Shown here: positions 1 through 64,000 of the stretch, in pieces
Layout of the letters: the number at the start of each line of letters is the position of its first letter
How positions within the stretch are numbered: the first letter of the stretch is position 1
The notes under the pieces: model-generated
Databases searched by the model: none
Told to the model about the DNA's origin: nothing
What the model saw: only the letters and a program-made list of their open reading frames with translations
Source: Gemella haemolysans
Lineage (GTDB): Bacteria > Bacillota > Bacilli > Staphylococcales > Gemellaceae
Length of the DNA stretch: 64,000 nucleotides
Direction of reading: 5' to 3'
Assembly (NCBI RefSeq): GCF_012273215.1
Contig: NZ_CP050965.1
Coordinates: 1,658,541-1,722,540, forward strand
Made by a program: the position numbers and the translations under genes

Positions 1-549
1 CCATCCTGATTTATTTCCGTAACCTTTTATCCATGCTCCGTCATTTCCTACGTAGTAACGATTGTTATCTACCCAGCTATTTGTTACCATTCTTCCGTCT
101 GATCCTAACCAGTAGTTTCCTGCCCATGCGTTTCTTACTGCTGAGTTATTTTTATAGAAATACCAAGATCCTCCTTCTTTTTGCCATCCTGATTTATTTC
201 CGTAGCCTTTTATCCATGCTCCGTCATTTCCTACGTAGTAACGATTGTTATCTACCCAGCTATTTGTTACCATTCTTCCGTCTGATCCCAGCCAGTAGTT
301 TCCTGCCCACGCATTTCTTACTGCCGAGTTATTTTTATAGAAATACCAAGATCCTCCTTCTTTTTGCCATCCTGATTTATTTCCGTAGCCTTTTATCCAT
401 GCTCCGTCACTTCCTACGTAGTAACGATTGTTGTCAACCCAGCTGTTTGTTACCATTCTTCCGTCTAATCCTAACCAGTAGTTCCCTGCCCATGCGTTTC
501 TTACTGCTGATCCATTTTTATAGTAGTACCAAGCACCACCGCTTTTTAC
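1..549 (-). repeat. 183-bp tandem repeats coding wall-binding modules
   Basis: Two almost identical 183-bp units (1-183 and 184-366) and a third more diverged one (367 to about 549) lie in tandem inside the excalibur-protein gene. The period is seen from the recurring CCATCCTGATTTATTTCCGT at 1, 184 and 367. The array continues beyond the window, so the copy number is unknown. The near identity of the inner copies suggests recent duplication. Confidence 0.9.
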
Positions 550-818
550 CCAACCATTTTGAGCATGTTGAGCGTGTTGAGCACGTGGTTTATATTGTCC
601 ATTTGATTTACTGATTTCACATGCTATTCCATCACCATCTCTATCTAGATGTCTTGAATAACCATCTTCTCCTACTCGAATATCTCCATATCCTTGATTC
701 CACGCTTCTTTACAACTATGGAATGTAACTGCTTGTGCTTGCGGGCTTGCTACTTCTCCTATACCTGCTACTAATGACGCAACCGCCACAATACTTAATA
801 ATCTTCTTTTTTTATTCA
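1..818 (-). CDS. secreted excalibur-domain protein with wall-binding repeats (3' partial at window edge)
   Basis: The reading frame opens at an ATG at 818 behind an AAAGGAG site and runs off the left edge without a stop (at least 272 codons). It encodes a signal peptide (MNKKRRLLSIVAVASLVAG, then a stretch ending near QAQA). Next comes an excalibur-type calcium-binding domain with FHSCKEAW and SRHLDRDGDGIACE (the DxDxDGxxCE loop), then a QHAQHAQ linker. Aromatic/Gly-rich repeats (AWYYYKNGSAVRNAWAGNYW, DGRMVTNSWVDNNRYYVG) follow and resemble choline-binding/cell-wall-binding modules. It is probably exported and held non-covalently on the wall. The repeat unit is 61 residues. Which ligand it binds cannot be told from sequence. 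The frame is certain; the C-terminus is missing. Confidence 0.85.
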
Positions 819-851
819 TTAATATGCTCTCCTTTATTATATTATACTGAT

Positions 852-880
852 ATAATACTATATATTGTATCCATTTTCAA
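852..880 (-). promoter_or_regulatory. promoter of the excalibur-protein gene
   Basis: On the minus strand TTGAAA (875-880) and TATTAT (852-857) are separated by 17 bases, about 35 bases before the start codon at 818. This is prediction by consensus match only. Confidence 0.5.
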
Positions 881-977
881 ATATAATCATAAAGGAAATC
901 TCAAGTAAGAAATATCTATTCCCCAAAACCTACGTTATCTATATAATAGAACTCGAATCCAGGTTCCCCAGACTCGA

Positions 978-2506
978 GTTTTATTGGCTCTTTGTCAAAT
1001 TCGGGGCATGGAGAAAAATAGGAAATGAAATCTAGGCAGCATTTTGCTGCTTAGATTTTTTCTTGTTTTCTTTAAGTTTGACATTATTTTTATACTCAGA
1101 AACAAATAATCTAGACATAATTAAAATGCGTAATCTGAAATTACTAAAGCTAGAATATCCATAAGATACTCTCTTTAGTAGTTTTATTTTATTATTAAAT
1201 CCTTCTAATGGACCATTAGAATACTTATATTTAACAGCATTAAGCATATACTCTTTGTGCTTTTTCATAGTATTTATAGCTTTAGATACACCTTTAGATA
1301 ATCCTCTAGTATCCATATCTATATACTTCTCTAATTCTACAGAATCTTTAGCCTTAATAGCTTCTCTTATCTCATGCACTCTCTCATAGCTAGGTGTAAA
1401 TTCATCATCTATAGCTAATATATAATCTAATACTTCTTTTCTAGTTACATAGCGTTTAAAGCTTCTAGAATAGAATGTTTTTGTTGAATTTACTTTATCT
1501 CTATCTTCTAATATTACTTTCCAGAAGTTCTTTAAAATAGTGTAAGTAGAACTTTTTTTATTCTTATATTGGTTCATTAGTTTTATTCTAGCTTTATTTA
1601 ATTCTCTATTAATATTTTGTACCATATGGAATCTATCTATAATTATTTTAGCGTTAGGAAACATCTCTCTAATCATATTCATATAAGGAGGGTAAATATC
1701 TATACAGATTGTTTTTACTTTCTTTCTTACTTTCCTTGGATATCTCATAAAGTACTGTTTTAATATATGTTGAGTTCTTCCATCTACAATATCTATAAAA
1801 TCATGTGTTTTAGCATCTAAGAATACGAAGCTCATTCCATTTTTACTGTCTTTAGTTGACTTTATCTCATCAAAACATAGGTGTTCTGGTAGGTTTGAAT
1901 GAGTCTTAATTTCTACGGCTTCTCTACATGATTTCATTACTCTTACTACTGTAGATACTGATACATTACTTAATTCAGCTATATCTTTAAATGATATTGT
2001 CTTAGAAAGATTCTTCATAATGTGAAATATAAGATTTTTAGATATACTGCAGTGTTTTTGTACAAATAATGTTTCAGCACAAAACTTAGAATTACATTCT
2101 TTACATTTAAAGCGTTGTTTCTTTAATCGTAGATATGTAGGGCATTCTGATATCTTTAATAAAGCTACTTTTAATGGATCTGTGAATCCATTTTTAACTA
2201 TATTATTTCCTTCTTTTATACAACCACAGTTTGTACAACACTTTGGATTGTATGATAAAGTCCCATGAAATACGAATGTATCTTGACCGTCTACATTAAT
2301 TAAATCAAGTTTATCATCCATAGTTATATTTTGGTCTTTTATTAATAGTAAATTTGTGATAAAATTAGACATGACAAATATCCTTTCTTAGTTAATTATT
2401 TTTCTACACTTTAATTATATTGGGTATTTGTCTTTTTGTATATAAAAATTGAAATCCGGGGCTGGAATTTTTCCATGCCCCGGATTTAGTATACAACCGT
2501 TTTATT
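978..2506 (-). mobile_element. intact ISL3-family-like insertion sequence with 8-bp target duplication
   Basis: The element spans 986-2498 (1513 bp). Its left end starts GGCTCTTTGTCAAATTCGGG and its right end, read inward, starts GGTTGTATACTAAATCCGGG. The two ends share GG, AAAT, CGGGGCATGGA and an A-rich run, giving imperfect inverted repeats of about 30 bp. The flanks carry the identical octamer GTTTTATT at 978-985 and 2499-2506, an 8-bp target site duplication as expected for the ISL3 family. It encodes one full-length transposase. The perfect duplication indicates a fairly recent insertion. Confidence 0.92.
1032..2372 (-). CDS. ISL3-family transposase
   Basis: This 446-residue protein is a DDE transposase that mobilises the surrounding element. 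The N-terminal zinc-finger-like region holds paired cysteines (CCTNCGCIKEGN and CKECNSKFCAE). A helix-turn-helix segment follows (FKDIAELSNVSVSTVVRVMK), then the catalytic core with VFLDAKTHDFIDIVDGR, ICIDIYPPYMNMI, IIIDRFHMVQNINRELN and near the end YKYSNGPLEGFNNKIKLLKR, which holds the conserved Glu. The length is normal for ISL3 transposases. AGAAAGGATATTTGTC precedes the ATG. The C-terminal code recurs in the relic at 18.1 kb, so related copies have been active here. Confidence 0.95.
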   Translation of the reverse strand: MSNFITNLLLIKDQNITMDDKLDLINVDGQDTFVFHGTLSYNPKCCTNCGCIKEGNNIVKNGFTDPLKVALLKISECPTYLRLKKQRFKCKECNSKFCAETLFVQKHCSISKNLIFHIMKNLSKTISFKDIAELSNVSVSTVVRVMKSCREAVEIKTHSNLPEHLCFDEIKSTKDSKNGMSFVFLDAKTHDFIDIVDGRTQHILKQYFMRYPRKVRKKVKTICIDIYPPYMNMIREMFPNAKIIIDRFHMVQNINRELNKARIKLMNQYKNKKSSTYTILKNFWKVILEDRDKVNSTKTFYSRSFKRYVTRKEVLDYILAIDDEFTPSYERVHEIREAIKAKDSVELEKYIDMDTRGLSKGVSKAINTMKKHKEYMLNAVKYKYSNGPLEGFNNKIKLLKRVSYGYSSFSNFRLRILIMSRLFVSEYKNNVKLKENKKKSKQQNAA

Positions 2507-2581
2507 GTTATTTAGTTTACATATTCAAAAGAGCTGACCTAAAAGTTCTAAATATTAACAAAGTATATATGATAAAACATA

Positions 2582-2703
2582 GACGCAGTGGTTTATTGAT
2601 ATCTAAATACGCTTTATAAAAGCTTTTTAGATATCTAATAAACTTTGCGGGGGTGACTCAACAAAATCAATTTTTACGAAATCACGATTTTTGAGTCACT
2701 CCC
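2582..2703 (+). repeat. dispersed intergenic two-hairpin repeat, copy 1
   Basis: This noncoding element of about 122 bp starts GACGCAGTGGTTTATTGATA and ends TTTTTGAGTCACTCCC. It folds as two adjacent hairpins: one with arms around GATATCTAAA/TTTAGATATC, and one with arms GGGGGTGACTCAA / TTGAGTCACTCCC enclosing AAAATC/GATTTT. A close copy is at 12831-12952, an inverted diverged copy at about 13275-13396, and a half copy at about 5562-5622. No ORF is present, so it is likely a small non-autonomous repeat of the genome. Confidence 0.8.
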
Positions 2704-2735
2704 ATCATAATCAACTCAGCATCTTTTGACCTGCT

Positions 2736-4790
2736 CTACTTAATATTAAAGTTTTTCAGTACAATACTAAATGTAGTTAAATTATGCAGTAATGCTAGTA
2801 AGTTAGATGGCAATACGTTTATTAGTCCTAGGAATATTAGTGAACTATTGATCGATACCGTACTTTTAACGTTATTACTCATTTGCGCACGTAATTTTTT
2901 AGAAACATCCGATAATAGTAATAACGAATTAAGTGAATCTGATTTTAGAACGACATCACTGATTTGTTTCGAAAGATCAGCACTTTCGCTCATAACGATA
3001 CTTACATCACTTTCTGATAATGCTGCCGAATCATTTAGACCGTCTCCTATCATAAGTACACGACGTCCTTTTTCTTTTTCACTCTTAATGTACTCAAATT
3101 TCGTAACTGGAGTCATACTTGTATATACTTCGTCAAAAGTAACATCATTTAAGATTTTCTTCGTTCTTACTTCGTTATCCCCTGTTAATAAGACAACTTT
3201 TTTACCGTTATTTCTAAGTTCAGTTAATACCTCATTCGCTTCATCTCTTAGCGGTATATCTACACAGAAAATTGAAATCAATTGTCCTTTATACCCTAAG
3301 AATAATAAGTTATACTGTTCTTGTTTTTCAGCAATTATTTGTTTTTGTTCGTCTGTAACAACTACATTTTCATCTTTTAGTAATTGTCTACTTCCAATAA
3401 CAACTTTTTCTCCATCAATATGAGAAACTATACCTTTTGATGCGATGTGATATAACTCTGTATGCATTTCTTCATGCTCAATTCCATCTTCTTCAGCCTT
3501 ACTCACAACAGCACTAGCAATCGGATGATAGATATGTTCTTCTAAGCACGCTCCGATTTTTAATACTTCTTCATAAGAATATCCATAAAATGGTAGCACT
3601 TCTTGAATATATGGTTTAGACACCGTTATAGTTCCTGTTTTATCAAAAACAAATGTATCGATATCCTCATATTTATCAAGAGTTACAGAGTTCTTAACTA
3701 CAATTTTTTTATCGATTAAGTTCTTAATAGTAGTTAGATACGCCACAGGTGTTGATAGTTTCAATGCACATGAATAATCAACTAATAGGAATGAAATTGC
3801 CTTAGCAAATGATCTAGTAAATAAATACGTTAGTCCCATCGCTAAGAAGTTATATTTTACAATACTATCCGCTAATTTTATATATTTGTAGTGATATGTA
3901 TCTTCTCTACTTTCAGAATCTTTCATCAATTGGATAAGGTGATGAATACGACCATTAACCTGTGGGTTTTCGACTCTAATCTTAACTTCACCGTTAACAA
4001 CTATCGTATTAGAATAAACTTTATCACCGATATTTTTGACAATTGGGAAACTTTCTCCTGTTAATGAACTTTCATCAACACTAGCGCCCTCAGTCATCAC
4101 AATACCATCGAATAGAATCTCATTTCCTTCTGAAACTAGTATTACATCATCTTTCCTAACTTCTGAACAAGTTACTTTTCTATTTCCTTCTTCTTCAACA
4201 AGCCATACTTCTTTATCCATAGAAGTCAAACTTTGTTCAAGAACTTTTACAGATTTTTTCTCAGACCAATTGTTAAGTGATTCTCCTAGTTCTAAAATAA
4301 ACATAATAGAACTTGCCGTTTCACGAGCCCCCGTCGCTAATGATACAAGAATTGCCGCGGAGTCAAGTGTTTCCATAGTAACTTGCTTACGTGCTAGTAG
4401 TTTTAATGTGTCTTTCAAATATCCTGAAGCTTTCCACCATGTATGAATCGCTCTTAGTGGAAGTGGTACGAATAATTTCGACATTGCACGCCAAAACATA
4501 GCATCCATTATTATCGAATAAGGACTTTCCTCAGCTTTAGCTACTGGATTCTCATAACAGTTTTTTACTTTTTCTTTATCAATTAATTTAAAGAATTCTT
4601 GTAAACAACTGTTACTTCCTTCTTTAAAAATAACAACAAAAGTGTACTCGTCTTGATAAAAGTCCACTTTTTGTATGTTTTCGATTTTGGCTGCTCGTTT
4701 TTTTAAATATACTTTCACATCTGGTGTTAAGCGAAAATCAGCTCTAACCCTAGCTCTGACACTTGATAGATGTAGTATTTTAAAATCCAT
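2736..4790 (-). CDS. P1B-type heavy-metal-translocating ATPase with atypical metal-site motif
   Basis: This 684-residue membrane pump exports metal cations using ATP. Seen in order are an N-terminal ferredoxin-like segment without a CxxC (HMA_2-like, about residues 1-75), membrane helices, the actuator TGES (near 246), the phosphorylation motif FDKTGTITVSKP (Asp near 384), and the hinge MIGDGLNDSAAL (near 583). The membrane metal site, normally CPC or CPx, reads DYSCALKLSTPVAYLT, so the proline and second cysteine are absent. This variant site makes the substrate uncertain (Mn, Zn, Fe or another metal). The gene starts one base after the stop of the DUF6110-like gene, with GAGGCAAAATAAG before ATG, so the two are co-transcribed. 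Confidence 0.9.
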   Translation of the reverse strand: MDFKILHLSSVRARVRADFRLTPDVKVYLKKRAAKIENIQKVDFYQDEYTFVVIFKEGSNSCLQEFFKLIDKEKVKNCYENPVAKAEESPYSIIMDAMFWRAMSKLFVPLPLRAIHTWWKASGYLKDTLKLLARKQVTMETLDSAAILVSLATGARETASSIMFILELGESLNNWSEKKSVKVLEQSLTSMDKEVWLVEEEGNRKVTCSEVRKDDVILVSEGNEILFDGIVMTEGASVDESSLTGESFPIVKNIGDKVYSNTIVVNGEVKIRVENPQVNGRIHHLIQLMKDSESREDTYHYKYIKLADSIVKYNFLAMGLTYLFTRSFAKAISFLLVDYSCALKLSTPVAYLTTIKNLIDKKIVVKNSVTLDKYEDIDTFVFDKTGTITVSKPYIQEVLPFYGYSYEEVLKIGACLEEHIYHPIASAVVSKAEEDGIEHEEMHTELYHIASKGIVSHIDGEKVVIGSRQLLKDENVVVTDEQKQIIAEKQEQYNLLFLGYKGQLISIFCVDIPLRDEANEVLTELRNNGKKVVLLTGDNEVRTKKILNDVTFDEVYTSMTPVTKFEYIKSEKEKGRRVLMIGDGLNDSAALSESDVSIVMSESADLSKQISDVVLKSDSLNSLLLLSDVSKKLRAQMSNNVKSTVSINSSLIFLGLINVLPSNLLALLHNLTTFSIVLKNFNIK

Positions 4791-4791
4791 C

Positions 4792-5073
4792 TTATTTTGC
4801 CTCTAATTCTTGAAGATTGCTTTCTCTTTTTTCTTTTTCGTATAAGTCTTTAGCATCTGCCACTACATCATCAGCATGTTGCTTGATGTTTGAAACAGTT
4901 CCTTCTACTCCATCTTTTGCTTTATATAATTTTGATAAAACAACTGAGTAACCTTTCTTAGCATCTTTGCTTGATAAAAGTTTAAGACCGAAAGTTCCGA
5001 ATGCTACTCCTCCTGCAAATACCCCTGGTGTTTTAAGTGCTGCTTTAGCAACTTTTAACGCTTTTATTGACAT
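4792..5073 (-). CDS. small DUF6110-like membrane protein, partner of the P-type ATPase
   Basis: This protein has 93 or 94 residues. The ATG at 5073 is chosen because AAGGAGG lies 8 bases upstream; the TTG at 5079 is only two bases from it. A short hydrophobic segment, TPGVFAGGVAFGTFGLKLLS, is followed by a Lys/Ala/Asp/Glu-rich helical tail that looks amphipathic. It sits immediately upstream of the ATPase in one transcript. This layout recalls mycobacterial PacL (DUF1490) proteins, which pair with P1B ATPases and scaffold them. The resemblance is in architecture and position; I claim no sequence homology. The tail lacks an obvious His/Cys metal motif. Confidence 0.75.
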   Translation of the reverse strand: MSIKALKVAKAALKTPGVFAGGVAFGTFGLKLLSSKDAKKGYSVVLSKLYKAKDGVEGTVSNIKQHADDVVADAKDLYEKEKRESNLQELEAK

Positions 5074-5538
5074 ATTCAATTCCTCCTTATAAATATATTA
5101 TTATAATTCAATTATATCACTTTGCTAATTATATGTAAATCTAAACATATCAAGCTTTCACCTCTTATTTTTAATATTTTAAAAATCTTTTAACTCGAAA
5201 ATATTTTCACTTTCCCTTATTCTTGTATAGTCAAAAATTTAATGTTTTATTTTCTCGCTGATAATTTTATAACCCTTGTTTTTACAGTATTTAGATACAT
5301 ATTAATCTTTTTCTTTATAACAATTTAACTCTAAAATTATCTATTTTCTAACATTTCCTCAAGCAACTTTGCTCACCACGGGAATTTTTCTTCTCTATAC
5401 TGTAGTAAACATAGTTGTTTATCAATGTAAAACATATAATTAATATTTATATTTTCTATCTTTTTTCAACATTAAAAGTTCAGTTCTCTCTTCTTATTTT
5501 ATGTTAGAAATGTTTTTAATCAATCGATAGGCTATTTA

Positions 5539-5547
5539 TGTTATAAT
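5539..5547 (+). promoter_or_regulatory. extended -10 promoter of the methylase-mnmM-CYTH operon
   Basis: TGTTATAAT (TGn plus a perfect TATAAT at 5542-5547) lies about 120 bases before the first gene. No good -35 is seen, which is common for extended -10 promoters. The transcript would begin just before the hairpin repeat at 5562-5622, which would then lie in the 5' leader. Confidence 0.5.
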
Positions 5548-5561
5548 AACTATGTTAAAGA

Positions 5562-5622
5562 ATGAGGGTAATTAGGCAAAATCAATCTCTCAGAAATCAC
5601 GATTTTCTAACCACACCCTCTT
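5562..5622 (+). repeat. half copy of the dispersed two-hairpin repeat in a 5' leader
   Basis: GAGGGT and ACCCTC form the outer arms, with AAAATC/GATTTT inside, as in the second hairpin of the 2582-2703 element. It lies between the predicted promoter and the start codon at 5666. It could act as a leader hairpin or attenuator, but it has only a short T tract. Confidence 0.6.
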
Positions 5623-5665
5623 TAAGATTAGAAAAATAGACTATACCTATAATAAGGAGAAATTT

Positions 5666-6595
5666 ATGATTTATATTATTGGACTTGGACCGAATGATAG
5701 TTCAAATATTAAAGAAAATATTAAACAACTTTTACTAAATAACACGAATGCGAAGGTTATCGCACGTACTAAAGAGCATCCTGCGATTTCTTTCTTAGAT
5801 GAAAACAACATCACATTTGAAACATGCGATAGATTTTATACAGAAAGTGAAAATTTCGAGAATACTTATAACGGTATTGCAAACTACATTCTTGAAGCTG
5901 CTGAAAATAATGATGTGATGTATCTTGTTCCAGGGCATCCAATGGTTGCCGAGTTAACTACTCAACTTCTAATAAATAGCGGAAAAGATGTTAAAATTGT
6001 TGGTGGAGAGAGCTTTCTAGATTCTTGCTTCAATGCAGCACAATTCGATCCTGTAGAAGGATTTTCTCTTGTAGATGCTACTGCATTAGAAACATTAAAA
6101 CAGGTTAATCCTCTACAACATCTACTTATAACACAATGTTATGATGATTTGACTGCAGCGAATGTATCGGATGAGCTTATGTCTTTCTATCCTTACGACC
6201 ATGAAGTTAAAGTTATCGAGCAAGCTGGTGCTGTAGATGAAAAAATTTATACTGCACCTCTACATGAACTTTCAGCTGCGGTTGGAGAAGAAGTGAATAA
6301 CTTACGTGCTTTATACATTTCACCATTAAAAGATGGTCTTAGCTTTAATATTAAAGACTACACTAAAGATTTCGATGAATATGATGATATTACAGAGGCT
6401 GATTTAGTAGATAAATTAGAAAAACTTGTGGCTGGTCTTAAAGCAAACTTAGACAGAGAAGAAGACTATACAAGTGATAATTCAAAACTATTAGCCGGGA
6501 TTATCCATACATCACTAGATTTTACAATCGCAAGCGACAACTACTACGAACTTAGCGACATCCTTTCAGAAATGAAGGCAGATAGAGAAAAATAA
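5666..6595 (+). CDS. SAM-dependent tetrapyrrole-methylase family protein, YabN-like N-terminal half
   Basis: This 309-residue protein opens with MIYIIGLGPNDSSNIKENIK, the glycine-rich start of the tetrapyrrole (corrin/porphyrin) methylase fold. NDVMYLVPGHPMVAE and VKIVGGESFLDSCF follow, corresponding to the PGxP and GVSS-like regions that bind SAM. In Bacillus YabN this domain is fused to a MazG pyrophosphohydrolase. Here the last 75 or so residues are acidic and helical without the EExxE pattern, so MazG is missing or degenerate. Substrate is unknown. AAGGAG precedes the start. It heads an operon with mnmM 21 bases downstream. Confidence 0.8.
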   Translation: MIYIIGLGPNDSSNIKENIKQLLLNNTNAKVIARTKEHPAISFLDENNITFETCDRFYTESENFENTYNGIANYILEAAENNDVMYLVPGHPMVAELTTQLLINSGKDVKIVGGESFLDSCFNAAQFDPVEGFSLVDATALETLKQVNPLQHLLITQCYDDLTAANVSDELMSFYPYDHEVKVIEQAGAVDEKIYTAPLHELSAAVGEEVNNLRALYISPLKDGLSFNIKDYTKDFDEYDDITEADLVDKLEKLVAGLKANLDREEDYTSDNSKLLAGIIHTSLDFTIASDNYYELSDILSEMKADREK

Positions 6596-6616
6596 TTTTA
6601 TAATAAGGATAATAAT

Positions 6617-7186
6617 ATGGATAAAGTATTAGCTTTTAGCAAAAAATTATTAAAAGAAGTTATAGATAAAAATTCAATCGTTGTTGACGCTACTGCTGGA
6701 AATGGAAATGATACATTGTTTCTCGCGAAAACTTCAGCGAAAAAAGTTTATGCATTTGATATCCAACAATTGGCAATAGAAAATACAACAAACCTTATTA
6801 AAGAAGCAGAACTAGCTGATAAATGTGAGATTATTCTTGATTCTCATTTTGAATTTGACAAATACATAAACGAAAAAATCCGTGCTGTTGTCTTTAATCT
6901 AGGATACCTACCCAATGCTGATCACGAGATTACAACATTAGCTGAGACAACACTTGCGACTATTAAGAAATTTTTACTACATCTAGAAGTTGGTGGTAGA
7001 ATCATCATCGTCGTCTACTGGGGGCATGAGAATGGTAAGGTTGAAAAAGAAGCATTGTTAACCGAACTTCAAAACCTCGACCAAAAAGAAGCTGAAGTGC
7101 TAATTTATCAATTCATAAATCAGAAAAACAATGCGCCATTTATTATTGCGATTGAAAAAAGAAAGGAAATCTCATGCGAGAAATAG
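6617..7186 (+). CDS. mnmM: tRNA 5-methylaminomethyl-2-thiouridine methyltransferase MnmM (YtqB family)
   Basis: This is a 189-residue class I SAM-dependent methyltransferase. Motif I is VVDATAGNGNDTLFLAK (about residues 22-38), followed by VYAFDIQ (motif II), VFNLGYLPNADHEITT (motif IV region) and GGRIIIVVYWGHENG. The NLGYLP and YWGHENG segments are typical of the YtqB/MnmM family, which methylates the wobble uridine of certain tRNAs. Its length is normal. It overlaps the CYTH gene by 13 bases, indicating translational coupling. Confidence 0.88.
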   Translation: MDKVLAFSKKLLKEVIDKNSIVVDATAGNGNDTLFLAKTSAKKVYAFDIQQLAIENTTNLIKEAELADKCEIILDSHFEFDKYINEKIRAVVFNLGYLPNADHEITTLAETTLATIKKFLLHLEVGGRIIIVVYWGHENGKVEKEALLTELQNLDQKEAEVLIYQFINQKNNAPFIIAIEKRKEISCEK

Positions 7187-7746
7187 AAATAGAATTTAAA
7201 AACTTACTGACAAAAGATCAATACTACGTACTATACGAAAATTACGACCTGAATAATTCTGAAGAAATAATTAACAAAAATTTCTACTATGATGATGCAG
7301 ACGAAAGTTTCAAAAAAATTGGAGCTGCACTAAGAATCCGATATACTAACAAAAAAACGGAGATGACTCTGAAGATAAAAGGTGAAACTCAAAATGTTGA
7401 AATAAATGTACCGCTTGATGAAAGATATCCAAAAGAACCAACGGTACTACCGATTTTACCAAATGAGATTATCGTAGAACTAGAGCGAATGAACGTGAAG
7501 ATTAAAACTCCGATGCTAATACAAAAAATAGAAACATTAAGACATGAAGTAACTTTAGAAGAGGGCTTACTAGTTCTTGACAAAACAACATTTATTAACG
7601 ATATTGTCGATTATGAACTAGAATTCGAGACTAAAGATTACGAATCAGGACTAGCTGCATTTGAGAAACTATTAGAAGAAAATAATATAGATAAAAATCC
7701 AGCAAAACCAAAAATAGCAAGAGCTGTTGAGTATTCGAAACGTTAA
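7174..7746 (+). CDS. CYTH-domain protein (YjbK-like)
   Basis: This 190-residue protein begins MREIEIEFKN, the ExExK signature of the CYTH (CyaB-thiamine triphosphatase) fold. It continues with charged strand motifs suited to a metal-phosphate tunnel: ALRIRYTNKKTEMTLKIKG, LRHEVTLEEGLLVLDKT, DYELEFETKDYE and a late basic segment. Members hydrolyse inorganic triphosphate, thiamine triphosphate or similar; the substrate here cannot be assigned. It is the last gene of the three-gene operon, followed by a hairpin at 7851-7914. Confidence 0.88.
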   Translation: MREIEIEFKNLLTKDQYYVLYENYDLNNSEEIINKNFYYDDADESFKKIGAALRIRYTNKKTEMTLKIKGETQNVEINVPLDERYPKEPTVLPILPNEIIVELERMNVKIKTPMLIQKIETLRHEVTLEEGLLVLDKTTFINDIVDYELEFETKDYESGLAAFEKLLEENNIDKNPAKPKIARAVEYSKR

Positions 7747-7850
7747 TAAAAAAATTAATAGAATCAATCATAATTTAAGTTATAATCAAAGCACTATGAA
7801 TATTTTTATCTTACTATACTATTAAATTAAAGAATTATAATATTCAACAC

Positions 7851-7916
7851 AACCTCCATTACGAAAATTATTCAAAATAACATCTTTTGAGTAAATTCAT
7901 ACGGGAGGTTTTTATT
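7851..7916 (+). terminator. long imperfect terminator hairpin after the CYTH gene
   Basis: AACCTCC (7851-7857) pairs with GGAGGTT (7904-7910). An inner imperfect stem pairs AATTATTCAAAA with TTTTGAGTAAATT, and T-rich sequence follows. It is placed about 100 bases after the stop codon. Confidence 0.55.
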
Positions 7917-7959
7917 ATAACTTATTTTGGGAGTGAGGGGGGGACTTACACCTTGATTT

Positions 7960-8248
7960 CAAAATAGAAATTTTGACCATTTTTTCCATTTTGGATTGAT
8001 TTTATGACCTCAAAATGGAAATTTTGACTGTTTTTTCCATTTTGGATTGATTTTATGACCTCAAAATGGAAATTTTGACTGTTTTTTCCATTTTGAATTA
8101 CTTTTCTGATCTCAAAATGGAAATTTTTACTATTTTTTCCATTTTGAATTACTTTTCTGGTCTCAAAATAGAAATTTTGACTGTTTTTTCCATTTTGAAT
8201 TGGATTTTTGACCTCAAAATGGAAATTTTACCTGTTTTTTCCATTTTG
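7960..8248 (+). repeat. six tandem hairpin repeats with exact 51-bp period
   Basis: Six palindromes of 34 bases start at 7960, 8011, 8062, 8113, 8164 and 8215. Each has arms CAAAATGGAAA / TTTCCATTTTG (one-base variants) around a T-rich loop and is separated by 17-base linkers. Linkers 1-2 are identical and linkers 3-4 nearly so. The array ends directly at the TGTTATAAT promoter of the Fic gene. The open frame through copies 3-6 (8066-8260) is a by-product of a period divisible by three: in copies 1-2 the same frame meets TGA. It is not a CRISPR array, because the repeats are palindromic throughout and the linkers are not unique. Confidence 0.92.
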
Positions 8249-8252
8249 AATA

Positions 8253-8261
8253 TGTTATAAT
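8253..8261 (+). promoter_or_regulatory. extended -10 promoter of the Fic gene
   Basis: TGTTATAAT at 8253-8261 immediately follows the last hairpin repeat and lies about 32 bases before the start codon. The sixth hairpin therefore covers the -35 region. Confidence 0.55.
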
Positions 8262-8292
8262 TATTAAAAATATATTAAAGTAGGTGATTTAT

Positions 8293-9507
8293 ATGAATAA
8301 GTATTATCCTCTAGAGAAATTATTTCATATGAATTTAGATATAGAAAATGAATATAACAATAGAATCCATTCTCCTTCTAGTTCTGTTACTTCGCTTAAA
8401 ATCAATCCCTTTATTAAGGGGATAAGAAAACCAGAAGAGTATCCATTATTTATATATAACTCTGCAGAATTGATCTTAATTCTAGAGAAAATTCATACAA
8501 ATAGTGCTGAGATTATTGCGAAACAAAGTATGCTTCCAGAAGCTGCACAAGAAAAGTTCTTTAATTTGTTGCTTATCAACGAACTTCAAAGCACTAATGA
8601 AATCGAAAGTATTCATAGTTCTAAAAAAGAGATTAGCGAAGCACTTTCTAAAAAAGATAGCACTTCTCCTAACTTTAGACGTTTTGCTGGTATGGCTTCA
8701 TTATATTCTTACCTCGACAAAGAAGTACAAATACTTGAACCTAAAGATTTCAGAAAAATTTATGATGTTCTCGTTGGGGATGAGGTTTCAACAGAAAATA
8801 TTTTAGATGGAGAAGTTTTTAGAAAAGGAAGCGTAAGTATCTATGCTGGGAATGATATCATTCACCATGGTTTAGCAACTGAAGATGATATCAACAACGG
8901 ACTGGCTGATTTAATTAGGTTTATGAATTATGACAACTTACCAAAACTATATAAAATTTTTATTGGACACTATTATTTTGAATACATTCATCCATTTTAT
9001 GATGGAAATGGTCGTGTAGGTAGATACTTACTCGCCAAATCTCTTACGAGTGTAGTAGATATATTTACGGCAATTACTCTTTCATACAGTATTAATAGAA
9101 ATAAAAATAAATACTATAAGAGTTTTGAGAAAACATCACACCCTTTAAACAAAGGTGATATGACTCTATTTGTTAAAGAGAACTTAGAGCTTTTAGTTTC
9201 AGGTCAAGAACATATATTATCTTTCCTAACCGAAAATATCGAAAAAATGTTCACAGCAAGAAACTATATTAATGATAATATCGCTGACGATACACTTAAA
9301 AATATACTATTCTTACTTCTACAAAGTCATTTATTTAGTGCTAAAGATGCTTTAATAAGTCATACAGAAGTTTCTAATATTTTAGAAATTTCTACAAAAA
9401 CTCTAAATAAATATTTAGAAGATAATGAAGACAAGATTACAGTAATTAAGAAGAAACCAAAAATATATACGCTTAGTGATGACTTTTTAGCTAAGATATT
9501 TGAATAA
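8293..9507 (+). CDS. Fic-family protein (probable AMP-transferase) with winged-helix-like C-terminus
   Basis: This protein has about 404 residues. The start is placed at the ATG at 8293 because TAGGTGA precedes it at normal spacing; the GTG at 8284 overlaps that site. The catalytic loop HPFYDGNGRVGRYLL (about residue 233) matches HPFx(D/E)GNGRxxR, so the active site looks intact. Upstream, LQSTNEIESIHSS resembles the N-terminal inhibitory helix (S/T)xxxE of self-inhibited Fic proteins, with Ser replacing the usual Gly/Asn after Glu. The last 80 or so residues look like a winged helix (HTEVSNILEISTKTLNKYLE). Fic enzymes usually transfer AMP to protein hydroxyls; the target is unknown. No separate antitoxin gene is adjacent. 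Confidence 0.9.
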   Translation: MNKYYPLEKLFHMNLDIENEYNNRIHSPSSSVTSLKINPFIKGIRKPEEYPLFIYNSAELILILEKIHTNSAEIIAKQSMLPEAAQEKFFNLLLINELQSTNEIESIHSSKKEISEALSKKDSTSPNFRRFAGMASLYSYLDKEVQILEPKDFRKIYDVLVGDEVSTENILDGEVFRKGSVSIYAGNDIIHHGLATEDDINNGLADLIRFMNYDNLPKLYKIFIGHYYFEYIHPFYDGNGRVGRYLLAKSLTSVVDIFTAITLSYSINRNKNKYYKSFEKTSHPLNKGDMTLFVKENLELLVSGQEHILSFLTENIEKMFTARNYINDNIADDTLKNILFLLLQSHLFSAKDALISHTEVSNILEISTKTLNKYLEDNEDKITVIKKKPKIYTLSDDFLAKIFE

Positions 9508-9508
9508 C

Positions 9509-9561
9509 AAAAAAATCTGGGAAACTACGAATCACTTTAGATTCACTTCCCAGATTTTTTA
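9509..9561 (+). terminator. bidirectional terminator after fic
   Basis: AAAAAATCTGGGAA and TTCCCAGATTTTTT form a strong stem with an A-run before and a T-run after, so it can end transcription of fic (+) and of the convergent TPR-like operon (-). Confidence 0.85.
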
Positions 9562-9688
9562 TTTTTATATGTACAAGTACCCCTGCACTGAATTTTTGTT
9601 TTTGTATAACGATCCAGCCAACGAGTTATTGTTTAGCGTGTATATACATGATATCGAAGACAAGTTATTTTTCTTCCTACAAAAACCT

Positions 9689-10720
9689 CTAGTCTTTTTT
9701 AAACTTAACTCCGTTATTTTTTAGATTTTGGATAACTGTAGCACCTATACCACCTAGCTTTTTCAGTTCTTTTTCTGTATAAGATTCAATAATTTCTTTA
9801 TTATACAATTCAGCACCAATAAACTTGTTTAATTGTCTTTCCATACCAGCGAAAATTGGATCTTCTTTCATCATTTCCTTGGAAATATTCAGACGACCTT
9901 CCACTATCAGAATTACTCTTTTTTCAATTTCTTCTTTATAGAATTTTTCTAACAATTCATAATGGTATTTACTAATAAGGTAATCTTTAGCTATATTAGC
10001 TACGAAATGCATTTCGAATACTTCGGGTTTTTGCAAATCTTTTTCATCTTGCAGAGTTCCCTCTATAAAGCTTTCAACTTTCTCAAAACCACCTTTAAAG
10101 ATTATACCAACATATTTATTAAGTTCTTTAAGCTTCGTCATATAATAATGAGCTTCATCAAATTTACCTTGATTTATACTAAAGATACTTAAAAGCAACA
10201 ACGTAGGTTCTGATTCTAGATAATCGAAACGTTTAATATGATTTCTCATCAAGTCATCTCTATTTAGGCGAACATAAACATGTGTCAGTTCATCTGTAAC
10301 CTCAGAAAAATCAGACGGACTAGCCTTTAATAAAAGTTCATACAATTTCGCAGCTTCTTCGTACATACCTGCTTTGACATAATACCCTGCAAGAGCATCC
10401 GCTAATATCATCTCTTCAGTATCTTCATCACTTTCTGAATATAAAATATCCTCTCCAAGCTCAATAGCCATCTCTATACCACTGTGATTTTCCTCATGTA
10501 GTTCTAGTAAAGCATTAACCTTGTCAAAAACACTCATATCACTATCATCAATAGCATCGACAATATCACCAAGAGGACCATCTACATCATAACCATCTTT
10601 TACCATATTATAAATATGTTCAAAAACCTCGATAGCATCTTCTCTATTAGGAAAATTCTTCCCTTCAGTTTCTAAAAATTCTTTAAGCAATAATTCAAAT
10701 TTTTTATCACGTTTTACCAT
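9689..10720 (-). CDS. unknown helical-repeat protein with helix-hairpin-helix-like tail (paralogue 1)
   Basis: This acidic protein of 343 residues is almost wholly helical. TPR-like helix pairs are visible in the middle (ALAGYYVKAGMYEEAAKLYE, YYMTKLKELNK). The end reads LKKLGGIGATVIQNLKNNGV, which resembles a helix-hairpin-helix GxGxxxxxxL element found in nucleic-acid-binding proteins. It overlaps the preceding gene by 7 bases, and the two proteins share the same layout and tail, so they are diverged paralogues acting together. No catalytic residues are recognised. I do not know its function. Confidence 0.75.
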   Translation of the reverse strand: MVKRDKKFELLLKEFLETEGKNFPNREDAIEVFEHIYNMVKDGYDVDGPLGDIVDAIDDSDMSVFDKVNALLELHEENHSGIEMAIELGEDILYSESDEDTEEMILADALAGYYVKAGMYEEAAKLYELLLKASPSDFSEVTDELTHVYVRLNRDDLMRNHIKRFDYLESEPTLLLLSIFSINQGKFDEAHYYMTKLKELNKYVGIIFKGGFEKVESFIEGTLQDEKDLQKPEVFEMHFVANIAKDYLISKYHYELLEKFYKEEIEKRVILIVEGRLNISKEMMKEDPIFAGMERQLNKFIGAELYNKEIIESYTEKELKKLGGIGATVIQNLKNNGVKFKKD

Positions 10721-11868
10721 AAGTCATCCTCCATTAGCTCCATCTGGATATCAAACTCACTATCATCAGCAAACATTACACCATTCATATGTAAGTTCCT
10801 GATTGTTCCCTTACCTAAACCTTTTATTTTCAAAAACTCAGCCTTAGTAATTTCTAAGAAATCTTCTTTTGTTAGTAAAAAGTTCTCGTGCATAATTTTT
10901 AATTCAGTATCTCGGATAGCCATAAACGATCTATCTCGTTTCATATCAGCAACTGTTATTTCCTTACGATCCGCATATTTATCCAAATCATCGCCAATAA
11001 CATATTCACTTTCCCTAACATGCATAAGAAAGTCAAAATAGTACTCTTTACTTAAGAAATAATCGAACTTCATAACAGTATTAAGAGCCTCTAAATACTT
11101 ACAATCATCATCCGTACTAAACTTAATTAACTTAGGATTAGTTATTCTATCTAAAACATCAGAAATATATTTATTAACTTTAATCAATTTACTGAAAAAT
11201 GCAACAGCTTCTTTCTCTTCTCCTTGCATCAAATGGTAAAAAACTTTCGATAACAAAATAACCTCATCATCATTTTTGCCATGTTTATTCGCTAGTTTAT
11301 AGTAACGATTAACCTCTGTAAAATCATTCAATATAAGACTAGCAACAACAAAATTGTGATACATCGGCATTATAACCTCATTGTCCATATCTAAAGCGAA
11401 ATAAAACGGCTGATATGCATTCTGAACTTTATTATATAACTTATTTCCTAAATAAAATTCCGCAAGGTGATGACAGACTCTCAAATGAAGATAGTTAATC
11501 GGAAGTAGTTTACCATCAACAAAACCGTCTTCGAAAGTGTATACTTCTTCTTTTAGTCGTATTAATTCTTGTTCAATTTCATATTCCGTACAATCTTTAC
11601 TAACTATTTCCCAAACCCTAGCATCTACGTTGTACTTAGATAAATCTATAGAATTTTTTACATTAGATGCATATTTAGGATCTTCGAAATTCTCAATAAA
11701 TTCCGCAAAAAGTTTCATCGATTCATTAAAATCAGACTCAATCTCTTTAGAAGAGAACTGTATTTCACCATAACCTTGATTGAGATTAAAATCTCTATAT
11801 TTACGACTTCTTATTCCTGTGTATCCTTTTCTATCAACAGGAAATTTTATAATTTTTTTACTATTCAT
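10714..11868 (-). CDS. unknown helical-repeat protein with helix-hairpin-helix-like tail (paralogue 2)
   Basis: This 384-residue protein is helical and acidic, with TPR-like segments and a final EFLKIKGLGKGTIRNLHMNG. That last part is a clearer helix-hairpin-helix-like element than in its paralogue. The N-terminus is basic (KFPVDRKGYTGIRSRKYRDF). The start at 11868 follows AAAGGGAGGGAACAGGC. It is the first gene of a two-gene operon with translational coupling to the second. Function unknown; a nucleic-acid-associated scaffold is conceivable from the tail alone. Confidence 0.75.
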   Translation of the reverse strand: MNSKKIIKFPVDRKGYTGIRSRKYRDFNLNQGYGEIQFSSKEIESDFNESMKLFAEFIENFEDPKYASNVKNSIDLSKYNVDARVWEIVSKDCTEYEIEQELIRLKEEVYTFEDGFVDGKLLPINYLHLRVCHHLAEFYLGNKLYNKVQNAYQPFYFALDMDNEVIMPMYHNFVVASLILNDFTEVNRYYKLANKHGKNDDEVILLSKVFYHLMQGEEKEAVAFFSKLIKVNKYISDVLDRITNPKLIKFSTDDDCKYLEALNTVMKFDYFLSKEYYFDFLMHVRESEYVIGDDLDKYADRKEITVADMKRDRSFMAIRDTELKIMHENFLLTKEDFLEITKAEFLKIKGLGKGTIRNLHMNGVMFADDSEFDIQMELMEDDLW

Positions 11869-12300
11869 GCCTGTTCCCTCCCTTTGCTGTTTTGAGTAAT
11901 TCTATAAAGTTTACAGCGATTTCAACAATCGTCTTTTGTAAGAAAATCTTTATAAAATTCACTACCTCTCCAACTTTATTCTACATCAAAACACAATATA
12001 ATACAAACATAACAGTTAAGAAATAATTAAATTAATAAATATAAAATAATTTATTACAATTAACATAAAAAGAATCTCATCTCATATTTAACAAGATAAA
12101 ATTCTTTATGACTTTACGTAATAACCTAAAAATAGATACAACCCTTAGGATACCACGCACACTCTTTACTCTATTTCGTTCAACAATACACCTTTTCTTG
12201 TTATGAATTAATTCGAAGAGATATTCCTCTAATTCTCTATCCATTTACATAATCTTAAAAATGCAATTTTAATCTCAACATAAATAAGAAAACCTTTTCT
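11869..12300. other. intergenic region before the toxin-antitoxin array
   Basis: No gene was seen. From about 12189 the sequence repeats the boundary of the downstream units (ACACCTTTTCTTGTTATGAA, then AGATATTCCTCTAATTCTCT). It is thus the tail of an older, decayed unit of the toxin-antitoxin array followed by the upstream flank of the intact one. Confidence 0.6.
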
Positions 12301-12312
12301 AAGATGATTTAT

Positions 12313-12323
12313 GGTGATATAAT
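12313..12323 (+). promoter_or_regulatory. promoter of the type I toxin mRNA
   Basis: TGATATAAT (an extended -10 with TATAAT at 12318-12323) lies about 37 bases before the toxin ATG. The second unit has the counterpart TGCTATAAT near 12763, so the promoter is conserved between units. Confidence 0.6.
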
Positions 12324-12359
12324 AAAAGTAGGCTACTAGCTCCAAAAGGAGGTGGTTGC

Positions 12360-12467
12360 ATGTACGATATAATCGTCCAAATTCTTGTTGGACTATTTGT
12401 GGGAATTGTTCTCCTATTTATAGAATATTTTTATTTCCTAAATGATAAAAACAACAAGAGGAGGTAG
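12360..12467 (+). CDS. Fst-like type I toxin peptide, 35 residues
   Basis: The ORF is below common size cut-offs. It starts at an ATG directly behind AAAAGGAGGTGG and encodes MYDIIVQILVGLFVGIVLLF, then IEYFYFLNDKNNKRR. This is one membrane helix with a charged tail, the layout of Fst/Ldr-type membrane toxins. The mRNA 5' end GGCTACTAGCTCC can pair both with the RBS (GGAGG) and with GGAGGTAGCC at the stop codon, which would hide the start. ATAATCGTCCAA inside the ORF recurs downstream at 12598 in the antitoxin, as the direct repeats do in the pAD1 par system. The toxicity is inferred. Confidence 0.82.
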   Translation: MYDIIVQILVGLFVGIVLLFIEYFYFLNDKNNKRR

Positions 12468-12545
12468 CCCTATTTAGGCACGACGTACATGTTATTCACT
12501 CATGTATGAATATTTATTCTCATACAAAGTGGTATGTTAATACAT

Positions 12546-12617
12546 ATAAAAAAGCAACTGAACGGCATTTCAGTTGCTTTTCGTGGTCTCATGTGAATAT
12601 AATCGTCCAATTCACTT
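12546..12617 (-). ncRNA. antitoxin RNA of the Fst-like system (par RNA II type)
   Basis: A minus-strand promoter with TTGACA (12648-12653) and TAGAAT (12624-12629) would give an RNA of about 70 nt. It would start near 12617 and end at the GCAACTGAA/TTCAGTTGC hairpin followed by T6. It is complementary to the toxin mRNA at the shared terminator and, through the repeat GAATATAATCGTCCAATTC, to the early toxin coding region. This is the geometry of par antitoxin RNAs. Its ends are predictions. Confidence 0.75.
12553..12582. terminator. bidirectional terminator shared by toxin mRNA and antitoxin RNA
   Basis: The stem GCAACTGAA / TTCAGTTGC (12554-12577) has A6 on the left and TTTT on the right, so it ends both convergent RNAs. 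The twin is at 13051-13074. Confidence 0.85.
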
Positions 12618-12623
12618 ATTTAT

Positions 12624-12653
12624 ATTCTAACATACACCTTTTCTAGTTGTCAA
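12624..12653 (-). promoter_or_regulatory. antitoxin RNA promoter, unit 1
   Basis: A perfect TTGACA lies 18 bases from TAGAAT, with TGT before the -10. A stronger promoter than the toxin's is expected for this kind of system. Confidence 0.7.
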
Positions 12654-12830
12654 TTAATCCGAAAAGATATTCCTCTAATTCTCTATCCATTTACATAATC
12701 TTAAAAAGATAATTTTCCTTATAATTATAAATAGAGATCCTTTTCTGATATGACTTCTAGTGCTATAATAATAAAGATAGGCTACTAGCTCATAAAGTAG
12801 CCTTTTACAAAGTAAACAAAATTAAATTTA

Positions 12831-12952
12831 GACGCAGTGGCTTATTGATATCTAAATTCGCTTTGCAAAAGCTCTTTAGACATCTAATAACCTGTGCGGG
12901 GGCAACTCGACAAAATCGATTTCTTCGAAATCACGATTTTTGAGTTGCTCCC
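12831..12952 (+). repeat. dispersed two-hairpin repeat, copy 2 (in place of a toxin ORF)
   Basis: Starting GACGCAGTGGCTTATTGATA and ending TTTTTGAGTTGCTCCC, it matches the copy at 2582-2703 over its full length. Changes in the second stem are compensated (GGGGGCAACTC / GAGTTGCTCCC against GGGGGTGACTC / GAGTCACTCCC), so the fold is kept. Confidence 0.85.
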
Positions 12953-13045
12953 AAGAAAAAGTAGCCCTATTTAGGCACGATGTACATGTTATTCACTCAT
13001 GTATAAATATTTATTCTCATACAAAGTGGTATGTTAATACATATA

Positions 13046-13114
13046 AAAAAGCAACTGAATCGCCTTTCAGTTGCTTTTCGTGGTTGCATGTGAATATAAT
13101 CGTCCAATTCACTT
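13046..13114 (-). ncRNA. orphan antitoxin RNA, unit 2
   Basis: TTGACA (13145-13150) and TAAAAT (13121-13126), 18 bases apart, would drive an RNA from about 13114 to the GCAACTGAA/TTCAGTTGC hairpin at 13051-13074. The sequence is close to the unit 1 antitoxin, including GAATATAATCGTCCAATTC. It has no cognate toxin frame in its own unit but could cross-act on the unit 1 mRNA. Confidence 0.7.
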
Positions 13115-13274
13115 TCCTATATTTTACCACATACCTTTTCTTATTGTCAATTAATTCAAAGGTCAGATATAGTGATATATTTCATAAAGGATAAATTCCT
13201 CTAAACTATGAATCGCTACACTCATAGGAAGGAATTACTTATATAAACATTACAACTTAAATTTTTTCAAAAAA

Positions 13275-13396
13275 CGAGAGACTCATAAATCGTGATTTTG
13301 ATTATCGAATCATCACCACAAAATTCATCATATATCTAGAAATCTCTTATGAAGAAAATTTAGTTATCAATAAACCACTTCACCTACGCATTTTCA
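13275..13396 (-). repeat. dispersed two-hairpin repeat, diverged inverted copy
   Basis: On the plus strand it reads as the reverse complement of the 2582-2703 element with many changes: AAATCGTGATTTT, then ATATATCTAGAAATCT, then ATCAATAAACCACT. It is the oldest-looking of the four copies. Confidence 0.6.
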
Positions 13397-13440
13397 TAAA
13401 CGTCTAGGATTTTTTGAATACACCTAAAAACATATTACAA

Positions 13441-13752
13441 TTAGACTTCCCCATACTTAAAATCATTGTCCTTTTCAAATTCCTTGAATGTAGGAAGTTT
13501 TTTATCTTTTTCTGAAATAATAGCTTTTGATAAATCGATCTGCCAATCAATTCCTAGCACTTCATCATCGAATGCAATTCCTGCATCTGCTTCTACATTA
13601 TAATAATTATCACACTTATACATGAAGTTAACATTTGGTGTTAATGTCGCAAAACCATGAGCAAATCCTCTAGGAACTAAAAGTTGCCTTTTGTTATGAC
13701 CTGAGAGAATAAAACTCTCCCACTGTCCATATGTTGGACTACCTTTTCTCTA
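13441..13752 (-). pseudogene. rmlC: C-terminal fragment of dTDP-4-dehydrorhamnose 3,5-epimerase
   Basis: Reading from about 13746, the frame gives GSPTYGQWESFILSGHNKRQ, LLVPRGFAHGFATLTPNVNF and MYKCDNYYNVEADAGIAFDD, ending KDNDFKYGEV. This is the C-terminal half of RmlC, including the PRGFAHGF motif. An in-frame stop lies just upstream and the N-terminal half is gone; about 100 of the usual 190 or so residues remain. No other rhamnose genes are in the window. It is a relic of an earlier polysaccharide gene set. Confidence 0.85.
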
Positions 13753-13806
13753 CTTAAAACATTATCACTTTTCATTCACAAAAGTCATAAACTATAGTTA
13801 TAATAC

Positions 13807-13835
13807 TTGACATCTAAGAATTAAAGATATACAAT
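13807..13835 (+). promoter_or_regulatory. strong promoter ahead of the Abi-like gene
   Basis: TTGACA (13807-13812), a spacer of exactly 17 bases and TACAAT (13830-13835) form a near-consensus promoter. Transcription would start near 13842 and meet a terminator-like hairpin within 40 bases. Confidence 0.75.
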
Positions 13836-13841
13836 TTGATT

Positions 13842-13887
13842 ATAAGATTAGGTCAGGAAGCATACGGTGTCCTGACCATTTTTTTTG
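13842..13887 (+). ncRNA. short hairpin RNA upstream of the AbiD/F-like gene
   Basis: Between the promoter and the Abi-like start codon lies a perfect stem GGTCAGGA (13851-13858) / TCCTGACC (13870-13877), closed by a loop containing AGCATACGGTG and followed by eight T. The result would be an RNA of about 45 nt, or a leader attenuator. Structured RNAs have been reported upstream of abiF-type genes, and this position fits. I cannot match the known motif without a covariance model. Confidence 0.5.
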
Positions 13888-13898
13888 GAGAATAAATT

Positions 13899-14423
13899 AT
13901 GAAAGATTATAAAACACTTAACCAACAATTAAAAATACTAAAAAAAAGGGGGGCTCGTTGTCCCCACAAATGGACAACCAAAGAAATTTTTAGAACAAGA
14001 AGACTATTATAATGTATTAAACGATTACAAAGGTCTGTTTCTAGAAAAAGGTGCAGATGATACTCCTCAAATTCCAAAAAAATATTTACCTAATACTCAT
14101 TTTAATGAATTGCAATCATTATTTTTATTTGATAGAGAACTAAGAATACTGTTCTTAAAATATATTCTAATTTTTGAAAATTCATTTAAGACTGTACTAT
14201 CACATGAGTTTTCAAAAAATATCCAAAACCAAATTCATATTTAGAAATACAAAATTACAACATTAATAGTCCAAAAAAAGTATTACAACAAATATCAATC
14301 CTAACAAAAACAATTCATGATAAGGTTGATAAGAACGGCACAGTAAAACATTATATAGAAGATTATGGTTATGTTCCTTTATTCTTTATTACATTTATTT
14401 TTAAAAAAATCTGTCGTGGATAA
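13899..14423 (+). pseudogene. AbiD/AbiF-like (Abi_2 family) abortive infection gene, frameshifted
   Basis: The start ATG at 13899 follows TTTGGAGAATAAATT. The frame MKDYKTLNQQLKILKKRG breaks at the A7G6 run near 13961-13973; with one G fewer it continues LVVPTNGQPKKFLEQEDYYN. FDRELRILFLKYILIFENSF and TVLSHEFSK follow, typical of Abi_2 proteins. A second shift at AAAAAA near 14217 restores YPKPNSYLEIQNYNINSPKK. The end (near VPLFFITFIFKK) is shorter than in full Abi proteins. Both lesions are at homopolymers, so phase variation or sequencing error is possible, but the short C-terminus favours a pseudogene. Confidence 0.8.
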
Positions 14424-14919
14424 GTTGTTAATAATTTCTATTTATTCGACTGCCTACGGAAAAATAAATTGACTCTACAGCTTTATTATAAACTTTTATT
14501 CGACCACCCATTCGAACGCATTGTAGCTCTTTATTACTTTTTCTTTTAAAACTTTTAACAATCAGCTATTTATTTCAATCAATTATCTAACCCTGTAAAC
14601 AACTATAATTATTAAATAGTCAACTTTATTTAAAACACTAGATTATGTTTACACAAAAATCTCGATACTGCAAAAAGCTATACTACTTAATATAGCATAG
14701 CTTCCTCCTAATTTTCAAAATCAATCGAATTTGATACAGAGCCTAAAAAATTAGTCTCAAGTTAAATTCAAGTTTTCTATTTGAATCGGAATTACTTTAG
14801 GAATTTACGGATAAATAAAATATACATCTTTATTTTGAATTTTTTTTAACATATTTCGATTGACTTTTACATTTCGAATATGAACTAGCTTATTATAATA
14901 AATTCTATACTATTATTTA
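14424..14919. other. 496-bp noncoding region with degenerate short repeats
   Basis: From 14443 to about 14530 there are about 17-base degenerate units (TATTCGACTGCCTACGG, AAATTGACTCTACAGCT, TTATTCGACCACCCATT) like those at 42338-42532. A terminator-like hairpin lies at 14676-14702. No gene was seen. Confidence 0.5.
14674..14702 (-). terminator. terminator-like hairpin downstream of the SIR2 gene
   Basis: On the minus strand AGCTATGCTA and TAGTATAGCT pair and are followed by TTTTT. It lies about 215 bases beyond the stop codon of the SIR2-domain gene. Confidence 0.55.
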
Positions 14920-16422
14920 TCATTCACCATTGAGAAATTTATTTTCTTTAATTTTTTTCAATAAATTAGGAATTTCTGAAAAATTATCTATCCAAATAAT
15001 ATTTAACCCTAATTCTGCAAAAAAAGATTCTTGCAGTACTTCATATATTCTTTCAAATTTAACTATTTTATCATCTCTTACAAAATTTTTATCATCATTA
15101 AACTCAGTTCTTTTTAGTATAACATAATGTTTCAATCTTTCTTCTATATCTAAACTCTTTTGAGCTGCGATTTCCAATAATCTTCTTAAGTTTGGATCTG
15201 TCATTGATAGTCCTATAAATATACATGTATTATTAATCAAATAATTAAGTTGAATCATATTGGCCCAATTATAGGGTTCTAAAAATAATTTATGATACCC
15301 TTCCTCAGAAAATACTAATAAAGACTTCTCCAAATCCTTATAGTTTTGTTTATCCTTAGGTAAAAATCCATGTACATGATAAATTCCAACCTCTTCATTA
15401 TCAGGAATCATTCCTTCTGCATAAATTGAACGATACTTAACCCTTAACTCTTCTAAATTCCTCTCAATTAAATCATCAAAATTATAGTTAATAACTGCTT
15501 GAACTCCAACTTTTCCACGTTTTGAAATGCACAATTGACAGATTTCATTTATTAAACTAGAGGTAGAATGAGAATTTTCATATAAAATATCACTGACTGT
15601 ATCAGTAAACCTATTTCCAAATCCACTTCTTATCAATCTTGTCTGAAATAATTGTGAACTACTATTCTTCTCCATTAGTTTCTCTACTATTTTGTCTTTC
15701 TTATCAGAAGGAATATCAACATTATTTTCTCTGAGTTTCCTTTCAATTAATGTCACAAATAATTCAGAAATAAGGTTATTCCATTTAGGCATACCGGCAT
15801 CATCTGATACTCCTGCCCCAAGAAATAACACAATATTATCCCTACTGTATTCTTGACTAAGTTGATTAACATATTCATCTCTCTTTTGCTTATTATTAGC
15901 ACTATCCCTATACAATCCAGTTTTTACAGTATCATTAAGTAACAAATTATTTATATTAGTATATGTTTCAAAAAAGAAGTCTTCATTTTTTCCGCACATA
16001 TCAACAACATCATCAATGTCCCAAATTATTATTCTAAAATTTAAATGTTCTGTTTGGCTATAGATTTTTTGTTTGATTTTATCGGGAATTTCATTAACCA
16101 TCACCAATAATAACGTGCTTATATTATCTTCATTTACTACTATCCGTCCTATAATATTGTATAATTCTCTAATTATCAGACCTGTATTTCTATGTATTTT
16201 TAATTCCACATCTACTTTTCCACTGACAGTATCAAATCCCTCCGGCAGTACTGCATCAAAAGTTATTCTTTGATAACTGTCTCTTGAGAGTATCATTTCT
16301 TTATTCTGTCTTTTTAAGTAGTGTTGAAATACTGTAAGTATTAACTTCTCTATTGCCATATTCGAATATCTAATATTATATTCAGGTTTTAATAATTCTA
16401 ATATACTTTTCTTTATATCCAT
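14920..16422 (-). CDS. nuclease-like plus SIR2-domain protein (probable NADase-type defence effector)
   Basis: This 500-residue protein has two regions. Residues 1-170 look like a PD-(D/E)xK restriction fold: FDAVLPEGFD, then GKVDVELKIH (D56, E73, K75), and a strand IIIWDIDDVVDM. From about 195 a SIR2_2-type NAD-binding domain begins: NIVLFLGAGVSDDAGMPKWN, later NYNFDDLIERN, GIYHVHGFLP, and CIFIGLSMTDPNLRRLLEIA. These motifs fit SIR2 enzymes that deplete NAD in anti-phage systems. The start follows GGAGATTAAAGT. No HerA, TIR or Argonaute partner is adjacent; the next gene upstream encodes a membrane HEPN-like protein. The defence role is inferred from family and context. Confidence 0.85.
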   Translation of the reverse strand: MDIKKSILELLKPEYNIRYSNMAIEKLILTVFQHYLKRQNKEMILSRDSYQRITFDAVLPEGFDTVSGKVDVELKIHRNTGLIIRELYNIIGRIVVNEDNISTLLLVMVNEIPDKIKQKIYSQTEHLNFRIIIWDIDDVVDMCGKNEDFFFETYTNINNLLLNDTVKTGLYRDSANNKQKRDEYVNQLSQEYSRDNIVLFLGAGVSDDAGMPKWNNLISELFVTLIERKLRENNVDIPSDKKDKIVEKLMEKNSSSQLFQTRLIRSGFGNRFTDTVSDILYENSHSTSSLINEICQLCISKRGKVGVQAVINYNFDDLIERNLEELRVKYRSIYAEGMIPDNEEVGIYHVHGFLPKDKQNYKDLEKSLLVFSEEGYHKLFLEPYNWANMIQLNYLINNTCIFIGLSMTDPNLRRLLEIAAQKSLDIEERLKHYVILKRTEFNDDKNFVRDDKIVKFERIYEVLQESFFAELGLNIIWIDNFSEIPNLLKKIKENKFLNGE

Positions 16423-16972
16423 ACTTTAATCTCCATAATAAATTATTAATATTTTAACTTTAAATCGAAACCGCTTTCTATATTTCTTTTATAAATTTTC
16501 TTTTTTTACATGTAATCATATAACTATATTTTTACGTTTTTTAATCTATAATATATTTACTTTATTATACTACTTATCAATTTATTTCATAATCTCCAAC
16601 ATTTAACATATTTCACAAAATACCCTGATCTAATAGCAAATTCAATCACTATCCTTCCTGAAAATTAACTAGAATTATTATTAGAACACTAGAATAAACA
16701 TAAGTTATCGACAAAAAATTAAATCATTTATCTATCCTTAGAAAAAAGTAATTAGAAATTATTTCATTGTCATTACTAGAAGTGGGAGTCCCCCTTCAAA
16801 TATCATTTGCCAGAACAATCTTCAGTATTTAGCGATGAAGCAACCTATTCAATATCTGATAGGGTGTTTCATCACATCTATATCCTTATTTTGAGGTAAT
16901 TCTTATTATAGGTTTTTAATAAACTATTCATTTTTATATTAATATTTGACATTAAATTTTTAGTATTTTTTC
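16423..16972. other. 550-bp intergenic region with a long palindrome
   Basis: It separates the SIR2 and HEPN-like genes. A hairpin with 15-base arms, GATGAAGCAACCTAT / ATAGGGTGTTTCATC (two mismatches), lies at 16834-16873 without a T tract. The rest is AT-rich with no supported gene. Confidence 0.5.
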
Positions 16973-17827
16973 TTACAGCAACTTTTCTAATTCTTCATTT
17001 ATTTCTTTTGCCAAATAGTACACCTTCTCATCCATAATCATATCTTGACCATGAACTAAATAATTCCTATATCTTCTAAGAACATTTATTTTTTCAAACA
17101 ATTTTGCATCTATTTTCCCTTCGTATCGTAATATTTTTAAGTTTTGATACATATTTGCATATTTGCCATCTATTTTTACTGAAGAACTTACAAGGTTCGA
17201 TATACTACTTTCTATACTATTATAAGTTTTCAAAAAATCTTCTAGACTTACTTTGTCACTATTATTTTGTTCAGAAAAACTATCCGTTTTCTCTTCTAGT
17301 TTTTCCTCTAACTGTCTCTTCCCAATATAACTTTCTTTTTGAATTTTTTCAGGATCAATAATTTTTTTTACAAACAAAATTATCTCCACTATTGAAAAGA
17401 AAGTAATAACGAGACTGTTGTCAAAAACAAAAATTGAAATAAAGTTATTTGCACTCAAACACATATTTATTATGCATAGGAAGATACTCACACAGGTTAA
17501 ACTCCCAGTAAAAAGAATTTTTAATTTATAGTTAGCTTTCAAATCAGCTACTATATCAATTAATGATTCGTCTTCTTCAACATCATTTTTTAATTTTCCA
17601 TCAAGAAAAATATATCCAGTAATAGATAAGCCAAATAAAGTAGCTACCACTTGAGATAAAGTAGAGGAAACATATAATACTCTGTTTTCATTAAGTATTA
17701 TTAACGAATTAACACTAAAACAACTAATAAGACCTTCGATAATTACAAAAAATATAATGAATATACGAATATTTTTATTCTTTAATATTGAAAATAAATT
17801 ACTTCTACTCAAAATATCACCACTCAT
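16973..17827 (-). CDS. membrane protein with C-terminal HEPN-like motif
   Basis: This protein has about 284 residues. The start is set at the ATG at 17827 behind GGGGGAAT rather than the upstream ATG at 17860. Four hydrophobic segments are visible: IRIFIIFFVIIEGLISCFSV, ATLFGLSITGYIFLDG, ILFTGSLTCVSIFLCIINMC and LVITFFSIVEIILFV. A cytoplasmic helical domain follows. Near its end lies LRRYRNYLVHGQD, where R-N-Y-L-V-H gives the Rx4H motif of HEPN ribonucleases. Membrane-tethered HEPN proteins occur among toxin and defence effectors. The motif is short, so the assignment is tentative. Its neighbours (SIR2, Abi-like) support a defence context. Confidence 0.65.
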   Translation of the reverse strand: MSGDILSRSNLFSILKNKNIRIFIIFFVIIEGLISCFSVNSLIILNENRVLYVSSTLSQVVATLFGLSITGYIFLDGKLKNDVEEDESLIDIVADLKANYKLKILFTGSLTCVSIFLCIINMCLSANNFISIFVFDNSLVITFFSIVEIILFVKKIIDPEKIQKESYIGKRQLEEKLEEKTDSFSEQNNSDKVSLEDFLKTYNSIESSISNLVSSSVKIDGKYANMYQNLKILRYEGKIDAKLFEKINVLRRYRNYLVHGQDMIMDEKVYYLAKEINEELEKLL

Positions 17828-18033
17828 ATTATTCCCCCAAAACAAAACTATAATCGACATTAGTTATATTATCTTTTATTATCATAATAATTTTATTTTT
17901 TATCATATATTAATCGCCCCTTCATTGCAGTTACTTTATTTACCTATATTTAATAATTATAGCAAAATAGTTTTTAATCTACAATAAATTCATTAAATAA
18001 TTATGATCTATTAAGGTTAAATTCAAATTATTA
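17828..18033. other. AT-rich intergenic region
   Basis: About 200 bases of very AT-rich sequence upstream of the HEPN-like gene lead into an IS relic that fills most of the gap to 18337. No gene was seen. Confidence 0.4.
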
Positions 18034-18232
18034 GGTTGTATACTAAATTCAGGGCATGGAAAAAATTCCAGTCCCGGATTTAGTATACAACCTTTAATTA
18101 TGTCTAGATTATTTGTTTCTGAATATAAAAATAATATCAAACTTGAAGAAAGTAAGAAAAAATCTAAGCAACAAAATGCTACCTAGATTTCTAGAGTGAT
18201 TTTTTCCTATGACCCGAACTTGACAAAGAGCC
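18034..18232 (+). mobile_element. internally deleted ISL3 relic with paired ends
   Basis: The relic starts GGTTGTATACTAAATTCAGG and ends ACTTGACAAAGAGCC, the two ends of the ISL3-type element at 986-2498. The first 59 bases are a near palindrome of the right end (18034-18092). Then follow about 80 bases coding the last transposase residues (SRLFVSEYKN and SKQQNAT). The rest of the transposase is missing, and the flanking octamers do not match. It resembles a short non-autonomous derivative. Confidence 0.8.
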
Positions 18233-18337
18233 AGAAAAGATAACCTTTCTATAACTCTTTCTACATTAAAACCTCTATTCTTCACTTTTATTAGATTTAT
18301 CTTCTTTAATTTGCTTACTATTTGCCCAAGCTTTTTG

Positions 18338-19093
18338 TTACGAAATAACACTTGAAAAAAATGGTATATTATCAGACACTTTTTTGGATTTAATTATTAT
18401 CTTAATTAATAGATAGATAATAATTACTACTATAAACGTTAATAGTAAAGTAGCTATGGTTATATTAATTTTATCATACGATAAAATTTTATAAATACAA
18501 CTTTTAATATATGTAGAAATATTTTCTCGTATTGCTACGGTAATATTAATTGCTATTACTATAAATAAAACTTCAGATTTTTTATTTTCCCAAAATAATT
18601 CCATTTCAGGATCAACATCAAATTTTACCGGTTCGTCTTCCTCCAGAGGCTTTGACATTTTATAAAAATAATACAAACTTTTCTTTGATGCCAACCAATC
18701 TATAAGCTTGTATCCAAGATACGAAATAATCACCGACCATAGTTTCAAATAACTAAAACTAAAGATAATTAAATAGAGAATCATTGTTTCTATCAATCCG
18801 ATATTTCTTTTAAAAGCAAAACTTAGAAGACATTTTACTAATAATACTAGCACAGCTAATATCAAGACTATTTTCAATTCATTCCAAGAAGCATTTAACC
18901 AAATTTTGCATATTAAAAACATTACAGGACTAACTTTCATTAATCCCCATAAAAAAACAAGTATGCCTTTAATTAACGAATAACATTCTTCTCTATTATG
19001 AAATTTACTACTTTCTTTATTAACTTGGATTAAAACAATATTTAAAAGTAAAAAAATAAAACCTACCCAAATTTTTTCGATATATATACGCAT
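18338..19093 (-). CDS. hypothetical multi-pass membrane protein
   Basis: This 251-residue protein is strongly hydrophobic with about six membrane segments, for example KIWVGFIFLLLNIVLIQV, GILVFLWGLMKVSPVMFLI, IVLILAVLVLLVKCLL and ATLLLTFIVVIIIYLLIKII. One hydrophilic loop (KMSKPLEEDEPVKFDVDPEM) lies between them. The start has only a weak site (CAGAAGTAC). I do not recognise the family. It sits between an IS relic and a transposase scrap, at the edge of the accessory region, so it may itself be acquired. Confidence 0.6.
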   Translation of the reverse strand: MRIYIEKIWVGFIFLLLNIVLIQVNKESSKFHNREECYSLIKGILVFLWGLMKVSPVMFLICKIWLNASWNELKIVLILAVLVLLVKCLLSFAFKRNIGLIETMILYLIIFSFSYLKLWSVIISYLGYKLIDWLASKKSLYYFYKMSKPLEEDEPVKFDVDPEMELFWENKKSEVLFIVIAINITVAIRENISTYIKSCIYKILSYDKINITIATLLLTFIVVIIIYLLIKIIIKSKKVSDNIPFFSSVIS

Positions 19094-19193
19094 ATATAGT
19101 ACTTCTGTAAATGATGTGAAACAAAAAAGTTAAAAATAAATACCTGATATGATAGAGACACAGAGAAGCTAGCTTCTCTGTATCTCTTACCTT

Positions 19194-19300
19194 TCCTCAA
19201 CAGGGGTTATCCATCCTAAGGTCCGCATAGGAAGTCGATTAGAATGATATAGGTATTTCTTAATTTGATTAATAAGATCTGATATAGCCAAACTCTACTA
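19194..19300 (-). pseudogene. transposase C-terminal scrap
   Basis: On the minus strand a frame reads SLAISDLINQIKKYLYHSNR, then LPMRTLRWITPVEER and a stop. The ending resembles the tail of integrase-core transposases (a Y...R...L..ITP.E.R pattern), as in IS3-like elements. Only about 35 residues are left, so the family is uncertain. Confidence 0.45.
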
Positions 19301-19301
19301 C

Positions 19302-20711
19302 CTACTTCAGCATTGCCTTCATCTCTTTGATGTTAACTGTTTTCAGTAAGAATAACATACCTAAGTAACTAATTCCACCGACTGCAAGGTAAATTACAAG
19401 ACCTACAATTCCATCAAATCCTAGTGTCATTTTACAGAACATTACAGCTCCGAACATTACAAGGGATGACAATATGATTTTTGCTAAATCTTTGTTGAAC
19501 AATAAGTTCTTGTTAATAATATTACGGCTATAATACCATTGGATGGCGAATACTAAAATTTCAACAAGTACAGATGTTATACTCGCTCCGATATATCCGA
19601 AAAATGGAATAACAGCAATATTAACAGCCACACTGACAAAGGCAGGAATCGTTGTCGATAGCATAAATTCCTTGTTTTTATTTCTTACTACTAGTACTTG
19701 ATATCCAAGGATATTCGTCCAACCTATAAACATAAGATTAAATACAATAATATACAATACATACTTAACATCCTGAAAGTTTTTTCCTAAGAATAATTTA
19801 ACAAATACTTCATTCACCGCAATAAGTCCAAAAATCATCGGGAAAATTATAAGGTTGTACAGAATGAATGAGAATTTCACCATATTTTGCGCTTCTTCTT
19901 CTCTTCTTTCAGAAAGAAGATTCGCAACCCTCGGCAACATTACAACTCCTAATGAAGTAACCACTGTAATAAGAATACTTGTTAACTTTTGTCCTTGTTC
20001 ATAAATCCCAACATCTGAATATGATCCTAGTAGTCCAAGTAAAGTTCGATCTAATACAACATAAAGTGACATTGCGACCTGTGGTAAAAACAGAAGTACA
20101 ATAGGATGTAGGTTTTTCTTCATTATTTTCGTATTAAATGAAGGGCGTTTTATGAATTTTTTCGCCGGAACCCACATTACAAGTTGCCCAAAAAAATTGA
20201 TAGTGACGATTAAAAAAATATAAAGATATAGACCATCACTACTTTTAATAAAGGTAAAAATACATATTACTCCAACTAACCTTACTACTGTATTTCGTAA
20301 AGTTATTTTCTTAAAGTTTTCTTTTCCTGAAAATAACCACGAGATATCAAACATTCTTTCAAACAATACAACACCTACCATTAATGGTATTACTCCTCCC
20401 ATCTGTGGGATACTGAATATCGCAATTAAATATACAGAAATTGCTAATGCACTTGAGATAAGCTGAATCACATAAATATTTCAAAACGTACTACTCACGT
20501 CATTTGCAGCGGCTATTTGCTTAGTACCATATATTCCAATCCCTAACATTGAAAATAAAGCAAAATAACTTACTATAGAATTATAAAATACATAATTTCC
20601 TAAAGCTTCACTCGTAAAAATTCTCGTAACATACGGAACTGTTATTATCGGTAATATTATCGTTAATATTTGATACGAAAGATTATATAAATAATTTTTT
20701 ATTACTTTCAT
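19302..20711 (-). pseudogene. second Wzx-type flippase interrupted by one stop codon
   Basis: Two frames (20711-20481 and 20471-19302) belong to one reading frame of 470 codons, broken only by a TGA at 20481-20483 (read ...DVSSTF-stop-NIYVIQLISS). The product is a polysaccharide-transporter (MATE/MOP-type) protein with 12-14 membrane segments, opening YLYNLSYQILTIILPIITVP. Everything downstream of the stop is intact, so the lesion is recent, a sequencing error, or a suppressible codon. A full-length wzx lies at 23801, so this copy may be a leftover of a previous capsule type or a flippase for another polymer. Confidence 0.85.
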
Positions 20712-20840
20712 TATATTTCCTCATCACATATGAGAAACTCCTAAAAATAGGAGATTTCTAAATTTTTATTACTAGTATAAGTATACGTAATTTATAGCTA
20801 TATTCAACTATTTTTGTATTAATATTAGTTATCGATATTT

Positions 20841-20869
20841 TTTGAAATTCTAATCTTTCATGCTATAAT
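20841..20869 (+). promoter_or_regulatory. promoter of tarI-tarJ
   Basis: TTGAAA (20841-20846), 17 bases, then TATAAT (20864-20869), also preceded by TG at 20861-20862. It lies 47 bases before the tarI start. Confidence 0.7.
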
Positions 20870-20916
20870 TATTAATGATTAGTAACAAATTTTACAATAT
20901 TTTAAAGGAGAAGAAA

Positions 20917-21624
20917 ATGATATACGCAGGAATATTAGCTGGTGGTACAGGAACTAGAATGGGAATAAGCAATATGCCAAAACAATTCTTGGAATTAGGT
21001 AAAAAACCAATACTTATTCACACAATTGAGAAGTTCTTATTAGAACCTGAAATCGAAAAAATCGTAGTCGGTGTTCATGAAGATTGGGTATCTCATGCTG
21101 AAGACTTAGTTGAACAATATGTTTCAGCGTTTGCTGATAAAATCATTATTACACCTGGTGGTGTTGATAGAAATACAACGATTGAAAATATCATAAATAG
21201 AATTAATGAATACAAACCGTTAACTGATGAAGATATTATCGTAACTCATGATTCAGTTCGCCCATTCATTACACTTAGAATTATTAAAGACAACATACGT
21301 CTAGCTAAAGAAAGTGATGCAGTAGACACAGTAGTAGAAGCAGTAGATACAATCGTAGAAAGCACTAACGGAGAATATATTTCAAACATTCCAAACAGAG
21401 CTCACTACTACCAAGGTCAAACACCTCAAAGTTTCAAATGTTTAGATTTCCTAAACCTATATAACTCATTAGACAAAGAAGAAAAACAAATACTTACAGA
21501 CGCATGTAAGATATTCGTTATAAAAGGGAAAAAAGTAGCACTAGCTAAGGGAGAATACTCTAATATTAAAATAACTACAGTAACTGACCTTAAGATAGCT
21601 AAGAGTATGCTAGAGGACGAGTAA
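20917..21624 (+). CDS. tarI: ribitol-5-phosphate cytidylyltransferase
   Basis: The start ATG at 20917 follows AAAGGAGAAGAAA; the upstream ATG at 20875 overlaps the promoter and is rejected. The 235-residue protein opens MIYAGILAGGTGTRMG, the CTP-binding loop of the IspD/TarI family. It continues with MPKQFLELGKKPILIHTI, HDSVRPFIT and AVDTIVEST. The sequence fits TarI, which makes CDP-ribitol from ribitol-5-phosphate and CTP. It is followed 1 base later by tarJ, which makes the substrate. CDP-ribitol may feed wall teichoic acid or the capsule. Confidence 0.92.
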   Translation: MIYAGILAGGTGTRMGISNMPKQFLELGKKPILIHTIEKFLLEPEIEKIVVGVHEDWVSHAEDLVEQYVSAFADKIIITPGGVDRNTTIENIINRINEYKPLTDEDIIVTHDSVRPFITLRIIKDNIRLAKESDAVDTVVEAVDTIVESTNGEYISNIPNRAHYYQGQTPQSFKCLDFLNLYNSLDKEEKQILTDACKIFVIKGKKVALAKGEYSNIKITTVTDLKIAKSMLEDE

Positions 21625-21625
21625 T

Positions 21626-22648
21626 ATGATAAATCAAATATATCAATTAATTAAACCGAAATTCATTAATGTAAAATACAACGAAGAGAATATAAATGAT
21701 GGTGATAAAATCATCATCCGTCCAAACTATATGGCACTTTGTCACGCAGACCAAAGATACTATCAAGGGAAAAGAGATCCAAAGGTACTGGCTAAAAAAC
21801 TACCAATGGCACTTATCCATGAATGTGCAGGGATAGTAATCGCAGATCCTACAGGAATGTATAAAGTAGGACAAAAGGTAGTAATGATACCTAACCAACC
21901 ACCAAGACAAAGTGACGAAGAATACTATGAAAACTACATGCCAGGAACACACTTTCTTTCAAGTGGATTTGATGGATTCATGAGAGAGTTCGTAGCTTTA
22001 CCTAAAGATAGAGTGGTAGCTTATGATGGTGTGGAAGATTCTGTTGCGGCTATTACAGAGTTCATAAGCGTAGGTATGCACGCAATGGATAGATTCTTGA
22101 AAAACTCACATAGTAAAAAAGAAAGAATAGCGATAATCGGTGATGGTAGTCTTGCTTATGTTATGGCGAACATAATAAACTACACTCTACCAGAGTGCGA
22201 GATAATCGTAATAGGTCGCCACTGGGAGAAGTTAGAACTATTCAGTTTCGCAAAAGAAAAATATATTACTGATGATATTCCTAAAGACTTAACTTTCGAC
22301 CACGGTGTAGAATGCTGTGGTGGAGATGGTAGTGGATATGCGATAAATGACATAATCAAATACATCAAACCACAAGGAAGCCTAGTATTAATGGGAGTTA
22401 GTGAATACAAAGTAAATATCAATACACGTGATATATTAGAAAAAGGACTAACACTAATAGGGTCATCGCGTTCAGGTAGAATCGATTTTGAGAAAGCTAT
22501 CGAGATGCTGAGTAATAAGAAATTCGAAAGAAGATTCAAGAATATTATTGAACTTGAGCAACCTGTGAGAAATATTAAAGACATTCATAGGGTGTTTATG
22601 ACTGATTTAAATACTGCATTTAAGACTGTTTTCAAATGGGAAATATAA
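21626..22648 (+). CDS. tarJ: ribulose-5-phosphate reductase
   Basis: This 340-residue zinc-dependent alcohol dehydrogenase family enzyme reduces ribulose-5-phosphate to ribitol-5-phosphate with NADPH. It keeps the zinc-site segment MALCHADQRYYQG and LIHECAGIVI, the nucleotide-binding IAIIGDGSLAYVMANII, and GSLVLMGVSEY. The pairing with tarI and the length match TarJ. The stop is followed by a bidirectional terminator facing glf. Confidence 0.92.
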   Translation: MINQIYQLIKPKFINVKYNEENINDGDKIIIRPNYMALCHADQRYYQGKRDPKVLAKKLPMALIHECAGIVIADPTGMYKVGQKVVMIPNQPPRQSDEEYYENYMPGTHFLSSGFDGFMREFVALPKDRVVAYDGVEDSVAAITEFISVGMHAMDRFLKNSHSKKERIAIIGDGSLAYVMANIINYTLPECEIIVIGRHWEKLELFSFAKEKYITDDIPKDLTFDHGVECCGGDGSGYAINDIIKYIKPQGSLVLMGVSEYKVNINTRDILEKGLTLIGSSRSGRIDFEKAIEMLSNKKFERRFKNIIELEQPVRNIKDIHRVFMTDLNTAFKTVFKWEI

Positions 22649-22650
22649 TA

Positions 22651-22690
22651 AAAACTGCAATACTTGTTTAAATTCAAGTATTACAGTTTT
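22651..22690. terminator. bidirectional terminator between tarJ and glf
   Basis: AAAACTGCAATACTTG (22651-22666) pairs with CAAGTATTACAGTTTT (22675-22690), with A- and T-runs at the ends. It stops the plus-strand tar genes and the long minus-strand capsule operon. Confidence 0.88.
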
Positions 22691-22693
22691 TTA

Positions 22694-23791
22694 TTATTTA
22701 CCTAATTCTTCTCTTACTACATTAAGAGCTCTTTCGATTACTACGTGCATATCATAATATTTATAGTCTGCAAGACGTCCACAGAAGATAACATCTTTAC
22801 CTTTTGCTTCTTCTAAATATTTTTGATACATTTCATTATTTTTAGAATCATTAATTGGGTAGTATGGTTCATCCCCACGTTTCCAATCTACTGAGTACTC
22901 ACGTGTAATAACTGTTTTTTCTTGAGTACCTTTTTCGAAATGTTTGTGCTCGATAATACGAGTATAAGGAACTTCACGTTCTGTATAGTTCACTACAGCG
23001 TTACCTTGGTAATTCTCTTCATCTAGTACTTCATGTTCAAAGCGAAGACTTCTATATTCTAATTCTCCATGTTTATAATCGAAGTATTGATCGATCATTC
23101 CTGTAAATACTACTTTTTTCGCACTTGCTTCTAACTCTTCACGCTTCTCAAAGAAGTCTACATTTAGCTCTACTTCGATTCCTTTTAACATGTTTTCAAT
23201 AATAACATTATATCCACCGATTGGAATACCTTGGTATCGATCGTTGAAGTAGTTGTTATCGAATGTGAAACGTACTGGAAGACGTTTAATAATAAATGGT
23301 GGTAGTTCTGTAGCACTACGTCCCCATTGTTTTTCTGTATAACCTTTAATTAAAGTTTCGTATACATCAGTACCAATAAGCTTAATAGCCTGTTCTTCTA
23401 GGTTTTTAGGTTCACTATCTTGCAGATGAGCTGTTTGTTCAGCGATTTTAGCTTTTACTTCTGCAGGAGTTTTTGTTCCCCATAATCCATAGAAAGTATT
23501 CATATTGAAAGGTAGATTGTATAATTTACCTTTGTAGTTTGCTACTGGTGAATTAATATAGTTGTTAAACTCAGCAAATTGATTAACATAATCCCAAACT
23601 TCTTTATTAGAAGTATGAAAAATATGCGCACCATATTTGTGAACGTTGATTCCTTCAACGTTCTCACAATAGATGTTCCCACCAATGTGGTTACGTTTAT
23701 CTATTACTTTTACTTTTTTTCCTTGTTTTGTTGCTTCATGAGCAAAGATTGCACCTGACAATCCAGCTCCTACTATTAAATAATCGTACAT
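22694..23791 (-). CDS. glf: UDP-galactopyranose mutase
   Basis: This 365-residue flavoenzyme converts UDP-galactopyranose to UDP-galactofuranose. The N-terminal FAD motif is YLIVGAGLSGAIFAHEA. Further typical segments are IDKRNHIGGNIY, YGAHIFHTSNKEVWDYVNQF, GYTEKQWGRSATELPP, and the late CGRLADYKYYDMHVVIERAL. AGGAGGAACAT precedes the ATG. As the last gene of the capsule operon it implies galactofuranose in the polymer. Confidence 0.95.
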   Translation of the reverse strand: MYDYLIVGAGLSGAIFAHEATKQGKKVKVIDKRNHIGGNIYCENVEGINVHKYGAHIFHTSNKEVWDYVNQFAEFNNYINSPVANYKGKLYNLPFNMNTFYGLWGTKTPAEVKAKIAEQTAHLQDSEPKNLEEQAIKLIGTDVYETLIKGYTEKQWGRSATELPPFIIKRLPVRFTFDNNYFNDRYQGIPIGGYNVIIENMLKGIEVELNVDFFEKREELEASAKKVVFTGMIDQYFDYKHGELEYRSLRFEHEVLDEENYQGNAVVNYTEREVPYTRIIEHKHFEKGTQEKTVITREYSVDWKRGDEPYYPINDSKNNEMYQKYLEEAKGKDVIFCGRLADYKYYDMHVVIERALNVVREELGK

Positions 23792-23800
23792 ATGTTCCTC

Positions 23801-25360
23801 CTAATTTTGTTTTCTAAACTTATTAGCAAACTTAGCTAACATTCTGCTTAAAAGCCCTCTTACAAAAATCAATTCTTTTGTTTTCCAAAATACTGATATC
23901 GTTAATACAAATAATGAAATATAAAATATTATATAATATATTATTTGTATCAAGATTGACTCTACTACTAAAAATTTAGTAATCAATAAGTATGTTAGAA
24001 TTAGAACAGTAAGTGCATAACAATAATGCATTACAATCACTTTAAAAACACTTTTCGAACTTCGTTTTAATCCAAACTTATAAACAGAATATGGTTCATA
24101 CCACACTACTGTAAAAATTGATGATAATATCGTTCCAATTAATATTGCCATGATTCCTAAATCACTATATATCAGTAATCCTAATGAAAATACCATATTA
24201 AGAATAGCCTCAACTATATTCTTTGTTTTTTGTTCCCAAAACAATCCATAACTATTAATAAATGTTAGAAAAGGCATTCGGTAAACCGTTATAAAGAAAT
24301 TCAAGGTAATGATAAATATAATATTAACAGAAAATAAATATTCTTTACCTAACCAAATCGTAATAAAAATATTACTGAATAAAAGTATTCCTAACGATGA
24401 AAATAATGTAATCAAGAAAGTAATAAACTGATATTTTCTTAATATATTTTCTACTTTTTCATTACCCTCTTCCGAATGAATTAAATTTCCTAAACTTCCA
24501 CTTATCGACGAAATTAATTGACCTATAATCGACTGTATATTAGCTAATATAACATTATAGTTTGAATACATACCCACTGTACTGACACCTATAAAAATTG
24601 ACATTAGTATATTATCCGTACTCATAACGATAGTTTCTGCTATTTTAGAAATAAAAGTTCCTTTTACATGTTTAGAAAAACTATTTCTTTCTATTTTAGT
24701 AACTTCACCAATAATATCAGAACTTAAAAAATCGTAAATCTTATTTACTTTTACAGAGATTATAATATTTGAAATTATCGTCATTAATATCATTATTACT
24801 AAAAATAAAATATAACTTTTAGTAATAAATAAAGCTCCCCATTGAACTATCGATCCTAAAACAAAAATAGAAAAATCAGTAGTAACATTAATATATCTTT
24901 TTTGATCAGCATCTAAAAGTACTCGTTTATAAGTGAAAAGATAGCTAATAACTGAATTCGCTAAAAATAGAAAATATATATAATATATTTCTGACGTCAT
25001 TTGTATATCACTAGCCAAATAAGGTAAAAAGAATGAAATTACTATTCCTAGTATTAAGACTATACTTGCAATTTTTGTATATATCCTTTTATACATTTGC
25101 ATATATGCATTTATTTTTGCAATATTGTTTTCTACTAATGGTTTATACAAACTTACAGCAATTGCTGTACCTATACCGAGTTCAGCAAGTGATAACACTG
25201 ACAAGATACTCGAAAATAAGCCATTTAATCCTAAATATACTATCCCCAAATAATAGATAAAAATAGATCTATTAGCAAATGCAAGTATAATTTTTAATAT
25301 TTGAACTAGGATAGATATAATTGAATTGAAAATTGCATTTTGTGTTCTTGTTTTCTTCAT
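23801..25360 (-). CDS. wzx: Wzx-type repeat-unit flippase
   Basis: This protein has about 519 residues and some 12-14 hydrophobic segments (AELGIGTAIAVSLYKPLVEN, ILVLGIVISFFLPYLASDI and others), typical of lipid-linked oligosaccharide flippases. It moves the undecaprenyl-linked repeat unit across the membrane. The ATG at 25360 is preferred because AAAGGGAAAATA precedes it; an ATG at 25375 is also possible. It lies between glycosyltransferase genes and glf in the capsule operon. Confidence 0.88.
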   Translation of the reverse strand: MKKTRTQNAIFNSIISILVQILKIILAFANRSIFIYYLGIVYLGLNGLFSSILSVLSLAELGIGTAIAVSLYKPLVENNIAKINAYMQMYKRIYTKIASIVLILGIVISFFLPYLASDIQMTSEIYYIYFLFLANSVISYLFTYKRVLLDADQKRYINVTTDFSIFVLGSIVQWGALFITKSYILFLVIMILMTIISNIIISVKVNKIYDFLSSDIIGEVTKIERNSFSKHVKGTFISKIAETIVMSTDNILMSIFIGVSTVGMYSNYNVILANIQSIIGQLISSISGSLGNLIHSEEGNEKVENILRKYQFITFLITLFSSLGILLFSNIFITIWLGKEYLFSVNIIFIITLNFFITVYRMPFLTFINSYGLFWEQKTKNIVEAILNMVFSLGLLIYSDLGIMAILIGTILSSIFTVVWYEPYSVYKFGLKRSSKSVFKVIVMHYCYALTVLILTYLLITKFLVVESILIQIIYYIIFYISLFVLTISVFWKTKELIFVRGLLSRMLAKFANKFRKQN

Positions 25361-25454
25361 TATTTTCCCTTTCATTTTTTAAAAATATTTTTTCTATGTT
25401 TTAACATACTAATACTAAAAAACTATATAGGTTATTAAAACAAGATATTTCTAC

Positions 25455-26345
25455 CTATATCTTACTAAGTATTTTCAATTTTACTTTTATTTTAAAAATA
25501 TTATATAAATATAATGGTGATAAATAATGTTTCTCAGGAACAAATGTTCTATAATGCCATTTAAAGTGATCTAAACGTATTTTTTCTACAAGTATTTTTT
25601 CTTCGTTATTTCTATTTTTAAAACTTTCTCTAAATGAATTTAATACCGGAAAAATATCTAGATTTCTCTTAGAGAACTTAGCATTTGTTATCGATCCTTT
25701 CCTTATCCTGTAACCATATATTTCCCTAGGCAGCTTTTTCCATTTTTTTGATTCCTTGATTAAAATAGGCATCACAGCTAAATCTTCAAAAATTTTTCCC
25801 TCGGGAAAAAATTTTGTTGATAAAACTCTCTTATGTATCAATCTAGGAAAAATTGACACTCTTATAGCCTTAGTCAACTGATTTATTAGTTTATCTTTAA
25901 CAGATTCTATAATAAATTCACTTTTTTTCTCATCATTTGAAAATACAGGTATATCATCATCAAAAAATGTATGTATATTAGCTTCTATAATATCTACATT
26001 GGGCTCAATATTCGCAACAAAATAATCTAAATAATCAGGTGATATTACATCATCACTATCAATAAAAGAAACATAATTACCTATCTGTTGTTCTACCGAT
26101 TTTTCAAAAAAATAATCTAGACCTGTATTTCTTGCACCACTTAATCCTTTATTTTCTTGATTTATTAAGATAAATCTTTTATCCGATAGAAATTTTTCAG
26201 CAATCTCTTTTGAATTATCTGTTGAACCATCATTCACCATAATACACATAAAATTTTTATAAGTTTGATTCTGTATACTATCTAGGCATTGCCCTAAGTA
26301 ATCCTCAACATTATAAATCGGCACTATTAAGGTTATCTTTTCCAC
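25455..26345 (-). CDS. family 2 glycosyltransferase
   Basis: The protein has about 296 residues. The start is set at the GTG at 26345, which has AAAGGAATATTAAT before it and gives (M)EKITLIVPIYNVEDYLGQC. It overlaps the upstream gene by 13 bases. A GT-A fold is shown by IVPIYN, MVNDGSTDNS, LSGARNTGLDYF and the DxD-type YVSFIDSDDVI. KIFEDLAV fits the acceptor side. It is likely one of the linkage-forming enzymes of the capsule repeat; donor and linkage are unknown. It is closely related to the next gene upstream. Confidence 0.85.
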   Translation of the reverse strand: MEKITLIVPIYNVEDYLGQCLDSIQNQTYKNFMCIMVNDGSTDNSKEIAEKFLSDKRFILINQENKGLSGARNTGLDYFFEKSVEQQIGNYVSFIDSDDVISPDYLDYFVANIEPNVDIIEANIHTFFDDDIPVFSNDEKKSEFIIESVKDKLINQLTKAIRVSIFPRLIHKRVLSTKFFPEGKIFEDLAVMPILIKESKKWKKLPREIYGYRIRKGSITNAKFSKRNLDIFPVLNSFRESFKNRNNEEKILVEKIRLDHFKWHYRTFVPEKHYLSPLYLYNIFKIKVKLKILSKI

Positions 26346-27313
26346 ATTAATATTCCTTTCTTTAATTTCTTTGCAAGCTGTTTGCATAATTGTTCTAAAT
26401 TTTTTACATAGTAAAATTTTTTGGGATAAATTTTGTAAGTTTTTAAATAATGATTATTAGGATATGCATTCTTAGAATATTTAGTTAACCATTGATTAAA
26501 CTTTTCATCATATACATTTGTATATTTTTTTATTTCTAAATATCTTTGTGCTATGTTATGAAAAATAACCGTATTTATATAGTGTTTTAGATTCGGTTTA
26601 TTAGCATAGTATTCTTCTAATAATTCACAAATTTTAAAAATATCTAATTGCTTCTGGATATTACTCCCCTTCATAGTACCATTGGGATTAGGTCGGTAAT
26701 AATATCCAATAATATTAATCTTTATCGCTCTTCTTATTTCTTTTAATACCGCAATCCCAGTATACAAATCCTCATAAATTAAGCCCTCAGGAAATAAATT
26801 TGATTCAATTAATGATTTTCTATATAGTTTGGCTACAGGTTGATGTGTAATCGCCCATGTATCTATACATGCTTTTAACACTTCTTCTCCTTCTCCTTTA
26901 AACATAATACTTACATTCTCACAATTCTCATTATCAAATCTTTCCCTATTAGTCGTAAAGTCAGCTTCTATAATATCATAGTCGTCCTTTTCATAAGCTA
27001 GCAATATTTCTAATAATTTTATATTGATAATATCATCACTATCTACAAAGCAAAGAAATTCTCCCCTGGACATCTTTATCCCTTTGTTTCTTGCTACACT
27101 CTGTCCTGAATTACTCTGGTTAACCAGAATAAATCGTTTATCATTCAAATAACTTTCTGCAATCTCTCTTGATTTATCTACAGAACCATCATTTATCATT
27201 ATACACTCAAAATCTGTGTACGTTTGACTTTGAATACTATCTAAACATTCTCTCAAGTATTTTTCCACATTGTATATTGGAACAATAACTGATACTTTAG
27301 GATTCGAACCCAT
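26333..27313 (-). CDS. family 2 glycosyltransferase
   Basis: This 326-residue GT-A enzyme shows VSVIVPIYNVEKYLRECL, CIMINDGSVDKSREIA, NSGQSVARNKGIKMSRGEF and LCFVDSDD, with LIYEDLYTG later. AAGGGGAATAACA precedes the ATG. It shares long stretches with the downstream GT2 (the SDKRFIL/LNDKRFIL segment), so the two probably arose by duplication and make related linkages. Confidence 0.87.
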   Translation of the reverse strand: MGSNPKVSVIVPIYNVEKYLRECLDSIQSQTYTDFECIMINDGSVDKSREIAESYLNDKRFILVNQSNSGQSVARNKGIKMSRGEFLCFVDSDDIINIKLLEILLAYEKDDYDIIEADFTTNRERFDNENCENVSIMFKGEGEEVLKACIDTWAITHQPVAKLYRKSLIESNLFPEGLIYEDLYTGIAVLKEIRRAIKINIIGYYYRPNPNGTMKGSNIQKQLDIFKICELLEEYYANKPNLKHYINTVIFHNIAQRYLEIKKYTNVYDEKFNQWLTKYSKNAYPNNHYLKTYKIYPKKFYYVKNLEQLCKQLAKKLKKGILMWKR

Positions 27314-27315
27314 TG

Positions 27316-28266
27316 TTATTCCCCTTCTATTTTTAAATTAATAATCTCTAATACTATTTCTTTCATTTTTGGATATTTATCTATATCAAATTTCCTTGAA
27401 AATAAGTGTCCTTGTTTTTTACCATATTTAAGTTGTTCAACATCTTCATCAGAATCTGTCCAAGTATATGGGCTTCCATCCCACCAATTAATATAACGTA
27501 GATTGCCCTGGAAATCTGTTGGTTCATCATTTGTCGGTTTTAGTGAATATACGCTATTTAATAAATCATTTTTTTCTAATATTGTTGGAATAAACAATTC
27601 ATCATTAACTCTTGTTTTTTTAAAAACTCTTTTTATAAACTCTTGTTCTCTCACTAATACTTGAACTGCTTTATGATTTAATGAGCACCAGTTTGAAGCA
27701 TATTTTAAATCAATATTATATTTTTTAAAACTATCAATTTTTAGCATTCTTTGTAATTCTATTTCAAATCTTCTGTAAATATTCAATCCTTTTTTTAAGA
27801 TTTTATTATTAATACTTCTACTAGATAAGTGTGGAGCTAAGTATTTAAAAGATACTCTTTCATATATTTTATTTTTTTCAAATAAATCATCTGATACCAT
27901 CGTTAAAAAATTATAATCTTTTCTCTCATCAAAAAAATTATAGATATTTTCTGCTGTATCCAAGGGTAAATCTACTCCGGACAACAAATGATACATACTA
28001 TAATCATTATTTTTCAGAGCAGTTGTAAATAATTCTAACTCCGCTTCTACTAGGGAATAATCTCCCCAATAGATTGGTATCTCTTTTGTGAAATATAATG
28101 TAGACTTCTTCACAACACTCTCTATTTGTTCCTTCAGCTCTCTATCAATCTGTGCTTTCTTATCAAACAAAATATAAATATCATTTTTTTCATAGTCTAA
28201 TAAAGAAACTAAGAATTTTAATTGTTCTATTTTATTATGCGCAATAATCAAATATGCTTGTTTCAT
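27316..28266 (-). CDS. GT14-like (core-2/I-branching type) glycosyltransferase
   Basis: This 316-residue protein opens MKQAYLIIAHNKIEQLKFLV and contains FTKEIPIYWGDYSLVEAELE, YSMYHLLSGVDLPLD and YASNWCSLNHKAVQVLV. These match bacterial members of the beta-1,6-N-acetylglucosaminyltransferase (GT14) group, which lack a DxD motif. It may add a branch or a GlcNAc-type sugar. It lies 2 bases from the following gene in the operon. Confidence 0.82.
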   Translation of the reverse strand: MKQAYLIIAHNKIEQLKFLVSLLDYEKNDIYILFDKKAQIDRELKEQIESVVKKSTLYFTKEIPIYWGDYSLVEAELELFTTALKNNDYSMYHLLSGVDLPLDTAENIYNFFDERKDYNFLTMVSDDLFEKNKIYERVSFKYLAPHLSSRSINNKILKKGLNIYRRFEIELQRMLKIDSFKKYNIDLKYASNWCSLNHKAVQVLVREQEFIKRVFKKTRVNDELFIPTILEKNDLLNSVYSLKPTNDEPTDFQGNLRYINWWDGSPYTWTDSDEDVEQLKYGKKQGHLFSRKFDIDKYPKMKEIVLEIINLKIEGE

Positions 28267-28332
28267 GAAGTCACTCTTCCTTTTTATATAATCATTAATT
28301 TTTTATATAACATTGTCTTACATATCATATAT

Positions 28333-29598
28333 TTATCGTCTCACTACTTCACTTAATGAGAATTGGTGTAAATCACTAAAATATTCATAGACATTTTTTG
28401 TTAATATTTCAATAAAGTTATAATCAAGCAAACGAAGAAATTCTAAGAAATTTCTATTCCAAATTATAGTCCCTACAAAACATAATATTAACATGAAATA
28501 AGATATAAAATATTTATTTCCTTTAATTTTAGATGTTCCTTCTGTATCACTAGCAATAAACAATAGAACCGAAATAATTACTAATGGATATACAAACCAA
28601 ACAAATCTATCTAACAATGTTAAGAACGGTGATACTGATAAAGTCAGTAAACAAACGTACATTACTAGTTTGTAAAAATTTTTCAACTTTTCATTTTTTT
28701 GAAATCTAAGAGTTATATGATAATAAACAATAAAAATAACACTGATAAGTGCTCCTACGTAAACATATACTAAGTCAGACCACTTAAATAGTACTATATA
28801 ATTCTCTGTAATCTGGTACGAATCAAATTTTTCAACTAAAAACGAAAAATATCCATTATTAATATTAAATACAGGTAATACAATAGATAATACTGGAAAA
28901 GTAAATAATACCAATATTTTTTTGTATATTCTATCATTTTTTAACAGAGGGAATAGGATCCTTAGTAAAACAAATATAAGACTACTTGCGTGGATTAATA
29001 TTGGAATTAAATAGTAGAATAACGATTTATTTATACTAAATCCTCCTCTAATTTCCTTATAAAATAGCGAAACAGTGATAGAAACTGCTAACGCATACCT
29101 CATTCCACTAGCTGTATATCTAATATTTACAAATGTTAAAATAATTATGAATCCAACTAAAAACAACCATTTTGAAATATTACTTTTTTGAAAAATATCT
29201 AATATAATAGAACTATATAGATAATAGACTGTAAAGCACACAACAAAACTAATTAACGAATATGTTCCTGTATTACTAAAAATATATAATAATAATCCAA
29301 ATAGTGGATAATTATAATACCCATATTCTGTTGGTATATCTTTTGACATCAAATAAGAAAACCATTCAAAAATACTATCATATGATTGATATAAATATGC
29401 TGCTTTATAATGATACGCCCCATCATCTGTTGGAAACGGGATATATCTCAATGTAATCAAAGAAATCCCTAAAACAAACAAAATAAGAAAAATTTTACTA
29501 TATTTAAAACGATATGTCAAAGGTATCATTATAAGAGGTGTAGTTATTATTGGATATAGAAAAAATAATCCTATATAAACCGATAAAATTAAAAACAT
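28333..29598 (-). CDS. wzy: EpsG-family repeat-unit polymerase
   Basis: This 421-residue protein is very hydrophobic with at least ten membrane segments. The DDGAYHYKAAYLYQS loop and the YPLFGLLLYIFS and RYTASGMRYALA segments are like those of EpsG-type Wzy proteins. As the only polymerase-like gene in the operon it should join repeat units outside the membrane. Assignment rests on topology, the loop motif and context. Confidence 0.8.
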   Translation of the reverse strand: MFLILSVYIGLFFLYPIITTPLIMIPLTYRFKYSKIFLILFVLGISLITLRYIPFPTDDGAYHYKAAYLYQSYDSIFEWFSYLMSKDIPTEYGYYNYPLFGLLLYIFSNTGTYSLISFVVCFTVYYLYSSIILDIFQKSNISKWLFLVGFIIILTFVNIRYTASGMRYALAVSITVSLFYKEIRGGFSINKSLFYYLIPILIHASSLIFVLLRILFPLLKNDRIYKKILVLFTFPVLSIVLPVFNINNGYFSFLVEKFDSYQITENYIVLFKWSDLVYVYVGALISVIFIVYYHITLRFQKNEKLKNFYKLVMYVCLLTLSVSPFLTLLDRFVWFVYPLVIISVLLFIASDTEGTSKIKGNKYFISYFMLILCFVGTIIWNRNFLEFLRLLDYNFIEILTKNVYEYFSDLHQFSLSEVVRR

Positions 29599-29734
29599 GT
29601 AATTTCCTCCTTGTCAAAATTCAGTGAATAAATAGTTTCCTTGTCTTTTTAGGTATTAAGCACGTTGAAAATTAAATGAATAATTTAAAATATTCTTGAT
29701 TCACTTTTTTATTTAATCTTTAATTTTTATTATC

Positions 29735-30703
29735 CTATTTCTTAACTATCAACCTCTTTATAACATTAAACAGTTTAGGTGATAATATAAATAAAATATA
29801 TTTGATTTTAAAAAAGAAACTTATCTTGCTATTAGACAATATATTAGTATAATTTCTTTTTATCATTTTTCTTATTTTATAAACATCAGTTATACTTGTT
29901 TTATACGCTGATCCTATAATTTTAAAAGAACCAATAGCTTCTTTAGCAATAACTGCACTTTCTAAACTCTTTTTATCATTATATTTATCTTTAATAACAT
30001 CTCTATTATGACTTATCGCATCAAAAAAATCATACTGTTTAGATGTAAATTTTGAATTCACAATGCTTCCTTGACGCTTGTAATAGTTATATATTTGTAT
30101 TGGTGTGTGAACTATTTTATTCGCTTTCTCAACATGCTCACTAATTATATATAAATCTTCGTATATTCTTCCCTTCGGGAAAGGAATTTCTAAAATACTT
30201 TTTCTATATAACTTTCCACAAGCTGATACCGTTGCTACTTTATCATAAAATGCCTCTTCAAGAAAAATATCATGATCCATAACAATCACATTCTTAAAAT
30301 CCTCTTCAGTTAAAGAATGATTAGAATAAACATTATATAATTCTGTTGCCTTAACTCGGGTAGAAACAATATCACAATTATGTTTTTCTTGAATATCCGC
30401 TAATAATTCCAAGGAATATGCTTCTAAATAATCATCTGGGTCTAAAAATGTTATAAATTCTCCTTTAGCTTTTTGAACACCAAAATTTCTCGCATCAGAT
30501 AGTCCACCATTCTCTTTATGAAACACTCTTACATTAGAATATTTCTCAGAATACTCATCACATAATTTTCCTGAATCATCTGTAGAACCATCATTCACAA
30601 GAATTATTTCAAAATTTTTATAAGTTTGTTTTTCTAAACTTTCAATTGCATAATGAAGATAATCCTCTACATTATAAACAGGAATAATAACACTAATAAG
30701 CAT
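29735..30703 (-). CDS. family 2 glycosyltransferase
   Basis: This 322-residue GT-A enzyme shows MLISVIIPVYNVEDYLHYA, ILVNDGSTDDSGKLCDEY, GGLSDARNFGVQKAKGEF and ITFLDPDDYLEA, then RIYEDLYIISE. It overlaps the upstream gene by 11 bases, and GGAGTGAGATAG precedes its start, so translation is coupled. Donor sugar unknown. Confidence 0.87.
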   Translation of the reverse strand: MLISVIIPVYNVEDYLHYAIESLEKQTYKNFEIILVNDGSTDDSGKLCDEYSEKYSNVRVFHKENGGLSDARNFGVQKAKGEFITFLDPDDYLEAYSLELLADIQEKHNCDIVSTRVKATELYNVYSNHSLTEEDFKNVIVMDHDIFLEEAFYDKVATVSACGKLYRKSILEIPFPKGRIYEDLYIISEHVEKANKIVHTPIQIYNYYKRQGSIVNSKFTSKQYDFFDAISHNRDVIKDKYNDKKSLESAVIAKEAIGSFKIIGSAYKTSITDVYKIRKMIKRNYTNILSNSKISFFFKIKYILFILSPKLFNVIKRLIVKK

Positions 30704-31697
30704 CTATCTCACTCCATTCTTTTTGTTTCTTCTTAACTAATGAGTTAACAAAACAATCAAAAATTCTTTTCATTCTATAATTCAAACTTATTAAAGATGT
30801 AACTTTTTTTTCTTTATCGTATCTCCATGTAAAACCACATTTATTAGCGTAGTTAAATAATTCATACATTTCTTCTAAATTATTATTCAATATTGCTAAT
30901 TGGCATTGTTTATTTATTAAATAAATTAATGCTTCTCTAACAATATTTTCTTGAATCTTATCAGTATGGATTTCCTGATATAATTCTAATATTCTTTTAG
31001 TTACTCTATAGTGATGATCCGATTTTTGTTTCATAATATTAATATGCATACTTTGATCTGGTCTACCTAAAAAGTATTGATAAATATCTAAATTATAATA
31101 TACATAATTCTTCACATATTTTATAGGCAACAATGTGTATTCCGTATCTACATAGAATGTCTTTTCACTCAATCTTATATCATTATTTTTTAAAATAGAT
31201 GTCTTATACGTTAGCGCATGCATAGGAGTTCTTCTATCAGGTAATCCCTCTACGATACCATCTGGTACAATTCTTTCTACAAAATCAATAGTCTTTTTAC
31301 TATTATTATACACATGTTGCTCTGTATAATTTGAAATTACCATATCTACATCTATTGTTTTTAATTTTTCTAATAACGTTTCAAAACTACTGATGTCTAT
31401 CCAGTCATCACCATCAATAACTTTAAAATATTTCCCTTTAGCTTCATTTATTCCTACATTTATAGTTGAACCATGCCCACCGTTTTCTTTAGAGATTATT
31501 CTTAAGTCCAAATCAGATTCTATAATTAAATTTTCGACTACTCGAACAGAATTATCTGTACTACCATCATTAACAACGATTACTTCAAAATCTTTATAAT
31601 ATTTCTCATTAACTGCTAAAAATGAATGTATACATTTCTCTATATATCCAGAAATATTATATGTCGGTACAACTATTGTAAGCAATTTATCTTGCAT
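30693..31697 (-). CDS. family 2 glycosyltransferase
   Basis: This 334-residue GT-A enzyme shows LTIVVPTYNISGYIEKCI, VIVVNDGSTDNSVRVVEN, GGHGSTINVGINEAKGKY and FKVIDGDDWID. Instead of the EDL acceptor motif it has a FYVDTEYTLLPIKYV segment, unlike its neighbours, so a different donor or acceptor is likely. It overlaps both adjacent genes by about 11 bases. GGAGGAGAAC precedes the ATG. Confidence 0.85.
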   Translation of the reverse strand: MQDKLLTIVVPTYNISGYIEKCIHSFLAVNEKYYKDFEVIVVNDGSTDNSVRVVENLIIESDLDLRIISKENGGHGSTINVGINEAKGKYFKVIDGDDWIDISSFETLLEKLKTIDVDMVISNYTEQHVYNNSKKTIDFVERIVPDGIVEGLPDRRTPMHALTYKTSILKNNDIRLSEKTFYVDTEYTLLPIKYVKNYVYYNLDIYQYFLGRPDQSMHINIMKQKSDHHYRVTKRILELYQEIHTDKIQENIVREALIYLINKQCQLAILNNNLEEMYELFNYANKCGFTWRYDKEKKVTSLISLNYRMKRIFDCFVNSLVKKKQKEWSEIDAY

Positions 31698-32790
31698 GTT
31701 CTCCTCCTATCATCTCTTCAATCAAATTAATCCATTGCTGTAGAATTTTTTCTTTACTAAATTTCTCTGTATCATTCATGGAATTCCCAGAAAAAATTTC
31801 TCTTAACTCCTCATTTCCAATAAGTTCACAAATTTTATTACTCATTTCTTCAGTATCAAAGTTATCAATTAAATATCCATTTTCTCCATCTAGAACTATT
31901 TCTGATGGTCCCGTTGGACAATCAAAACTAATAATCGGTAATCCATATTGTTTTGCTTCTAATAGTACTAAAGGTAATCCTTCATATCGAGAAGTCATTA
32001 CATATATCCCATGATTAGGATAAATATTCTCTATCCCTCTTACATTCCCCATAAAATTAACCTGAGCTATTACTCCGCCTTCTTTTAGTTCCTCAACTAA
32101 CTTTTCTTTAATACTATCATCACCTGAACCATATATATCCCATTGCCAATCAGGATATTTTGATAATACATTAACAGCTACTTTGGATAAATAATCATAT
32201 CCTTTTTGCTTATCAAAACGACCTACCGTAATTAATTTTTTAGAATTAACATTATATCTTTCTATACTATCAATAGAGTTTATCCAATTATAAATACACT
32301 CCACTTTATTAGAATCAATCTTATACTGTCTTATATAATTATCTCTATCTTCAGTAGTTAGTGTAATTATTTTATCAGCTGCTTTAGCCCCAAAATATCG
32401 TTGGAATTTTTTTACCTTAGTATCAATATCAACTATAGAATTAGTATGATCACACGAAATAAATACTGTATCTAAACCTAATGTACTAGCTATACCTACA
32501 CTATTCATACTCATTCCTATACCAAAAACAATCTGGATATCATGTTTCTTTAAATATTCTCTTAATAATAAAACAGATTTAAAAAAATGTTTTTGCATCG
32601 ATAACTTTTTACTTGATAAATTTTCGTATCTAACATTAAATTTCAAATCAAAAAAACACTCTTCAGTTGCCAATACAGATACTAAATGCACTTCATATTT
32701 ATCGGATAATTCATTTGCTAAATTAACAGCCACCTTTAATCCACCATCAACTCTATCAATAATCCATTTTACAAAACATATTTTTTTCAT
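31687..32790 (-). CDS. family 4 glycosyltransferase
   Basis: This is a 367-residue GT-B retaining transferase. The N-terminal domain opens MKKICFVKWIIDRVDGGLKV. The C-terminal domain carries LITVGRFDKQKGYDYL, WQWDIYGSGDDS, and the nucleotide-sugar site MTSRYEGLPLVLLEAKQYGL (the EX7E motif). It is the first of the linkage enzymes after LicD in operon order. It may add an early sugar of the repeat unit. Confidence 0.9.
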   Translation of the reverse strand: MKKICFVKWIIDRVDGGLKVAVNLANELSDKYEVHLVSVLATEECFFDLKFNVRYENLSSKKLSMQKHFFKSVLLLREYLKKHDIQIVFGIGMSMNSVGIASTLGLDTVFISCDHTNSIVDIDTKVKKFQRYFGAKAADKIITLTTEDRDNYIRQYKIDSNKVECIYNWINSIDSIERYNVNSKKLITVGRFDKQKGYDYLSKVAVNVLSKYPDWQWDIYGSGDDSIKEKLVEELKEGGVIAQVNFMGNVRGIENIYPNHGIYVMTSRYEGLPLVLLEAKQYGLPIISFDCPTGPSEIVLDGENGYLIDNFDTEEMSNKICELIGNEELREIFSGNSMNDTEKFSKEKILQQWINLIEEMIGGEHAR

Positions 32791-32794
32791 AGAT

Positions 32795-33583
32795 TTATTC
32801 CTTACTTTTCATCTCTTCAAAATGCGCTATTCTATTTTTTTTATCAGGTAGTTTCATGTAATCTCCATAAATATGTTTTAAATACCCATCATAGTCTTCA
32901 GGACTTCTTATTTCAATGTCTTCAAACTTCAATAATTTTGAATTCCCAAATATTTTCTTTGAAACAATTTCTTTTTCTCTATATCTACCTAAAATATTTC
33001 CTCCAAAGTCACTATTATCAAAACTATAAGTGGCTGCAATTTTATGTAATTTTTCAACTAATCTCTCTGATGAAAGTATTTTATATATTTTAGATTTCTT
33101 CATAAGACCAACTACTAAATTCCCAACAAATCCACGGTCTACAATATTTAACTTATCTATAATCGAAAACTTATATAGTACTCTATATAATAAAAACTTC
33201 GTTAAAAATACCTTTCTAGCTATTTTACCATTTGGAGCCCCATCTAATGGAAATAAATCAATATATACAGAATATGATTCTGATCCTATTTGTATATTTT
33301 CTTTTTTCTTATATTGCAATACATTCAAATTAATTATGTTTTTCTCTAAAACTACTTCTTCGTTATCACTCAATAATTCAATCAATTTATCATAATATTT
33401 TCTAGGTATTCCTAAATCTATATCATCATCCCAAGGTATGAACCCTTGATGTCTTACTGCTCCTAAAAGAGTACCTCCTAAAGCAAAATACTCTATACTG
33501 TTATTCTCACATAATTTTATGCATTCTTTTAATAATAATAATTCTTGTTCTTGAATTTTCTTCAGTACTACTTCTTTATCCAT
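32795..33583 (-). CDS. LicD-family phosphotransferase
   Basis: This 262-residue protein carries ALGGTLLGAVRHQGFIPWDD followed by DIDLGIPRKYYDKL, the nucleotidyltransferase-fold signature of LicD proteins. These transfer phosphocholine or, in related enzymes, polyol phosphates from CDP donors to glycans. No choline genes (licA-C) are in the window, but CDP-ribitol genes tarI-tarJ are next to the operon, so a ribitol-phosphate or similar decoration is a reasonable inference. The donor is not proven. Confidence 0.85.
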   Translation of the reverse strand: MDKEVVLKKIQEQELLLLKECIKLCENNSIEYFALGGTLLGAVRHQGFIPWDDDIDLGIPRKYYDKLIELLSDNEEVVLEKNIINLNVLQYKKKENIQIGSESYSVYIDLFPLDGAPNGKIARKVFLTKFLLYRVLYKFSIIDKLNIVDRGFVGNLVVGLMKKSKIYKILSSERLVEKLHKIAATYSFDNSDFGGNILGRYREKEIVSKKIFGNSKLLKFEDIEIRSPEDYDGYLKHIYGDYMKLPDKKNRIAHFEEMKSKE

Positions 33584-33593
33584 AGTTCACCTT

Positions 33594-34589
33594 TTATTGT
33601 AATATTTTATATAACTTCGGTCTTATTTTTGATTGAATAAAACCTATAATTCGTATAGCTAATTTTTTAGGAAGAATATTATATATCTTTAAAATCTTAG
33701 GATCTTTAACACTTTTGAATTCCCCTTTATAATATTTCTCAAACTCTCTCACATGAGCTACCTTACTTCCCTGTTGCCATGGTCTTCTTGACAAAAAGCA
33801 TGTTGTATAATGACGAATCACAATATTATTTCTAGCGTCTTCTAATTTCTTTTTAGAATAGTAATCTACTGGTTTTTTAAATACAAGAATATCCTCATAA
33901 GACATATCTTCAAAAATTGTCATATAATTAAATTTAGGATTTATCTCCTTATATGAATCATATAAAACTGCATTTAATATTCCAACATCACCTTGAATAA
34001 CATTTCCTTTAAATTTACAGATCACATCAAACAACTTACTTTCTATTTGTTCTATTCTCCACTTTTCTAAATCTATCAATAAAACCCCTGTATTAAAAAC
34101 AGCTCTATCCTCTGGAATGTTCAAGATTTTCTTATACTCTGCATTTATAACATCTGAAACACCTATAACTATTTTGTCATCAAAACAAACATTAAATAAC
34201 TCTATTAAATTTGATAAAATAATTGTGTCTGCATCTAAGTATAATGCTTTTTTTATACTATCTGGCAGAGCAGATCCAATCATGAGTCTACTATATTGGC
34301 TAGCTGAGCCCCTATCTAACTTCACTTGATAAGGTACTTCACAATTTTCAATCCAATTAACTTCTTTCTGATTGTATTCTTTTGATAAATTATTTATTTT
34401 CTCTTTATTTAAATCAGATATTTTTTCCCCTATTATCCAAATATCTAAGTTTAAATCTCCATTGGTATCATACAATGAAGCTATCGAAGCATAAAGCACA
34501 TCGATAAAATTATTATCTGTAGCGTATACTATATCCAATCTTTTCACTTCCATTTTATCAAATTTTATGTTAATATAAACCATATTCAC
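33594..34589 (-). CDS. family 8 glycosyltransferase
   Basis: This retaining GT-A enzyme of the LgtC/GT8 group has 331 residues from the ATG at 34589. LDIVYATDNNFIDVLYASIA, SRLMIGSALPDSIKKALYLD (with LYLDADTI as the DxD), VFNTGVLLIDLEKWR, QGDVGILNAVL and a late HYTTCFLSRRPW are all family hallmarks. The true start is unclear: a TTG just before DIVYATDNN, preceded by GGAAGTG, would remove about 17 residues and fit the family better. It is the first gene after the initiating transferase. Confidence 0.88.
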   Translation of the reverse strand: MNMVYINIKFDKMEVKRLDIVYATDNNFIDVLYASIASLYDTNGDLNLDIWIIGEKISDLNKEKINNLSKEYNQKEVNWIENCEVPYQVKLDRGSASQYSRLMIGSALPDSIKKALYLDADTIILSNLIELFNVCFDDKIVIGVSDVINAEYKKILNIPEDRAVFNTGVLLIDLEKWRIEQIESKLFDVICKFKGNVIQGDVGILNAVLYDSYKEINPKFNYMTIFEDMSYEDILVFKKPVDYYSKKKLEDARNNIVIRHYTTCFLSRRPWQQGSKVAHVREFEKYYKGEFKSVKDPKILKIYNILPKKLAIRIIGFIQSKIRPKLYKILQ

Positions 34590-34597
34590 TTATATTA

Positions 34598-34683
34598 GTC
34601 TGTGTTTTAGTTTGGCGACGAAACACAGTCTTTTTTATTTTAACAAGGAGTGGTTGTATATATTTATAGCCACTCCCTATTTT
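34598..34683 (+). terminator. two plus-strand terminator-like hairpins between cpsE and the GT8 gene
   Basis: CTGTGTTT (34600-34607) pairs with AAACACAG (34621-34628) and is followed by TCTTTTTT. GGAGTGG (34647-34653) pairs with CCACTCC (34670-34676) and is followed by CTATTTTTT. Both T tracts face the plus strand, against the operon. They mark the junction between the conserved regulatory half and the type-specific half of the capsule locus. Confidence 0.6.
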
Positions 34684-34698
34684 TTACTTTTCCCCGTA

Positions 34699-36063
34699 TT
34701 ATTTACTTCCTTCTCTTTTTAGGACAACCATTATAGTTTTAATTATAATTTTTATGTCCAGTCTTAGCGACCAATTTTCGATATATTTCATATCTAGTTT
34801 AACTACTTCTTCAAAATCAAGTATGTTACTTCTTCCACTAACCTGCCACATTCCTGTAATACCAGGTTTTACCTGCATACGTTTGAAATGATGAAGATCA
34901 TACTGTGTATATTCATCAACTGTCGGAGGACGTGTTCCTACAACGCTCATATCCCCTTTAAGAACATTGATAAATTGTGGAAGTTCATCCAATGACCAAT
35001 CCCTTAGTTTTTGTCCAAATGGGAAGACCCTAGGATCATTATTCATTTTAAACATCAACGTTGTCTCTAGCTCATTTTGGCTTAAAAGTTTTGCTTTTCT
35101 TTCTTCAGCATCCATATACATACTTCTAAACTTGTATATTTTAAACTTTTTACCATTTTGTCCTATTCTTGTTTGAGTGAAAATAAGTGGGCCTGGCGCT
35201 TGCATTTTCACTATTGGCAGTATAATTATACCTACAATAATCGTTAATAGTATTCCCACTACTGAGATTGCTATATCCATCACTCTCTTCAGAATTACCT
35301 GACGTAGTGTTGCTATTTTTATTGCAGATGTTAAATAAATATTATCTCCTTGGAACGTTACTGCAGTATTAGCTCCTACTTCTTTAATTATTGGTGTTAT
35401 ATTAATCTTCGTCGGAATACCTAACACTTCAAAAATCTTAAATATTTCAACCAAGTCTGTTTGAGACGATAAATTGGCATATATTTCATCAACTCTATGA
35501 TGAGATAAGAAATCTCTAATTTCAGAAATATTGTGGACAACCGGTTTAGCGTTATATATATATTCATCTGAATTGTTCGCATATGCTAATACTTGATAAT
35601 TACTTGGAAGCTCTCCAATAGTGTTTAAATCACAAAAATCAGATAGTATTATAATATTTCGACTGTCATCACGATAACGATTATTTATTCTTTTAGAAAT
35701 AATTCTTACACAATAGATCAAGACAAATGCTAGAACTAAATAAATAATCAATTCCATACTTTTTACTATATCAAAGAAATCATTGCGATTAAATATTACT
35801 AAAAACAATGTAAACAATGAGACAACTTTTAATACATAGATAAATGTTGCCTTAAGTTCTTTAAGATACCCTCTCTCTGATATTGTCCAATATTCTTCTG
35901 ACATAAGTGCGACAAGAATACCGATAACATTCATAACAATAAAGAAGTACAAGTTATCTTTTGATTTTGATTGGAAATCAAAACTAAAAATGTAAGCTAA
36001 AGATAAGGCTATTAAATCAGTCACCAAGAACAGAAACTTATTAGTTCTTCTAATATAATACAT
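34699..36063 (-). CDS. cpsE: undecaprenyl-phosphate sugar-1-phosphate transferase (initiating transferase)
   Basis: This 454-residue protein has five N-terminal membrane segments, a nucleotide-binding-like middle part, and a C-terminal bacterial sugar transferase domain. The hallmarks of that domain are KRVMDIAISVVGILLTIIVG, FKIYKFRSMYMDAEE, LRDWSLDELPQFINVLKGDM, VGTRPPTVDEY and VKPGITGMWQVSGRSN. It starts the repeat unit by loading the first sugar phosphate (commonly Glc-1-P or Gal-1-P) onto undecaprenyl phosphate. Which sugar cannot be read from sequence. Confidence 0.93.
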   Translation of the reverse strand: MYYIRRTNKFLFLVTDLIALSLAYIFSFDFQSKSKDNLYFFIVMNVIGILVALMSEEYWTISERGYLKELKATFIYVLKVVSLFTLFLVIFNRNDFFDIVKSMELIIYLVLAFVLIYCVRIISKRINNRYRDDSRNIIILSDFCDLNTIGELPSNYQVLAYANNSDEYIYNAKPVVHNISEIRDFLSHHRVDEIYANLSSQTDLVEIFKIFEVLGIPTKINITPIIKEVGANTAVTFQGDNIYLTSAIKIATLRQVILKRVMDIAISVVGILLTIIVGIIILPIVKMQAPGPLIFTQTRIGQNGKKFKIYKFRSMYMDAEERKAKLLSQNELETTLMFKMNNDPRVFPFGQKLRDWSLDELPQFINVLKGDMSVVGTRPPTVDEYTQYDLHHFKRMQVKPGITGMWQVSGRSNILDFEEVVKLDMKYIENWSLRLDIKIIIKTIMVVLKREGSK

Positions 36064-36087
36064 CTCGTTCTCCTCTTATCTTCTGAC

Positions 36088-36792
36088 TTATTTTTTATCT
36101 TTGTTTCCATTTAGTCCATAACTACCATAGTGACCGTAGTAACCACCATAACCTAGCTCATTTGAGTTAACTTTATTTAAGATTACTCCTAGGAACTCAG
36201 CTCCACCTTTTTCAAGTTGTTCCTTGGCTTTTTCTATACTCTTCTTCTTAACACGATTTGCTTCTACAAGGAGAATTACTCCATCTGTCTTAGGAGCTAC
36301 GATAGCCGCATCGATTACCTGTCCAATCGGTGGTGTATCGATGATAACATAGTCATAATATTCTCTAAATACTTCAATCATAATGTTAAAGTTTTTGTTT
36401 TGTAATAATCCTGTTGGGTTCGGTGGTACTTGACCTACTGGAATAACATTAAGGTGTTCCACATCAGTTTCATAAATAACATCTTCGATTGGAGATACTC
36501 CAGAAAGATAGTTAGTTAGACCACTAATTTTGTGCTTAAATTTGAAACGACCTGCCATTACAGACTTACGTGTATCAGCGTCCACTAGAATAGTTTTAAG
36601 ACCTAATTTTGCTAATGAAATAGCTAAATTAGTCGATACAGTACTCTTCCCTTCGTTTTCTGAAGTTGATGTAATTACGATTACTTTTTTATCTTTTCCT
36701 AAAAATTGGATATTTGTACGTATGGCGTTGTAATATTCATCATTTTTAGGATCTACTATTTTTTGGTTTGTTAGTAAATTAATTTGTGCCAT
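36088..36792 (-). CDS. wze: capsule tyrosine kinase (CpsD/Wze type)
   Basis: This 234-residue BY-kinase has Walker A TSTSENEGKSTVSTNLA, Walker A' TILVDADTRKS and Walker B YVIIDTPPIGQVID. The C-terminal tyrosine cluster (GYGGYYGHYGSYG) is the autophosphorylation tail. It works with the membrane adaptor Wzd, encoded immediately upstream, and the phosphatase Wzh to control chain length and export. The gap to wzd is 11 bases. Confidence 0.95.
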   Translation of the reverse strand: MAQINLLTNQKIVDPKNDEYYNAIRTNIQFLGKDKKVIVITSTSENEGKSTVSTNLAISLAKLGLKTILVDADTRKSVMAGRFKFKHKISGLTNYLSGVSPIEDVIYETDVEHLNVIPVGQVPPNPTGLLQNKNFNIMIEVFREYYDYVIIDTPPIGQVIDAAIVAPKTDGVILLVEANRVKKKSIEKAKEQLEKGGAEFLGVILNKVNSNELGYGGYYGHYGSYGLNGNKDKK

Positions 36793-36803
36793 GTATTTTC
36801 ACC

Positions 36804-37502
36804 TTATCTCTTTCCTGTTTTTGTATCTGGAACTACACCTAAAAGCACAAGCCCCATTGCTTCTTCAATATCTTCTGCTCTCTTAACTCTATCATCTAGT
36901 AGTTCAAATAATACTACTCCAGCTACAGCTAAGATAAATCCTAATGCTGTCGCTAATACCGCATTTCTAGGAATGTTTGGAGAACTTGGTGATGTAGCTG
37001 CTTTTGCTTCTTCTAATGTCGTTACATCATCGATTTTTGTTACGTCTTTAATCTGATCAGCTGATACTGATTTTACAGTATTCGCTAAGTCACTAGCTAC
37101 TTGTGGATCTTTATCTCGAACAGTGATTGAGATAATACGTGTATCTTTTGGTGCATCGACACTAACTTTTCCTGCTAATTGTTTTGCTGTAAGTCCTAAT
37201 CCACTCTTTTCTGCTGAATCTTCCATAACTTTGTTCGAAAGAATAATCTCTTTATAGTCTTTTACTAATAGTGATCCTAGTTGAACGTCTTGTGTTGTGA
37301 TTGCTTTATCATCTTTCTTTTGGTTAACCACATATACTTTCGTAGTAGAAGAGTATTGTGGCGTTACTAAGAAAATACTATAAGCAAGTGATACCGCAGT
37401 AAATAGTAGTGTTACTAATACTATTAATATCTTCTTCTCCCAAATTCTTCTTAACAGTAGCATAATGTCTAACTGTATTAAATCTTTTTCCTGATTATCC
37501 AT
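36804..37502 (-). CDS. wzd: capsule chain-length regulator (CpsC/Wzd type)
   Basis: This 232-residue Wzz-type adaptor has two membrane helices (ILIVLVTLLFTAVSLAYSIF and AVLATALGFILAVAGVVLFE) flanking an extracellular helical domain. The proline motif before the second helix (SPSSPNIPRNA) is typical. The cytoplasmic tail RVKRAEDIEEAMGLVLLGVV contacts the kinase Wze. Confidence 0.94.
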   Translation of the reverse strand: MDNQEKDLIQLDIMLLLRRIWEKKILIVLVTLLFTAVSLAYSIFLVTPQYSSTTKVYVVNQKKDDKAITTQDVQLGSLLVKDYKEIILSNKVMEDSAEKSGLGLTAKQLAGKVSVDAPKDTRIISITVRDKDPQVASDLANTVKSVSADQIKDVTKIDDVTTLEEAKAATSPSSPNIPRNAVLATALGFILAVAGVVLFELLDDRVKRAEDIEEAMGLVLLGVVPDTKTGKR

Positions 37503-37521
37503 TGTGTTGTTTTTCCTCTCT

Positions 37522-38265
37522 TTATATTATTTTATTCATTAATAATTTTTCTTGATTTTTTTCAAATAGTTCGTAAGCTATTGTTGGACCGTATTTTTTC
37601 TCGATAATGTCATATGCTTCTTTCATAAATGTTCTTCGAGAATCCATATTGTGCATATCACTTGCGATAAAGTGAACTAGCTCTTGGTCTAGGTACTTCT
37701 TAGCTCGTTTTTTGTAATGTTTGTGTTTATCACCGATAAGCTTTGGTTTGAGAACACTTGCTGCATTAACCTGGATATAAGCACCCATGTTAATCAATTC
37801 TTGAACACCTTTTTCATCTACATCGTTGTATCTTTCAACGTGAGCTACTACTGGTGTTAATCCTAGTAATATAACTTTATTTATCGCTCTGTGGATTTCT
37901 TTATAGCGCATCTCATAAGGAAATTCGACTAATACATAGTCTGTATCAGCTAATTTTGGGTATACACCACTTTCGATTTTCTCAATTTCACCTTCTTTGT
38001 AGTAGACTTCGCTTCCTAAATAAACCCTTAGGTCGCTAGCTACTTCAGCAGCAATTTCTTCTACTCGTTTGAAGTTTTCTCTAATTATTTCAATATCTGT
38101 TTCGAACATTCCGCGTCTTCTGTGAGGTGTTGCGATAATCGTTCTAACACCTTGTCTGTAGCTTTCTTCTAGCAAATCACGAGTATCTTTTTCAGTTTTT
38201 GCACCGTCATCTACTCCGAAGACTACATGGGAATGTATATCTATCATTCTAATTCCGTCTCTCAT
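37522..38265 (-). CDS. wzh: protein-tyrosine phosphatase (CpsB/Wzh type)
   Basis: This manganese-dependent PHP-fold phosphatase dephosphorylates Wze. Metal-binding motifs are MIDIHSHVVFGVDDGAK, IATPHRRRGMFE, VVAHVERYND and FIASDMHN. The family normally begins at MIDIHSH, which here is the in-frame ATG at 38247 (241 residues). The upstream ATG at 38265 directly abuts the stop of the preceding gene and would add six residues. Both are possible. Confidence 0.94.
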   Translation of the reverse strand: MRDGIRMIDIHSHVVFGVDDGAKTEKDTRDLLEESYRQGVRTIIATPHRRRGMFETDIEIIRENFKRVEEIAAEVASDLRVYLGSEVYYKEGEIEKIESGVYPKLADTDYVLVEFPYEMRYKEIHRAINKVILLGLTPVVAHVERYNDVDEKGVQELINMGAYIQVNAASVLKPKLIGDKHKHYKKRAKKYLDQELVHFIASDMHNMDSRRTFMKEAYDIIEKKYGPTIAYELFEKNQEKLLMNKII

Positions 38266-39735
38266 CTACTTACCTTCCAATACATCTTTAATATTCGCTG
38301 TTACTTCCGCTAGACTCTTATCATCGATTTGCATCATGTATAGTTGTGCTCCAGGCATCGCATATGATGGTAATCCCATACTTCCAGTACCAGTTAACGC
38401 TTGAGAAGTTACATTGTAATCTTTTCCTGAGTTAAGTTGTTCATTCGCAAGACCCATAGCTGTTTCTATCGGCATGTTTGTCTGAATTGATTCACTTAAA
38501 TCTTTAATAACACTTTGATAATTCGCTAATCCTTCTTTCGAAGTAAGTTTTTTAATTATCGCTGTAATAACTTTTTCCTGATTTTTACCACGATCGTGGT
38601 CTCCACCAGTAAGCCCGTATCTTTCTCGAACAAACATTAAAGCATCTTCAGAATTCATATGTAATAATCCTGGTTGGAAACTTTTCTTTCCACCATACGA
38701 TACAAACGCTTGATCATTATACACATCTACCCCACCAACTGTATCGATTAGTTTTAGGAATGATGTGAAGTTAAGTCTTGCATAATAATCAATTTTAATA
38801 CCGTAGACATTCTCTAATGTATGAATTGATGATTCTACACCGTATAGTCCTGCGTGTGTAAGTTTGTCATATTGATTATTACCACCATCAGCGATTTTCA
38901 CATATGAGTCACGTGGTGTTGTAGTTAATAAGATTTTTCCAGTTTTTTTGTTTACTGTCATAATAATATTAACATCTGAACGACTTACACTTGATACAGG
39001 TCCATATGTATCAATACCACTTACATAAACGTTAAACACGTCTCCAGCATTTTGTTTTGCTTTAGCATTTACAGTTTTTGTTATTTTGTATGAATATATT
39101 ACTTTTGTTTTATCTTTAAAGTCTTGGTGTTGACTTGTAATTAAGTCTTCAAATGAGCTGTTTAACACCATTGCTCTAGCTGTTCCTGCTGTTAGTTCTT
39201 CATAAGCTGAGAAGTAGTTTTTTGATTCTGAAAGATTTAGACTTTGTTTTTCTTTATCGCGAATCTCTTTCATCAATTTATTGATGTTTTCTCCATCTGA
39301 AGAAACCGGCGCTGATACCGTAACATCTTTTAGGTCAGCCAATTTTTCAGCTTTGTCATTTTTCAAGACTACGACATTCATTGTATACTCGCTTACCGTT
39401 GCATTGTTATTTAAATTATCGAATAAACCAATCGCTGTTCTAAATTGCATGTACGAGAATATCAAGGCAATATTCATAACAACTAACATTATTACATTAA
39501 ATATTTTTGCTTTTTTCTTAATAACTAGGAATACCGACAGTACTATCGCTACGATTATTACTCCGATTATCGCATAGTTGATTCCTCTAAAGTTTAGGAA
39601 GTCGTATTTTAACATCGTCCAACTTACCAGTCCACCGAGTATGATCAGTAAGGCAGCTAATATACCATTAACTATATCAAAAGCTCCTATACCTGATTCA
39701 CTTCTAGCATTACGGCTACTTGAATTTCTTCTCAT
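38266..39735 (-). CDS. cpsA: LytR-CpsA-Psr family phosphotransferase
   Basis: This 489-residue protein has three N-terminal membrane segments, an accessory domain (DNATVSEYTMNVVVL region, about 110-230), and a catalytic LCP domain with RSDVNIIMTVNKKTGKILLT, TTPRDSYVKI, GGVDVYND and FVRERYGLTGGDHDRGKNQE. LCP enzymes attach capsule or teichoic acid chains from the undecaprenyl carrier to peptidoglycan. It overlaps the lipid kinase gene by 20 bases at its start. Confidence 0.93.
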   Translation of the reverse strand: MRRNSSSRNARSESGIGAFDIVNGILAALLIILGGLVSWTMLKYDFLNFRGINYAIIGVIIVAIVLSVFLVIKKKAKIFNVIMLVVMNIALIFSYMQFRTAIGLFDNLNNNATVSEYTMNVVVLKNDKAEKLADLKDVTVSAPVSSDGENINKLMKEIRDKEKQSLNLSESKNYFSAYEELTAGTARAMVLNSSFEDLITSQHQDFKDKTKVIYSYKITKTVNAKAKQNAGDVFNVYVSGIDTYGPVSSVSRSDVNIIMTVNKKTGKILLTTTPRDSYVKIADGGNNQYDKLTHAGLYGVESSIHTLENVYGIKIDYYARLNFTSFLKLIDTVGGVDVYNDQAFVSYGGKKSFQPGLLHMNSEDALMFVRERYGLTGGDHDRGKNQEKVITAIIKKLTSKEGLANYQSVIKDLSESIQTNMPIETAMGLANEQLNSGKDYNVTSQALTGTGSMGLPSYAMPGAQLYMMQIDDKSLAEVTANIKDVLEGK

Positions 39736-40591
39736 TATTTTTTATCCTCTTTAATTTATAAAATTTACTAAGACAACTCAGATTTAAATGTTCCTCGCTG
39801 TTTATTAATTCTCCATCAATCTGAAAATATTTCTGATTTGTCGTTACTGTTAATGTGTCCGTAGTTATATGTATAACTCTTTTTAGTTTATTATGTTTTT
39901 TCAGAAGTAAGCAAAGATAATTATAAACAAACGTTATTAAATTCATGTTCTCCATTACCATAATGTGGAGTTTGCCATCTTGACCTGTAGCAGTTTGCGA
40001 AAATTTTATTCCGCCTCCTTCATATGGTTGAATCATAATATTTAACAAATATAGGCTATCGGTATCTATTTCACCGGAGTCCCACGATATTTTCGCCCTA
40101 TATTTTTTCAGCATGAAAATACCTATTACTCCTTGAAGAAGATAGATATACTTTCCTACATATTTTTTTAACCTTGAGCCATTTGCTCTTTTAATTATGT
40201 CAGCATTAAAACCGATATCGAATCCCGAACAGAATTTTCTATCGTTAACAACACCTACATCATATTCTATAAATTTCTTTGAGTCTAATAATCTACTTAT
40301 TTCAACAGTTTTATCGAACCTTATTGATCTTGCAAGATCATTTCCAGATCCATACGCGAGATAGATGAATTCTTTACCATGATAGTTATTTACCACTTCG
40401 TTAATAGTACCATCTCCGCCGATGACGATTAGTTCATCTTCGTGGATTTCACTCATCAAGTCACTCGCGTTCTTATTTTTAGAGGTTTTTAGCACTTTGT
40501 AAGGTGACTTTTCCCTCTTTAAAACACGCTCTATTTTTTCAAGTTCAATAAGACTTTTTTTACTCCTAGAATTAACAATTATTTTAATCAT
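39716..40591 (-). CDS. diacylglycerol-kinase-family lipid kinase
   Basis: This 291-residue protein shows MIKIIVNSRSKKSLIELEKI, LIVIGGDGTINEVVNN (the GGDGTxNEV signature), LAYGSGNDLARSI and FDIGFNADIIKRANGSR, all typical of the DagK/YegS-like catalytic domain. The substrate is a membrane lipid, not defined here. As first gene of the capsule operon with translational overlap to cpsA, it may recycle lipid products of polymer attachment, which is inference. Confidence 0.88.
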   Translation of the reverse strand: MIKIIVNSRSKKSLIELEKIERVLKREKSPYKVLKTSKNKNASDLMSEIHEDELIVIGGDGTINEVVNNYHGKEFIYLAYGSGNDLARSIRFDKTVEISRLLDSKKFIEYDVGVVNDRKFCSGFDIGFNADIIKRANGSRLKKYVGKYIYLLQGVIGIFMLKKYRAKISWDSGEIDTDSLYLLNIMIQPYEGGGIKFSQTATGQDGKLHIMVMENMNLITFVYNYLCLLLKKHNKLKRVIHITTDTLTVTTNQKYFQIDGELINSEEHLNLSCLSKFYKLKRIKNNEKKFK

Positions 40592-41138
40592 ATTACGAAC
40601 CTATTCAAAAATACTTCATCCTAACAATTATACTACAAAAACAAGCATTTATCAAAGATTTATCTATTTTAAAACGCTTTAAATAATAGATTATTTTACT
40701 TACTTTAACACTATTTCTATCATTACGATTTACGAGTAAAATTCTCCCTAAATAAATTATTTTATGTTTTAGATAGTTTGAAAATTAATTTTAATTTTCT
40801 AATAAAAGAACTCTTTGAAATCCCTTATTTATGAAGTTATTTAGAAATTTTTAGTAAATAAGTGATTTTTAGATTTAGATCAGGAAGTTCCACTAGGGAG
40901 CAAATAGTTTGCACGTTATCTTGCAATCAGTTTTTGTATATACAATTCTTAATCATAGTTACAAATATCTAGGTTTTGAAGTTAACTCCCCTACAAAAAA
41001 CGATACTCCCCCCCTTTTTTATTAAACAAATAAAAAACTACCCTATTAATATTCCGCCGAATTCACTGAATCTGCGACAACTTTCAAATTAATAGAATAG
41101 TTTATTATTTTTATCAAATATTCACAAACACGCTACTC
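40592..41138. other. 547-bp intergenic region ahead of the capsule operon
   Basis: It holds the operon promoter at 40627-40655. Near 41035-41105 an imperfect inverted repeat (AAACTACCCTATTAAT with ATTAATAGAATAGTTT) may terminate the 41139 gene. Nothing else was recognised. Confidence 0.5.
40627..40655 (-). promoter_or_regulatory. main promoter of the capsule operon
   Basis: On the minus strand TTGATA (40650-40655) and TATAAT (40627-40632) are 17 bases apart, about 36 bases before the lipid kinase start. No other promoter of this quality was seen inside the 18-kb operon. Confidence 0.75.
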
Positions 41139-41639
41139 TTATAAGTACTCTAATCTGTCAATCTCTGGTTTTTCAGGTGTTTGTGTAAAATCTGTATCGA
41201 TTGGATCTTTAGGTGCTTTTCTTGCGAATAACATAATCGCCACAATAAAGTATAGTAAGTATACAGGAAGTAGTATCCCAACTGTCATTACACCGATTAC
41301 TATTGCTGAAAGTAGGAATAAGATTCCTGAAACAATTCTCGCTTTCATAGTAAATGATGCTATTAGCGCTAATAATAAAGCAACAATCGCAACTATTGTA
41401 TAAACTTTTACCAATAATACAAGTAACGATACGATGTCTAAACCTGAACTTTTTAACAATGATTCAACTCCTGGATCTTGTAATAAGTTATAAAGAATCG
41501 GTTCAAATTCTTTTTGTTTAAAAGCAGTAGCTAACTGACTAGAAAATGCTCCAAGAGATAGTAATACTGTAACAAGTATCATAATAACATTCGCGATCCA
41601 CGCTAAGATTTTTTCAACTTTTCTGCTAAATGGTTTCAT
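41139..41639 (-). CDS. small four-helix membrane protein, paralogue A
   Basis: This 166-residue protein opens SRKVEKILAWIANVIMILVT and has four membrane segments (the last is GILLPVYLLYFIVAIMLFAR) and a short hydrophilic tail ending IDRLEYL. AAAAAGGAGCACTTT precedes the ATG. It resembles the DUF4064-type membrane proteins of Bacillota in size and topology. Function unknown. The next gene upstream is a diverged copy. Confidence 0.75.
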   Translation of the reverse strand: MKPFSRKVEKILAWIANVIMILVTVLLSLGAFSSQLATAFKQKEFEPILYNLLQDPGVESLLKSSGLDIVSLLVLLVKVYTIVAIVALLLALIASFTMKARIVSGILFLLSAIVIGVMTVGILLPVYLLYFIVAIMLFARKAPKDPIDTDFTQTPEKPEIDRLEYL

Positions 41640-41701
41640 AAAGTGCTCCTTTTTAATATATTGATTAAATTATACCACAAAATGTATTAGATTAGTAATG
41701 T

Positions 41702-42118
41702 TTAACCTTTTCTAATAAATAACATAATGGCGACAATGAAATACAATAAGTACACGTGAACCGCAACTTCTGTCGCCATTCCAGCAAGCATAATAGCCAA
41801 GAATAAAAATAGTACCCCTGAAAAGATTCTATGTTTCATCGTAAAAGTCGCTAATAATGCTATAAGTGATGTCAGTAAGACTGAAAATTTAATAAATTTT
41901 ATAAGAAATTCAACCATTTCATTAATATCTATTCCTGTATAAAGAAAAAAAGCTTCTCCGGATTTAGATAACGTTAAACTAATAAATTCAGGAGTTAAAA
42001 ATATTGCTTCCATCTGTCTTTGAAAAAATCCCGTATACATTAAGACTACCACTGAAATCATCATAATATTCGCAATCCACGCTAGTGTTTTTTCTATTTT
42101 TCTGCTCCTTTGTTTCAT
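41702..42118 (-). CDS. small four-helix membrane protein, paralogue B
   Basis: The protein has about 138 residues. The start at the ATG at 42118 is chosen because AAAGGAGAAGTTT precedes it; an ATG at 42145 lacks a site. SRKIEKTLAWIANIMMISVV and VHVYLLYFIVAIMLFIRKG match paralogue A at both ends, but the middle has diverged and the hydrophilic tail is missing. The two genes are 62 bases apart and likely arose by tandem duplication. Confidence 0.72.
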   Translation of the reverse strand: MKQRSRKIEKTLAWIANIMMISVVVLMYTGFFQRQMEAIFLTPEFISLTLSKSGEAFFLYTGIDINEMVEFLIKFIKFSVLLTSLIALLATFTMKHRIFSGVLFLFLAIMLAGMATEVAVHVYLLYFIVAIMLFIRKG

Positions 42119-42260
42119 AAACTTCTCCTTTATTTCAATTAACAACTAAATTATATCATAAATAATTATGGTTTATATAGATTTTTTCAGATATTCTAAT
42201 TCTTTTCAAAGTTAATTCTAGAACCATCAACATCGCCTTTCTCCATACCACGAATTTAAC

Positions 42261-42291
42261 AAAAAACCTAAGTAGCAAAATACTACTTAGG
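42261..42291 (-). terminator. terminator of the basic secreted-protein gene
   Basis: On the minus strand CCTAAGTAG and CTACTTAGG (42267-42291) form a perfect 9-bp stem followed by six T. It lies downstream of the gene at 42550. The neighbouring CTCCATACCACGAATTTAAC is like an ISL3 element end, so the site may be an IS remnant reused as a terminator. Confidence 0.7.
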
Positions 42292-42337
42292 TTTCTTATT
42301 AATTTTTTCGTTTCTACCCCGGAATTAGCTGTGACTT

Positions 42338-42532
42338 GATTCGGTTGCAATTTAATTCGACTGTAAATCCATTTGACTATAAGTCTATTTGTCTGCGAAC
42401 CAATTCATCTATAAAATAATTTGTCTGCAACCCTAATTGAGTTACAAACCTATTCGGCTGAGAGTCTTATTAAATGCAAGCTATTTAAATACGAGCTAGC
42501 TTATCTCTATCTAATTGACTACGAGCCTATAA
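42338..42532. repeat. degenerate 16-17-base tandem repeats
   Basis: About eleven units fit a pattern like ATTCGACTGTAAATCCA, TTTGACTATAAGTCTA, TTTGTCTGCGAACCAA, TTCATCTATAAAATAA, TTTGTCTGCAACCCTA, TTCGGCTGAGAGTCTTA. They fill the gap between the basic protein's stop codon and its terminator and do not encode a continuous frame. A shorter group of the same type is at 14443-14530. Confidence 0.55.
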
Positions 42533-42549
42533 TTTAAAACCCTTAAATA

Positions 42550-43230
42550 CTATCTTCCACGACGTTTTGCTTGTGGAGCAGCTTTTCTTGCAGGTTTGTG
42601 ATTTTGTTGAACAACAGGTCTGTGTGCTGCTGGTTTTTGAGCTACTGCTGTTGGTCTTTGAACAGCTGGTTTTTGAGCTACTGATTTGTGCGCTACTACA
42701 GTAGGTCTTTGAGCTGGTTTGTGTGTAGTTACTACTGTATGTTTGTGATTTGTCACTACTGTGTGGTTTGTAGTTGAAGAATGACTTACAGACCCTGAAG
42801 CAACTAGTTGTTTGTGAACTTGAGTTGTAGCTACTACATGAGCTTGAGCTTGAGTAGTTACATATGCGTATGTTTGAGTGTACGGTTTGCTAATTTGCCT
42901 AGCTGGTTTTTTAGTGAAGTACACTTGGTATACTAATTCTTGATCGTAGATTTTGTTGGCTGCGATTTGATTTTTACTTTCATTAGAAAAATCACGTTTT
43001 GAAATATTATATTCATTAGCTAAGTTTTGAGGAAGAGAAATTGTTGCAAATACATTCTCATCTCCTGATAATTTTGCACTTTCTGCTAATCTTTTGTTAG
43101 TTCCTTCTTCAAGGTAATCAACTCTTACATTGATTTTTTTGTTTGCAGCTTCTACTTTTGCATCATTTACATTAGCAAATGAGAAAACTAGTAATGCTGG
43201 TAATACTGCTTTTAAAAGTTTTTTAAACAT
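42550..43230 (-). CDS. secreted basic His/Lys/Pro-rich protein with one MucBP-like segment
   Basis: This 226-residue protein has a signal peptide (KKLLKAVLPALLVFSFANVN, cut near AKVEAA). A short beta domain follows (KINVRVDYLEEGTNKRLAES to YQVYFTKKP) that looks like a MucBP-type module. The C-terminal half is low-complexity, rich in His, Lys, Thr, Val, Gln and Pro (AQKPAVQRP repeats) and ends AKRRGR. There is no sortase signal. The positive tail could hold it to wall polymers, and the histidines could bind metal; both are inference. Confidence 0.75.
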   Translation of the reverse strand: MFKKLLKAVLPALLVFSFANVNDAKVEAANKKINVRVDYLEEGTNKRLAESAKLSGDENVFATISLPQNLANEYNISKRDFSNESKNQIAANKIYDQELVYQVYFTKKPARQISKPYTQTYAYVTTQAQAHVVATTQVHKQLVASGSVSHSSTTNHTVVTNHKHTVVTTHKPAQRPTVVAHKSVAQKPAVQRPTAVAQKPAAHRPVVQQNHKPARKAAPQAKRRGR

Positions 43231-43574
43231 AGTTTCACCTTAATTTGTTTTTTTCGGAATTGATATCTAATATAAATACGTATCTTTACCGGAATTAATA
43301 ATATTATAAATAGAAATTTACGTCAATCATTTTTCGAAGAAATTTTATTATTTTACAAAGTTTTATACGTATTAAAAATCTCTATTCAACTTCAATTTAA
43401 ATCTAACTTAAAATACAGTTAAAATAGCGTTAGATTTGAGTAAGTATATATTTAGTTTTCGATTGAAATAAATAAAATATCCCACTATTAACCATCTCCA
43501 AAATAAGATAATAGCAATTTATTTAATAAATATATGTTAATTAGTTTTCACTGATGTTTTTATAGTATACAAGC
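43231..43574. other. intergenic region upstream of the basic protein gene
   Basis: Apart from the promoter at 43298-43326 the region is AT-rich and shows no gene. An IS end relic begins at 43575. Confidence 0.5.
43298..43326 (-). promoter_or_regulatory. promoter of the basic secreted-protein gene
   Basis: TTGACG (43321-43326) and TATTAT (43298-43303) are 17 bases apart on the minus strand, about 68 bases before the start codon, which is preceded by AAGGTGAAACT. Confidence 0.55.
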
Positions 43575-43608
43575 AAATTTTTCCATGCCCCGGATTTAGT
43601 ATACAACC
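43575..43608. mobile_element. solo ISL3 right-end relic
   Basis: 34 bases from AAATTTTTCCATGCCCCGGA to ATACAACC are practically identical to the right end of the intact element at 2465-2498. No transposase code is attached. It sits directly against the terminator of the giant adhesin. Confidence 0.8.
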
Positions 43609-43610
43609 CC

Positions 43611-43646
43611 AAAAAATCGAGGTAGAGATTGCTCTCATACCTCGAT
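43611..43646 (-). terminator. terminator of the giant adhesin gene
   Basis: ATCGAGGTA and TACCTCGAT (43616-43646) with an inner AGAG/CTCT form a long stem, followed on the minus strand by six T. It lies 38 bases after the stop codon. Confidence 0.85.
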
Positions 43647-43683
43647 TCATTTTTAATAGTAGTAAAGTTATCTTACTTTAATA

Positions 43684-46600
43684 CTATTTGTTTTTACGTT
43701 TTCTGATTGCTGCTGCAATTCCTGCAAGTAATACACCGAATCCTGCTGCTGCGCTAGATGTTTCGCTACCTGTGTTAGCTAGACGTTTAACTTGTGCTTT
43801 AGGAGTAGCTGCAGTTACTTTTCTGAAGATGTGACGTACATTTCCATTTTCGTCAACTACAGTTCTTACGAACTCGTATCCTTCAACTATTCCCATACCT
43901 TTAGCTCCATTTTCAGATGGTTTTAATGGGTTTCCATTTTCATCTGTCCATGTTGTAATGATGTTTGTAGCTGGGATACGTGTTGATTTCTTGAAGATGT
44001 GACGTACATTTCCGTCTTCGTCAACTACAGTTCTTACAAACTCGTATCCTTCAAATGTTCCTTTACCTTTAGCTCCATTTTCAGATGGTTTTAATGGGTT
44101 TCCATTTTCATCTGTCCATGTTGTAATTACTGCTGCTGGAGTTGGAGTTGGAGTTGTTACTTTTTCGTATACGTGCTCTGTGTCTCCATTTGGAAGAGTC
44201 TTAGTTTCTACGAATCTGTATCCTGGAATATCTTTCTTAGGTGTTGTTCCTTCTTCTGTTGGATTTCCTGGAATTTCTTTTCCTTCTTTATCCTTGAATG
44301 AAGTTGTTACTTTTTCGTATACATGTTCTGTGTCTCCATTTGGAAGTTTCTTAGTCTCTACGAATTTGTATCCTGGAATATCTTTCTTAGGTGTTGTTCC
44401 TTCTTCTGTTGGATTTCCTGGAATTTCTTTTCCTTCTTTATCCTTGAATGAAGTTGTTACTTTTTCGTATACGTGTTCTGTATCTCCGTTTGGAAGAGTC
44501 TTAGTCTCTACGAATTTGTATCCTGGAATATCTTTCTTAGGTGTTGTTCCTTCTTCTGTTGGATTTCCTGGAATTTCTTTTCCTTCTTTATCCTTGAATG
44601 AAGTTGTTACTTTTTCGTATACATGTTCTGTGTCTCCATTTGGAAGCTTCTTAGTCTCTACGAATTTGTATCCTGGGATATCTTTCTTAGGTGTTGTTCC
44701 TTCTTCTGTTGGATTTCCTGGAATTTCTTTTCCTTCTTTATCCTTGAATGAAGTCTTAACTTTTTCATAGACGTGTTCTGTATCTCCGTTTGGAAGAGTC
44801 TTAGTTTCTACGAATCTGTATCCTGGGATATCTTTCTTAGGTGTTGTTCCTTCCTCAGTTGTTGTTCCTTCGATTACGTGTCCGTTAGTATCTACGAATG
44901 ATGTAGTTACTTTTTCGTATACATATTCTGTATCTCCATTTGGAAGTTTCTTAGTTTCTACTACTTTGTATCCTGGAATGTTCTTAGGATCTTTTGTTCC
45001 TTCTTCTGTTGTTGTTCCTGGGATTGGGTTACCTTTTCTATCTACGTGCTTAGTTGTTACTGGTTCGTAGATATGTTTAGTGTTACCTTTTTCATCAGTT
45101 TCAGTCTTAACTAATTTGTATCCTGGAATAGTTTCTGATGGGTTTTTACCATCTTTAGATGGAAGTAATTCAGTTTCTTTACCGTCTTTTCCTACTACTA
45201 CAAATTTAGTGTCAGGACGAACTGTTGGTGTGTAAGAAGCTTTGATTGTCTTACCGTTCTTATCTTTACGTACAACTTCTACTGGAGTAGCTGTTCCTAC
45301 GAAGTTTGGTTCTGGAGTGAATGTCACTTTACCATCTTTGTCGATTGTGTAAGTTCCTTCTCCTGGTACTTTCTTCTCAGTTGTTCCATCAGAGAATGTT
45401 GGAGCTACTGTAGTGTCTACATCACCTTTGAATACTGGAGTATTAGATTGAGGTTGTCCTTTAGCACCTTCAGAAACTACGTTTTCTGTAGTTGTTTTAC
45501 CTAATACTGTTGGTGTGTATTTAGCTGTTACTGGTGTTCCGTTTTCGTCAACACGTTTAACTGTTACACCTTTAGCTTCTCCTACGAAGTCTGGTTCTGG
45601 AGTGAATGTTACTTTACCGTTCTTATCGATTGTGTAAGTTCCTTCTCCTGGTACTTCTTTCGTAGTTGAACCATCTTCAAATGTTGGAGCTACTGTTTCA
45701 TCGATTGGTACTGTTACAGTCTTACCGTTTACTTTAGTAGTTCCAGCTGTGAATACTGGAGTTTCTGATTGAGGTTGTCCTTTTTCACCGATTGATGTTA
45801 CGTCTTTACCTGTTGGTGTTACTGGTAATACTACTGGTGTGTATTTAGCTGTTACTGGTGTTCCGTTTTTATCAACACGTTTAACTGTTACACCTTTACC
45901 TTGACCTGTGAAGTCTTTTTCTGGAGTGAATGTTACAGTTCCGTCTGGAGCTACTGTGTAAGTTCCTTCTCCTGGTACTTCTTTCGTAGTTGATCCATCT
46001 TCGAATGTAGCTGGTTTAGTATCATCAAGTTCTACAGTTTTTTCTACACCGTTAACTGTTGTTTTACCTGCTTCAAAGGCTGGTTTACCTTTTTGAGTTG
46101 CACCTTGTACATCAGTTGTAGTTACACCTTCTGCAGTTGGTGTTACCGGTTTAACTGTTGGTGTGTATTTAGCAGTTACTTCTGTACCATTTTTGTCAGT
46201 ACGTTTAACTGTTACACCGCTAGCTTTACCTGTGAATTGTGGTTCTGGAGTGAATGTTACTACACCATTTTCAATTGTATAAGTTCCTTCTCCTGGTACT
46301 GTTACTGAATCTACTGATTCTCCTGTTTTCGGATCTACTAATTTAGCTGGTTCATCAGATAATTCTACAGTTACATCTTTACCGTTAACTGTTGTTTTAC
46401 CTGGTGTAAATACTGGAGTTCCAGTTTGTTTAGCACCTTGTACGTCTTCAGATACTACGTCATCTGATGTTGGAGTAACTGGTTTAACTGTTGGTGTATA
46501 TTTAGCTGTAGCTGGAGTTCCATTTGTATCTTTACGTTGAACTTCAACACCTTGTGCTTTACCTGTGAAGTTTGCTTCTGGTTTGAATGTTACTTCACCA

Positions 46601-49600
46601 GTTTCTGGGTTGATTGTGTAAGTTCCTTCTCCTGGTACTGTTACTGATTTTTCATCAGTCGGTTCACCAGTTTCTGGATCGATTAATTTAGCTGGTACTG
46701 TTGGGTCGATTGGAGCTTTTTCGTGACCTTCTGTGAATGTTGGAGTTCCACTTTGCTCTTGACCTTGCGCACCTTCAGAAGTTGTTCCTTTAGCAGTTGG
46801 TTTAACAGGCGTGATATTTGGAGTGTAAGTTGTTGTTACAGCTGTTCCGTTTGTATCTTTCGCTTGAACTGTTACTGGTTTAACTTCTCCTGTGTAAGTT
46901 TTGTCTGTTGGAGTGAATACTGCAACTGGATCTTTACCATCTTCTTTAACAAGAGTGTATTCACCGATTACATTACCTTTAGGATCTTTAGCTGGTACTT
47001 TTTCAGCTGGTTGTCCATTTTCATCTAATAATGTGTAAGTTGTTGGATCGATTGCTACTACTTCTTCAGTTTTAGCTTTTGTCATTGGGTCTTCAACTTC
47101 AACTACCCCACCTTTGAATTTAACTGGTTGGCTTTGAGTTTGACCTTGAATGTCTGAAGTTACTGATGGTTCTGCAGTTGGTTTAACACCGATTACTACC
47201 ACTGAGTATTTACCAAGTGCTGGAGTACCGTTTTTATCAACACGTTTAACTGTTAATTCAGTACCTTTTCCTGTGAATCCTTTTTCTGGAGTGAATGTTA
47301 CAGTTCCATCTTCTTTAACTGTGTAAGTTCCTTCTCCTGGAATTGTTACAGTTGTTGTCTCTTGACCTGTGGTTGGGTCAATTAGTTTTGCTGGTACATT
47401 ATTGTCGATTTCAACAGTTTTTTCAACACCGTCAATTGTTACTTTACCACCAACGAAGTTTGGTTTACCACTCTGTTCTTTTCCTTGGACACCTGCAGTT
47501 ACAACTTCAGTTCCTTCTGGAGTTGCTGGGTGTACTACAGCTGTGTATTCTGCAGTTACTGGAGTTCCGTTTTGGTCTTTACGAACAACTGTCATTGTTG
47601 TTCCTTTACCTTTGAATTGTGGGTCTGGAGTGAAGTGTACTGTTCCATCTGAATCAACTGTGTACGTTCCTTCTCCTGGAATTGTCTTAGTAGTTGTTCC
47701 ATCTTCGAATGTTGCTGGTACTTTATCATCCATTGGTACTTCTACTTCTTCACCGTTGATTGTAGTTTTACCAGGTTTGAATTCTGGTTTACCACTTTGT
47801 GGTGCACCTTGAATATCTTCAGTGAATGTATTAACACCTACTGGAGTAACTGGTTTAACTGTTGGAGTGTAAGTAGCCGTTGTTGGCGTTCCATTCGCAT
47901 CTTTCGCTTGAACTGTTGCTGGCACTGGAGTACCTACGAAGTCTTTGTTTGGTGTGAATGTTACTTTACCTGTTGTTGGATCGATTGTGTATGTTCCAAC
48001 TTCTTTTCCGTTAGCGTCTTTCGCTGGAATTGTTGTTGCATCAGTTGGTTGTCCAGTAGCTGGATCGATTAATTTAGCTGGTTGTTCAGCATCGATCTTC
48101 ATAGGAACTTTAGCATCACCTTGAGTGAATGTTGGAGTTCCTTCTTGAGGTTGTCCTTGAGCACCTTCAGATGTTACAGGTTTTCCTGTTGGTTCTACTG
48201 GAGTAATTTCTGGAGTGTATTTTGTAGTTACTGGAGTTCCATTTGTATCTTTAGCTTGGATAGTAACTGGTTGTACTTCACCTGCATATGTTTTATCGGT
48301 TGGTGTAAATACCGCAGTTGGTTTACCGTCTACAACTTTAAGTGTGTAAGTACCGATAACATCTCCTGCTGGGTTTTTAGCTGGTACTGATGCAGCTGGT
48401 TGTCCATTTTCATCTAATAGTGTGAATGAATTAGTATCAAGTGGCACTTCTTTTTCAACACCGTTAACTGTTGCTTTACCAGGTTTGAATGTTACTTCTT
48501 TAGATTGTTCAACACCTTGTACGTCTGTTGTTTCAACTGGTGAAGCAGTTGGTGTTACACCTACGATAGTTGGAGTATAAGTTGTTTTAACTTTAGTTCC
48601 ATTTTCGTCTTCTGCTTGAACGTTAGCTGGTTGTACTTTACCTTTGTATTCTTTGTTAGTTGGTATGAATGTTACTTTGTTAGTAGCTGGGTCAATTGTG
48701 TATTCCCCTACTTTGTTTCCTTCTGGATCTAAAGCGTTTACTGGAGTACCTGCCGCTACTGGGTTACCTGAAGCGTCAAGTAGAACCGCTGAGTTAGCTT
48801 TAATTGGCACTGATTTTTTAACACCTTCGATTGTTGTATCACCAGGTGCAAATGACACAGTTCCATCTTGTACTTCACCTTGGATACCTGAAGATTCCGC
48901 TGGTGTCGCTGTTGGTGTTACACCTACGATGTGTGGTGTGTAAGTAGTATTTACTTTAGTTCCGTTTTTATCTTCTGCTTGAACTTTAGCTGGTGTTACT
49001 TTACCAGTATAAGATTTGTCAGTTGGTGTGAATGTTACTTCTCCTGTTGCTGGATCGATTGAGTAAGTACCTACTTGAGTTACTCCATCTTCAGCGTATG
49101 CTGGAGTTGTTTGTCCTGGTTGAACTTCATTTCCTTCTTTGTCTAGAAGTTTGTGAGAGTTTTCTTTAATTGGCACTTCTGCATTTCCTGCTGTGAATGT
49201 AGGAGTTCCTTTTTGAGTTTCACCTTGCACTCCTGCTGAATCTGTTGGTTTAGCTGTTGGTTCTACAGCTGTTACTGTTGGAGTGTATTTTGTAGTAGCC
49301 GTAGCTGTTACATCTTGTCCATCTTTATTTTGACCTACTGGTGCTGTTAATGTTACATCAACACCTGTTGCAGTTCCTTTGAATGTTGGAAGTGGTTGGA
49401 ATGTTACTTCACCTGTTGTTGGGTTGATTGTGTAAGTTCCTTCTCCATCAACCGTTACAGAATCTACTTTAGCTCCAGTTTTTGGATCTACTAATTTAGC
49501 TGGGTACTGTGCACTTGGCGTTACAGTTGCAGCATTATCTGTTCCAGCATCAGTTTTGAATGTTGGAGTTTTCTTCTGTTCTTTTCCTTGAACATCTGTT

Positions 49601-52600
49601 GATGTTTCTGGGTCAGCTGTGATTTCTTTTGGAGTTACTGTTGGAATGTATACAGCATCCATAGTTTTTGTAGTCGTTGAATGTGTACCATCATTGATGT
49701 TTTCAAGACCATTTTGAGCTGTTAATGCAGTCCATCCCGTAGATTCACCATTTGAGTCCACTGCTCGTAGTGTAATACCATCAGCTTTACCTACGAAGTT
49801 AGCTTCTGGAGTGAAAGTAATCTTGTCATCTGTTACTGTATAAGTACCTTGACCTGCTTTAGTGTAAGTTTTTGTTAATGATCCATCTGGGTTAACGATC
49901 ATTACACCTTCAGATTGAACTTTCTTAGTAGTTTCAGCACTGATTACATTACTTTGTTCAGTATACTGAATTTTACCGTATGAGTTGAATGTAGTTTTAC
50001 CGTTGTTAGAACCTAGGTCAGATGCATCGTCACCTAATGGACGTGTTCTGAATTCGATACCTACAGATTGAGTTTCACCTTGTTTACCAGTAGTTTCTTC
50101 TTTATCTCCACGTGGTGGGTGAATTACTTGGATTTGGTTATCTTCTACTTCCCCTGAGTATGCAATTCCATTTGGTTTTTCTACTTGAGCTTCATCTTTT
50201 GCGATACGAACACGGAAGTTTACAACATCTTTACTAGTATCAACTACTTGAGTATTTGTAAATGTTAATTCTACTATTTGATCATTTCCTGTTACTGTAG
50301 CAATATTAGATTCTTCACCTTTATCGAATTTACCATTACCATTGAAGTCAATAAATCCACGAACATAAGCTGGTGCAACTGTATCTGTATAGTTGTCATT
50401 ACCATTAGCTGAAGCTCGAACTTTAACTTTATAAGTGTTCTCCGGACCTCTAACTAATTGTACTTCTGGACGACCCGTATCTTTGTTAATATGTACATTT
50501 TCTGGAGCAATAAGTTGATCTACACCTTCATCGGCATTGTCTTTCTCGTCATCTGAATCAACTCCGATTACACGAGTACCTGGAGCTGAGTCGATATCAG
50601 CTTTTACTTTACCTAAGTATGGTTGTTGAATTTGTTTAATTGTTTTTGTATCATAATCAATAGATTGAGTTCTTAAGTAGTGTTCAGCCATTCCATAAGA
50701 TTCTGGAAGATCTCCAAAGTCAGAGAACTTAATACCAATCATAGAAGATTGTTGTCCAGAAGACATGATATAAAATCCTACTTCAGTTACGTTTGCCGTA
50801 GATAATACTGGCGTTCCAGATCCATTTTGATTTATGTAACCCCCAAACACTTGTGAACCTAGACCTGCAGTAGCTGCATCAGGAGTCGCAAATTTTTTAC
50901 CACTTAGAGCATTATAGAATTTTTCATCTTGCCATTTAAGGACAGCAGTTTTACCACCATTCATATCTTTAAATTGATCAAGAGGCTTATAGGCATTTTT
51001 ATTTGTTTTATATCCAACAATCGCTGCAAGATCCCATGGAGTACCGTTAGTTGTGTAAATTTCAGACTCAAGAGGTCCGATATCTTCCCCAGAAGTCATA
51101 ACGATACCAGGTTTTACAGGTTTACCATTATAAGTCGCTGTTATATCGAATTTAACCCCAGCTGCTTGACCATTTTTAGGCTGTCCTGCAGGGTTTGTTC
51201 CTGCGATTGTTGTTTTAGCTCTACCAGTTGTTATACCAGAATTAGCAACGTGAGTATATCTATTTTGAGGATTAGCTCCAAGTCCTGTTGCACCATTTTC
51301 CGGATTAAATTTATTTTCTTTATCCGGTTGATAAGAACTTTCTAAATCAGTTCCAGCTACACGGTTTTTGAATATTTCAGTTGATTCGAACGGTTTCAGT
51401 TCTTTAACTTTCATAGTAACGATATAACCAGGAATCAATTCTTTTGTATATGTAGAACCAATTTGAAGTTGGTTAGAGGCTGTTAAATTTGTCCATGCAC
51501 TCGTATCTCCAAAGTCTAACCATTGGATTTGGTCATTTAAGTCTTTAATTTCTTTTAAGTTATCTTCGTTTGTTTTAACTTTGATATCTGATAATGAAGA
51601 ATATCCATGATCTTCTAACCATTTTTTACCTGTTTCAGTCGAAGCATCTTTAAGCGCTGTAGTAGTCGCTTCCGCTAATACTACATCGAATTTACCATTA
51701 CGTTTAGCTCCAGCATTCTCTAACTCTGTGTAAACTGCTTTGATAGAGTTGCTTAATTCTGCTAAACTTTTAGCGATTTGTTCTGTAGTCGCTTTGTCGT
51801 TTCCTAATAATTCTTTAGCTACTTTTAATGCTTCTTCGTTTTTCACTACTGCAGCTTGTACTGCTGGTTTTGCTTCTACTTTTAAGTCTTTTTTGCTTAA
51901 TTCAGTTTTAGCAAGTGTGTTAGTTACTTCTGCTTCTGAAGCTACTTGTGTTAATTCTTTTTTAGCTGCTGCTTCTTCTTTTTCTTCTTTAGTAGCTGTT
52001 GCTTCTTTAGCTTTTTGTTCAGCTTCTTTTTTCTCTTCTAATTTTTTGTCGAAAGCTTGAGCTTTAACTTCTGTTACTACTTGGCTTAAAGCTTGAATTG
52101 CTTGAGCTTGTGCATCTACTTCTGCTTGTGTAGCTGCTTCGTTAGCTAATACTGCTTTAGCTGCTGCTAATGCCTCTTTCGCTGCTGCTACAGCTGCTTT
52201 GTCAGCGTCTTGAGCTGATTTTAATTTTTCTTCTAATGTTGCAATACTTGCTTTTAAGATTTCTTTTTTAGCAGTTGCTGCTTTTGGAGTTTCTTCTTTT
52301 GCAACTTCTGCTTTCGGTGTAGCTTCAGTTTTTGGTGCTTCTGCTCCTACTTTTTCTGCTACTGCTGCTGCAACATTTTCTTTTGTAGTTTCTACAACAG
52401 GTTTTGCTTCTGCTTTTGGTGCAGCTTCTGCTTTTCCAGCTCCGTTTGTTGTATTATCTACAGCTGTGTTGTTTGGTACTTCTTCAGCAGCTTGTACTGC
52501 TCCAGCACCAAAAAAGATACTCGCACCGATTACTACTGATGCAGTACCGACTTTAAACTTCTTGATAGAATAAGATTCTACTTTTGTACCTTGTTTGGTA

Positions 52601-52632
52601 TCTTTTAAATGTTGATTATTTTTACCTACCAT
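43684..52632 (-). CDS. giant CshA-like fibrillar sortase-anchored adhesin, 2982 residues
   Basis: The surface protein starts behind AAGGAGGAATATA. In order it has a YSIRK-type signal (YSIKKFKVGTASVVIGASIF, residues 21-40), an Ala/Glu/Lys-rich region likely coiled coil (about 50-310), a non-repetitive region resembling the CshA adhesive domain (about 314-690), and a GEVED-type segment (FIDFNGNGKFDKGE; NGIAYSGEVEDNQIQV). There follow fourteen CshA-type fibril repeats of about 90-120 residues (PGEGTYTI...GEVTFTPE...), seven 50-residue MucBP-like repeats (about 2475-2827), and two WTDENGNPLKPSENGAKG repeats. The end is LANTG (about 2951), a hydrophobic stretch and RKRKNK. CshA binds host fibronectin in streptococci; the ligand here is unknown. 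Confidence 0.93.
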   Translation of the reverse strand: MVGKNNQHLKDTKQGTKVESYSIKKFKVGTASVVIGASIFFGAGAVQAAEEVPNNTAVDNTTNGAGKAEAAPKAEAKPVVETTKENVAAAVAEKVGAEAPKTEATPKAEVAKEETPKAATAKKEILKASIATLEEKLKSAQDADKAAVAAAKEALAAAKAVLANEAATQAEVDAQAQAIQALSQVVTEVKAQAFDKKLEEKKEAEQKAKEATATKEEKEEAAAKKELTQVASEAEVTNTLAKTELSKKDLKVEAKPAVQAAVVKNEEALKVAKELLGNDKATTEQIAKSLAELSNSIKAVYTELENAGAKRNGKFDVVLAEATTTALKDASTETGKKWLEDHGYSSLSDIKVKTNEDNLKEIKDLNDQIQWLDFGDTSAWTNLTASNQLQIGSTYTKELIPGYIVTMKVKELKPFESTEIFKNRVAGTDLESSYQPDKENKFNPENGATGLGANPQNRYTHVANSGITTGRAKTTIAGTNPAGQPKNGQAAGVKFDITATYNGKPVKPGIVMTSGEDIGPLESEIYTTNGTPWDLAAIVGYKTNKNAYKPLDQFKDMNGGKTAVLKWQDEKFYNALSGKKFATPDAATAGLGSQVFGGYINQNGSGTPVLSTANVTEVGFYIMSSGQQSSMIGIKFSDFGDLPESYGMAEHYLRTQSIDYDTKTIKQIQQPYLGKVKADIDSAPGTRVIGVDSDDEKDNADEGVDQLIAPENVHINKDTGRPEVQLVRGPENTYKVKVRASANGNDNYTDTVAPAYVRGFIDFNGNGKFDKGEESNIATVTGNDQIVELTFTNTQVVDTSKDVVNFRVRIAKDEAQVEKPNGIAYSGEVEDNQIQVIHPPRGDKEETTGKQGETQSVGIEFRTRPLGDDASDLGSNNGKTTFNSYGKIQYTEQSNVISAETTKKVQSEGVMIVNPDGSLTKTYTKAGQGTYTVTDDKITFTPEANFVGKADGITLRAVDSNGESTGWTALTAQNGLENINDGTHSTTTKTMDAVYIPTVTPKEITADPETSTDVQGKEQKKTPTFKTDAGTDNAATVTPSAQYPAKLVDPKTGAKVDSVTVDGEGTYTINPTTGEVTFQPLPTFKGTATGVDVTLTAPVGQNKDGQDVTATATTKYTPTVTAVEPTAKPTDSAGVQGETQKGTPTFTAGNAEVPIKENSHKLLDKEGNEVQPGQTTPAYAEDGVTQVGTYSIDPATGEVTFTPTDKSYTGKVTPAKVQAEDKNGTKVNTTYTPHIVGVTPTATPAESSGIQGEVQDGTVSFAPGDTTIEGVKKSVPIKANSAVLLDASGNPVAAGTPVNALDPEGNKVGEYTIDPATNKVTFIPTNKEYKGKVQPANVQAEDENGTKVKTTYTPTIVGVTPTASPVETTDVQGVEQSKEVTFKPGKATVNGVEKEVPLDTNSFTLLDENGQPAASVPAKNPAGDVIGTYTLKVVDGKPTAVFTPTDKTYAGEVQPVTIQAKDTNGTPVTTKYTPEITPVEPTGKPVTSEGAQGQPQEGTPTFTQGDAKVPMKIDAEQPAKLIDPATGQPTDATTIPAKDANGKEVGTYTIDPTTGKVTFTPNKDFVGTPVPATVQAKDANGTPTTATYTPTVKPVTPVGVNTFTEDIQGAPQSGKPEFKPGKTTINGEEVEVPMDDKVPATFEDGTTTKTIPGEGTYTVDSDGTVHFTPDPQFKGKGTTMTVVRKDQNGTPVTAEYTAVVHPATPEGTEVVTAGVQGKEQSGKPNFVGGKVTIDGVEKTVEIDNNVPAKLIDPTTGQETTTVTIPGEGTYTVKEDGTVTFTPEKGFTGKGTELTVKRVDKNGTPALGKYSVVVIGVKPTAEPSVTSDIQGQTQSQPVKFKGGVVEVEDPMTKAKTEEVVAIDPTTYTLLDENGQPAEKVPAKDPKGNVIGEYTLVKEDGKDPVAVFTPTDKTYTGEVKPVTVQAKDTNGTAVTTTYTPNITPVKPTAKGTTSEGAQGQEQSGTPTFTEGHEKAPIDPTVPAKLIDPETGEPTDEKSVTVPGEGTYTINPETGEVTFKPEANFTGKAQGVEVQRKDTNGTPATAKYTPTVKPVTPTSDDVVSEDVQGAKQTGTPVFTPGKTTVNGKDVTVELSDEPAKLVDPKTGESVDSVTVPGEGTYTIENGVVTFTPEPQFTGKASGVTVKRTDKNGTEVTAKYTPTVKPVTPTAEGVTTTDVQGATQKGKPAFEAGKTTVNGVEKTVELDDTKPATFEDGSTTKEVPGEGTYTVAPDGTVTFTPEKDFTGQGKGVTVKRVDKNGTPVTAKYTPVVLPVTPTGKDVTSIGEKGQPQSETPVFTAGTTKVNGKTVTVPIDETVAPTFEDGSTTKEVPGEGTYTIDKNGKVTFTPEPDFVGEAKGVTVKRVDENGTPVTAKYTPTVLGKTTTENVVSEGAKGQPQSNTPVFKGDVDTTVAPTFSDGTTEKKVPGEGTYTIDKDGKVTFTPEPNFVGTATPVEVVRKDKNGKTIKASYTPTVRPDTKFVVVGKDGKETELLPSKDGKNPSETIPGYKLVKTETDEKGNTKHIYEPVTTKHVDRKGNPIPGTTTEEGTKDPKNIPGYKVVETKKLPNGDTEYVYEKVTTSFVDTNGHVIEGTTTEEGTTPKKDIPGYRFVETKTLPNGDTEHVYEKVKTSFKDKEGKEIPGNPTEEGTTPKKDIPGYKFVETKKLPNGDTEHVYEKVTTSFKDKEGKEIPGNPTEEGTTPKKDIPGYKFVETKTLPNGDTEHVYEKVTTSFKDKEGKEIPGNPTEEGTTPKKDIPGYKFVETKKLPNGDTEHVYEKVTTSFKDKEGKEIPGNPTEEGTTPKKDIPGYRFVETKTLPNGDTEHVYEKVTTPTPTPAAVITTWTDENGNPLKPSENGAKGKGTFEGYEFVRTVVDEDGNVRHIFKKSTRIPATNIITTWTDENGNPLKPSENGAKGMGIVEGYEFVRTVVDENGNVRHIFRKVTAATPKAQVKRLANTGSETSSAAAGFGVLLAGIAAAIRKRKNK
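44150..45205 (-). repeat. 150-bp tandem repeats coding MucBP-like modules
   Basis: Seven 50-codon units lie near the adhesin's C-terminus. The four central ones (about 44162-44761) are almost identical at DNA level, each coding KDKEGKEIPGNPTEEGTTPK and DIPGYKFVETK(K/T)LPNGDT. Alternation of KKLPNGD and KTLPNGD copies suggests duplication of a two-unit block. Copy number is likely variable. Confidence 0.9.
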
Positions 52633-53375
52633 TATATTCCTCCTTGAAATTCTTTTAATACTTTACCTTGAATAGCCGATTATTGAATAACTTATCTTAA
52701 ATCTCCATAGAAATAAAATTTTCCATATATATCTTCTCGGTTGTGTTGTTATTAAGATAAACAACTCCCTCACCTTATATTATGTTCTTTGATTAATATA
52801 TTCAATTTTCTGCTATTGTGTACCTTTTTGTTAATATTAGTAAACTAATGATGAGATTCACACATTGAAGCTCATAAATTATTTTACCTAATTTTTATTT
52901 TTTTGTCCATAAAAAACCTCATAAATTCTCAAAATATTTTATAATATTTCGCTTTGTTAATTTTTAATTTATTTTTATATAATCTTTTTTATAACTCACC
53001 TTGAAAAACACTGTTGTAATAGGGTTTAATATCCTATTTTCATTATTTACGAAATTTACAGACTTTTACAAACGTGTTATACATTATAACTAAAATAATT
53101 CTTTTTGTAAAACAATACATTCTGTATTGTTCGTCTACTTTTGTAGGTGTTTATCAAGTTCTTAAATTAAGGGATATTTTACTATATTATGACTATAATA
53201 AATCTTCTTTAATCTTATTAATTAATCATATATTTTATTTTAGGGATTATAAACATCTTTAATAAAATTTAACATGATTCATCTTATTATTTACTATTTT
53301 TATATAAATCTGTTATAATCATTATCCCCGCCAACCCCCTTACATTAAATTACTTAATTTAAAGGAGTTAAAATT
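52633..53375. other. 743-bp divergent intergenic region
   Basis: It contains the promoter of the giant adhesin (52777-52805) with a leader of about 140 bases and, on the other side, an extended -10 (TGTTATAAT near 53311) for the sigma-like gene at 53376. A small stem ATAGGGTTTAATATCCTAT lies near 53020. No coding sequence was seen. Confidence 0.5.
52777..52805 (-). promoter_or_regulatory. promoter of the giant adhesin
   Basis: TTGAAT (52800-52805), 17 bases, TAATAT (52777-52782) on the minus strand. Confidence 0.5.
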
Positions 53376-53795
53376 ATGAAAAGATATAAAATAGATAATA
53401 ATCATGTAGTAGATGTACCAGATGAGGTATTCTCAGTAATTAGATATTATAGTTATAAAGAAAGATATCTAAAAATGAAAGATGCCAAGCACAACATCAT
53501 ACATTTCTATGAATTCGATACTGAAGATAGCGACGGGGAAAATCTCGTAAGAGACCCTTCTCCATTGCCTGATGTATTAATTATTACTAATGAAACTTAT
53601 AATGAATTGTATAATGCACTAGCTACATTATCGATAGAAGATCAACTTCTATTGTACAATTTATTCGTAAAAGGGAAATCTTTAAGGAGTATTGCACTTA
53701 GGGAAAACAGCAGTGCTATGGCAATTAGTCGCCGTCGTGACAAGTTGCTCAAGAAGTTGGCTATAATTCTTATTCAGTATAAGATTAAGAATTAG
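53376..53795 (+). CDS. sigma-factor region 4-like regulator
   Basis: This protein has 139 residues. The C-terminal part (LSIEDQLLLYNLFVKGKSLR, then SIALRENSSAMAISRRRDKL) has the spacing of a sigma-70 region 4 helix-turn-helix. There is no region 2. The N-terminal 60 residues (KIDNNHVVDVPDEVFSVIRY) are of unknown type, similar to small phage-like or conjugative-element sigma-like regulators. TAAAGGAGTTAAAATT precedes the ATG. It faces away from the giant adhesin and could regulate the adhesin region; this is unproven. Confidence 0.7.
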   Translation: MKRYKIDNNHVVDVPDEVFSVIRYYSYKERYLKMKDAKHNIIHFYEFDTEDSDGENLVRDPSPLPDVLIITNETYNELYNALATLSIEDQLLLYNLFVKGKSLRSIALRENSSAMAISRRRDKLLKKLAIILIQYKIKN

Positions 53796-54018
53796 TACAG
53801 TGTGAACTTTGTGTGAACTTTTACAAAAAACCTGTTACAAAGTTCAAAAAAATCCACTATTAATAGTGAAGAGGATTTTTCGTAAGGGGGTATATTTATT
53901 TATATTTTATAATACTGAAAATCCAACCCATCTTTTCTTTCATTTCATAATTTACTTTCTATTACCGTCTTCATAGAGATATTTATGTAGGGAGTGGCTA
54001 TTAAGGAGGGAAGTAATT

Positions 54019-54537
54019 ATGAGACAGTACTATTTGACTGATAGGGAGACTGAATCATTTTATGAATTATTAGAAATTAAAAAGAACTTAATAACTATGG
54101 CTCTTTATAAAGTGAAGATACCAAGAAAACTTCACCATGAATTTTACAGTTATGGTTTAGAAGGTTTATTAGTCAGTTTTTTGATTCTTAATGAAGGGAA
54201 AATTGAGGAAAAGGATTTTGATCGTTTCGCCTTCGTTACTATTAAAAGAAAATTAATCGATGAGATTCGCTATAGAAATAAAGAGAAAAGCATACCTCTA
54301 GATATTTTCGATAACAACAAATTGGATGCGACAGATGACAACTACTCATATGTGTACATTCAGCTGTTCGAGTATTTGAAGAACACCTTAGATGAACAGG
54401 AACTTAAGTTTTTCTGCGAGTTTATAAAGTCTCTAAATATGAAGCAAACCGCAGAAGCTATGAACATTTCGTTACGAACAGCATATAGAATCCACAAACG
54501 AATTAAGGGAGTTTGTGAAAATTTTTTATTAAGTTAA
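54019..54537 (+). CDS. ComX/SigH-like alternative sigma factor
   Basis: This 172-residue protein has a region 2-like part (LHHEFYSYGLEGLLVSFLIL, then FDRFAFVTIKRKLIDEIRYR, the FxxxxIKRxLIDEIR core). After a linker comes a region 4 helix-turn-helix (FIKSLNMKQTAEAMNISLRT, AYRIHKRIK). Size and layout match small sigma factors such as ComX, which drives competence genes in streptococci. TAAGGAGGGAAGTAATT precedes the start. No competence genes are nearby, so its regulon is open. Confidence 0.75.
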   Translation: MRQYYLTDRETESFYELLEIKKNLITMALYKVKIPRKLHHEFYSYGLEGLLVSFLILNEGKIEEKDFDRFAFVTIKRKLIDEIRYRNKEKSIPLDIFDNNKLDATDDNYSYVYIQLFEYLKNTLDEQELKFFCEFIKSLNMKQTAEAMNISLRTAYRIHKRIKGVCENFLLS

Positions 54538-54606
54538 TATTATAAATATCCGCCACTCTCTACATGAATATCAACGTCTTTTTATATAATTTACAGCAAA
54601 CACAAA

Positions 54607-54641
54607 GACACCCTCGAAAATTATCAGGGGTGCCTTTTTTT
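54607..54641 (+). terminator. terminator of the sigma-factor gene
   Basis: CACCCT and AGGGGTG enclose CGAAAATTATC, then seven T. The same loop and stem recur at 61104-61137 after another adhesin gene. Confidence 0.85.
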
Positions 54642-54682
54642 GTTAGAGTTTAGTTTAGTAGGTTTTTTGTTTAGATTTCAAA

Positions 54683-55444
54683 TTAGTTTTTGTCGTTTTT
54701 ACGACGAGCTACCGCTAGTAATCCACCTAGGATCGCTAACCCTAATCCTGCTAAGCCAGTATTAGTTTCAGTTGTACCTGTGTTTGCTAGACGTTGTCCT
54801 AGTTTTTCGTTAGTTACTTTTCCGAAGATGTGACGTACATTTCCGCCTTCTCCAACAACTGTTCTCACAAACTCATATCTACCATTACTTCCGTAAGTCT
54901 CCGTTCTAATACCTGTACCTGTTGGACGTATTTTATCTTTCCACATTGCTGCTTCTTTTGATAATTTTCTAGCTTTTTCAGTTGATAATGGAATATCCGT
55001 ACGTCCACCTGTATCAGCAACTTCATTGTTTGCTGATTTTATCTCTGTATTTTCAGATTGGTATCCATGAACTTAGACACGGTATGCATCATTATTGTCT
55101 AACACTATATAAGACTTACCTGTCGCAGTTGGAAATTCACCGTTTTGTTTTCTTAATTCAGTAGTATCGGCTGTGTATCCTTCATTAGTTGTTACTTTTG
55201 CATTAACTTCATCTTGAGTTGCATCAGCTTTTGCGAATACTTCTTTTGCTTTTGCTAATTCTTCACGAGCTGTTTTTACTGTAACTTCCTCAGCTGCTTG
55301 AGACACTGCCCCAGCACCTAAAAAGATATTAGCACCGATTACTACTGATGCTGTACCGACTTTGGATTTTTTGATAAAATACGATTCTACTTTAGTACCT
55401 TCTTTTGTGGTTTTTAAGTACTTATTATTTTTTCCTACCATCAA
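54683..55444 (-). pseudogene. mini YSIRK/LANTG surface protein with one in-frame stop
   Basis: One frame of 254 codons is broken by a single TAA at 55073-55075. The N-terminal part has a YSIRK-like signal (YFIKKSKVGTASVVIGANIF) and a short Ala/Lys-rich segment (EELAKAKEVFAKADATQDEV). After the stop the frame goes on through SENTEIKSANNEVADTGGRT to a WTDENGN-type remnant (GRYEFVRTVVGEGGNVRHIF) and LANTG plus ARRKNDKN. Both ends closely match the giant adhesin, so this is a collapsed copy that kept signal and anchor but almost no body. It is likely nonfunctional, or a short secreted peptide. Confidence 0.85.
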
Positions 55445-55949
55445 ATTTCCTCTTATGATATATTTTCTTCTAAACTAAACCTTTTTCAAATTCTTTATCT
55501 TTGATTTTTTTGATTACGATATTTAACTTAAACTCATACTACTAATTTGAAATCCATTTTTTGAACTTCATTATTAATAATACCAAATATAATCCTTTTG
55601 GTTCTCTGACTAGACTTCATTCTTAAATCTATAATTTTTAAATAGCTCTGATTCATAAATACTAAGCTCATAAGTTTTGTTTTTCAAGGATAATTAACTC
55701 TCTAAAACAATGTTAATGTCAGTATTTTTTTTACTAATTCAGACTGGAACCTAGAACTATTACTCTCGGATAATACCATCCTTTTTACCAAAAAACGGAT
55801 ATTAGCATCATTATTCCTTAACTAAAGACAATTATTAAAATACATAGAGATAATAAAAATAAATCACAAACATTGAAAATAATCATCATGATTTTCATTG
55901 AACAATAAGCTATTTAAATATATTACAGATGTAATAAACACTTACTCTA

Positions 55950-55978
55950 TTGACCTACTTCATGACCTATGATAGAAT
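55950..55978 (+). promoter_or_regulatory. promoter upstream of the DUF1963 gene
   Basis: TTGACC (55950-55955), 17 bases, TAGAAT (55973-55978), giving a leader of about 210 bases before the start codon. Confidence 0.6.
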
Positions 55979-56126
55979 GAAAACGTGGAATATTATACAT
56001 TTAATTATTTTTTATGTGTAATATGAAGGTAATTTTTAAAAATTTAATTAACGACAATCAAGCAAGCACTTTTAATCAAATTCGATAAAATTTCACCATA
56101 AAAAATACTTAAAAAAATATTGTACA

Positions 56127-56156
56127 TTGGTTATACATTCGAGAATGCATAACCAA
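56127..56156. promoter_or_regulatory. 30-base palindrome in the leader of the DUF1963 gene
   Basis: TTGGTTATACATTC faces GAATGCATAACCAA with one mismatch per arm. A weak T tract (ATTTT) follows. It could be an operator or a leader hairpin 43 bases before the start codon. Confidence 0.5.
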
Positions 56157-56198
56157 ATTTTAACAAAAAACTAAAATACACGTATACCGGAGGGTTAT

Positions 56199-57032
56199 AT
56201 GATTACAATTGAAGATATTAACAAAGTTATAGAAAAAATTAAAAATGAACACACAAAAGAATATATCGGAATTTCTATCAACGGAGATAGAGGGCTAAAC
56301 ATTAGTACAAGTAAATTCGGAGGCGTTCCTTATATTGCACAGGATGCAGAAGCACCAGTAGATACAGAGGGTAATCAACTTGCACTACTAGCTCAAATTA
56401 ACTGCACAGAACTACCAGAAAATGATATTTACCCTAAAGAAGGATTGCTACAATTCTGGATTTCACGCGATGATTCTTTCGGACTAGATTCTAAAGGAAC
56501 TAATGTCGTAAAATATATTAAAGATATAGATAAAAACATAACAAACGGGGATGTATTGAACAAGTACCACCTTCCTAGCGAAGATAACGATGAGGAATAT
56601 TCTCCATTCCAAGAAAAAGATGCATCATTTGCATTAACATTCAACAAAGGAACTTCAACGATTACTGCTACGGACTTCTTATTTGAAGGCATCGCAAAAG
56701 ACGCTATCCGCGAACTATTCCCAGATGAGCAGGTAGAAGATCTATATGAAAATCTTGATAGAGAAGTCTACGAAACTCTATTTAAGGCTTTCGAGGGAGT
56801 TAAACACGCAATAGGTGGTTACCCAACATTCACTCAATGGGATCCACGTGACCCTGAAAATAAAGAAGCGTACGACACATTACTTCTTCAAGTAGAAAGC
56901 GAATGGGATGCGAACACGAAAGATAACCTAATTATGTGGGGAGATTCAGGAGTTGCAAACTTCTTTATCAATAAAGAAAAATTAGCAAACTTAGATTTTG
57001 AAGATACATTATTCAACTGGGATTGCTTTTAA
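56199..57032 (+). CDS. DUF1963 (YwqG-like) protein
   Basis: This 277-residue protein has TSKFGGVPYIAQDAEAP, LALLAQINCTELPEN, GLLQFWISRDDSFG and late HAIGGYPTFTQWDPRD, IMWGDSGVANFFIN. All are characteristic of the DUF1963/YwqG family. Members are cytoplasmic and of unknown function, sometimes linked to polymorphic toxin immunity. Start behind CGGAGGGTTAT. No toxin gene is adjacent. Confidence 0.88.
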   Translation: MITIEDINKVIEKIKNEHTKEYIGISINGDRGLNISTSKFGGVPYIAQDAEAPVDTEGNQLALLAQINCTELPENDIYPKEGLLQFWISRDDSFGLDSKGTNVVKYIKDIDKNITNGDVLNKYHLPSEDNDEEYSPFQEKDASFALTFNKGTSTITATDFLFEGIAKDAIRELFPDEQVEDLYENLDREVYETLFKAFEGVKHAIGGYPTFTQWDPRDPENKEAYDTLLLQVESEWDANTKDNLIMWGDSGVANFFINKEKLANLDFEDTLFNWDCF

Positions 57033-57035
57033 TTA

Positions 57036-57070
57036 AGACTCTCTGTTAAATTCGGAACATAGAGAAAAAA
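57036..57070 (+). mobile_element. diverged ISL3 left-end relic
   Basis: GACTCTCTGTTAAATTCGGA followed by ACATAGAGAAAAAAATA is similar to the left end GGCTCTTTGTCAAATTCGGG of the intact element, with several substitutions. It abuts the IS200-type element. Confidence 0.5.
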
Positions 57071-57071
57071 A

Positions 57072-57828
57072 TAATGACCACCCCTGAAAAGGAGTGGTTT
57101 TCTCTTCGGGTATAACCCTTTGTTACTAACACGCACCTCAAGGCGCTGGCTTTCACATTCGTTCAAGCCCTATTGTATTTTGACGCCCGCTACCCGTTAA
57201 ACGGATTTATCTACTTTTTCTTATTTCCAAATGGATTTGTATATTCTTTTGTTGTCAATTTATCTATTGTAATATCATGCATTTCTTGTTCTCTGATATA
57301 TTTTCTTATTGTACTTTCATTCAAACCTACAGTACTTACATAGTATCCTTCTGCCCAAAATTTTCTATTCCCATACTTATATTTCAAGTTTGCATGCATA
57401 TCAAATATCATCAGTGAACTTTTTCCTTTCAAATACCCCATAAAACTTGATACACTATATTTCGGTAGTATTGATAACTGCAAATGTATATGATCTGGCA
57501 TTATATGTCCTTCTATTATTTCCACTCCTTTATACTTACATAACCTTTTTATTATATCTACTATATCTCGTTTGTATTGATTAAATTCTATTTTTCGTCT
57601 ATACTTAGGGGTAAATACAATATGGTATTTACATAACCACTTTGTATGCGATAAACTATTATGTTTATTTGCCATAATTAAAATCATCCTTTCTTTATTT
57701 TAGAGCTTGAACTACTCTTATTTTATCAAGAAAGGATGATTTTTCAATTGTTTAACTTTTATATCGCACCCGCATAGCGGGTGGTTTTTTGTTTCGGAGA
57801 CTTTGCCTCCTCAACTGGCTAAAGCCAT
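57072..57828 (-). mobile_element. IS200/IS605-type element
   Basis: The single tnpA gene is flanked by subterminal hairpins. On the plus strand the right one is CACCCGCATAGCGGGTG (57768-57784); the left region has CCACCCC/GGAGTGG near 57078-57103. As in IS200, there are no long terminal inverted repeats and no tnpB. The exact borders are estimates. Confidence 0.75.
57211..57675 (-). CDS. tnpA: IS200/IS605-family transposase TnpA
   Basis: This Y1 HUH single-strand transposase has 154 residues from the ATG at 57675 (MANKHNSLSHTKWLCKYHIV). Motifs are YHIVFTPKYRRKIEF, the HUH pair in IMPDHIHLQLSILP, and the catalytic tyrosine in STIRKYIREQEMHD. The length is normal and no lesion is seen, so the element may be active. 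AAAGGATGATTTTAATT precedes the start. Confidence 0.95.
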   Translation of the reverse strand: MANKHNSLSHTKWLCKYHIVFTPKYRRKIEFNQYKRDIVDIIKRLCKYKGVEIIEGHIMPDHIHLQLSILPKYSVSSFMGYLKGKSSLMIFDMHANLKYKYGNRKFWAEGYYVSTVGLNESTIRKYIREQEMHDITIDKLTTKEYTNPFGNKKK

Positions 57829-57837
57829 TAATATAAA

Positions 57838-57870
57838 AATATCTTCCTGGATTTTTACCAAGAAGATATT
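57838..57870 (-). terminator. terminator of the glycosyltransferase operon
   Basis: On the minus strand AATATCTTCTTGG and CCAGGAAGATATT pair, followed by TTTTTAT. It lies 50 bases after the 57920 gene. Confidence 0.8.
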
Positions 57871-57919
57871 AACTTAACATATATTTATTTATCTTTTAGA
57901 TACAACAAATTTATATTTA

Positions 57920-59164
57920 TTAAACTTTCAATACTTTCTTATAATACTCTGCTACTTTACTCTTCACATGTTCTTTTGCAAAAGTTGAAGATTTATATTC
58001 GCCTTCCTGTTGATATTTCACAAGAAGTTCTAACAATTCATCGAAAGAACTGAAGGTTTTCGTGTTTTCGCAGATACTCGCGTAATATCTATGCCCTAAA
58101 TCAACATTAGAAAGCAGACAGACTAATCCTTTCGAAGATGCTTCTACAGCTGAATTGGCGAAGCATTCACTTAACGAACAAGATATACACACTTCATGTT
58201 TTTCATAAGGTACTTGTTTTACAAAACCAGCAAATTTAACATTATCTGGTAAGTTATTCCTAGTATATCCTTCAGGTAAATTACCATAGATCGTAAGTGT
58301 GCTATCAGGTGTACGTCTAAATGCTTCAATCGTGATTTCACATTTTTTTATAAAGGTCATATTGCCGACTATGCACCAATTTTTTATAGTTGTATATATT
58401 TCTTCTTCAACCTCTTCTACATAGACAGGTGGTAGGAATCTCACCTTATCACTTCCTAGTCTTTCTTCTAAGACAGGGCTTGTGACAACATTAGTGCACC
58501 AACTTTGCAAGACAAACTTCATAAATGGCGCAAGAATATTGTAATGCGTATAGGCAAAAAGCTCTCTTCCAGTATTTTGGAAAAACTTTCGAAGTTGCAG
58601 AGGATATTCATTAATCATATCTATAATGAATTTATCATCAACGGTTGAATTTTCCACAAGGTATTCACTCACCAATTGCCATTGCATCAGAGTTTCATCA
58701 GTTTCTTTTATGTGATACTTATGATAATTTTCAGAAACATCACCTTCTAATACTACTCCATCTTTGTTGTAAAGGATAAATTTATCTTCTTTAGGGATAT
58801 ATTTATATAATAGTTGCGAAGTATAACACTCTACAGCTCCATCTTTGTAGTGAACTAATCCTACATAACCGTCTTTAGTATATTCCACCTCTAAAACATC
58901 CTCTAGATTTTCTATAAAACTTTTATCTACGCTAGGTTTATCCCTGGCTATATCTGATTTTTCAAAAATTACATGATAAAAGTTTTTGAACCCTAGACTT
59001 TCAAGAGTTTCTACAAAATTCGGAACAAAATTAGTTAGATTCGTTATAACTAATCTTTGTTCGACACCTATTTCGTCAAAGACAGCTTGTCTAGCTAGTT
59101 GACTACTCTCAAAACCATAGATCGTGTAAGGAACTCCTTCTTTTATCGTAAATACTTTAACCAT
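57920..59164 (-). CDS. GtfA-like family 4 glycosyltransferase
   Basis: The N-terminus of this 414-residue protein (VKVFTIKEGVPYTIYGFESS, QLARQAVFDEIG) and the EYTKDGYVGLVHYKDGAVEC region resemble the extra beta domain of accessory-Sec GtfA-type O-glycosyltransferases. The C-terminal GT-B half has WCIVGNMTFIKKCEITIEAF, TLTIYGNLPEGY and the donor site CSLSECFANSAVEASSKGLV. It may glycosylate a surface protein, perhaps the adhesin at 61193. SecA2/SecY2 genes are not in the window, so this is inference. It follows the GT52-GT2 pseudogene by 3 bases. Confidence 0.75.
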   Translation of the reverse strand: MVKVFTIKEGVPYTIYGFESSQLARQAVFDEIGVEQRLVITNLTNFVPNFVETLESLGFKNFYHVIFEKSDIARDKPSVDKSFIENLEDVLEVEYTKDGYVGLVHYKDGAVECYTSQLLYKYIPKEDKFILYNKDGVVLEGDVSENYHKYHIKETDETLMQWQLVSEYLVENSTVDDKFIIDMINEYPLQLRKFFQNTGRELFAYTHYNILAPFMKFVLQSWCTNVVTSPVLEERLGSDKVRFLPPVYVEEVEEEIYTTIKNWCIVGNMTFIKKCEITIEAFRRTPDSTLTIYGNLPEGYTRNNLPDNVKFAGFVKQVPYEKHEVCISCSLSECFANSAVEASSKGLVCLLSNVDLGHRYYASICENTKTFSSFDELLELLVKYQQEGEYKSSTFAKEHVKSKVAEYYKKVLKV

Positions 59165-59167
59165 TTT

Positions 59168-60753
59168 CTACTCCAATACATCTTCTAATCTTAAACCGCG
59201 ACTCTTCGCAAGTCTACTTCTAAATATCATACCTTTATTATCTTCTTCAGGAAGACCATAATATGCAGTCAGCGTATTCATCACGAGCGCATTATCTTTA
59301 GTTACCATACACGCCCACAGGTGCCAATCTTCAAAACCATCGCACTCTGGATCATAACCACCAGCTTCCTCAACCGCAGATTTCTTATAAATCACAGTAG
59401 AGTGATTAAACATATTTTTATAGGCTAACTTAAACCATAACTCCTCACCTGAAAGGTTATTGAAATTATTTCTTTTAATTCCACCTTGTAGTTTATTTCT
59501 ATCCGCATCGACCTTTGAACCAATGATATCTAACTTATCATTTTGTTCTAATTCATTAAGAAGAAAGTCCAAGTGCCACGGCATCCATTCATCATCAGAG
59601 TCCTGCCTTGCGATATACTCCGCAGTCACTAGCGAAATCCCTGCATTAAGGGCTCTCGATATTCCACCATGAAGAACTTTATGATAAATAACTCTCTCAT
59701 CATTTAAATATTTTTCTACATACTTCTTCAGTTCCATCACGAGATCCGTCATCAACGATAATAAGTCTAAAGTTTTCGTGAGTTTGATTTAACACCGATT
59801 CAATCGCCTTACCGACAGTTTTTTCACGGTTATAAACAGGCATAACAATATCTATCACCGTCTCCGATAAAGGTAAATCTATCGATTCAATGCCATAATT
59901 ACCTAGAATTTCTACTTCATTAGTCGTTAAGAACGTTCTGAAACAACGAACACTCACTCCAGGAATGTTTTTTACAAGAAGTAGTGAAGTCGAATAAAAA
60001 CCATAGACTTCCACATTCTCATAGTTAGACAATAGGTCGTAAATCTCTTCTTCGAAACATTTATCTGATCGAATAGTCTCAGCATTTTCTACATTTACTG
60101 TAACTCGAAGGTGAGCATAGTATAATGCTTCTCCCATCTTTTCTAATGCCTTCTGCGTCAATTTTTCTGTAATTCTTATATCTTTTTCGTCTATGTAGCT
60201 GCCAAGTGCTTATCCTAAAAAGACCTTGACTGTTTTTCCGTTAGTCGCTCTAGCAAAGTCTTTCGGTTTAGTATCGAAAGGTATTTTTATCAACTTTTCA
60301 GTTGGGAATACGGTATTAGTATCGAATATTGTATAGTGAGCTTGAGATAGGTTTATGACCCTCTCCAACGTTATTTCTTTTGGTCCGACTACTCTATCAG
60401 TATAGCGAGTATACATATTAGGTGCAATAATCGAAGTACTACCATCATCAAATGTGAATAATCTCATAAAACTAGGATTAAAAATGCTGTGAGCTATCGG
60501 ATTATCTAAACTTGCTAGATAAAACTTATCAATTTTGATATTTTCTAGTTTTTCCCTAAGTTCATTAGGCCATTTTTTAATTATCAATAAATAGAGTATC
60601 TTCACAAAACTCTTTCATTTTATCAGCGTATATTTTCTGCCTATTATCATTAGACATTTTCAAATATATTCCAAAAAACTTCTCACCTGTAACCTTAGCA
60701 ACCTCTCGCGCAACTAAGACTTGAAATGGTGAAGTACAAAAAATAATATTCAT
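59168..60753 (-). pseudogene. GT52-GT2 fusion glycosyltransferase with three lesions
   Basis: The original gene starts at the ATG at 60753 (MNIIFCTSPFQVLVAREVAK, a GT52 opening). It breaks at AAAAAA near 60590-60596, resumes KKWPNELREKLENIKIDKFY and FDDGSTSIIAPNMY, and meets a TAA at 60210-60212. It goes on in the same frame (ALGSYIDEKDIRIT) to a GT2 domain (IDIVMPVYNREKTVGKAIES, IVDDGSRDGTEE). It then shifts again at the A5 run near 59717 and finishes with HGGISRALNAGISLVTAEYI and ARQDSDDEWMPW. About 528 residues in all. Two lesions are homopolymer indels and one is a stop codon, so it is probably dead. Confidence 0.82.
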
Positions 60754-60760
60754 ACACTAT

Positions 60761-60796
60761 ACCTCTCTGTTAACCTCTCTATTAGACTCTCTATTA
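60761..60796 (-). repeat. three tandem 12-base repeats spanning the RBS region of the GT52-GT2 gene
   Basis: On the minus strand the units are TAATAGAGAGTC, TAATAGAGAGGT and TAACAGAGAGGT, followed by ATAGTGT and the ATG. The last unit supplies the ribosome binding site AGAGAGGT, and the earlier ones are near copies of it. Change of copy number would alter the leader without touching the reading frame. Confidence 0.75.
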
Positions 60797-60844
60797 GGCA
60801 CGAAAAATTACGCCAAAAGCCTTTTCCTTTAATAATTATAAATA

Positions 60845-60873
60845 TTTTATCACGCGGGAAAATTCTAGTCAAA
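60845..60873 (-). promoter_or_regulatory. promoter of the glycosyltransferase operon
   Basis: TTGACT (60868-60873), 17 bases, TAAAAT (60845-60850) with TGA before the -10, on the minus strand. Confidence 0.65.
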
Positions 60874-61103
60874 TGCAGGTGATGAAGAGTACCAAGAGTG
60901 GGGTTTTGAAAAGTTAGACATTACTAACGAACGAGATTATGTAAACAGCATGCGCGCCTCCGCTCCGGTTGTAATAGTTATCGGGATTGTGTAAACGAAG
61001 AGAACATCTTTATAGAGTGTATCTTAGTTGTTGAGATTATATAAATAAATATAAACATCTAATTCGAAATTAATCACTTTTTTAAATCTTATAAACCTAA
61101 AAA

Positions 61104-61142
61104 GAAAGCACCCTCGAAAATTATCAAGGGTGCTTTCAAGCC
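61104..61142 (-). terminator. terminator of the MucBP-repeat adhesin
   Basis: GAAAGCACCCT and AGGGTGCTTTC form a perfect 11-bp stem around CGAAAATTATCA, with TTTTTAGG following on the minus strand. Stem and loop share CACCCTCGAAAATTATC with the terminator at 54607. Confidence 0.9.
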
Positions 61143-61192
61143 ATTTATTTTATTATTTACTATTTTGTCTTTATGATTTTATTATTTTATTC

Positions 61193-64000
61193 TTATTTTT
61201 CTTTACGACGTCTTGATGCTGCAAGCATTCCAGCAAGTGTCGCTAATCCTAATCCTGCTAAGCCAGTGTTAGTTTCTGTTGTTCCAGTGTTAGCTAATCT
61301 CTTAACTTGAGCATTTGCTTTTGGTTGAACTGGAGCATTGTTTTGACCTGGGTTTTTAGGTGTTTCTTTTTTATCTTGTTTTGGATCTTTGTTTTGATCT
61401 TCTTTTGGTTTATTGTTTTCTGGTTTTGTTGGATCTTGATTTGGTTGTGGTTGAGGGTTTGCCACATAGTTGATCGGTGTATCTTGACCTGGGTTTGTTG
61501 GGATATCTGGTACGATGTATCCTTTAATTGGGTCTTGTGGATCAACTGGTTTAAGTGGGTTTCCATTTCCATCAACTGGAGTGTATCCTGGCACGTATGG
61601 TAATACCGGTCTATCACTTCCTGGTTTTGTTGGATCTTGTGGATCGTTTGGATATTTGATTGGACTTGTTGGTTGTCCTGGGATGTTTGTCACCCATGAT
61701 CCTAGTGGTTGGTAAACATATGTTACTGTTGAACCATCTTTTCCAATCTTACCTTTAGCTTCACCTTCTACTCGTACTAATACGTATCCTTTAATTACTT
61801 TTCCAGTTGTTGTGTACTCATCTCCAATCTTAACTTTTGTAGTTTCAACTGGGATTAAGTCTTTTCCATTTTCATCTACATATTTAACTACTAAGTTAGC
61901 TTCAGTAGCAACATAGTTAATTACTGTATCTTGACTTGGATCCGTTGGAATGTTTGGTACTACATACCCTTTTGATGGATCTGTTGGATCAACTGGTTTA
62001 AGTGGATTTCCATCTTTATCTTCTGGAGTGAATCCTGGTACATATGGTAATACTTCTGTTGGTTGCCCTGGTTTTGTTGGGTCTGTTGGATGGTTTGGAT
62101 ATTTGATTGGACTTGTTGGTTGTCCTGGAATATTTGGAATCCATGAACCTAGTTCTTTGTAAACGTATGTTGCTGTTGAACCTTCTGTTCCAATCTTACC
62201 TTTAGCATCACCTTCTACTCGTACTAATACGTATCCTTCGATGACTTTCCCTTCTGTTGTGTAGTCATCTCCTACTTTTCCTTTTGTTGTTTCTGCAGGA
62301 ACTAAGTCTTTTCCTTTTTCATCTACATATTTAACTACTAGATTAGCGTCATTTGCTTCATAGTTAATTACTGTATCTTTTCCTGGATCTGTTGGAATAT
62401 CTGGTACGATATATCCTTTAGTTGGATCTTGTGGATCTACTGGTTTAAGTGGTTGACCATTGCCGTCTTTTGGAGTATATCCCGGTACGTATGGTAATGT
62501 TTCTGTTGGTTTACCTGGTTTTGTTGGATCTTGTGGATTGTTTGGATATTTAATTGGGTTTGTTGGTTGTCCTGGAATGTTTGGAATCCATGAACCTAAT
62601 GGTTTGTAAACATATGTTACTGTTGAACCTTCTGTTCCAATCTTACCTTTAGCATCACCTTCTACACGCACTAATACGTATCCGTCAATTACTTTTCCAG
62701 TTGTTGTGTACTCATCTCCTACTTTACCTTTTGTTGTTTCTGCTGGAGCTAAGTCTTTTCCATTTTCATCTACATATTTAACTACTAGGTTAGCTTTGTT
62801 TGCTACGTAGCTGATTGGTGTATCTTCACCTGGATTTGTCGGAATATCTGGTACCATGTATCCTTTTGATGGATCTTTCGGATCTACTGGTTTAAGTGGA
62901 TTTCCATCTTTATCTTCTGGAGTATATCCTGGTACATATGGTAATGTTTCTGTTGGTTTACCTGGTTTTGTTGGATCTGTTGGATCGTTTGGATATTTGA
63001 TTGGACTTGTTGGTTGTCCTGGGATATTTGGAATCCATGATCCGATTGGTTTGTATGTTACTACTTCTGTAGTGTTTTCTGAGTTTGCAGTCACTTTTGT
63101 AGCTGGTACTGTTACTTTATCAGCTAAGAATCCTTTAACTACTGGTGATTTAACTTCAGCTAAATCTTGTTCTGGTGTCCAGTCTCCGTATGTAACTTCT
63201 CCTGTAACTAAGTTTACTTTTGCTTCACGTGTGAATTTAGCTTCTTGTGTTACTGTTTTTGGAGTTCCGTCTTCATTTAATACTGGAGTTCCATCTGCGT
63301 ATACGTATGTAATTGTACGTGTTACTGTTTTGTTTAGATCTTTTTCTTCTAATCCAGCTGGATATTTAGGTCCTTCTGGGTTATTTGGATCTACTGGAGT
63401 TCCTGGTGTTTTCGGTTGATCTGGTGTTACTGTAACTTCTTTAGCTTTAAGTGTTACTTTGAACTCTTGATCAGTGTCTTTATCTTTATCGAATTTTCCA
63501 CCTTCTGGGTATGTATTAGATACTAATTCATATCCTTTGTTTTCAAGTTCTTTGATCTTAGCTTTTACTTCAGCTTCTTTTGTTAATGGTGCATCTGAAT
63601 CACCTTCTTCTGTAATTCCTTCTACTCCTGGAATTGGGTTTCCTTTTTCATCTACGAATGTTGTTTTAGCTTTTTGAGTATCTTTTACGTAGTTGATTGG
63701 AGTGTCTTGACTTGGATCATTTGGAATATCTGGAATGATATATCCTTTTGTTGGATCTTGCGGATCTACTGGTTTAAGTGGTTGTTCATTTCCATCTTTT
63801 GGAGTCATACCTGGTACGTATGGTAATACTGGTTTATCAGTTCCTGGTTTTGTTGGGTTATCTTTATCGTTTGGATATTTAATTGGATTTGTTGGTTGTC
63901 CTGGGATATTTGGCACCCATGATCCTAGTGGTGTGTATGTTACTACTTCTTTGATGTCTTCTGAATTACCTGTTACGTTCACTGCTGCAACACTTGCTTT
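61193..64000 (-). CDS. sortase-anchored MucBP-repeat adhesin (5' end beyond window)
   Basis: 936 codons are visible and the frame stays open to the right edge. The protein alternates Pro-rich segments with beta domains. The first kind is LGSWIPNIPGQPTNPIKYPN followed by LPYVPGYTP and KPVDPQDPTKGY, six copies. The second is MucBP-type NLVVKYVDENGKDL then YTTTGKVIDGYVLVRVEGDA, three copies. One longer block (NKTVTRTITYVYADGTPVLN, VTYGDWTPEQDL) resembles a Mub-type mucin-binding domain. After an Asn/Lys/Pro/Gln linker it ends LANTG, a hydrophobic helix and SRRRKEK. It is likely a mucus or host-glycan adhesin. Confidence 0.92.
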   Translation of the reverse strand, partial: KASVAAVNVTGNSEDIKEVVTYTPLGSWVPNIPGQPTNPIKYPNDKDNPTKPGTDKPVLPYVPGMTPKDGNEQPLKPVDPQDPTKGYIIPDIPNDPSQDTPINYVKDTQKAKTTFVDEKGNPIPGVEGITEEGDSDAPLTKEAEVKAKIKELENKGYELVSNTYPEGGKFDKDKDTDQEFKVTLKAKEVTVTPDQPKTPGTPVDPNNPEGPKYPAGLEEKDLNKTVTRTITYVYADGTPVLNEDGTPKTVTQEAKFTREAKVNLVTGEVTYGDWTPEQDLAEVKSPVVKGFLADKVTVPATKVTANSENTTEVVTYKPIGSWIPNIPGQPTSPIKYPNDPTDPTKPGKPTETLPYVPGYTPEDKDGNPLKPVDPKDPSKGYMVPDIPTNPGEDTPISYVANKANLVVKYVDENGKDLAPAETTKGKVGDEYTTTGKVIDGYVLVRVEGDAKGKIGTEGSTVTYVYKPLGSWIPNIPGQPTNPIKYPNNPQDPTKPGKPTETLPYVPGYTPKDGNGQPLKPVDPQDPTKGYIVPDIPTDPGKDTVINYEANDANLVVKYVDEKGKDLVPAETTKGKVGDDYTTEGKVIEGYVLVRVEGDAKGKIGTEGSTATYVYKELGSWIPNIPGQPTSPIKYPNHPTDPTKPGQPTEVLPYVPGFTPEDKDGNPLKPVDPTDPSKGYVVPNIPTDPSQDTVINYVATEANLVVKYVDENGKDLIPVETTKVKIGDEYTTTGKVIKGYVLVRVEGEAKGKIGKDGSTVTYVYQPLGSWVTNIPGQPTSPIKYPNDPQDPTKPGSDRPVLPYVPGYTPVDGNGNPLKPVDPQDPIKGYIVPDIPTNPGQDTPINYVANPQPQPNQDPTKPENNKPKEDQNKDPKQDKKETPKNPGQNNAPVQPKANAQVKRLANTGTTETNTGLAGLGLATLAGMLAASRRRKEK
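61440..63960 (-). repeat. alternating Pro-rich and MucBP coding repeats
   Basis: The Pro-rich module (GSW..NIPGQPT.PIKYPN) recurs at about 63900, 63020, 62590, 62120 and 61690. Spacing is about 430-470 bases where one MucBP domain lies between copies and about 880 where the Mub-like block intervenes. DNA identity between copies is high, so recombination and copy-number change are likely. Confidence 0.8.

Follow-up and report, generated by a model that had tools for sequence, protein, structure and literature searches.

CccR of Yersinia pseudotuberculosis, in which a Fic domain is combined with a C-terminal helix-turn-helix (HTH), represses its own promoter and binds an inverted repeat at the -35/-10 elements, with dimerization being required (PMC9755527). 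Its operator is a single 46-bp element, AGATAATCAT-N26-ATGATAATCT (10-N26-10), whereas the locus reported here carries tandem, phased units of the 12-N12-12 type (PMC9755527). Both have a Fic protein with a C-terminal HTH and an inverted repeat at its own promoter, a likeness by description and not by sequence comparison, and CccR is a T6SS effector, unlike the present protein. CbFic2 of Coxiella burnetii shares the DUF4172-Fic-winged HTH (wHTH) layout, and DNA bound by its HTH raises its activity; however, the assays used random DNA, and a specific operator is not known (PMC10628234). For the SoFic anti-phage systems, the accessible part of PMC12249575 describes a 47-aa antitoxin and does not mention an operator array, which is the element found here. 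The array bears on how single-protein Fic defence toxins are kept silent and switched on.

The array lies in the window, by which we mean the whole 64,000-nucleotide stretch of Gemella haemolysans DNA that was analyzed, from a genome of 2.08 Mb in a single contig. It consists of six near-identical inverted repeats on the + strand, with spacings of 51, 51, 51, 51, and 51 bp and zero indels. Repeat search and alignment of the units place them at 7959..7994 (unit 1, arms TCAAAATAGAAA-N12-TTTCCATTTTGG), 8010..8045 (unit 2), 8061..8096 (unit 3), 8112..8147 (unit 4), 8163..8198 (unit 5), and 8214..8249 (unit 6). Each unit is a 36-bp palindrome (TCAAAATGGAAA-N12-TTTCCATTTTGA; a 12-bp arm, a 12-bp center, and a 12-bp arm) followed by a 15-bp linker, and the palindrome core is TGGAAA-N12-TTTCCA. 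TRF returned a period of 51 with 5.7 copies, 90% matches, and 0% indels, and in the repeat search and TRF together the period-51 repeat spans 7954/7959 to 8251. The initial annotation had placed six copies at 7960, 8011, 8062, 8113, 8164, and 8215 without an indel, and both analyses reproduced these positions, where the copies start with CAAAAT, and the spacing exactly. Its 34-base palindromes are real inverted repeats, although their length is better given as 36 bp (7959-7994 and so on).

Matches to TCAAAATGGAAA with at most 1 mismatch numbered 16 in the window, compared with 1.5 expected in shuffles, and 12 of the 16 are arms of the six-unit array. The whole genome contains 6 matches to the palindrome, the six-unit array included, so it is present in few copies. 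The array is real and non-random, and it is most likely regulatory. A 64-aa open frame inside it (8066-8260) results from the 51-bp (17-codon) period and is not a gene.

The array is located between a terminator-like inverted repeat that ends the upstream CYTH-domain gene operon (ACCTCC ... GGAGGT plus a T-run, 7852..7916, +, by eye) and the extended -10 of fic (TGTTATAAT, 8253..8261, +). Unit 6 ends 3 bp before this -10, so the -35 position falls inside unit 6, and the offset of the -10 from the last palindrome is identical in 5 Gemella species. The claim that the last palindrome covers the -35 region of an extended -10 promoter therefore holds, with the promoter being a reading by eye. A simple promoter scan of the window did not list the fic promoter because a good -35 is absent, which fits a promoter of the extended -10 type. 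A ribosome-binding site, AGGTGA (8282..8287, +, by eye), precedes the ATG start codon at 8293. The terminator scan reported none at 7852..7916, where the loop of the inverted repeat is too long for the scan, and neither the scan nor inspection by eye found a terminator between unit 6 and fic.

The fic gene (8293..9507, +) encodes a SoFic-like protein of 404 aa with a Fic domain, the domain of AMP-transferring enzymes, and a C-terminal wHTH, based on PF02661, PADLOC SoFic, and fold matches. Pfam assigned PF02661 with an E value of 7e-15 and DUF4172 marginally. Most of the AlphaFold model (pLDDT 91, pTM 0.89) aligns with SoFic (3eqx/3zcn) and with CbFic2 (8cil, the second-best fold match), and the top solved folds include Fic+HTH proteins. 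The C-terminal wHTH (9289..9504, +) was delimited by the secondary structure of the model (H333-348, H357-364, H368-377, E382-387, and E390-394) and by alignment to Fic+wHTH structures. The catalytic Fic motif HPFx(D/E)GNGR is present as HPFYDGNGR (HPFYDGNGRVGR, 8989..9024, +) and is invariant across the aligned homologues. The N-terminal inhibitory-helix motif (S/T)xxxE(G/N) is part of the Fic class definition, and the class scheme is given in PMC12249575. By alignment, this motif position in the window reads TNEIES (8593..8610, +), with the last residue off the pattern, and most homologues have TNEIEG; judged from sequence, the Fic domain is probably of the class-II type. The protein resembles the anti-phage SoFic systems (PMC12249575) in its match to the PADLOC SoFic model (E 1.8e-36) and in the overall fold including the C-terminal domain. 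However, it scores 53.9 bits against the NCBIfam SoFic equivalog, far under the cut-off of 550 bits. Because it matches the PADLOC model yet does not reach the equivalog cut-off, we classify it, on these profile scores, as a protein related to SoFic, its catalytic motif being intact, and not as SoFic itself.

Within the genus, 5 Gemella species have both the array and fic, and 4 have neither. The four further species with the array have it before an orthologous fic (62-98% protein identity), in 4, 4, 3, and ~3 units; the ~3-unit array adjoins an assembly gap, and one of its units passed the strict comparison. In one species (G004), the fic+array pair sits at a chromosomal place other than the methylase/CYTH neighborhood of the remaining species, so array and gene move together. 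The palindromes are kept across the species while the linkers drift, and the right arm is nearly invariant (columns 22-34 identical, 18 units). Adjacent units have linkers in common, which indicates local duplication of units, and the number of units differs between species. The suggestion of very recent expansion is thus borne out in part, namely as local duplication with a species-dependent unit number.

More distant fic homologues were collected by protein search (~29-41% protein identity; Bacilli, Clostridia, Actinobacteria, phages, and satellites). Plasmid and phage DNA searched with the array sequence gave no match, and the kinship is visible only via the protein. We also searched the genomes of 85,000 species for pairs of TGGAA/TTTTCCAT palindromes separated by a variable distance; 14 stretches matched, among which those of Gemella, Jeotgalicoccus, and Rothia are arrays. 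The actinobacterium Rothia aerolata has three TGGAAA-type units with a period of 51 directly before a fic homologue. The matches in Alphaproteobacteria, Aminicenantes, Elusimicrobia, and Hydrogenothermaceae apparently reflect chance or conserved coding sequence, and the broad pattern TGGAAN{10,18}TTTTCCA mostly yielded chance matches in coding DNA, the true sites being N12 palindromes.

Many fic homologues are preceded by AT-rich palindromes with different arms, a good number of them in tandem. A period of 51 was found before fic in the satellite phage Javan337 (4 units, arm TTGACAAAATAGCGTTTTTGTCAA), in L175 (2 units, arm TTGTCAAAAACGACTTTTTTTGACAA), in L173 (3 units), in G201, and in G043, a member of the same order as Gemella (2 units, over the fic promoter). 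The region upstream of TP901-1 ORF56, a fic homologue, has a period of 40 (arm TTTGATAAAATATCAAA), as do L201 (3 units) and L183, and Ligilactobacillus salivarius has a period of 41. L183 also carries an Rfam match to FuFi-1 RNA at 446-683 (82.6 bits), ~1.3 kb upstream of its fic homologue.

The periods were evaluated lag by lag in 64 non-redundant fic upstream regions against dinucleotide shuffles. Values of z>3.5 occurred at lag 51 in 10 regions, at 52 in 5, at 40 in 4, and at 41 in 2, with every other lag in at most 2. Tandem similarity at lag 40/41/51/52 was present in 19/64 fic regions, compared with 1/138 controls (Fisher p = 6e-10, indicative only, since the lags were named after the data had been seen and the controls are partly coding). 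The control regions lie upstream of non-fic genes at these loci and were set by coordinates. Among the 12 regions with the highest z, 11 are at lag 40, 41, 51, or 52, and the exception, L179, is at 63. Palindromes in the last 130 bp before the start were found in 22/64 fic regions and 22/166 controls (p = 6e-4). A significant tandem array is lacking in about 70% of the fic homologues, and a significant palindrome in about half. The two periods, 51 and 40, are about one helical turn apart, which argues for a function at the level of double-stranded DNA with the sites on one face, and the recurrence of the period with differing site sequences suggests evenly phased binding sites. It had been proposed that the spacing, about five helical turns, is selected for a dimeric regulator of fic; the recurrence of 51/52 or 40/41 before distant homologues with other arms supports this idea, and the interpretation as a whole is supported in part.

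We consider it somewhat better than an even chance that the array is a phased multi-site operator bound by the wHTH of Fic itself, through which fic would be autoregulated. This reading is by analogy: with autorepression by CccR, which likewise has an inverted repeat at its own promoter, and DNA-stimulated activity in CbFic2, a multi-site operator for Fic is the simplest account of the array. In its favor are also the joint presence or absence of array and fic in Gemella, the Rothia array, the recurring periods, the enrichment of palindromes before fic, and the wHTH of the protein; the many homologues lacking an array or palindrome, the sites away from fic, and the different half-site spacing of the CccR operator speak against it. 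A Fic dimer would bind each palindrome as double-stranded DNA via the C-terminal wHTH. Because 51 bp is roughly five turns, and the 40 bp of other members roughly four, the sites would lie on about the same helix face, and neighboring dimers could bind cooperatively. Occupation of the promoter-proximal site would block the -35/-10 elements and repress fic, and this negative feedback would keep the toxin level low. The extra sites may sharpen or deepen repression, or they may store Fic protein. We infer the identity of the binder, the cooperativity, the repression, and the keeping of a defence toxin silent. In a crude test with automated half-sites, operator similarity did not follow wHTH similarity once overall protein similarity was accounted for (partial Mantel r 0.02, p 0.40), which leaves room for a different binder.

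TGGAAA-N12-TTTCCA sites also occur elsewhere in fic-bearing Gemella genomes, single or paired, in prophages and islands. In Gemella prophages, holin and endolysin genes have such a pair, 51 bp apart, between them (L076 ~6905-6979; IMG/VR L100 and L101). Island-like elements have the order XRE regulator, cargo, palindrome pair or single site, and tyrosine integrase, with the sites at L077 7947-8021, L080 7675-7749, L081 7872-7946, L079 7154-7228, and L078 7324-7347; the pairs are at 51 bp, and one island has a single site instead. By sight, the cargo is either an Abi_2-like gene or a short Fic gene, different from fic and second to it. No fic remnants worth reporting turned up next to the island pairs, and no such sites were found before related integrases in the few genomes of fic-less Gemella species. 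Jeotgalicoccus meleagridis (G058), in whose genome no Fic gene was detectable, has three dispersed TGGAA-N13-TTTTCCA arrays, similar in core to the Gemella sites, with a period of 51 (L082 7300-7490, L086 4580-4840, and L091 ~7350-7440); two of the three end in similar sequence, and one lies between convergent genes. Arrays elsewhere without a promoter relation, which the initial annotation had named as contrary evidence, are thus found to some extent, as the Gemella prophage and island sites and the arrays of fic-less J. meleagridis. The off-fic sites could be relics, modules of a cargo slot, or targets of a factor acting in trans. They offer a possible link between the activity of resident mobile elements and toxin expression. 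It seems a long shot that the array is a sensor, with sites on replicating prophages or islands titrating Fic off its own promoter and releasing the toxin, or that the elements are themselves regulated by Fic.

The TGGAA/51-bp architecture in J. meleagridis, the sites at Gemella prophage and island loci, and the absence of operator-wHTH covariation would suit a phased operator for another dimeric regulator, a host or mobile-element repressor, in place of Fic. We judge this unlikely, though worth keeping in mind: the sequence of the sites varies among homologues, yet the sites accompany fic in different genera and phyla and on plasmids, phages, and satellites, which is most simply explained by a binder that moves along with fic, and the fic-less Gemella species also lack the array. 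A module that marks the cargo slot of satellites or islands, for recombination or as a promoter reused by various cargo, would account for the Gemella island pairs between cargo and integrase. It would also account for a satellite, L240, in which a single Javan337-type palindrome (~10156, reversed strand) precedes a gene other than fic (by sight DUF3800-like, FNFDESGS...) that occupies the same XRE-cargo-integrase slot. However, arrays also precede fic where chromosomal genes flank it, as in the window and in Rothia, and site sequences vary between hosts, and we give this reading very little credence.

In type III toxin-antitoxin loci, tandem repeats precede the toxin gene. The array has the same layout directly before fic, and its sense strand has a predicted fold of -75.7 kcal/mol (z -6.1), as expected of any inverted-repeat array, so it could act as RNA, either as a tandem-hairpin antitoxin RNA of type III-like kind or as a leader that sequesters or regulates Fic. 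This is improbable, since unit 6 is upstream of the fic -10, so that units 1-6 are not part of the fic transcript, there is no terminator between the array and fic, and it is not obvious why an array acting as RNA would have a period quantised by about one helical turn. In the Gemella arms, A:C mismatches on the sense strand outnumber G:U (11 vs 2), although these are few independent events and an antisense RNA is possible. Moreover, type III toxins are endoribonucleases of the ToxN/TenpN/CptN fold, whereas the toxin here has the Fic fold. Rfam at the gathering threshold gave no match in the window or at the arrays of 10 related loci, and sub-threshold matches over the array were attributed to chance. 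Neutral tandem expansion, or a REP-like mobile repeat that came to lie near fic by chance, would explain the varying unit number, the alike neighboring linkers, and the dispersed copies in Gemella and Jeotgalicoccus; REP/BIME elements also are clustered palindromic units, some of them dispersed. Unlike these, the array has few copies (the 6 genome matches), keeps a strict 51-bp phase, is linked to fic, and is AT-rich. As independent homologues with unrelated arms have equal spacing at the equal place, and arms are kept while linkers drift, this origin is quite doubtful.

Read as a multi-site operator of Fic, the array would add to Fic autoregulation a form with phased tandem operators that recurs in several phyla; in the open literature searched, with incomplete coverage, such arrays were not described. 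An array of phased operators retained in different phyla would be a concrete control element for Fic toxins, and it points to the C-terminal wHTH of these Fic proteins as a true sequence-specific regulator. The ~40- and ~51-bp periods also provide a clean handle on helical-phase cooperativity.

The window contains further long tandem repeats, with periods of 183, 150/450, 324, and 447 bp at 1-533, 44152-45130, 45502-46300, and 61458-63055, which are apparently coding and surface-protein-like.

What the first reader, a model, noticed from the sequence alone, without database searches (positions are those of the whole stretch)
12189..13150. Tandem Fst-like type I toxin-antitoxin array with one unit reduced to an orphan antitoxin RNA
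A 35-residue membrane-peptide ORF with a perfect RBS sits opposite a predicted antisense RNA with its own promoter, a shared bidirectional terminator and a direct repeat (ATAATCGTCCAA) inside the toxin ORF, matching the par (RNA I/RNA II) design. The next unit, about 446 bases on, has the same toxin promoter, terminator and antitoxin, but the toxin ORF is gone and a dispersed hairpin repeat stands in its place. A third boundary scrap at 12189 shows the array was once longer. An antitoxin kept without its toxin could silence the neighbour, as an anti-addiction module.
Basis: partly seen in the sequence, partly recalled or inferred. Interest (0 to 1): 0.75.

Follow-up and report, generated by a model that had tools for sequence, protein, structure and literature searches.

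The report
Gemella toxin array with leftover antitoxin
This stretch of a Gemella chromosome holds a tiny predicted toxin gene controlled by an opposing small RNA, next to a second copy that has lost its toxin but kept its RNA; the system looks like a distant cousin of a known family, and the leftover RNA could still bind the neighbouring toxin's message.

Summary
Unit 1 (12318-12653) has the anatomy of a chromosomal par/Fst-type type I toxin-antitoxin locus: a 35-aa ORF of a family under purifying selection, convergent promoters, a shared hairpin, and two direct repeats (DRs) that covary between toxin and antitoxin. The peptides fail the curated Fst model but match Fst peptides by profile comparison better than all 200 shuffles: a divergent subfamily, found in 4 of 157 genomes of the order, all of one genus. 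Unit 2 is an antitoxin whose toxin ORF was replaced by a dispersed repeat. A second orphan with the identical junction lies 85 kb away, at a site without it in three relatives. The two orphans carry the DR types of the two resident toxins. Orphan 2 pairs with toxin 1's start region better than the cognate RNA (-43.1 against -37.0 kcal/mol), but its terminator loop does not match. An anti-addiction role is possible, not shown: the loop mismatch, possible gene conversion, and an orphan in a relative without a matching toxin speak against it. No expression data exist. Decay by toxin-first loss is a serious rival.

The parts
12179..12222 (.). scrap of an older antitoxin promoter region (unit 0), -35 box disrupted
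12318..12323 (+). toxin promoter -10 (TATAAT, preceded by TG)
   Evidence: printed for 10 toxin units; not reported by the promoter scan
12331..12336 (+). 5' arm (GGCTAC) of the long-range upstream helix of the toxin mRNA
   Evidence: RNAalifold consensus; not in the single-sequence fold of unit 1
12340..12351 (+). 5' stem-loop CTCC-AAAA-GGAG that sequesters the Shine-Dalgarno sequence
   Evidence: CTCC/GGAG and CCC/GGG variants across units
12352..12363 (+). DRa copy in the toxin mRNA (GTGGTTGCATGT)
12360..12467 (+). 35-aa predicted membrane toxin (type A)
   Evidence: pooled pS 0.13 against pN 0.019 over four pairs
12367..12380 (+). DRb copy inside the toxin ORF (ATATAATCGTCCAA)
12464..12469 (+). 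3' arm (GTAGCC) of the upstream helix, overlapping the stop codon
12549..12582 (.). shared terminator hairpin of unit 1, loop CGGCAT
12546..12617 (-). predicted antitoxin RNA II of unit 1 (ends inferred)
12624..12653 (-). antitoxin promoter of unit 1, TTGACA-18-TAGAAT with TG
12764..12769 (+). retained toxin promoter -10 of unit 2 (TATAAT)
12780..12802 (+). toxin leader remnant of unit 2; GGCTACT and AAGTAGCC could form a local hairpin (read by eye)
12803..12952 (.). dispersed hairpin repeat (left-truncated; core 12829-12952) in place of the toxin ORF
12953..12964 (+). last codons and stop of the lost toxin, right after the repeat; same junction as in the second orphan
13046..13079 (.). terminator hairpin of unit 2, loop TCGCCT
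13043..13114 (-). predicted orphan antitoxin RNA (ends inferred); DRa 13080-13091 identical to toxin 1, DRb 13094-13107
13121..13150 (-). promoter of the orphan antitoxin, TTGACA-18-TAAAAT with TG

Best explanation
This is a chromosomal array of divergent Fst/par-type type I toxin-antitoxin units. In unit 1 the toxin mRNA folds so that its ribosome-binding site is hidden. A roughly 70-nt antisense RNA from the opposite strand pairs with the mRNA at the shared terminator hairpin and at two direct repeats that cover the ribosome-binding site and start codon, and so blocks synthesis of a 35-residue membrane peptide. Unit 2 lost its toxin ORF to a dispersed repeat but kept promoter, direct repeats and terminator of the antitoxin. 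Its RNA, if made, can pair with the neighbour's toxin mRNA through the direct repeats, though not through the terminator loop. Shown from sequence: architecture, coding selection on the toxin family, covariation, remote similarity to Fst, one shared junction in two orphans. Inferred: transcription, toxicity, and pairing in the cell. Whether the orphan really silences toxin 1 I put at about 0.4.
For: Ten full-length toxin ORFs and 15 antitoxin/terminator units in 4 genomes. Purifying selection: pS 0.13 against pN 0.019, p 8.5e-5, four pairs pooled. DR pairing energies are block-diagonal: each of 10 toxins has its best energy with its own type, -33 to -43 kcal/mol, against -7 to -31 with other types. 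The consensus fold of 10 mRNAs has the upstream helix, the SD-hiding hairpin and the terminator. Profile-profile match to 11 Fst peptides scores 33.07; 0 of 200 segment-preserving column shuffles reach it, maximum 20.2. Orphan 2 against toxin 1: -43.1 kcal/mol, cognate -37.0.
Against: No transcript or toxicity data. No Fst hit among the Pfam matches listed. NCBIfam Fst is not passed: 4 of 9 members match, best E 0.057, and two other models of short proteins match better, also below cut-off (SA1362 family 0.00072; CLC_0170 family 0.0033); I did not run the profile comparison against those families. The PXXXG motif and the conserved W are absent. In single-sequence folds the upstream helix forms in 7 of 10 mRNAs but not in unit 1, and the SD hairpin in 9 of 10 (read by eye). 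The plus-strand terminator has a short U-run.
Confidence: 0.82

Rival explanations
1. Unit 2 is a neutral relic. Toxin-first loss is the harmless order of decay in any toxin-antitoxin unit, so arrays collect antitoxins without toxins that have no function and will erode.
For: Several decay stages exist: the scrap at 12179, a promoterless antitoxin and a 16-codon toxin stub in G005, and a type C orphan in G003, where no type C toxin was found. W2 and W1 differ at 2 of 77 positions after the toxin, so gene conversion could explain the matching repeats. An intact pair shows a similar pattern of conservation (L020 against G4_B 1/64 and 14/131, p 0.02). Unit 2 itself has 3 changes in 64 functional sites, not clearly fewer than the 5.7 that the age of its repeat would predict.
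Against: Functional sites of the orphans are better kept than spacers: L021 1/64 against 41/131, p 1.7e-7; G003 orphan 0/63 against 24/113, p 1.3e-5; W2 3/64 against 21/134, p 0.03. Repeats in both orphans differ from consensus at 11 of 124 positions, more than each of the 28 other copies compared (1 to 10); at that rate 64 sites would take 5.7 changes, and L021 has 1 (P 0.02).
Confidence: 0.42
2. The orphans are selected anti-addiction RNAs: each keeps the direct-repeat type of one resident toxin and restrains it in trans, making its unit less addictive.
For: W2 and L021 share the right junction exactly, a similar left truncation and two repeat variants otherwise seen in 1 of 28 copies each, yet one carries type A and the other type B repeats, the two resident toxin types. 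Orphan pairing at the DRs equals or beats the cognate RNA. In S. aureus the 5' part of SprA2AS suffices to bind its target and the 3' part has a minor effect (PMC6393315, passages).
Against: Terminator loops do not match: W1 toxin loop with own RNA -12.1, with W2 -3.2; L020 with own -13.8, with L021 +0.7 kcal/mol. In par of pAD1 that loop starts the interaction (PMC7472228, passages). The G003 orphan has no resident target found. SprA1AS and SprA2AS do not cross-regulate. A review calls anti-addiction by toxin-antitoxin systems rather modest in effect (PMC10305079, passages).
Confidence: 0.38
3. The retained toxin promoter of unit 2 makes a toxin-less RNA that carries the matching terminator loop and titrates the orphan antitoxin, so unit 2 is a closed, self-silenced pair or a sponge.
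For: Toxin promoter -10 and leader are kept in unit 2 and the terminator is shared.
Against: In the sister orphan L021 the toxin promoter has decayed while the antitoxin promoter is kept (read by eye).
Confidence: 0.12
4. The small ORF is not translated and the array is a set of structured intergenic repeats.
For: No Pfam or NCBIfam family above cut-off.
Against: Coding selection, RBS, covariation of DRs with the start codon region, profile similarity to Fst.
Confidence: 0.04

Closest known systems
par (RNA I/RNA II, Fst) of Enterococcus faecalis pAD1 and the chromosomal Fst family
   Same: Convergent RNAs, shared terminator hairpin, DRa/DRb over SD and start codon, 5' stem-loop hiding the SD, upstream helix, small membrane peptide (33 aa there, 32-35 aa here) with charged tail (PMC7472228, passages).
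   Different: Peptide below the NCBIfam Fst cut-off; no PXXXG motif and no conserved W; tandem array with orphan antitoxins.
SprA1/SprA1AS and SprA2/SprA2AS of Staphylococcus aureus
   Same: Related type I pairs in one genome with antitoxins specific to their own toxin (PMC6393315, passages).
   Different: No toxin-less antitoxin appears in the passages I read; specificity there was shown by experiment, here only predicted.
zorO-orzO / zorP-orzP of E. coli O157:H7
   Same: Duplicated type I pair with insulation between copies set by a few nucleotides (PMC3919570, passages).
   Different: The sRNA gene is divergent from the toxin gene and pairs in its 5' UTR; that the toxin is unrelated is recalled, not tested.
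Orphan type II antitoxins with proposed cross-regulation (Lacticaseibacillus Phd/YefM)
   Same: Antitoxin kept without a toxin and proposed to act on relatives (PMC8003834, passages).
   Different: Protein antitoxins; here the antitoxin is RNA.

Membership tests
Fst/par type I toxin-antitoxin | convergent promoters for mRNA and antisense RNA | tested here: met
   antisense TTGACA-18-TAGAAT found by scan; toxin -10 TATAAT seen in the printed upstream sequences, not by the scan
Fst/par type I toxin-antitoxin | shared bidirectional intrinsic terminator | tested here: inconclusive
   hairpin in all 15 units, which were recognised by that hairpin; minus-strand terminator clear, plus-strand U-run short and not flagged
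Fst/par type I toxin-antitoxin | direct repeats DRa and DRb giving toxin/antitoxin complementarity at SD and start codon | tested here: met
   type-specific covariation across 10 toxins and 14 antitoxins
Fst/par type I toxin-antitoxin | 5' stem-loop hiding the SD and 5' upstream helix | tested here: met
   RNAalifold consensus of 10 mRNAs; in single folds SD hairpin 9 of 10, upstream helix 7 of 10, not in unit 1
Fst/par type I toxin-antitoxin | U-turn (YUNR) motif in a loop | not tested
   loops listed were not scored for it; the review says not all homologues have one
Fst/par type I toxin-antitoxin | toxin recognised by the curated Fst model NF033608 | tested here: not met
   4 of 9 members weak, best E 0.057; 0 of 15 family genomes over cut-off, 121 of 157 order genomes over it
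Fst/par type I toxin-antitoxin | remote similarity of the peptide to Fst | tested here: met
   hhalign probability 94.9, score 33.07 over 34 columns; 0 of 200 shuffles reach it; other short membrane families not compared this way
Fst/par type I toxin-antitoxin | PXXXG motif and conserved tryptophan in the peptide | tested here: not met
   absent in all 10 peptides. Among 11 Fst peptides compared, W is in all but the proline before the glycine in 2
Fst/par type I toxin-antitoxin | toxicity relieved by the antisense RNA | not testable with these tools
   needs experiment

The most novel reading that the evidence does not exclude
Each unit of the array carries a self-complementary 'barcode', the terminator loop. 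It can change freely because both RNAs read the same DNA, and it has diversified so fast that sister units no longer recognise one another. Against that insulation, toxin-less antitoxins were copied to a new site and re-specified through the direct repeats to each resident toxin, serving as trans-acting anti-addiction RNAs.
Probability: 0.17. Interest if true: 0.75.

Novelty: new variant of a known kind. Interest (0 to 1): 0.5.

Why it matters
It places a divergent Fst-like toxin family in Gemella, where the curated Fst model called none in the genomes searched. It offers a natural set in which two recognition elements of a type I antitoxin (direct repeats and terminator loop) point in opposite directions, so their importance can be separated by experiment. 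It also makes testable whether RNA antitoxins, like protein antitoxins, can be kept as anti-addiction genes.

Tried and rejected
Rfam: 0 matches at gathering score over the whole window. With a loose threshold only sub-threshold hits; the best, S35 (35.6 bits against 69), is to the dispersed repeat, and ncr1015 (31.2 against 60) covers the orphan antitoxin. Pfam and NCBIfam scans of the peptides gave nothing over cut-off. Blastn of 12160-13200 in plasmids and phages: no match; viral contigs: no relative; PDB by sequence: none. A tree of 30 repeat copies did not group the two orphan repeats; their common origin rests on the exact right junction, the left truncation (weaker, since copy L078 starts near the same place) and two rare variants. 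I first took the orphan in G004 (L047 near 4680-4850) as a further case, but it abuts a run of N whose two sides overlap in sequence, so its promoter is unseen and it may be an assembly effect; I left it out of the selection tests. The promoterless G005 antitoxin was also left out of those tests and. The weak profile hits outside the genus (5 of 157 genomes): in G035 the reading is an Fst-like peptide below the Fst cut-off; those in G027 and G028 lie inside longer ORFs; G119 and G152 were read and not pursued. Three further repeat copies whose match ran past the repeat end (L172-L174) showed no antitoxin motif.

Loop variability: the 15 units were found with a pattern that fixes the two stem types, so the constancy of the stem is partly built in. 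Loop changes 17/30 against synonymous 11/83, p 8e-6 (five pairs for loops, four for synonymous sites), against the promoter spacer 22/89, p 0.003, but against the region upstream of the promoter 52/139, p 0.065. Faster-than-neutral change is suggested, not proven, and the pairs may not be strict orthologues.

Full report
What is there. The window lies in a 2.08-Mb single-contig genome. Relatives with the same toxins include contigs titled Gemella haemolysans DNF01167 and DP3_5B; that the window's own genome is Gemella is inferred from these, since their contig lengths agree with G004 and G005, which the kinship column places in the same genus. At 12360-12467 a 35-codon ORF follows AAGGAGG. Downstream stands a perfect 13-bp hairpin (12550-12581), then copies of two elements from the toxin start region (DRa, DRb), then a minus-strand promoter TTGACA-18-TAGAAT. 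497 bp on, the same hairpin, repeats and promoter recur at 90% identity without the ORF.

Is it a real toxin-antitoxin unit? A search of the own genome found a second complete unit at C1:1454530 (79% peptide identity) and a second antitoxin without toxin at C1:1756233. Over the family, ten toxin ORFs occur in four genomes (G000, G003, G004, G005); one of them, in G004, has ATC in place of the start codon. A profile search of 157 genomes of the order found no other full-length relative: 9 genomes matched at E 0.01 or better, 5 of them only by weak, partial hits. Four orthologue-like pairs give pS 0.13 and pN 0.019, p 8.5e-5, so the ORF is coding. I recognised 15 antitoxin/terminator units in the same four genomes. 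With window 8001-18000 as query, G003 and G005 align on both sides of the array (9689-12121 and 13446-13748; 8687-12101 and 13041-13749), so there the array sits at the same place; in G004 the fetched stretch matches only from 12179 to 13272, its left flank not at all.

How it should work. The consensus fold of ten toxin mRNAs gives a GGCUAC/GUAGCC helix that joins the 5' end to the region of the stop codon, a hairpin that hides the Shine-Dalgarno sequence, and the terminator; folded singly, the helix is seen in 7 of 10 (not in unit 1) and the hairpin in 9 of 10. These are features that the review PMC7472228 gives for par of pAD1 (passages read). Duplex energies between toxin start regions and antitoxin 5' regions are block-diagonal by type (A, B, C, D1, D2): each of 10 toxins pairs best with its own type (14 of the 15 antitoxins were used, the promoterless G005 one left out). 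Between D1 and D2 the separation is smaller (-30.8 against -33.8 for D1 toxins). This covariation is the best evidence that the direct repeats pair.

Family. The peptide is not recognised by the NCBIfam Fst model (4 of 9 members match, best E 0.057; 0 of 15 family genomes over the cut-off), which is over the cut-off in 121 of 157 genomes of the order. Two other NCBIfam models fit some members better, also below their cut-offs (SA1362 0.00072, CLC_0170 0.0033). Profile-profile comparison with 11 Fst peptides gives probability 94.9 and score 33.07; 0 of 200 column shuffles that keep the N-terminal, membrane and C-terminal segments reach it, maximum 20.2. I did not make the same comparison with the two other families. 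I take the Gemella peptides as divergent Fst relatives, with the curated cut-off, the PXXXG motif and the tryptophan not met.

The orphan. In unit 2 the toxin leader breaks off after GGCTACTAGCTCATAAAGTAGCC, a left-truncated copy of a dispersed repeat follows (at least 40 places in the genome), and directly after the repeat's CTCCC stand what look like the last codons of a toxin, AAGAAAAAGTAG (compare). The second orphan has the same arrangement. The pattern CTCCCAAGAANAAGTAG matches exactly at these two places only in nine genomes of the genus; 21 further matches have 1 or 2 mismatches. Both repeats share two variants found in 1 of 28 other copies each, though a tree of the copies does not group them. 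So the two orphans probably descend from one event. The second orphan sits in an intergenic site that lacks the unit in G003, G004 and G005. In G003 and G004 that site holds about 35 other bases with CACTGCGTC or a near copy, which resembles one end of the repeat, so loss there is not excluded; gain in this lineage is the simpler reading.

Can the orphan act on the neighbour? At the direct repeats, yes: toxin 1 with orphan 2 gives -43.1, with its own RNA -37.0 kcal/mol; toxin B with the second orphan -34.8, equal to the cognate. At the terminator loop, no: -3.2 against -12.1, and +0.7 against -13.8 kcal/mol. By cofolding of whole RNAs, toxin 1 binds orphan 2 as well as its own RNA (-21.4 and -21.6), and toxin B binds the second orphan less well than its own (-16.0 and -23.5). 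In par of pAD1 the loop starts the contact; in S. [quoted passage not shown] Which rule holds in Gemella decides the question.

Is the orphan kept by selection? Sites that matter (stem, DRs, promoter hexamers) against spacers: second orphan 1/64 and 41/131 (p 1.7e-7), G003 orphan 0/63 and 24/113 (p 1.3e-5), unit 2 3/64 and 21/134 (p 0.03). An intact pair shows the same trend (1/64 and 14/131, p 0.02), and part of the divergence may predate the loss of the toxin, so this is support, not proof. Against selection for silencing a resident toxin: the G003 orphan is type C, and no type C toxin was found in G003; unit 2 is so close to unit 1 just after the toxin (2 of 77) that gene conversion may have made them match.

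Terminator loops. Among 15 units 14 loops are distinct (the search pattern fixed the stem types, so their constancy is partly built in). In five between-genome pairs the loop differs at 17 of 30 positions, the stretch between toxin and terminator at 17 of 316. Of 25 fetched Fst loci, 17 showed a hairpin; one unrelated A+T hairpin was dropped, and the other 16 have 10 distinct loops. Since both RNAs read the same DNA, a changed loop stays complementary in its own unit and loses its sisters. That fits insulation between copies; hairpin mutability is an alternative that I did not test.

In print. Searches for Gemella with type I toxin-antitoxin (1 paper, seen as a listing, not on this subject by title), with Fst toxin (0), and Gemella haemolysans with small RNA and toxin-antitoxin (0) found no description of this locus. 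on orphan or anti-addiction antitoxins with antisense RNA gave 2 and 8 papers; I saw titles and starts of abstracts, which name no orphan type I RNA antitoxin, and passages of one of them (PMC10305079). Searches were seen as listings only, apart from the papers cited above. The library lacks most subscription papers, so this is weak evidence of novelty.

Verdict. By sequence a genuine, divergent Fst/par-like array with an orphan antitoxin of unusual history. The anti-addiction role is open.

Noticed in passing
window 12803-12952; L052-L081: Dispersed intergenic repeat, core 124 bp, at least 40 places in the genome, mostly with a longer left end beginning near GGGGCTGACCC; weakly resembles Rfam S35 (Staphylococcus sRNA 35, below cut-off). 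In unit 2 its hairpin stem carries paired changes on both sides (TGACTC/GAGTCA to CAACTC/GAGTTG).
   Followed up: partly
L050 3560-3630 and 3421-3500 (G005): A toxin stub of 16 codons and a promoterless antitoxin, further decay stages of the same array.
   Followed up: partly
window 13441-13623 (-): 60-aa frame matching the C-terminal part of RmlC-like epimerases between the array and the following region.
   Followed up: no
window 14920-16422 (-) and 16973-17860 (-): SIR2-domain protein resembling ThsA/Dsr1 defence proteins and a second protein with a weak HepT-like C-terminus; possible defence genes.
   Followed up: no
window 8284-9507 (+): Fic-domain protein, similar to SoFic.
   Followed up: no
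window 1032-2372 (-) and 57211-57687 (-): ISL3-family and IS200-like transposases.
   Followed up: no
window 43684-52632 (-) and 61193-63982 (-): Very long, repeat-rich reading frames with cell-wall-anchor-like ends (read from the ORF list only).
   Followed up: no
L048 (G004 C12), about 2700-2820 of the reverse strand: What looks like a reversed copy of the dispersed repeat lies just upstream of the complete type B unit in G004 (by eye).
   Followed up: no
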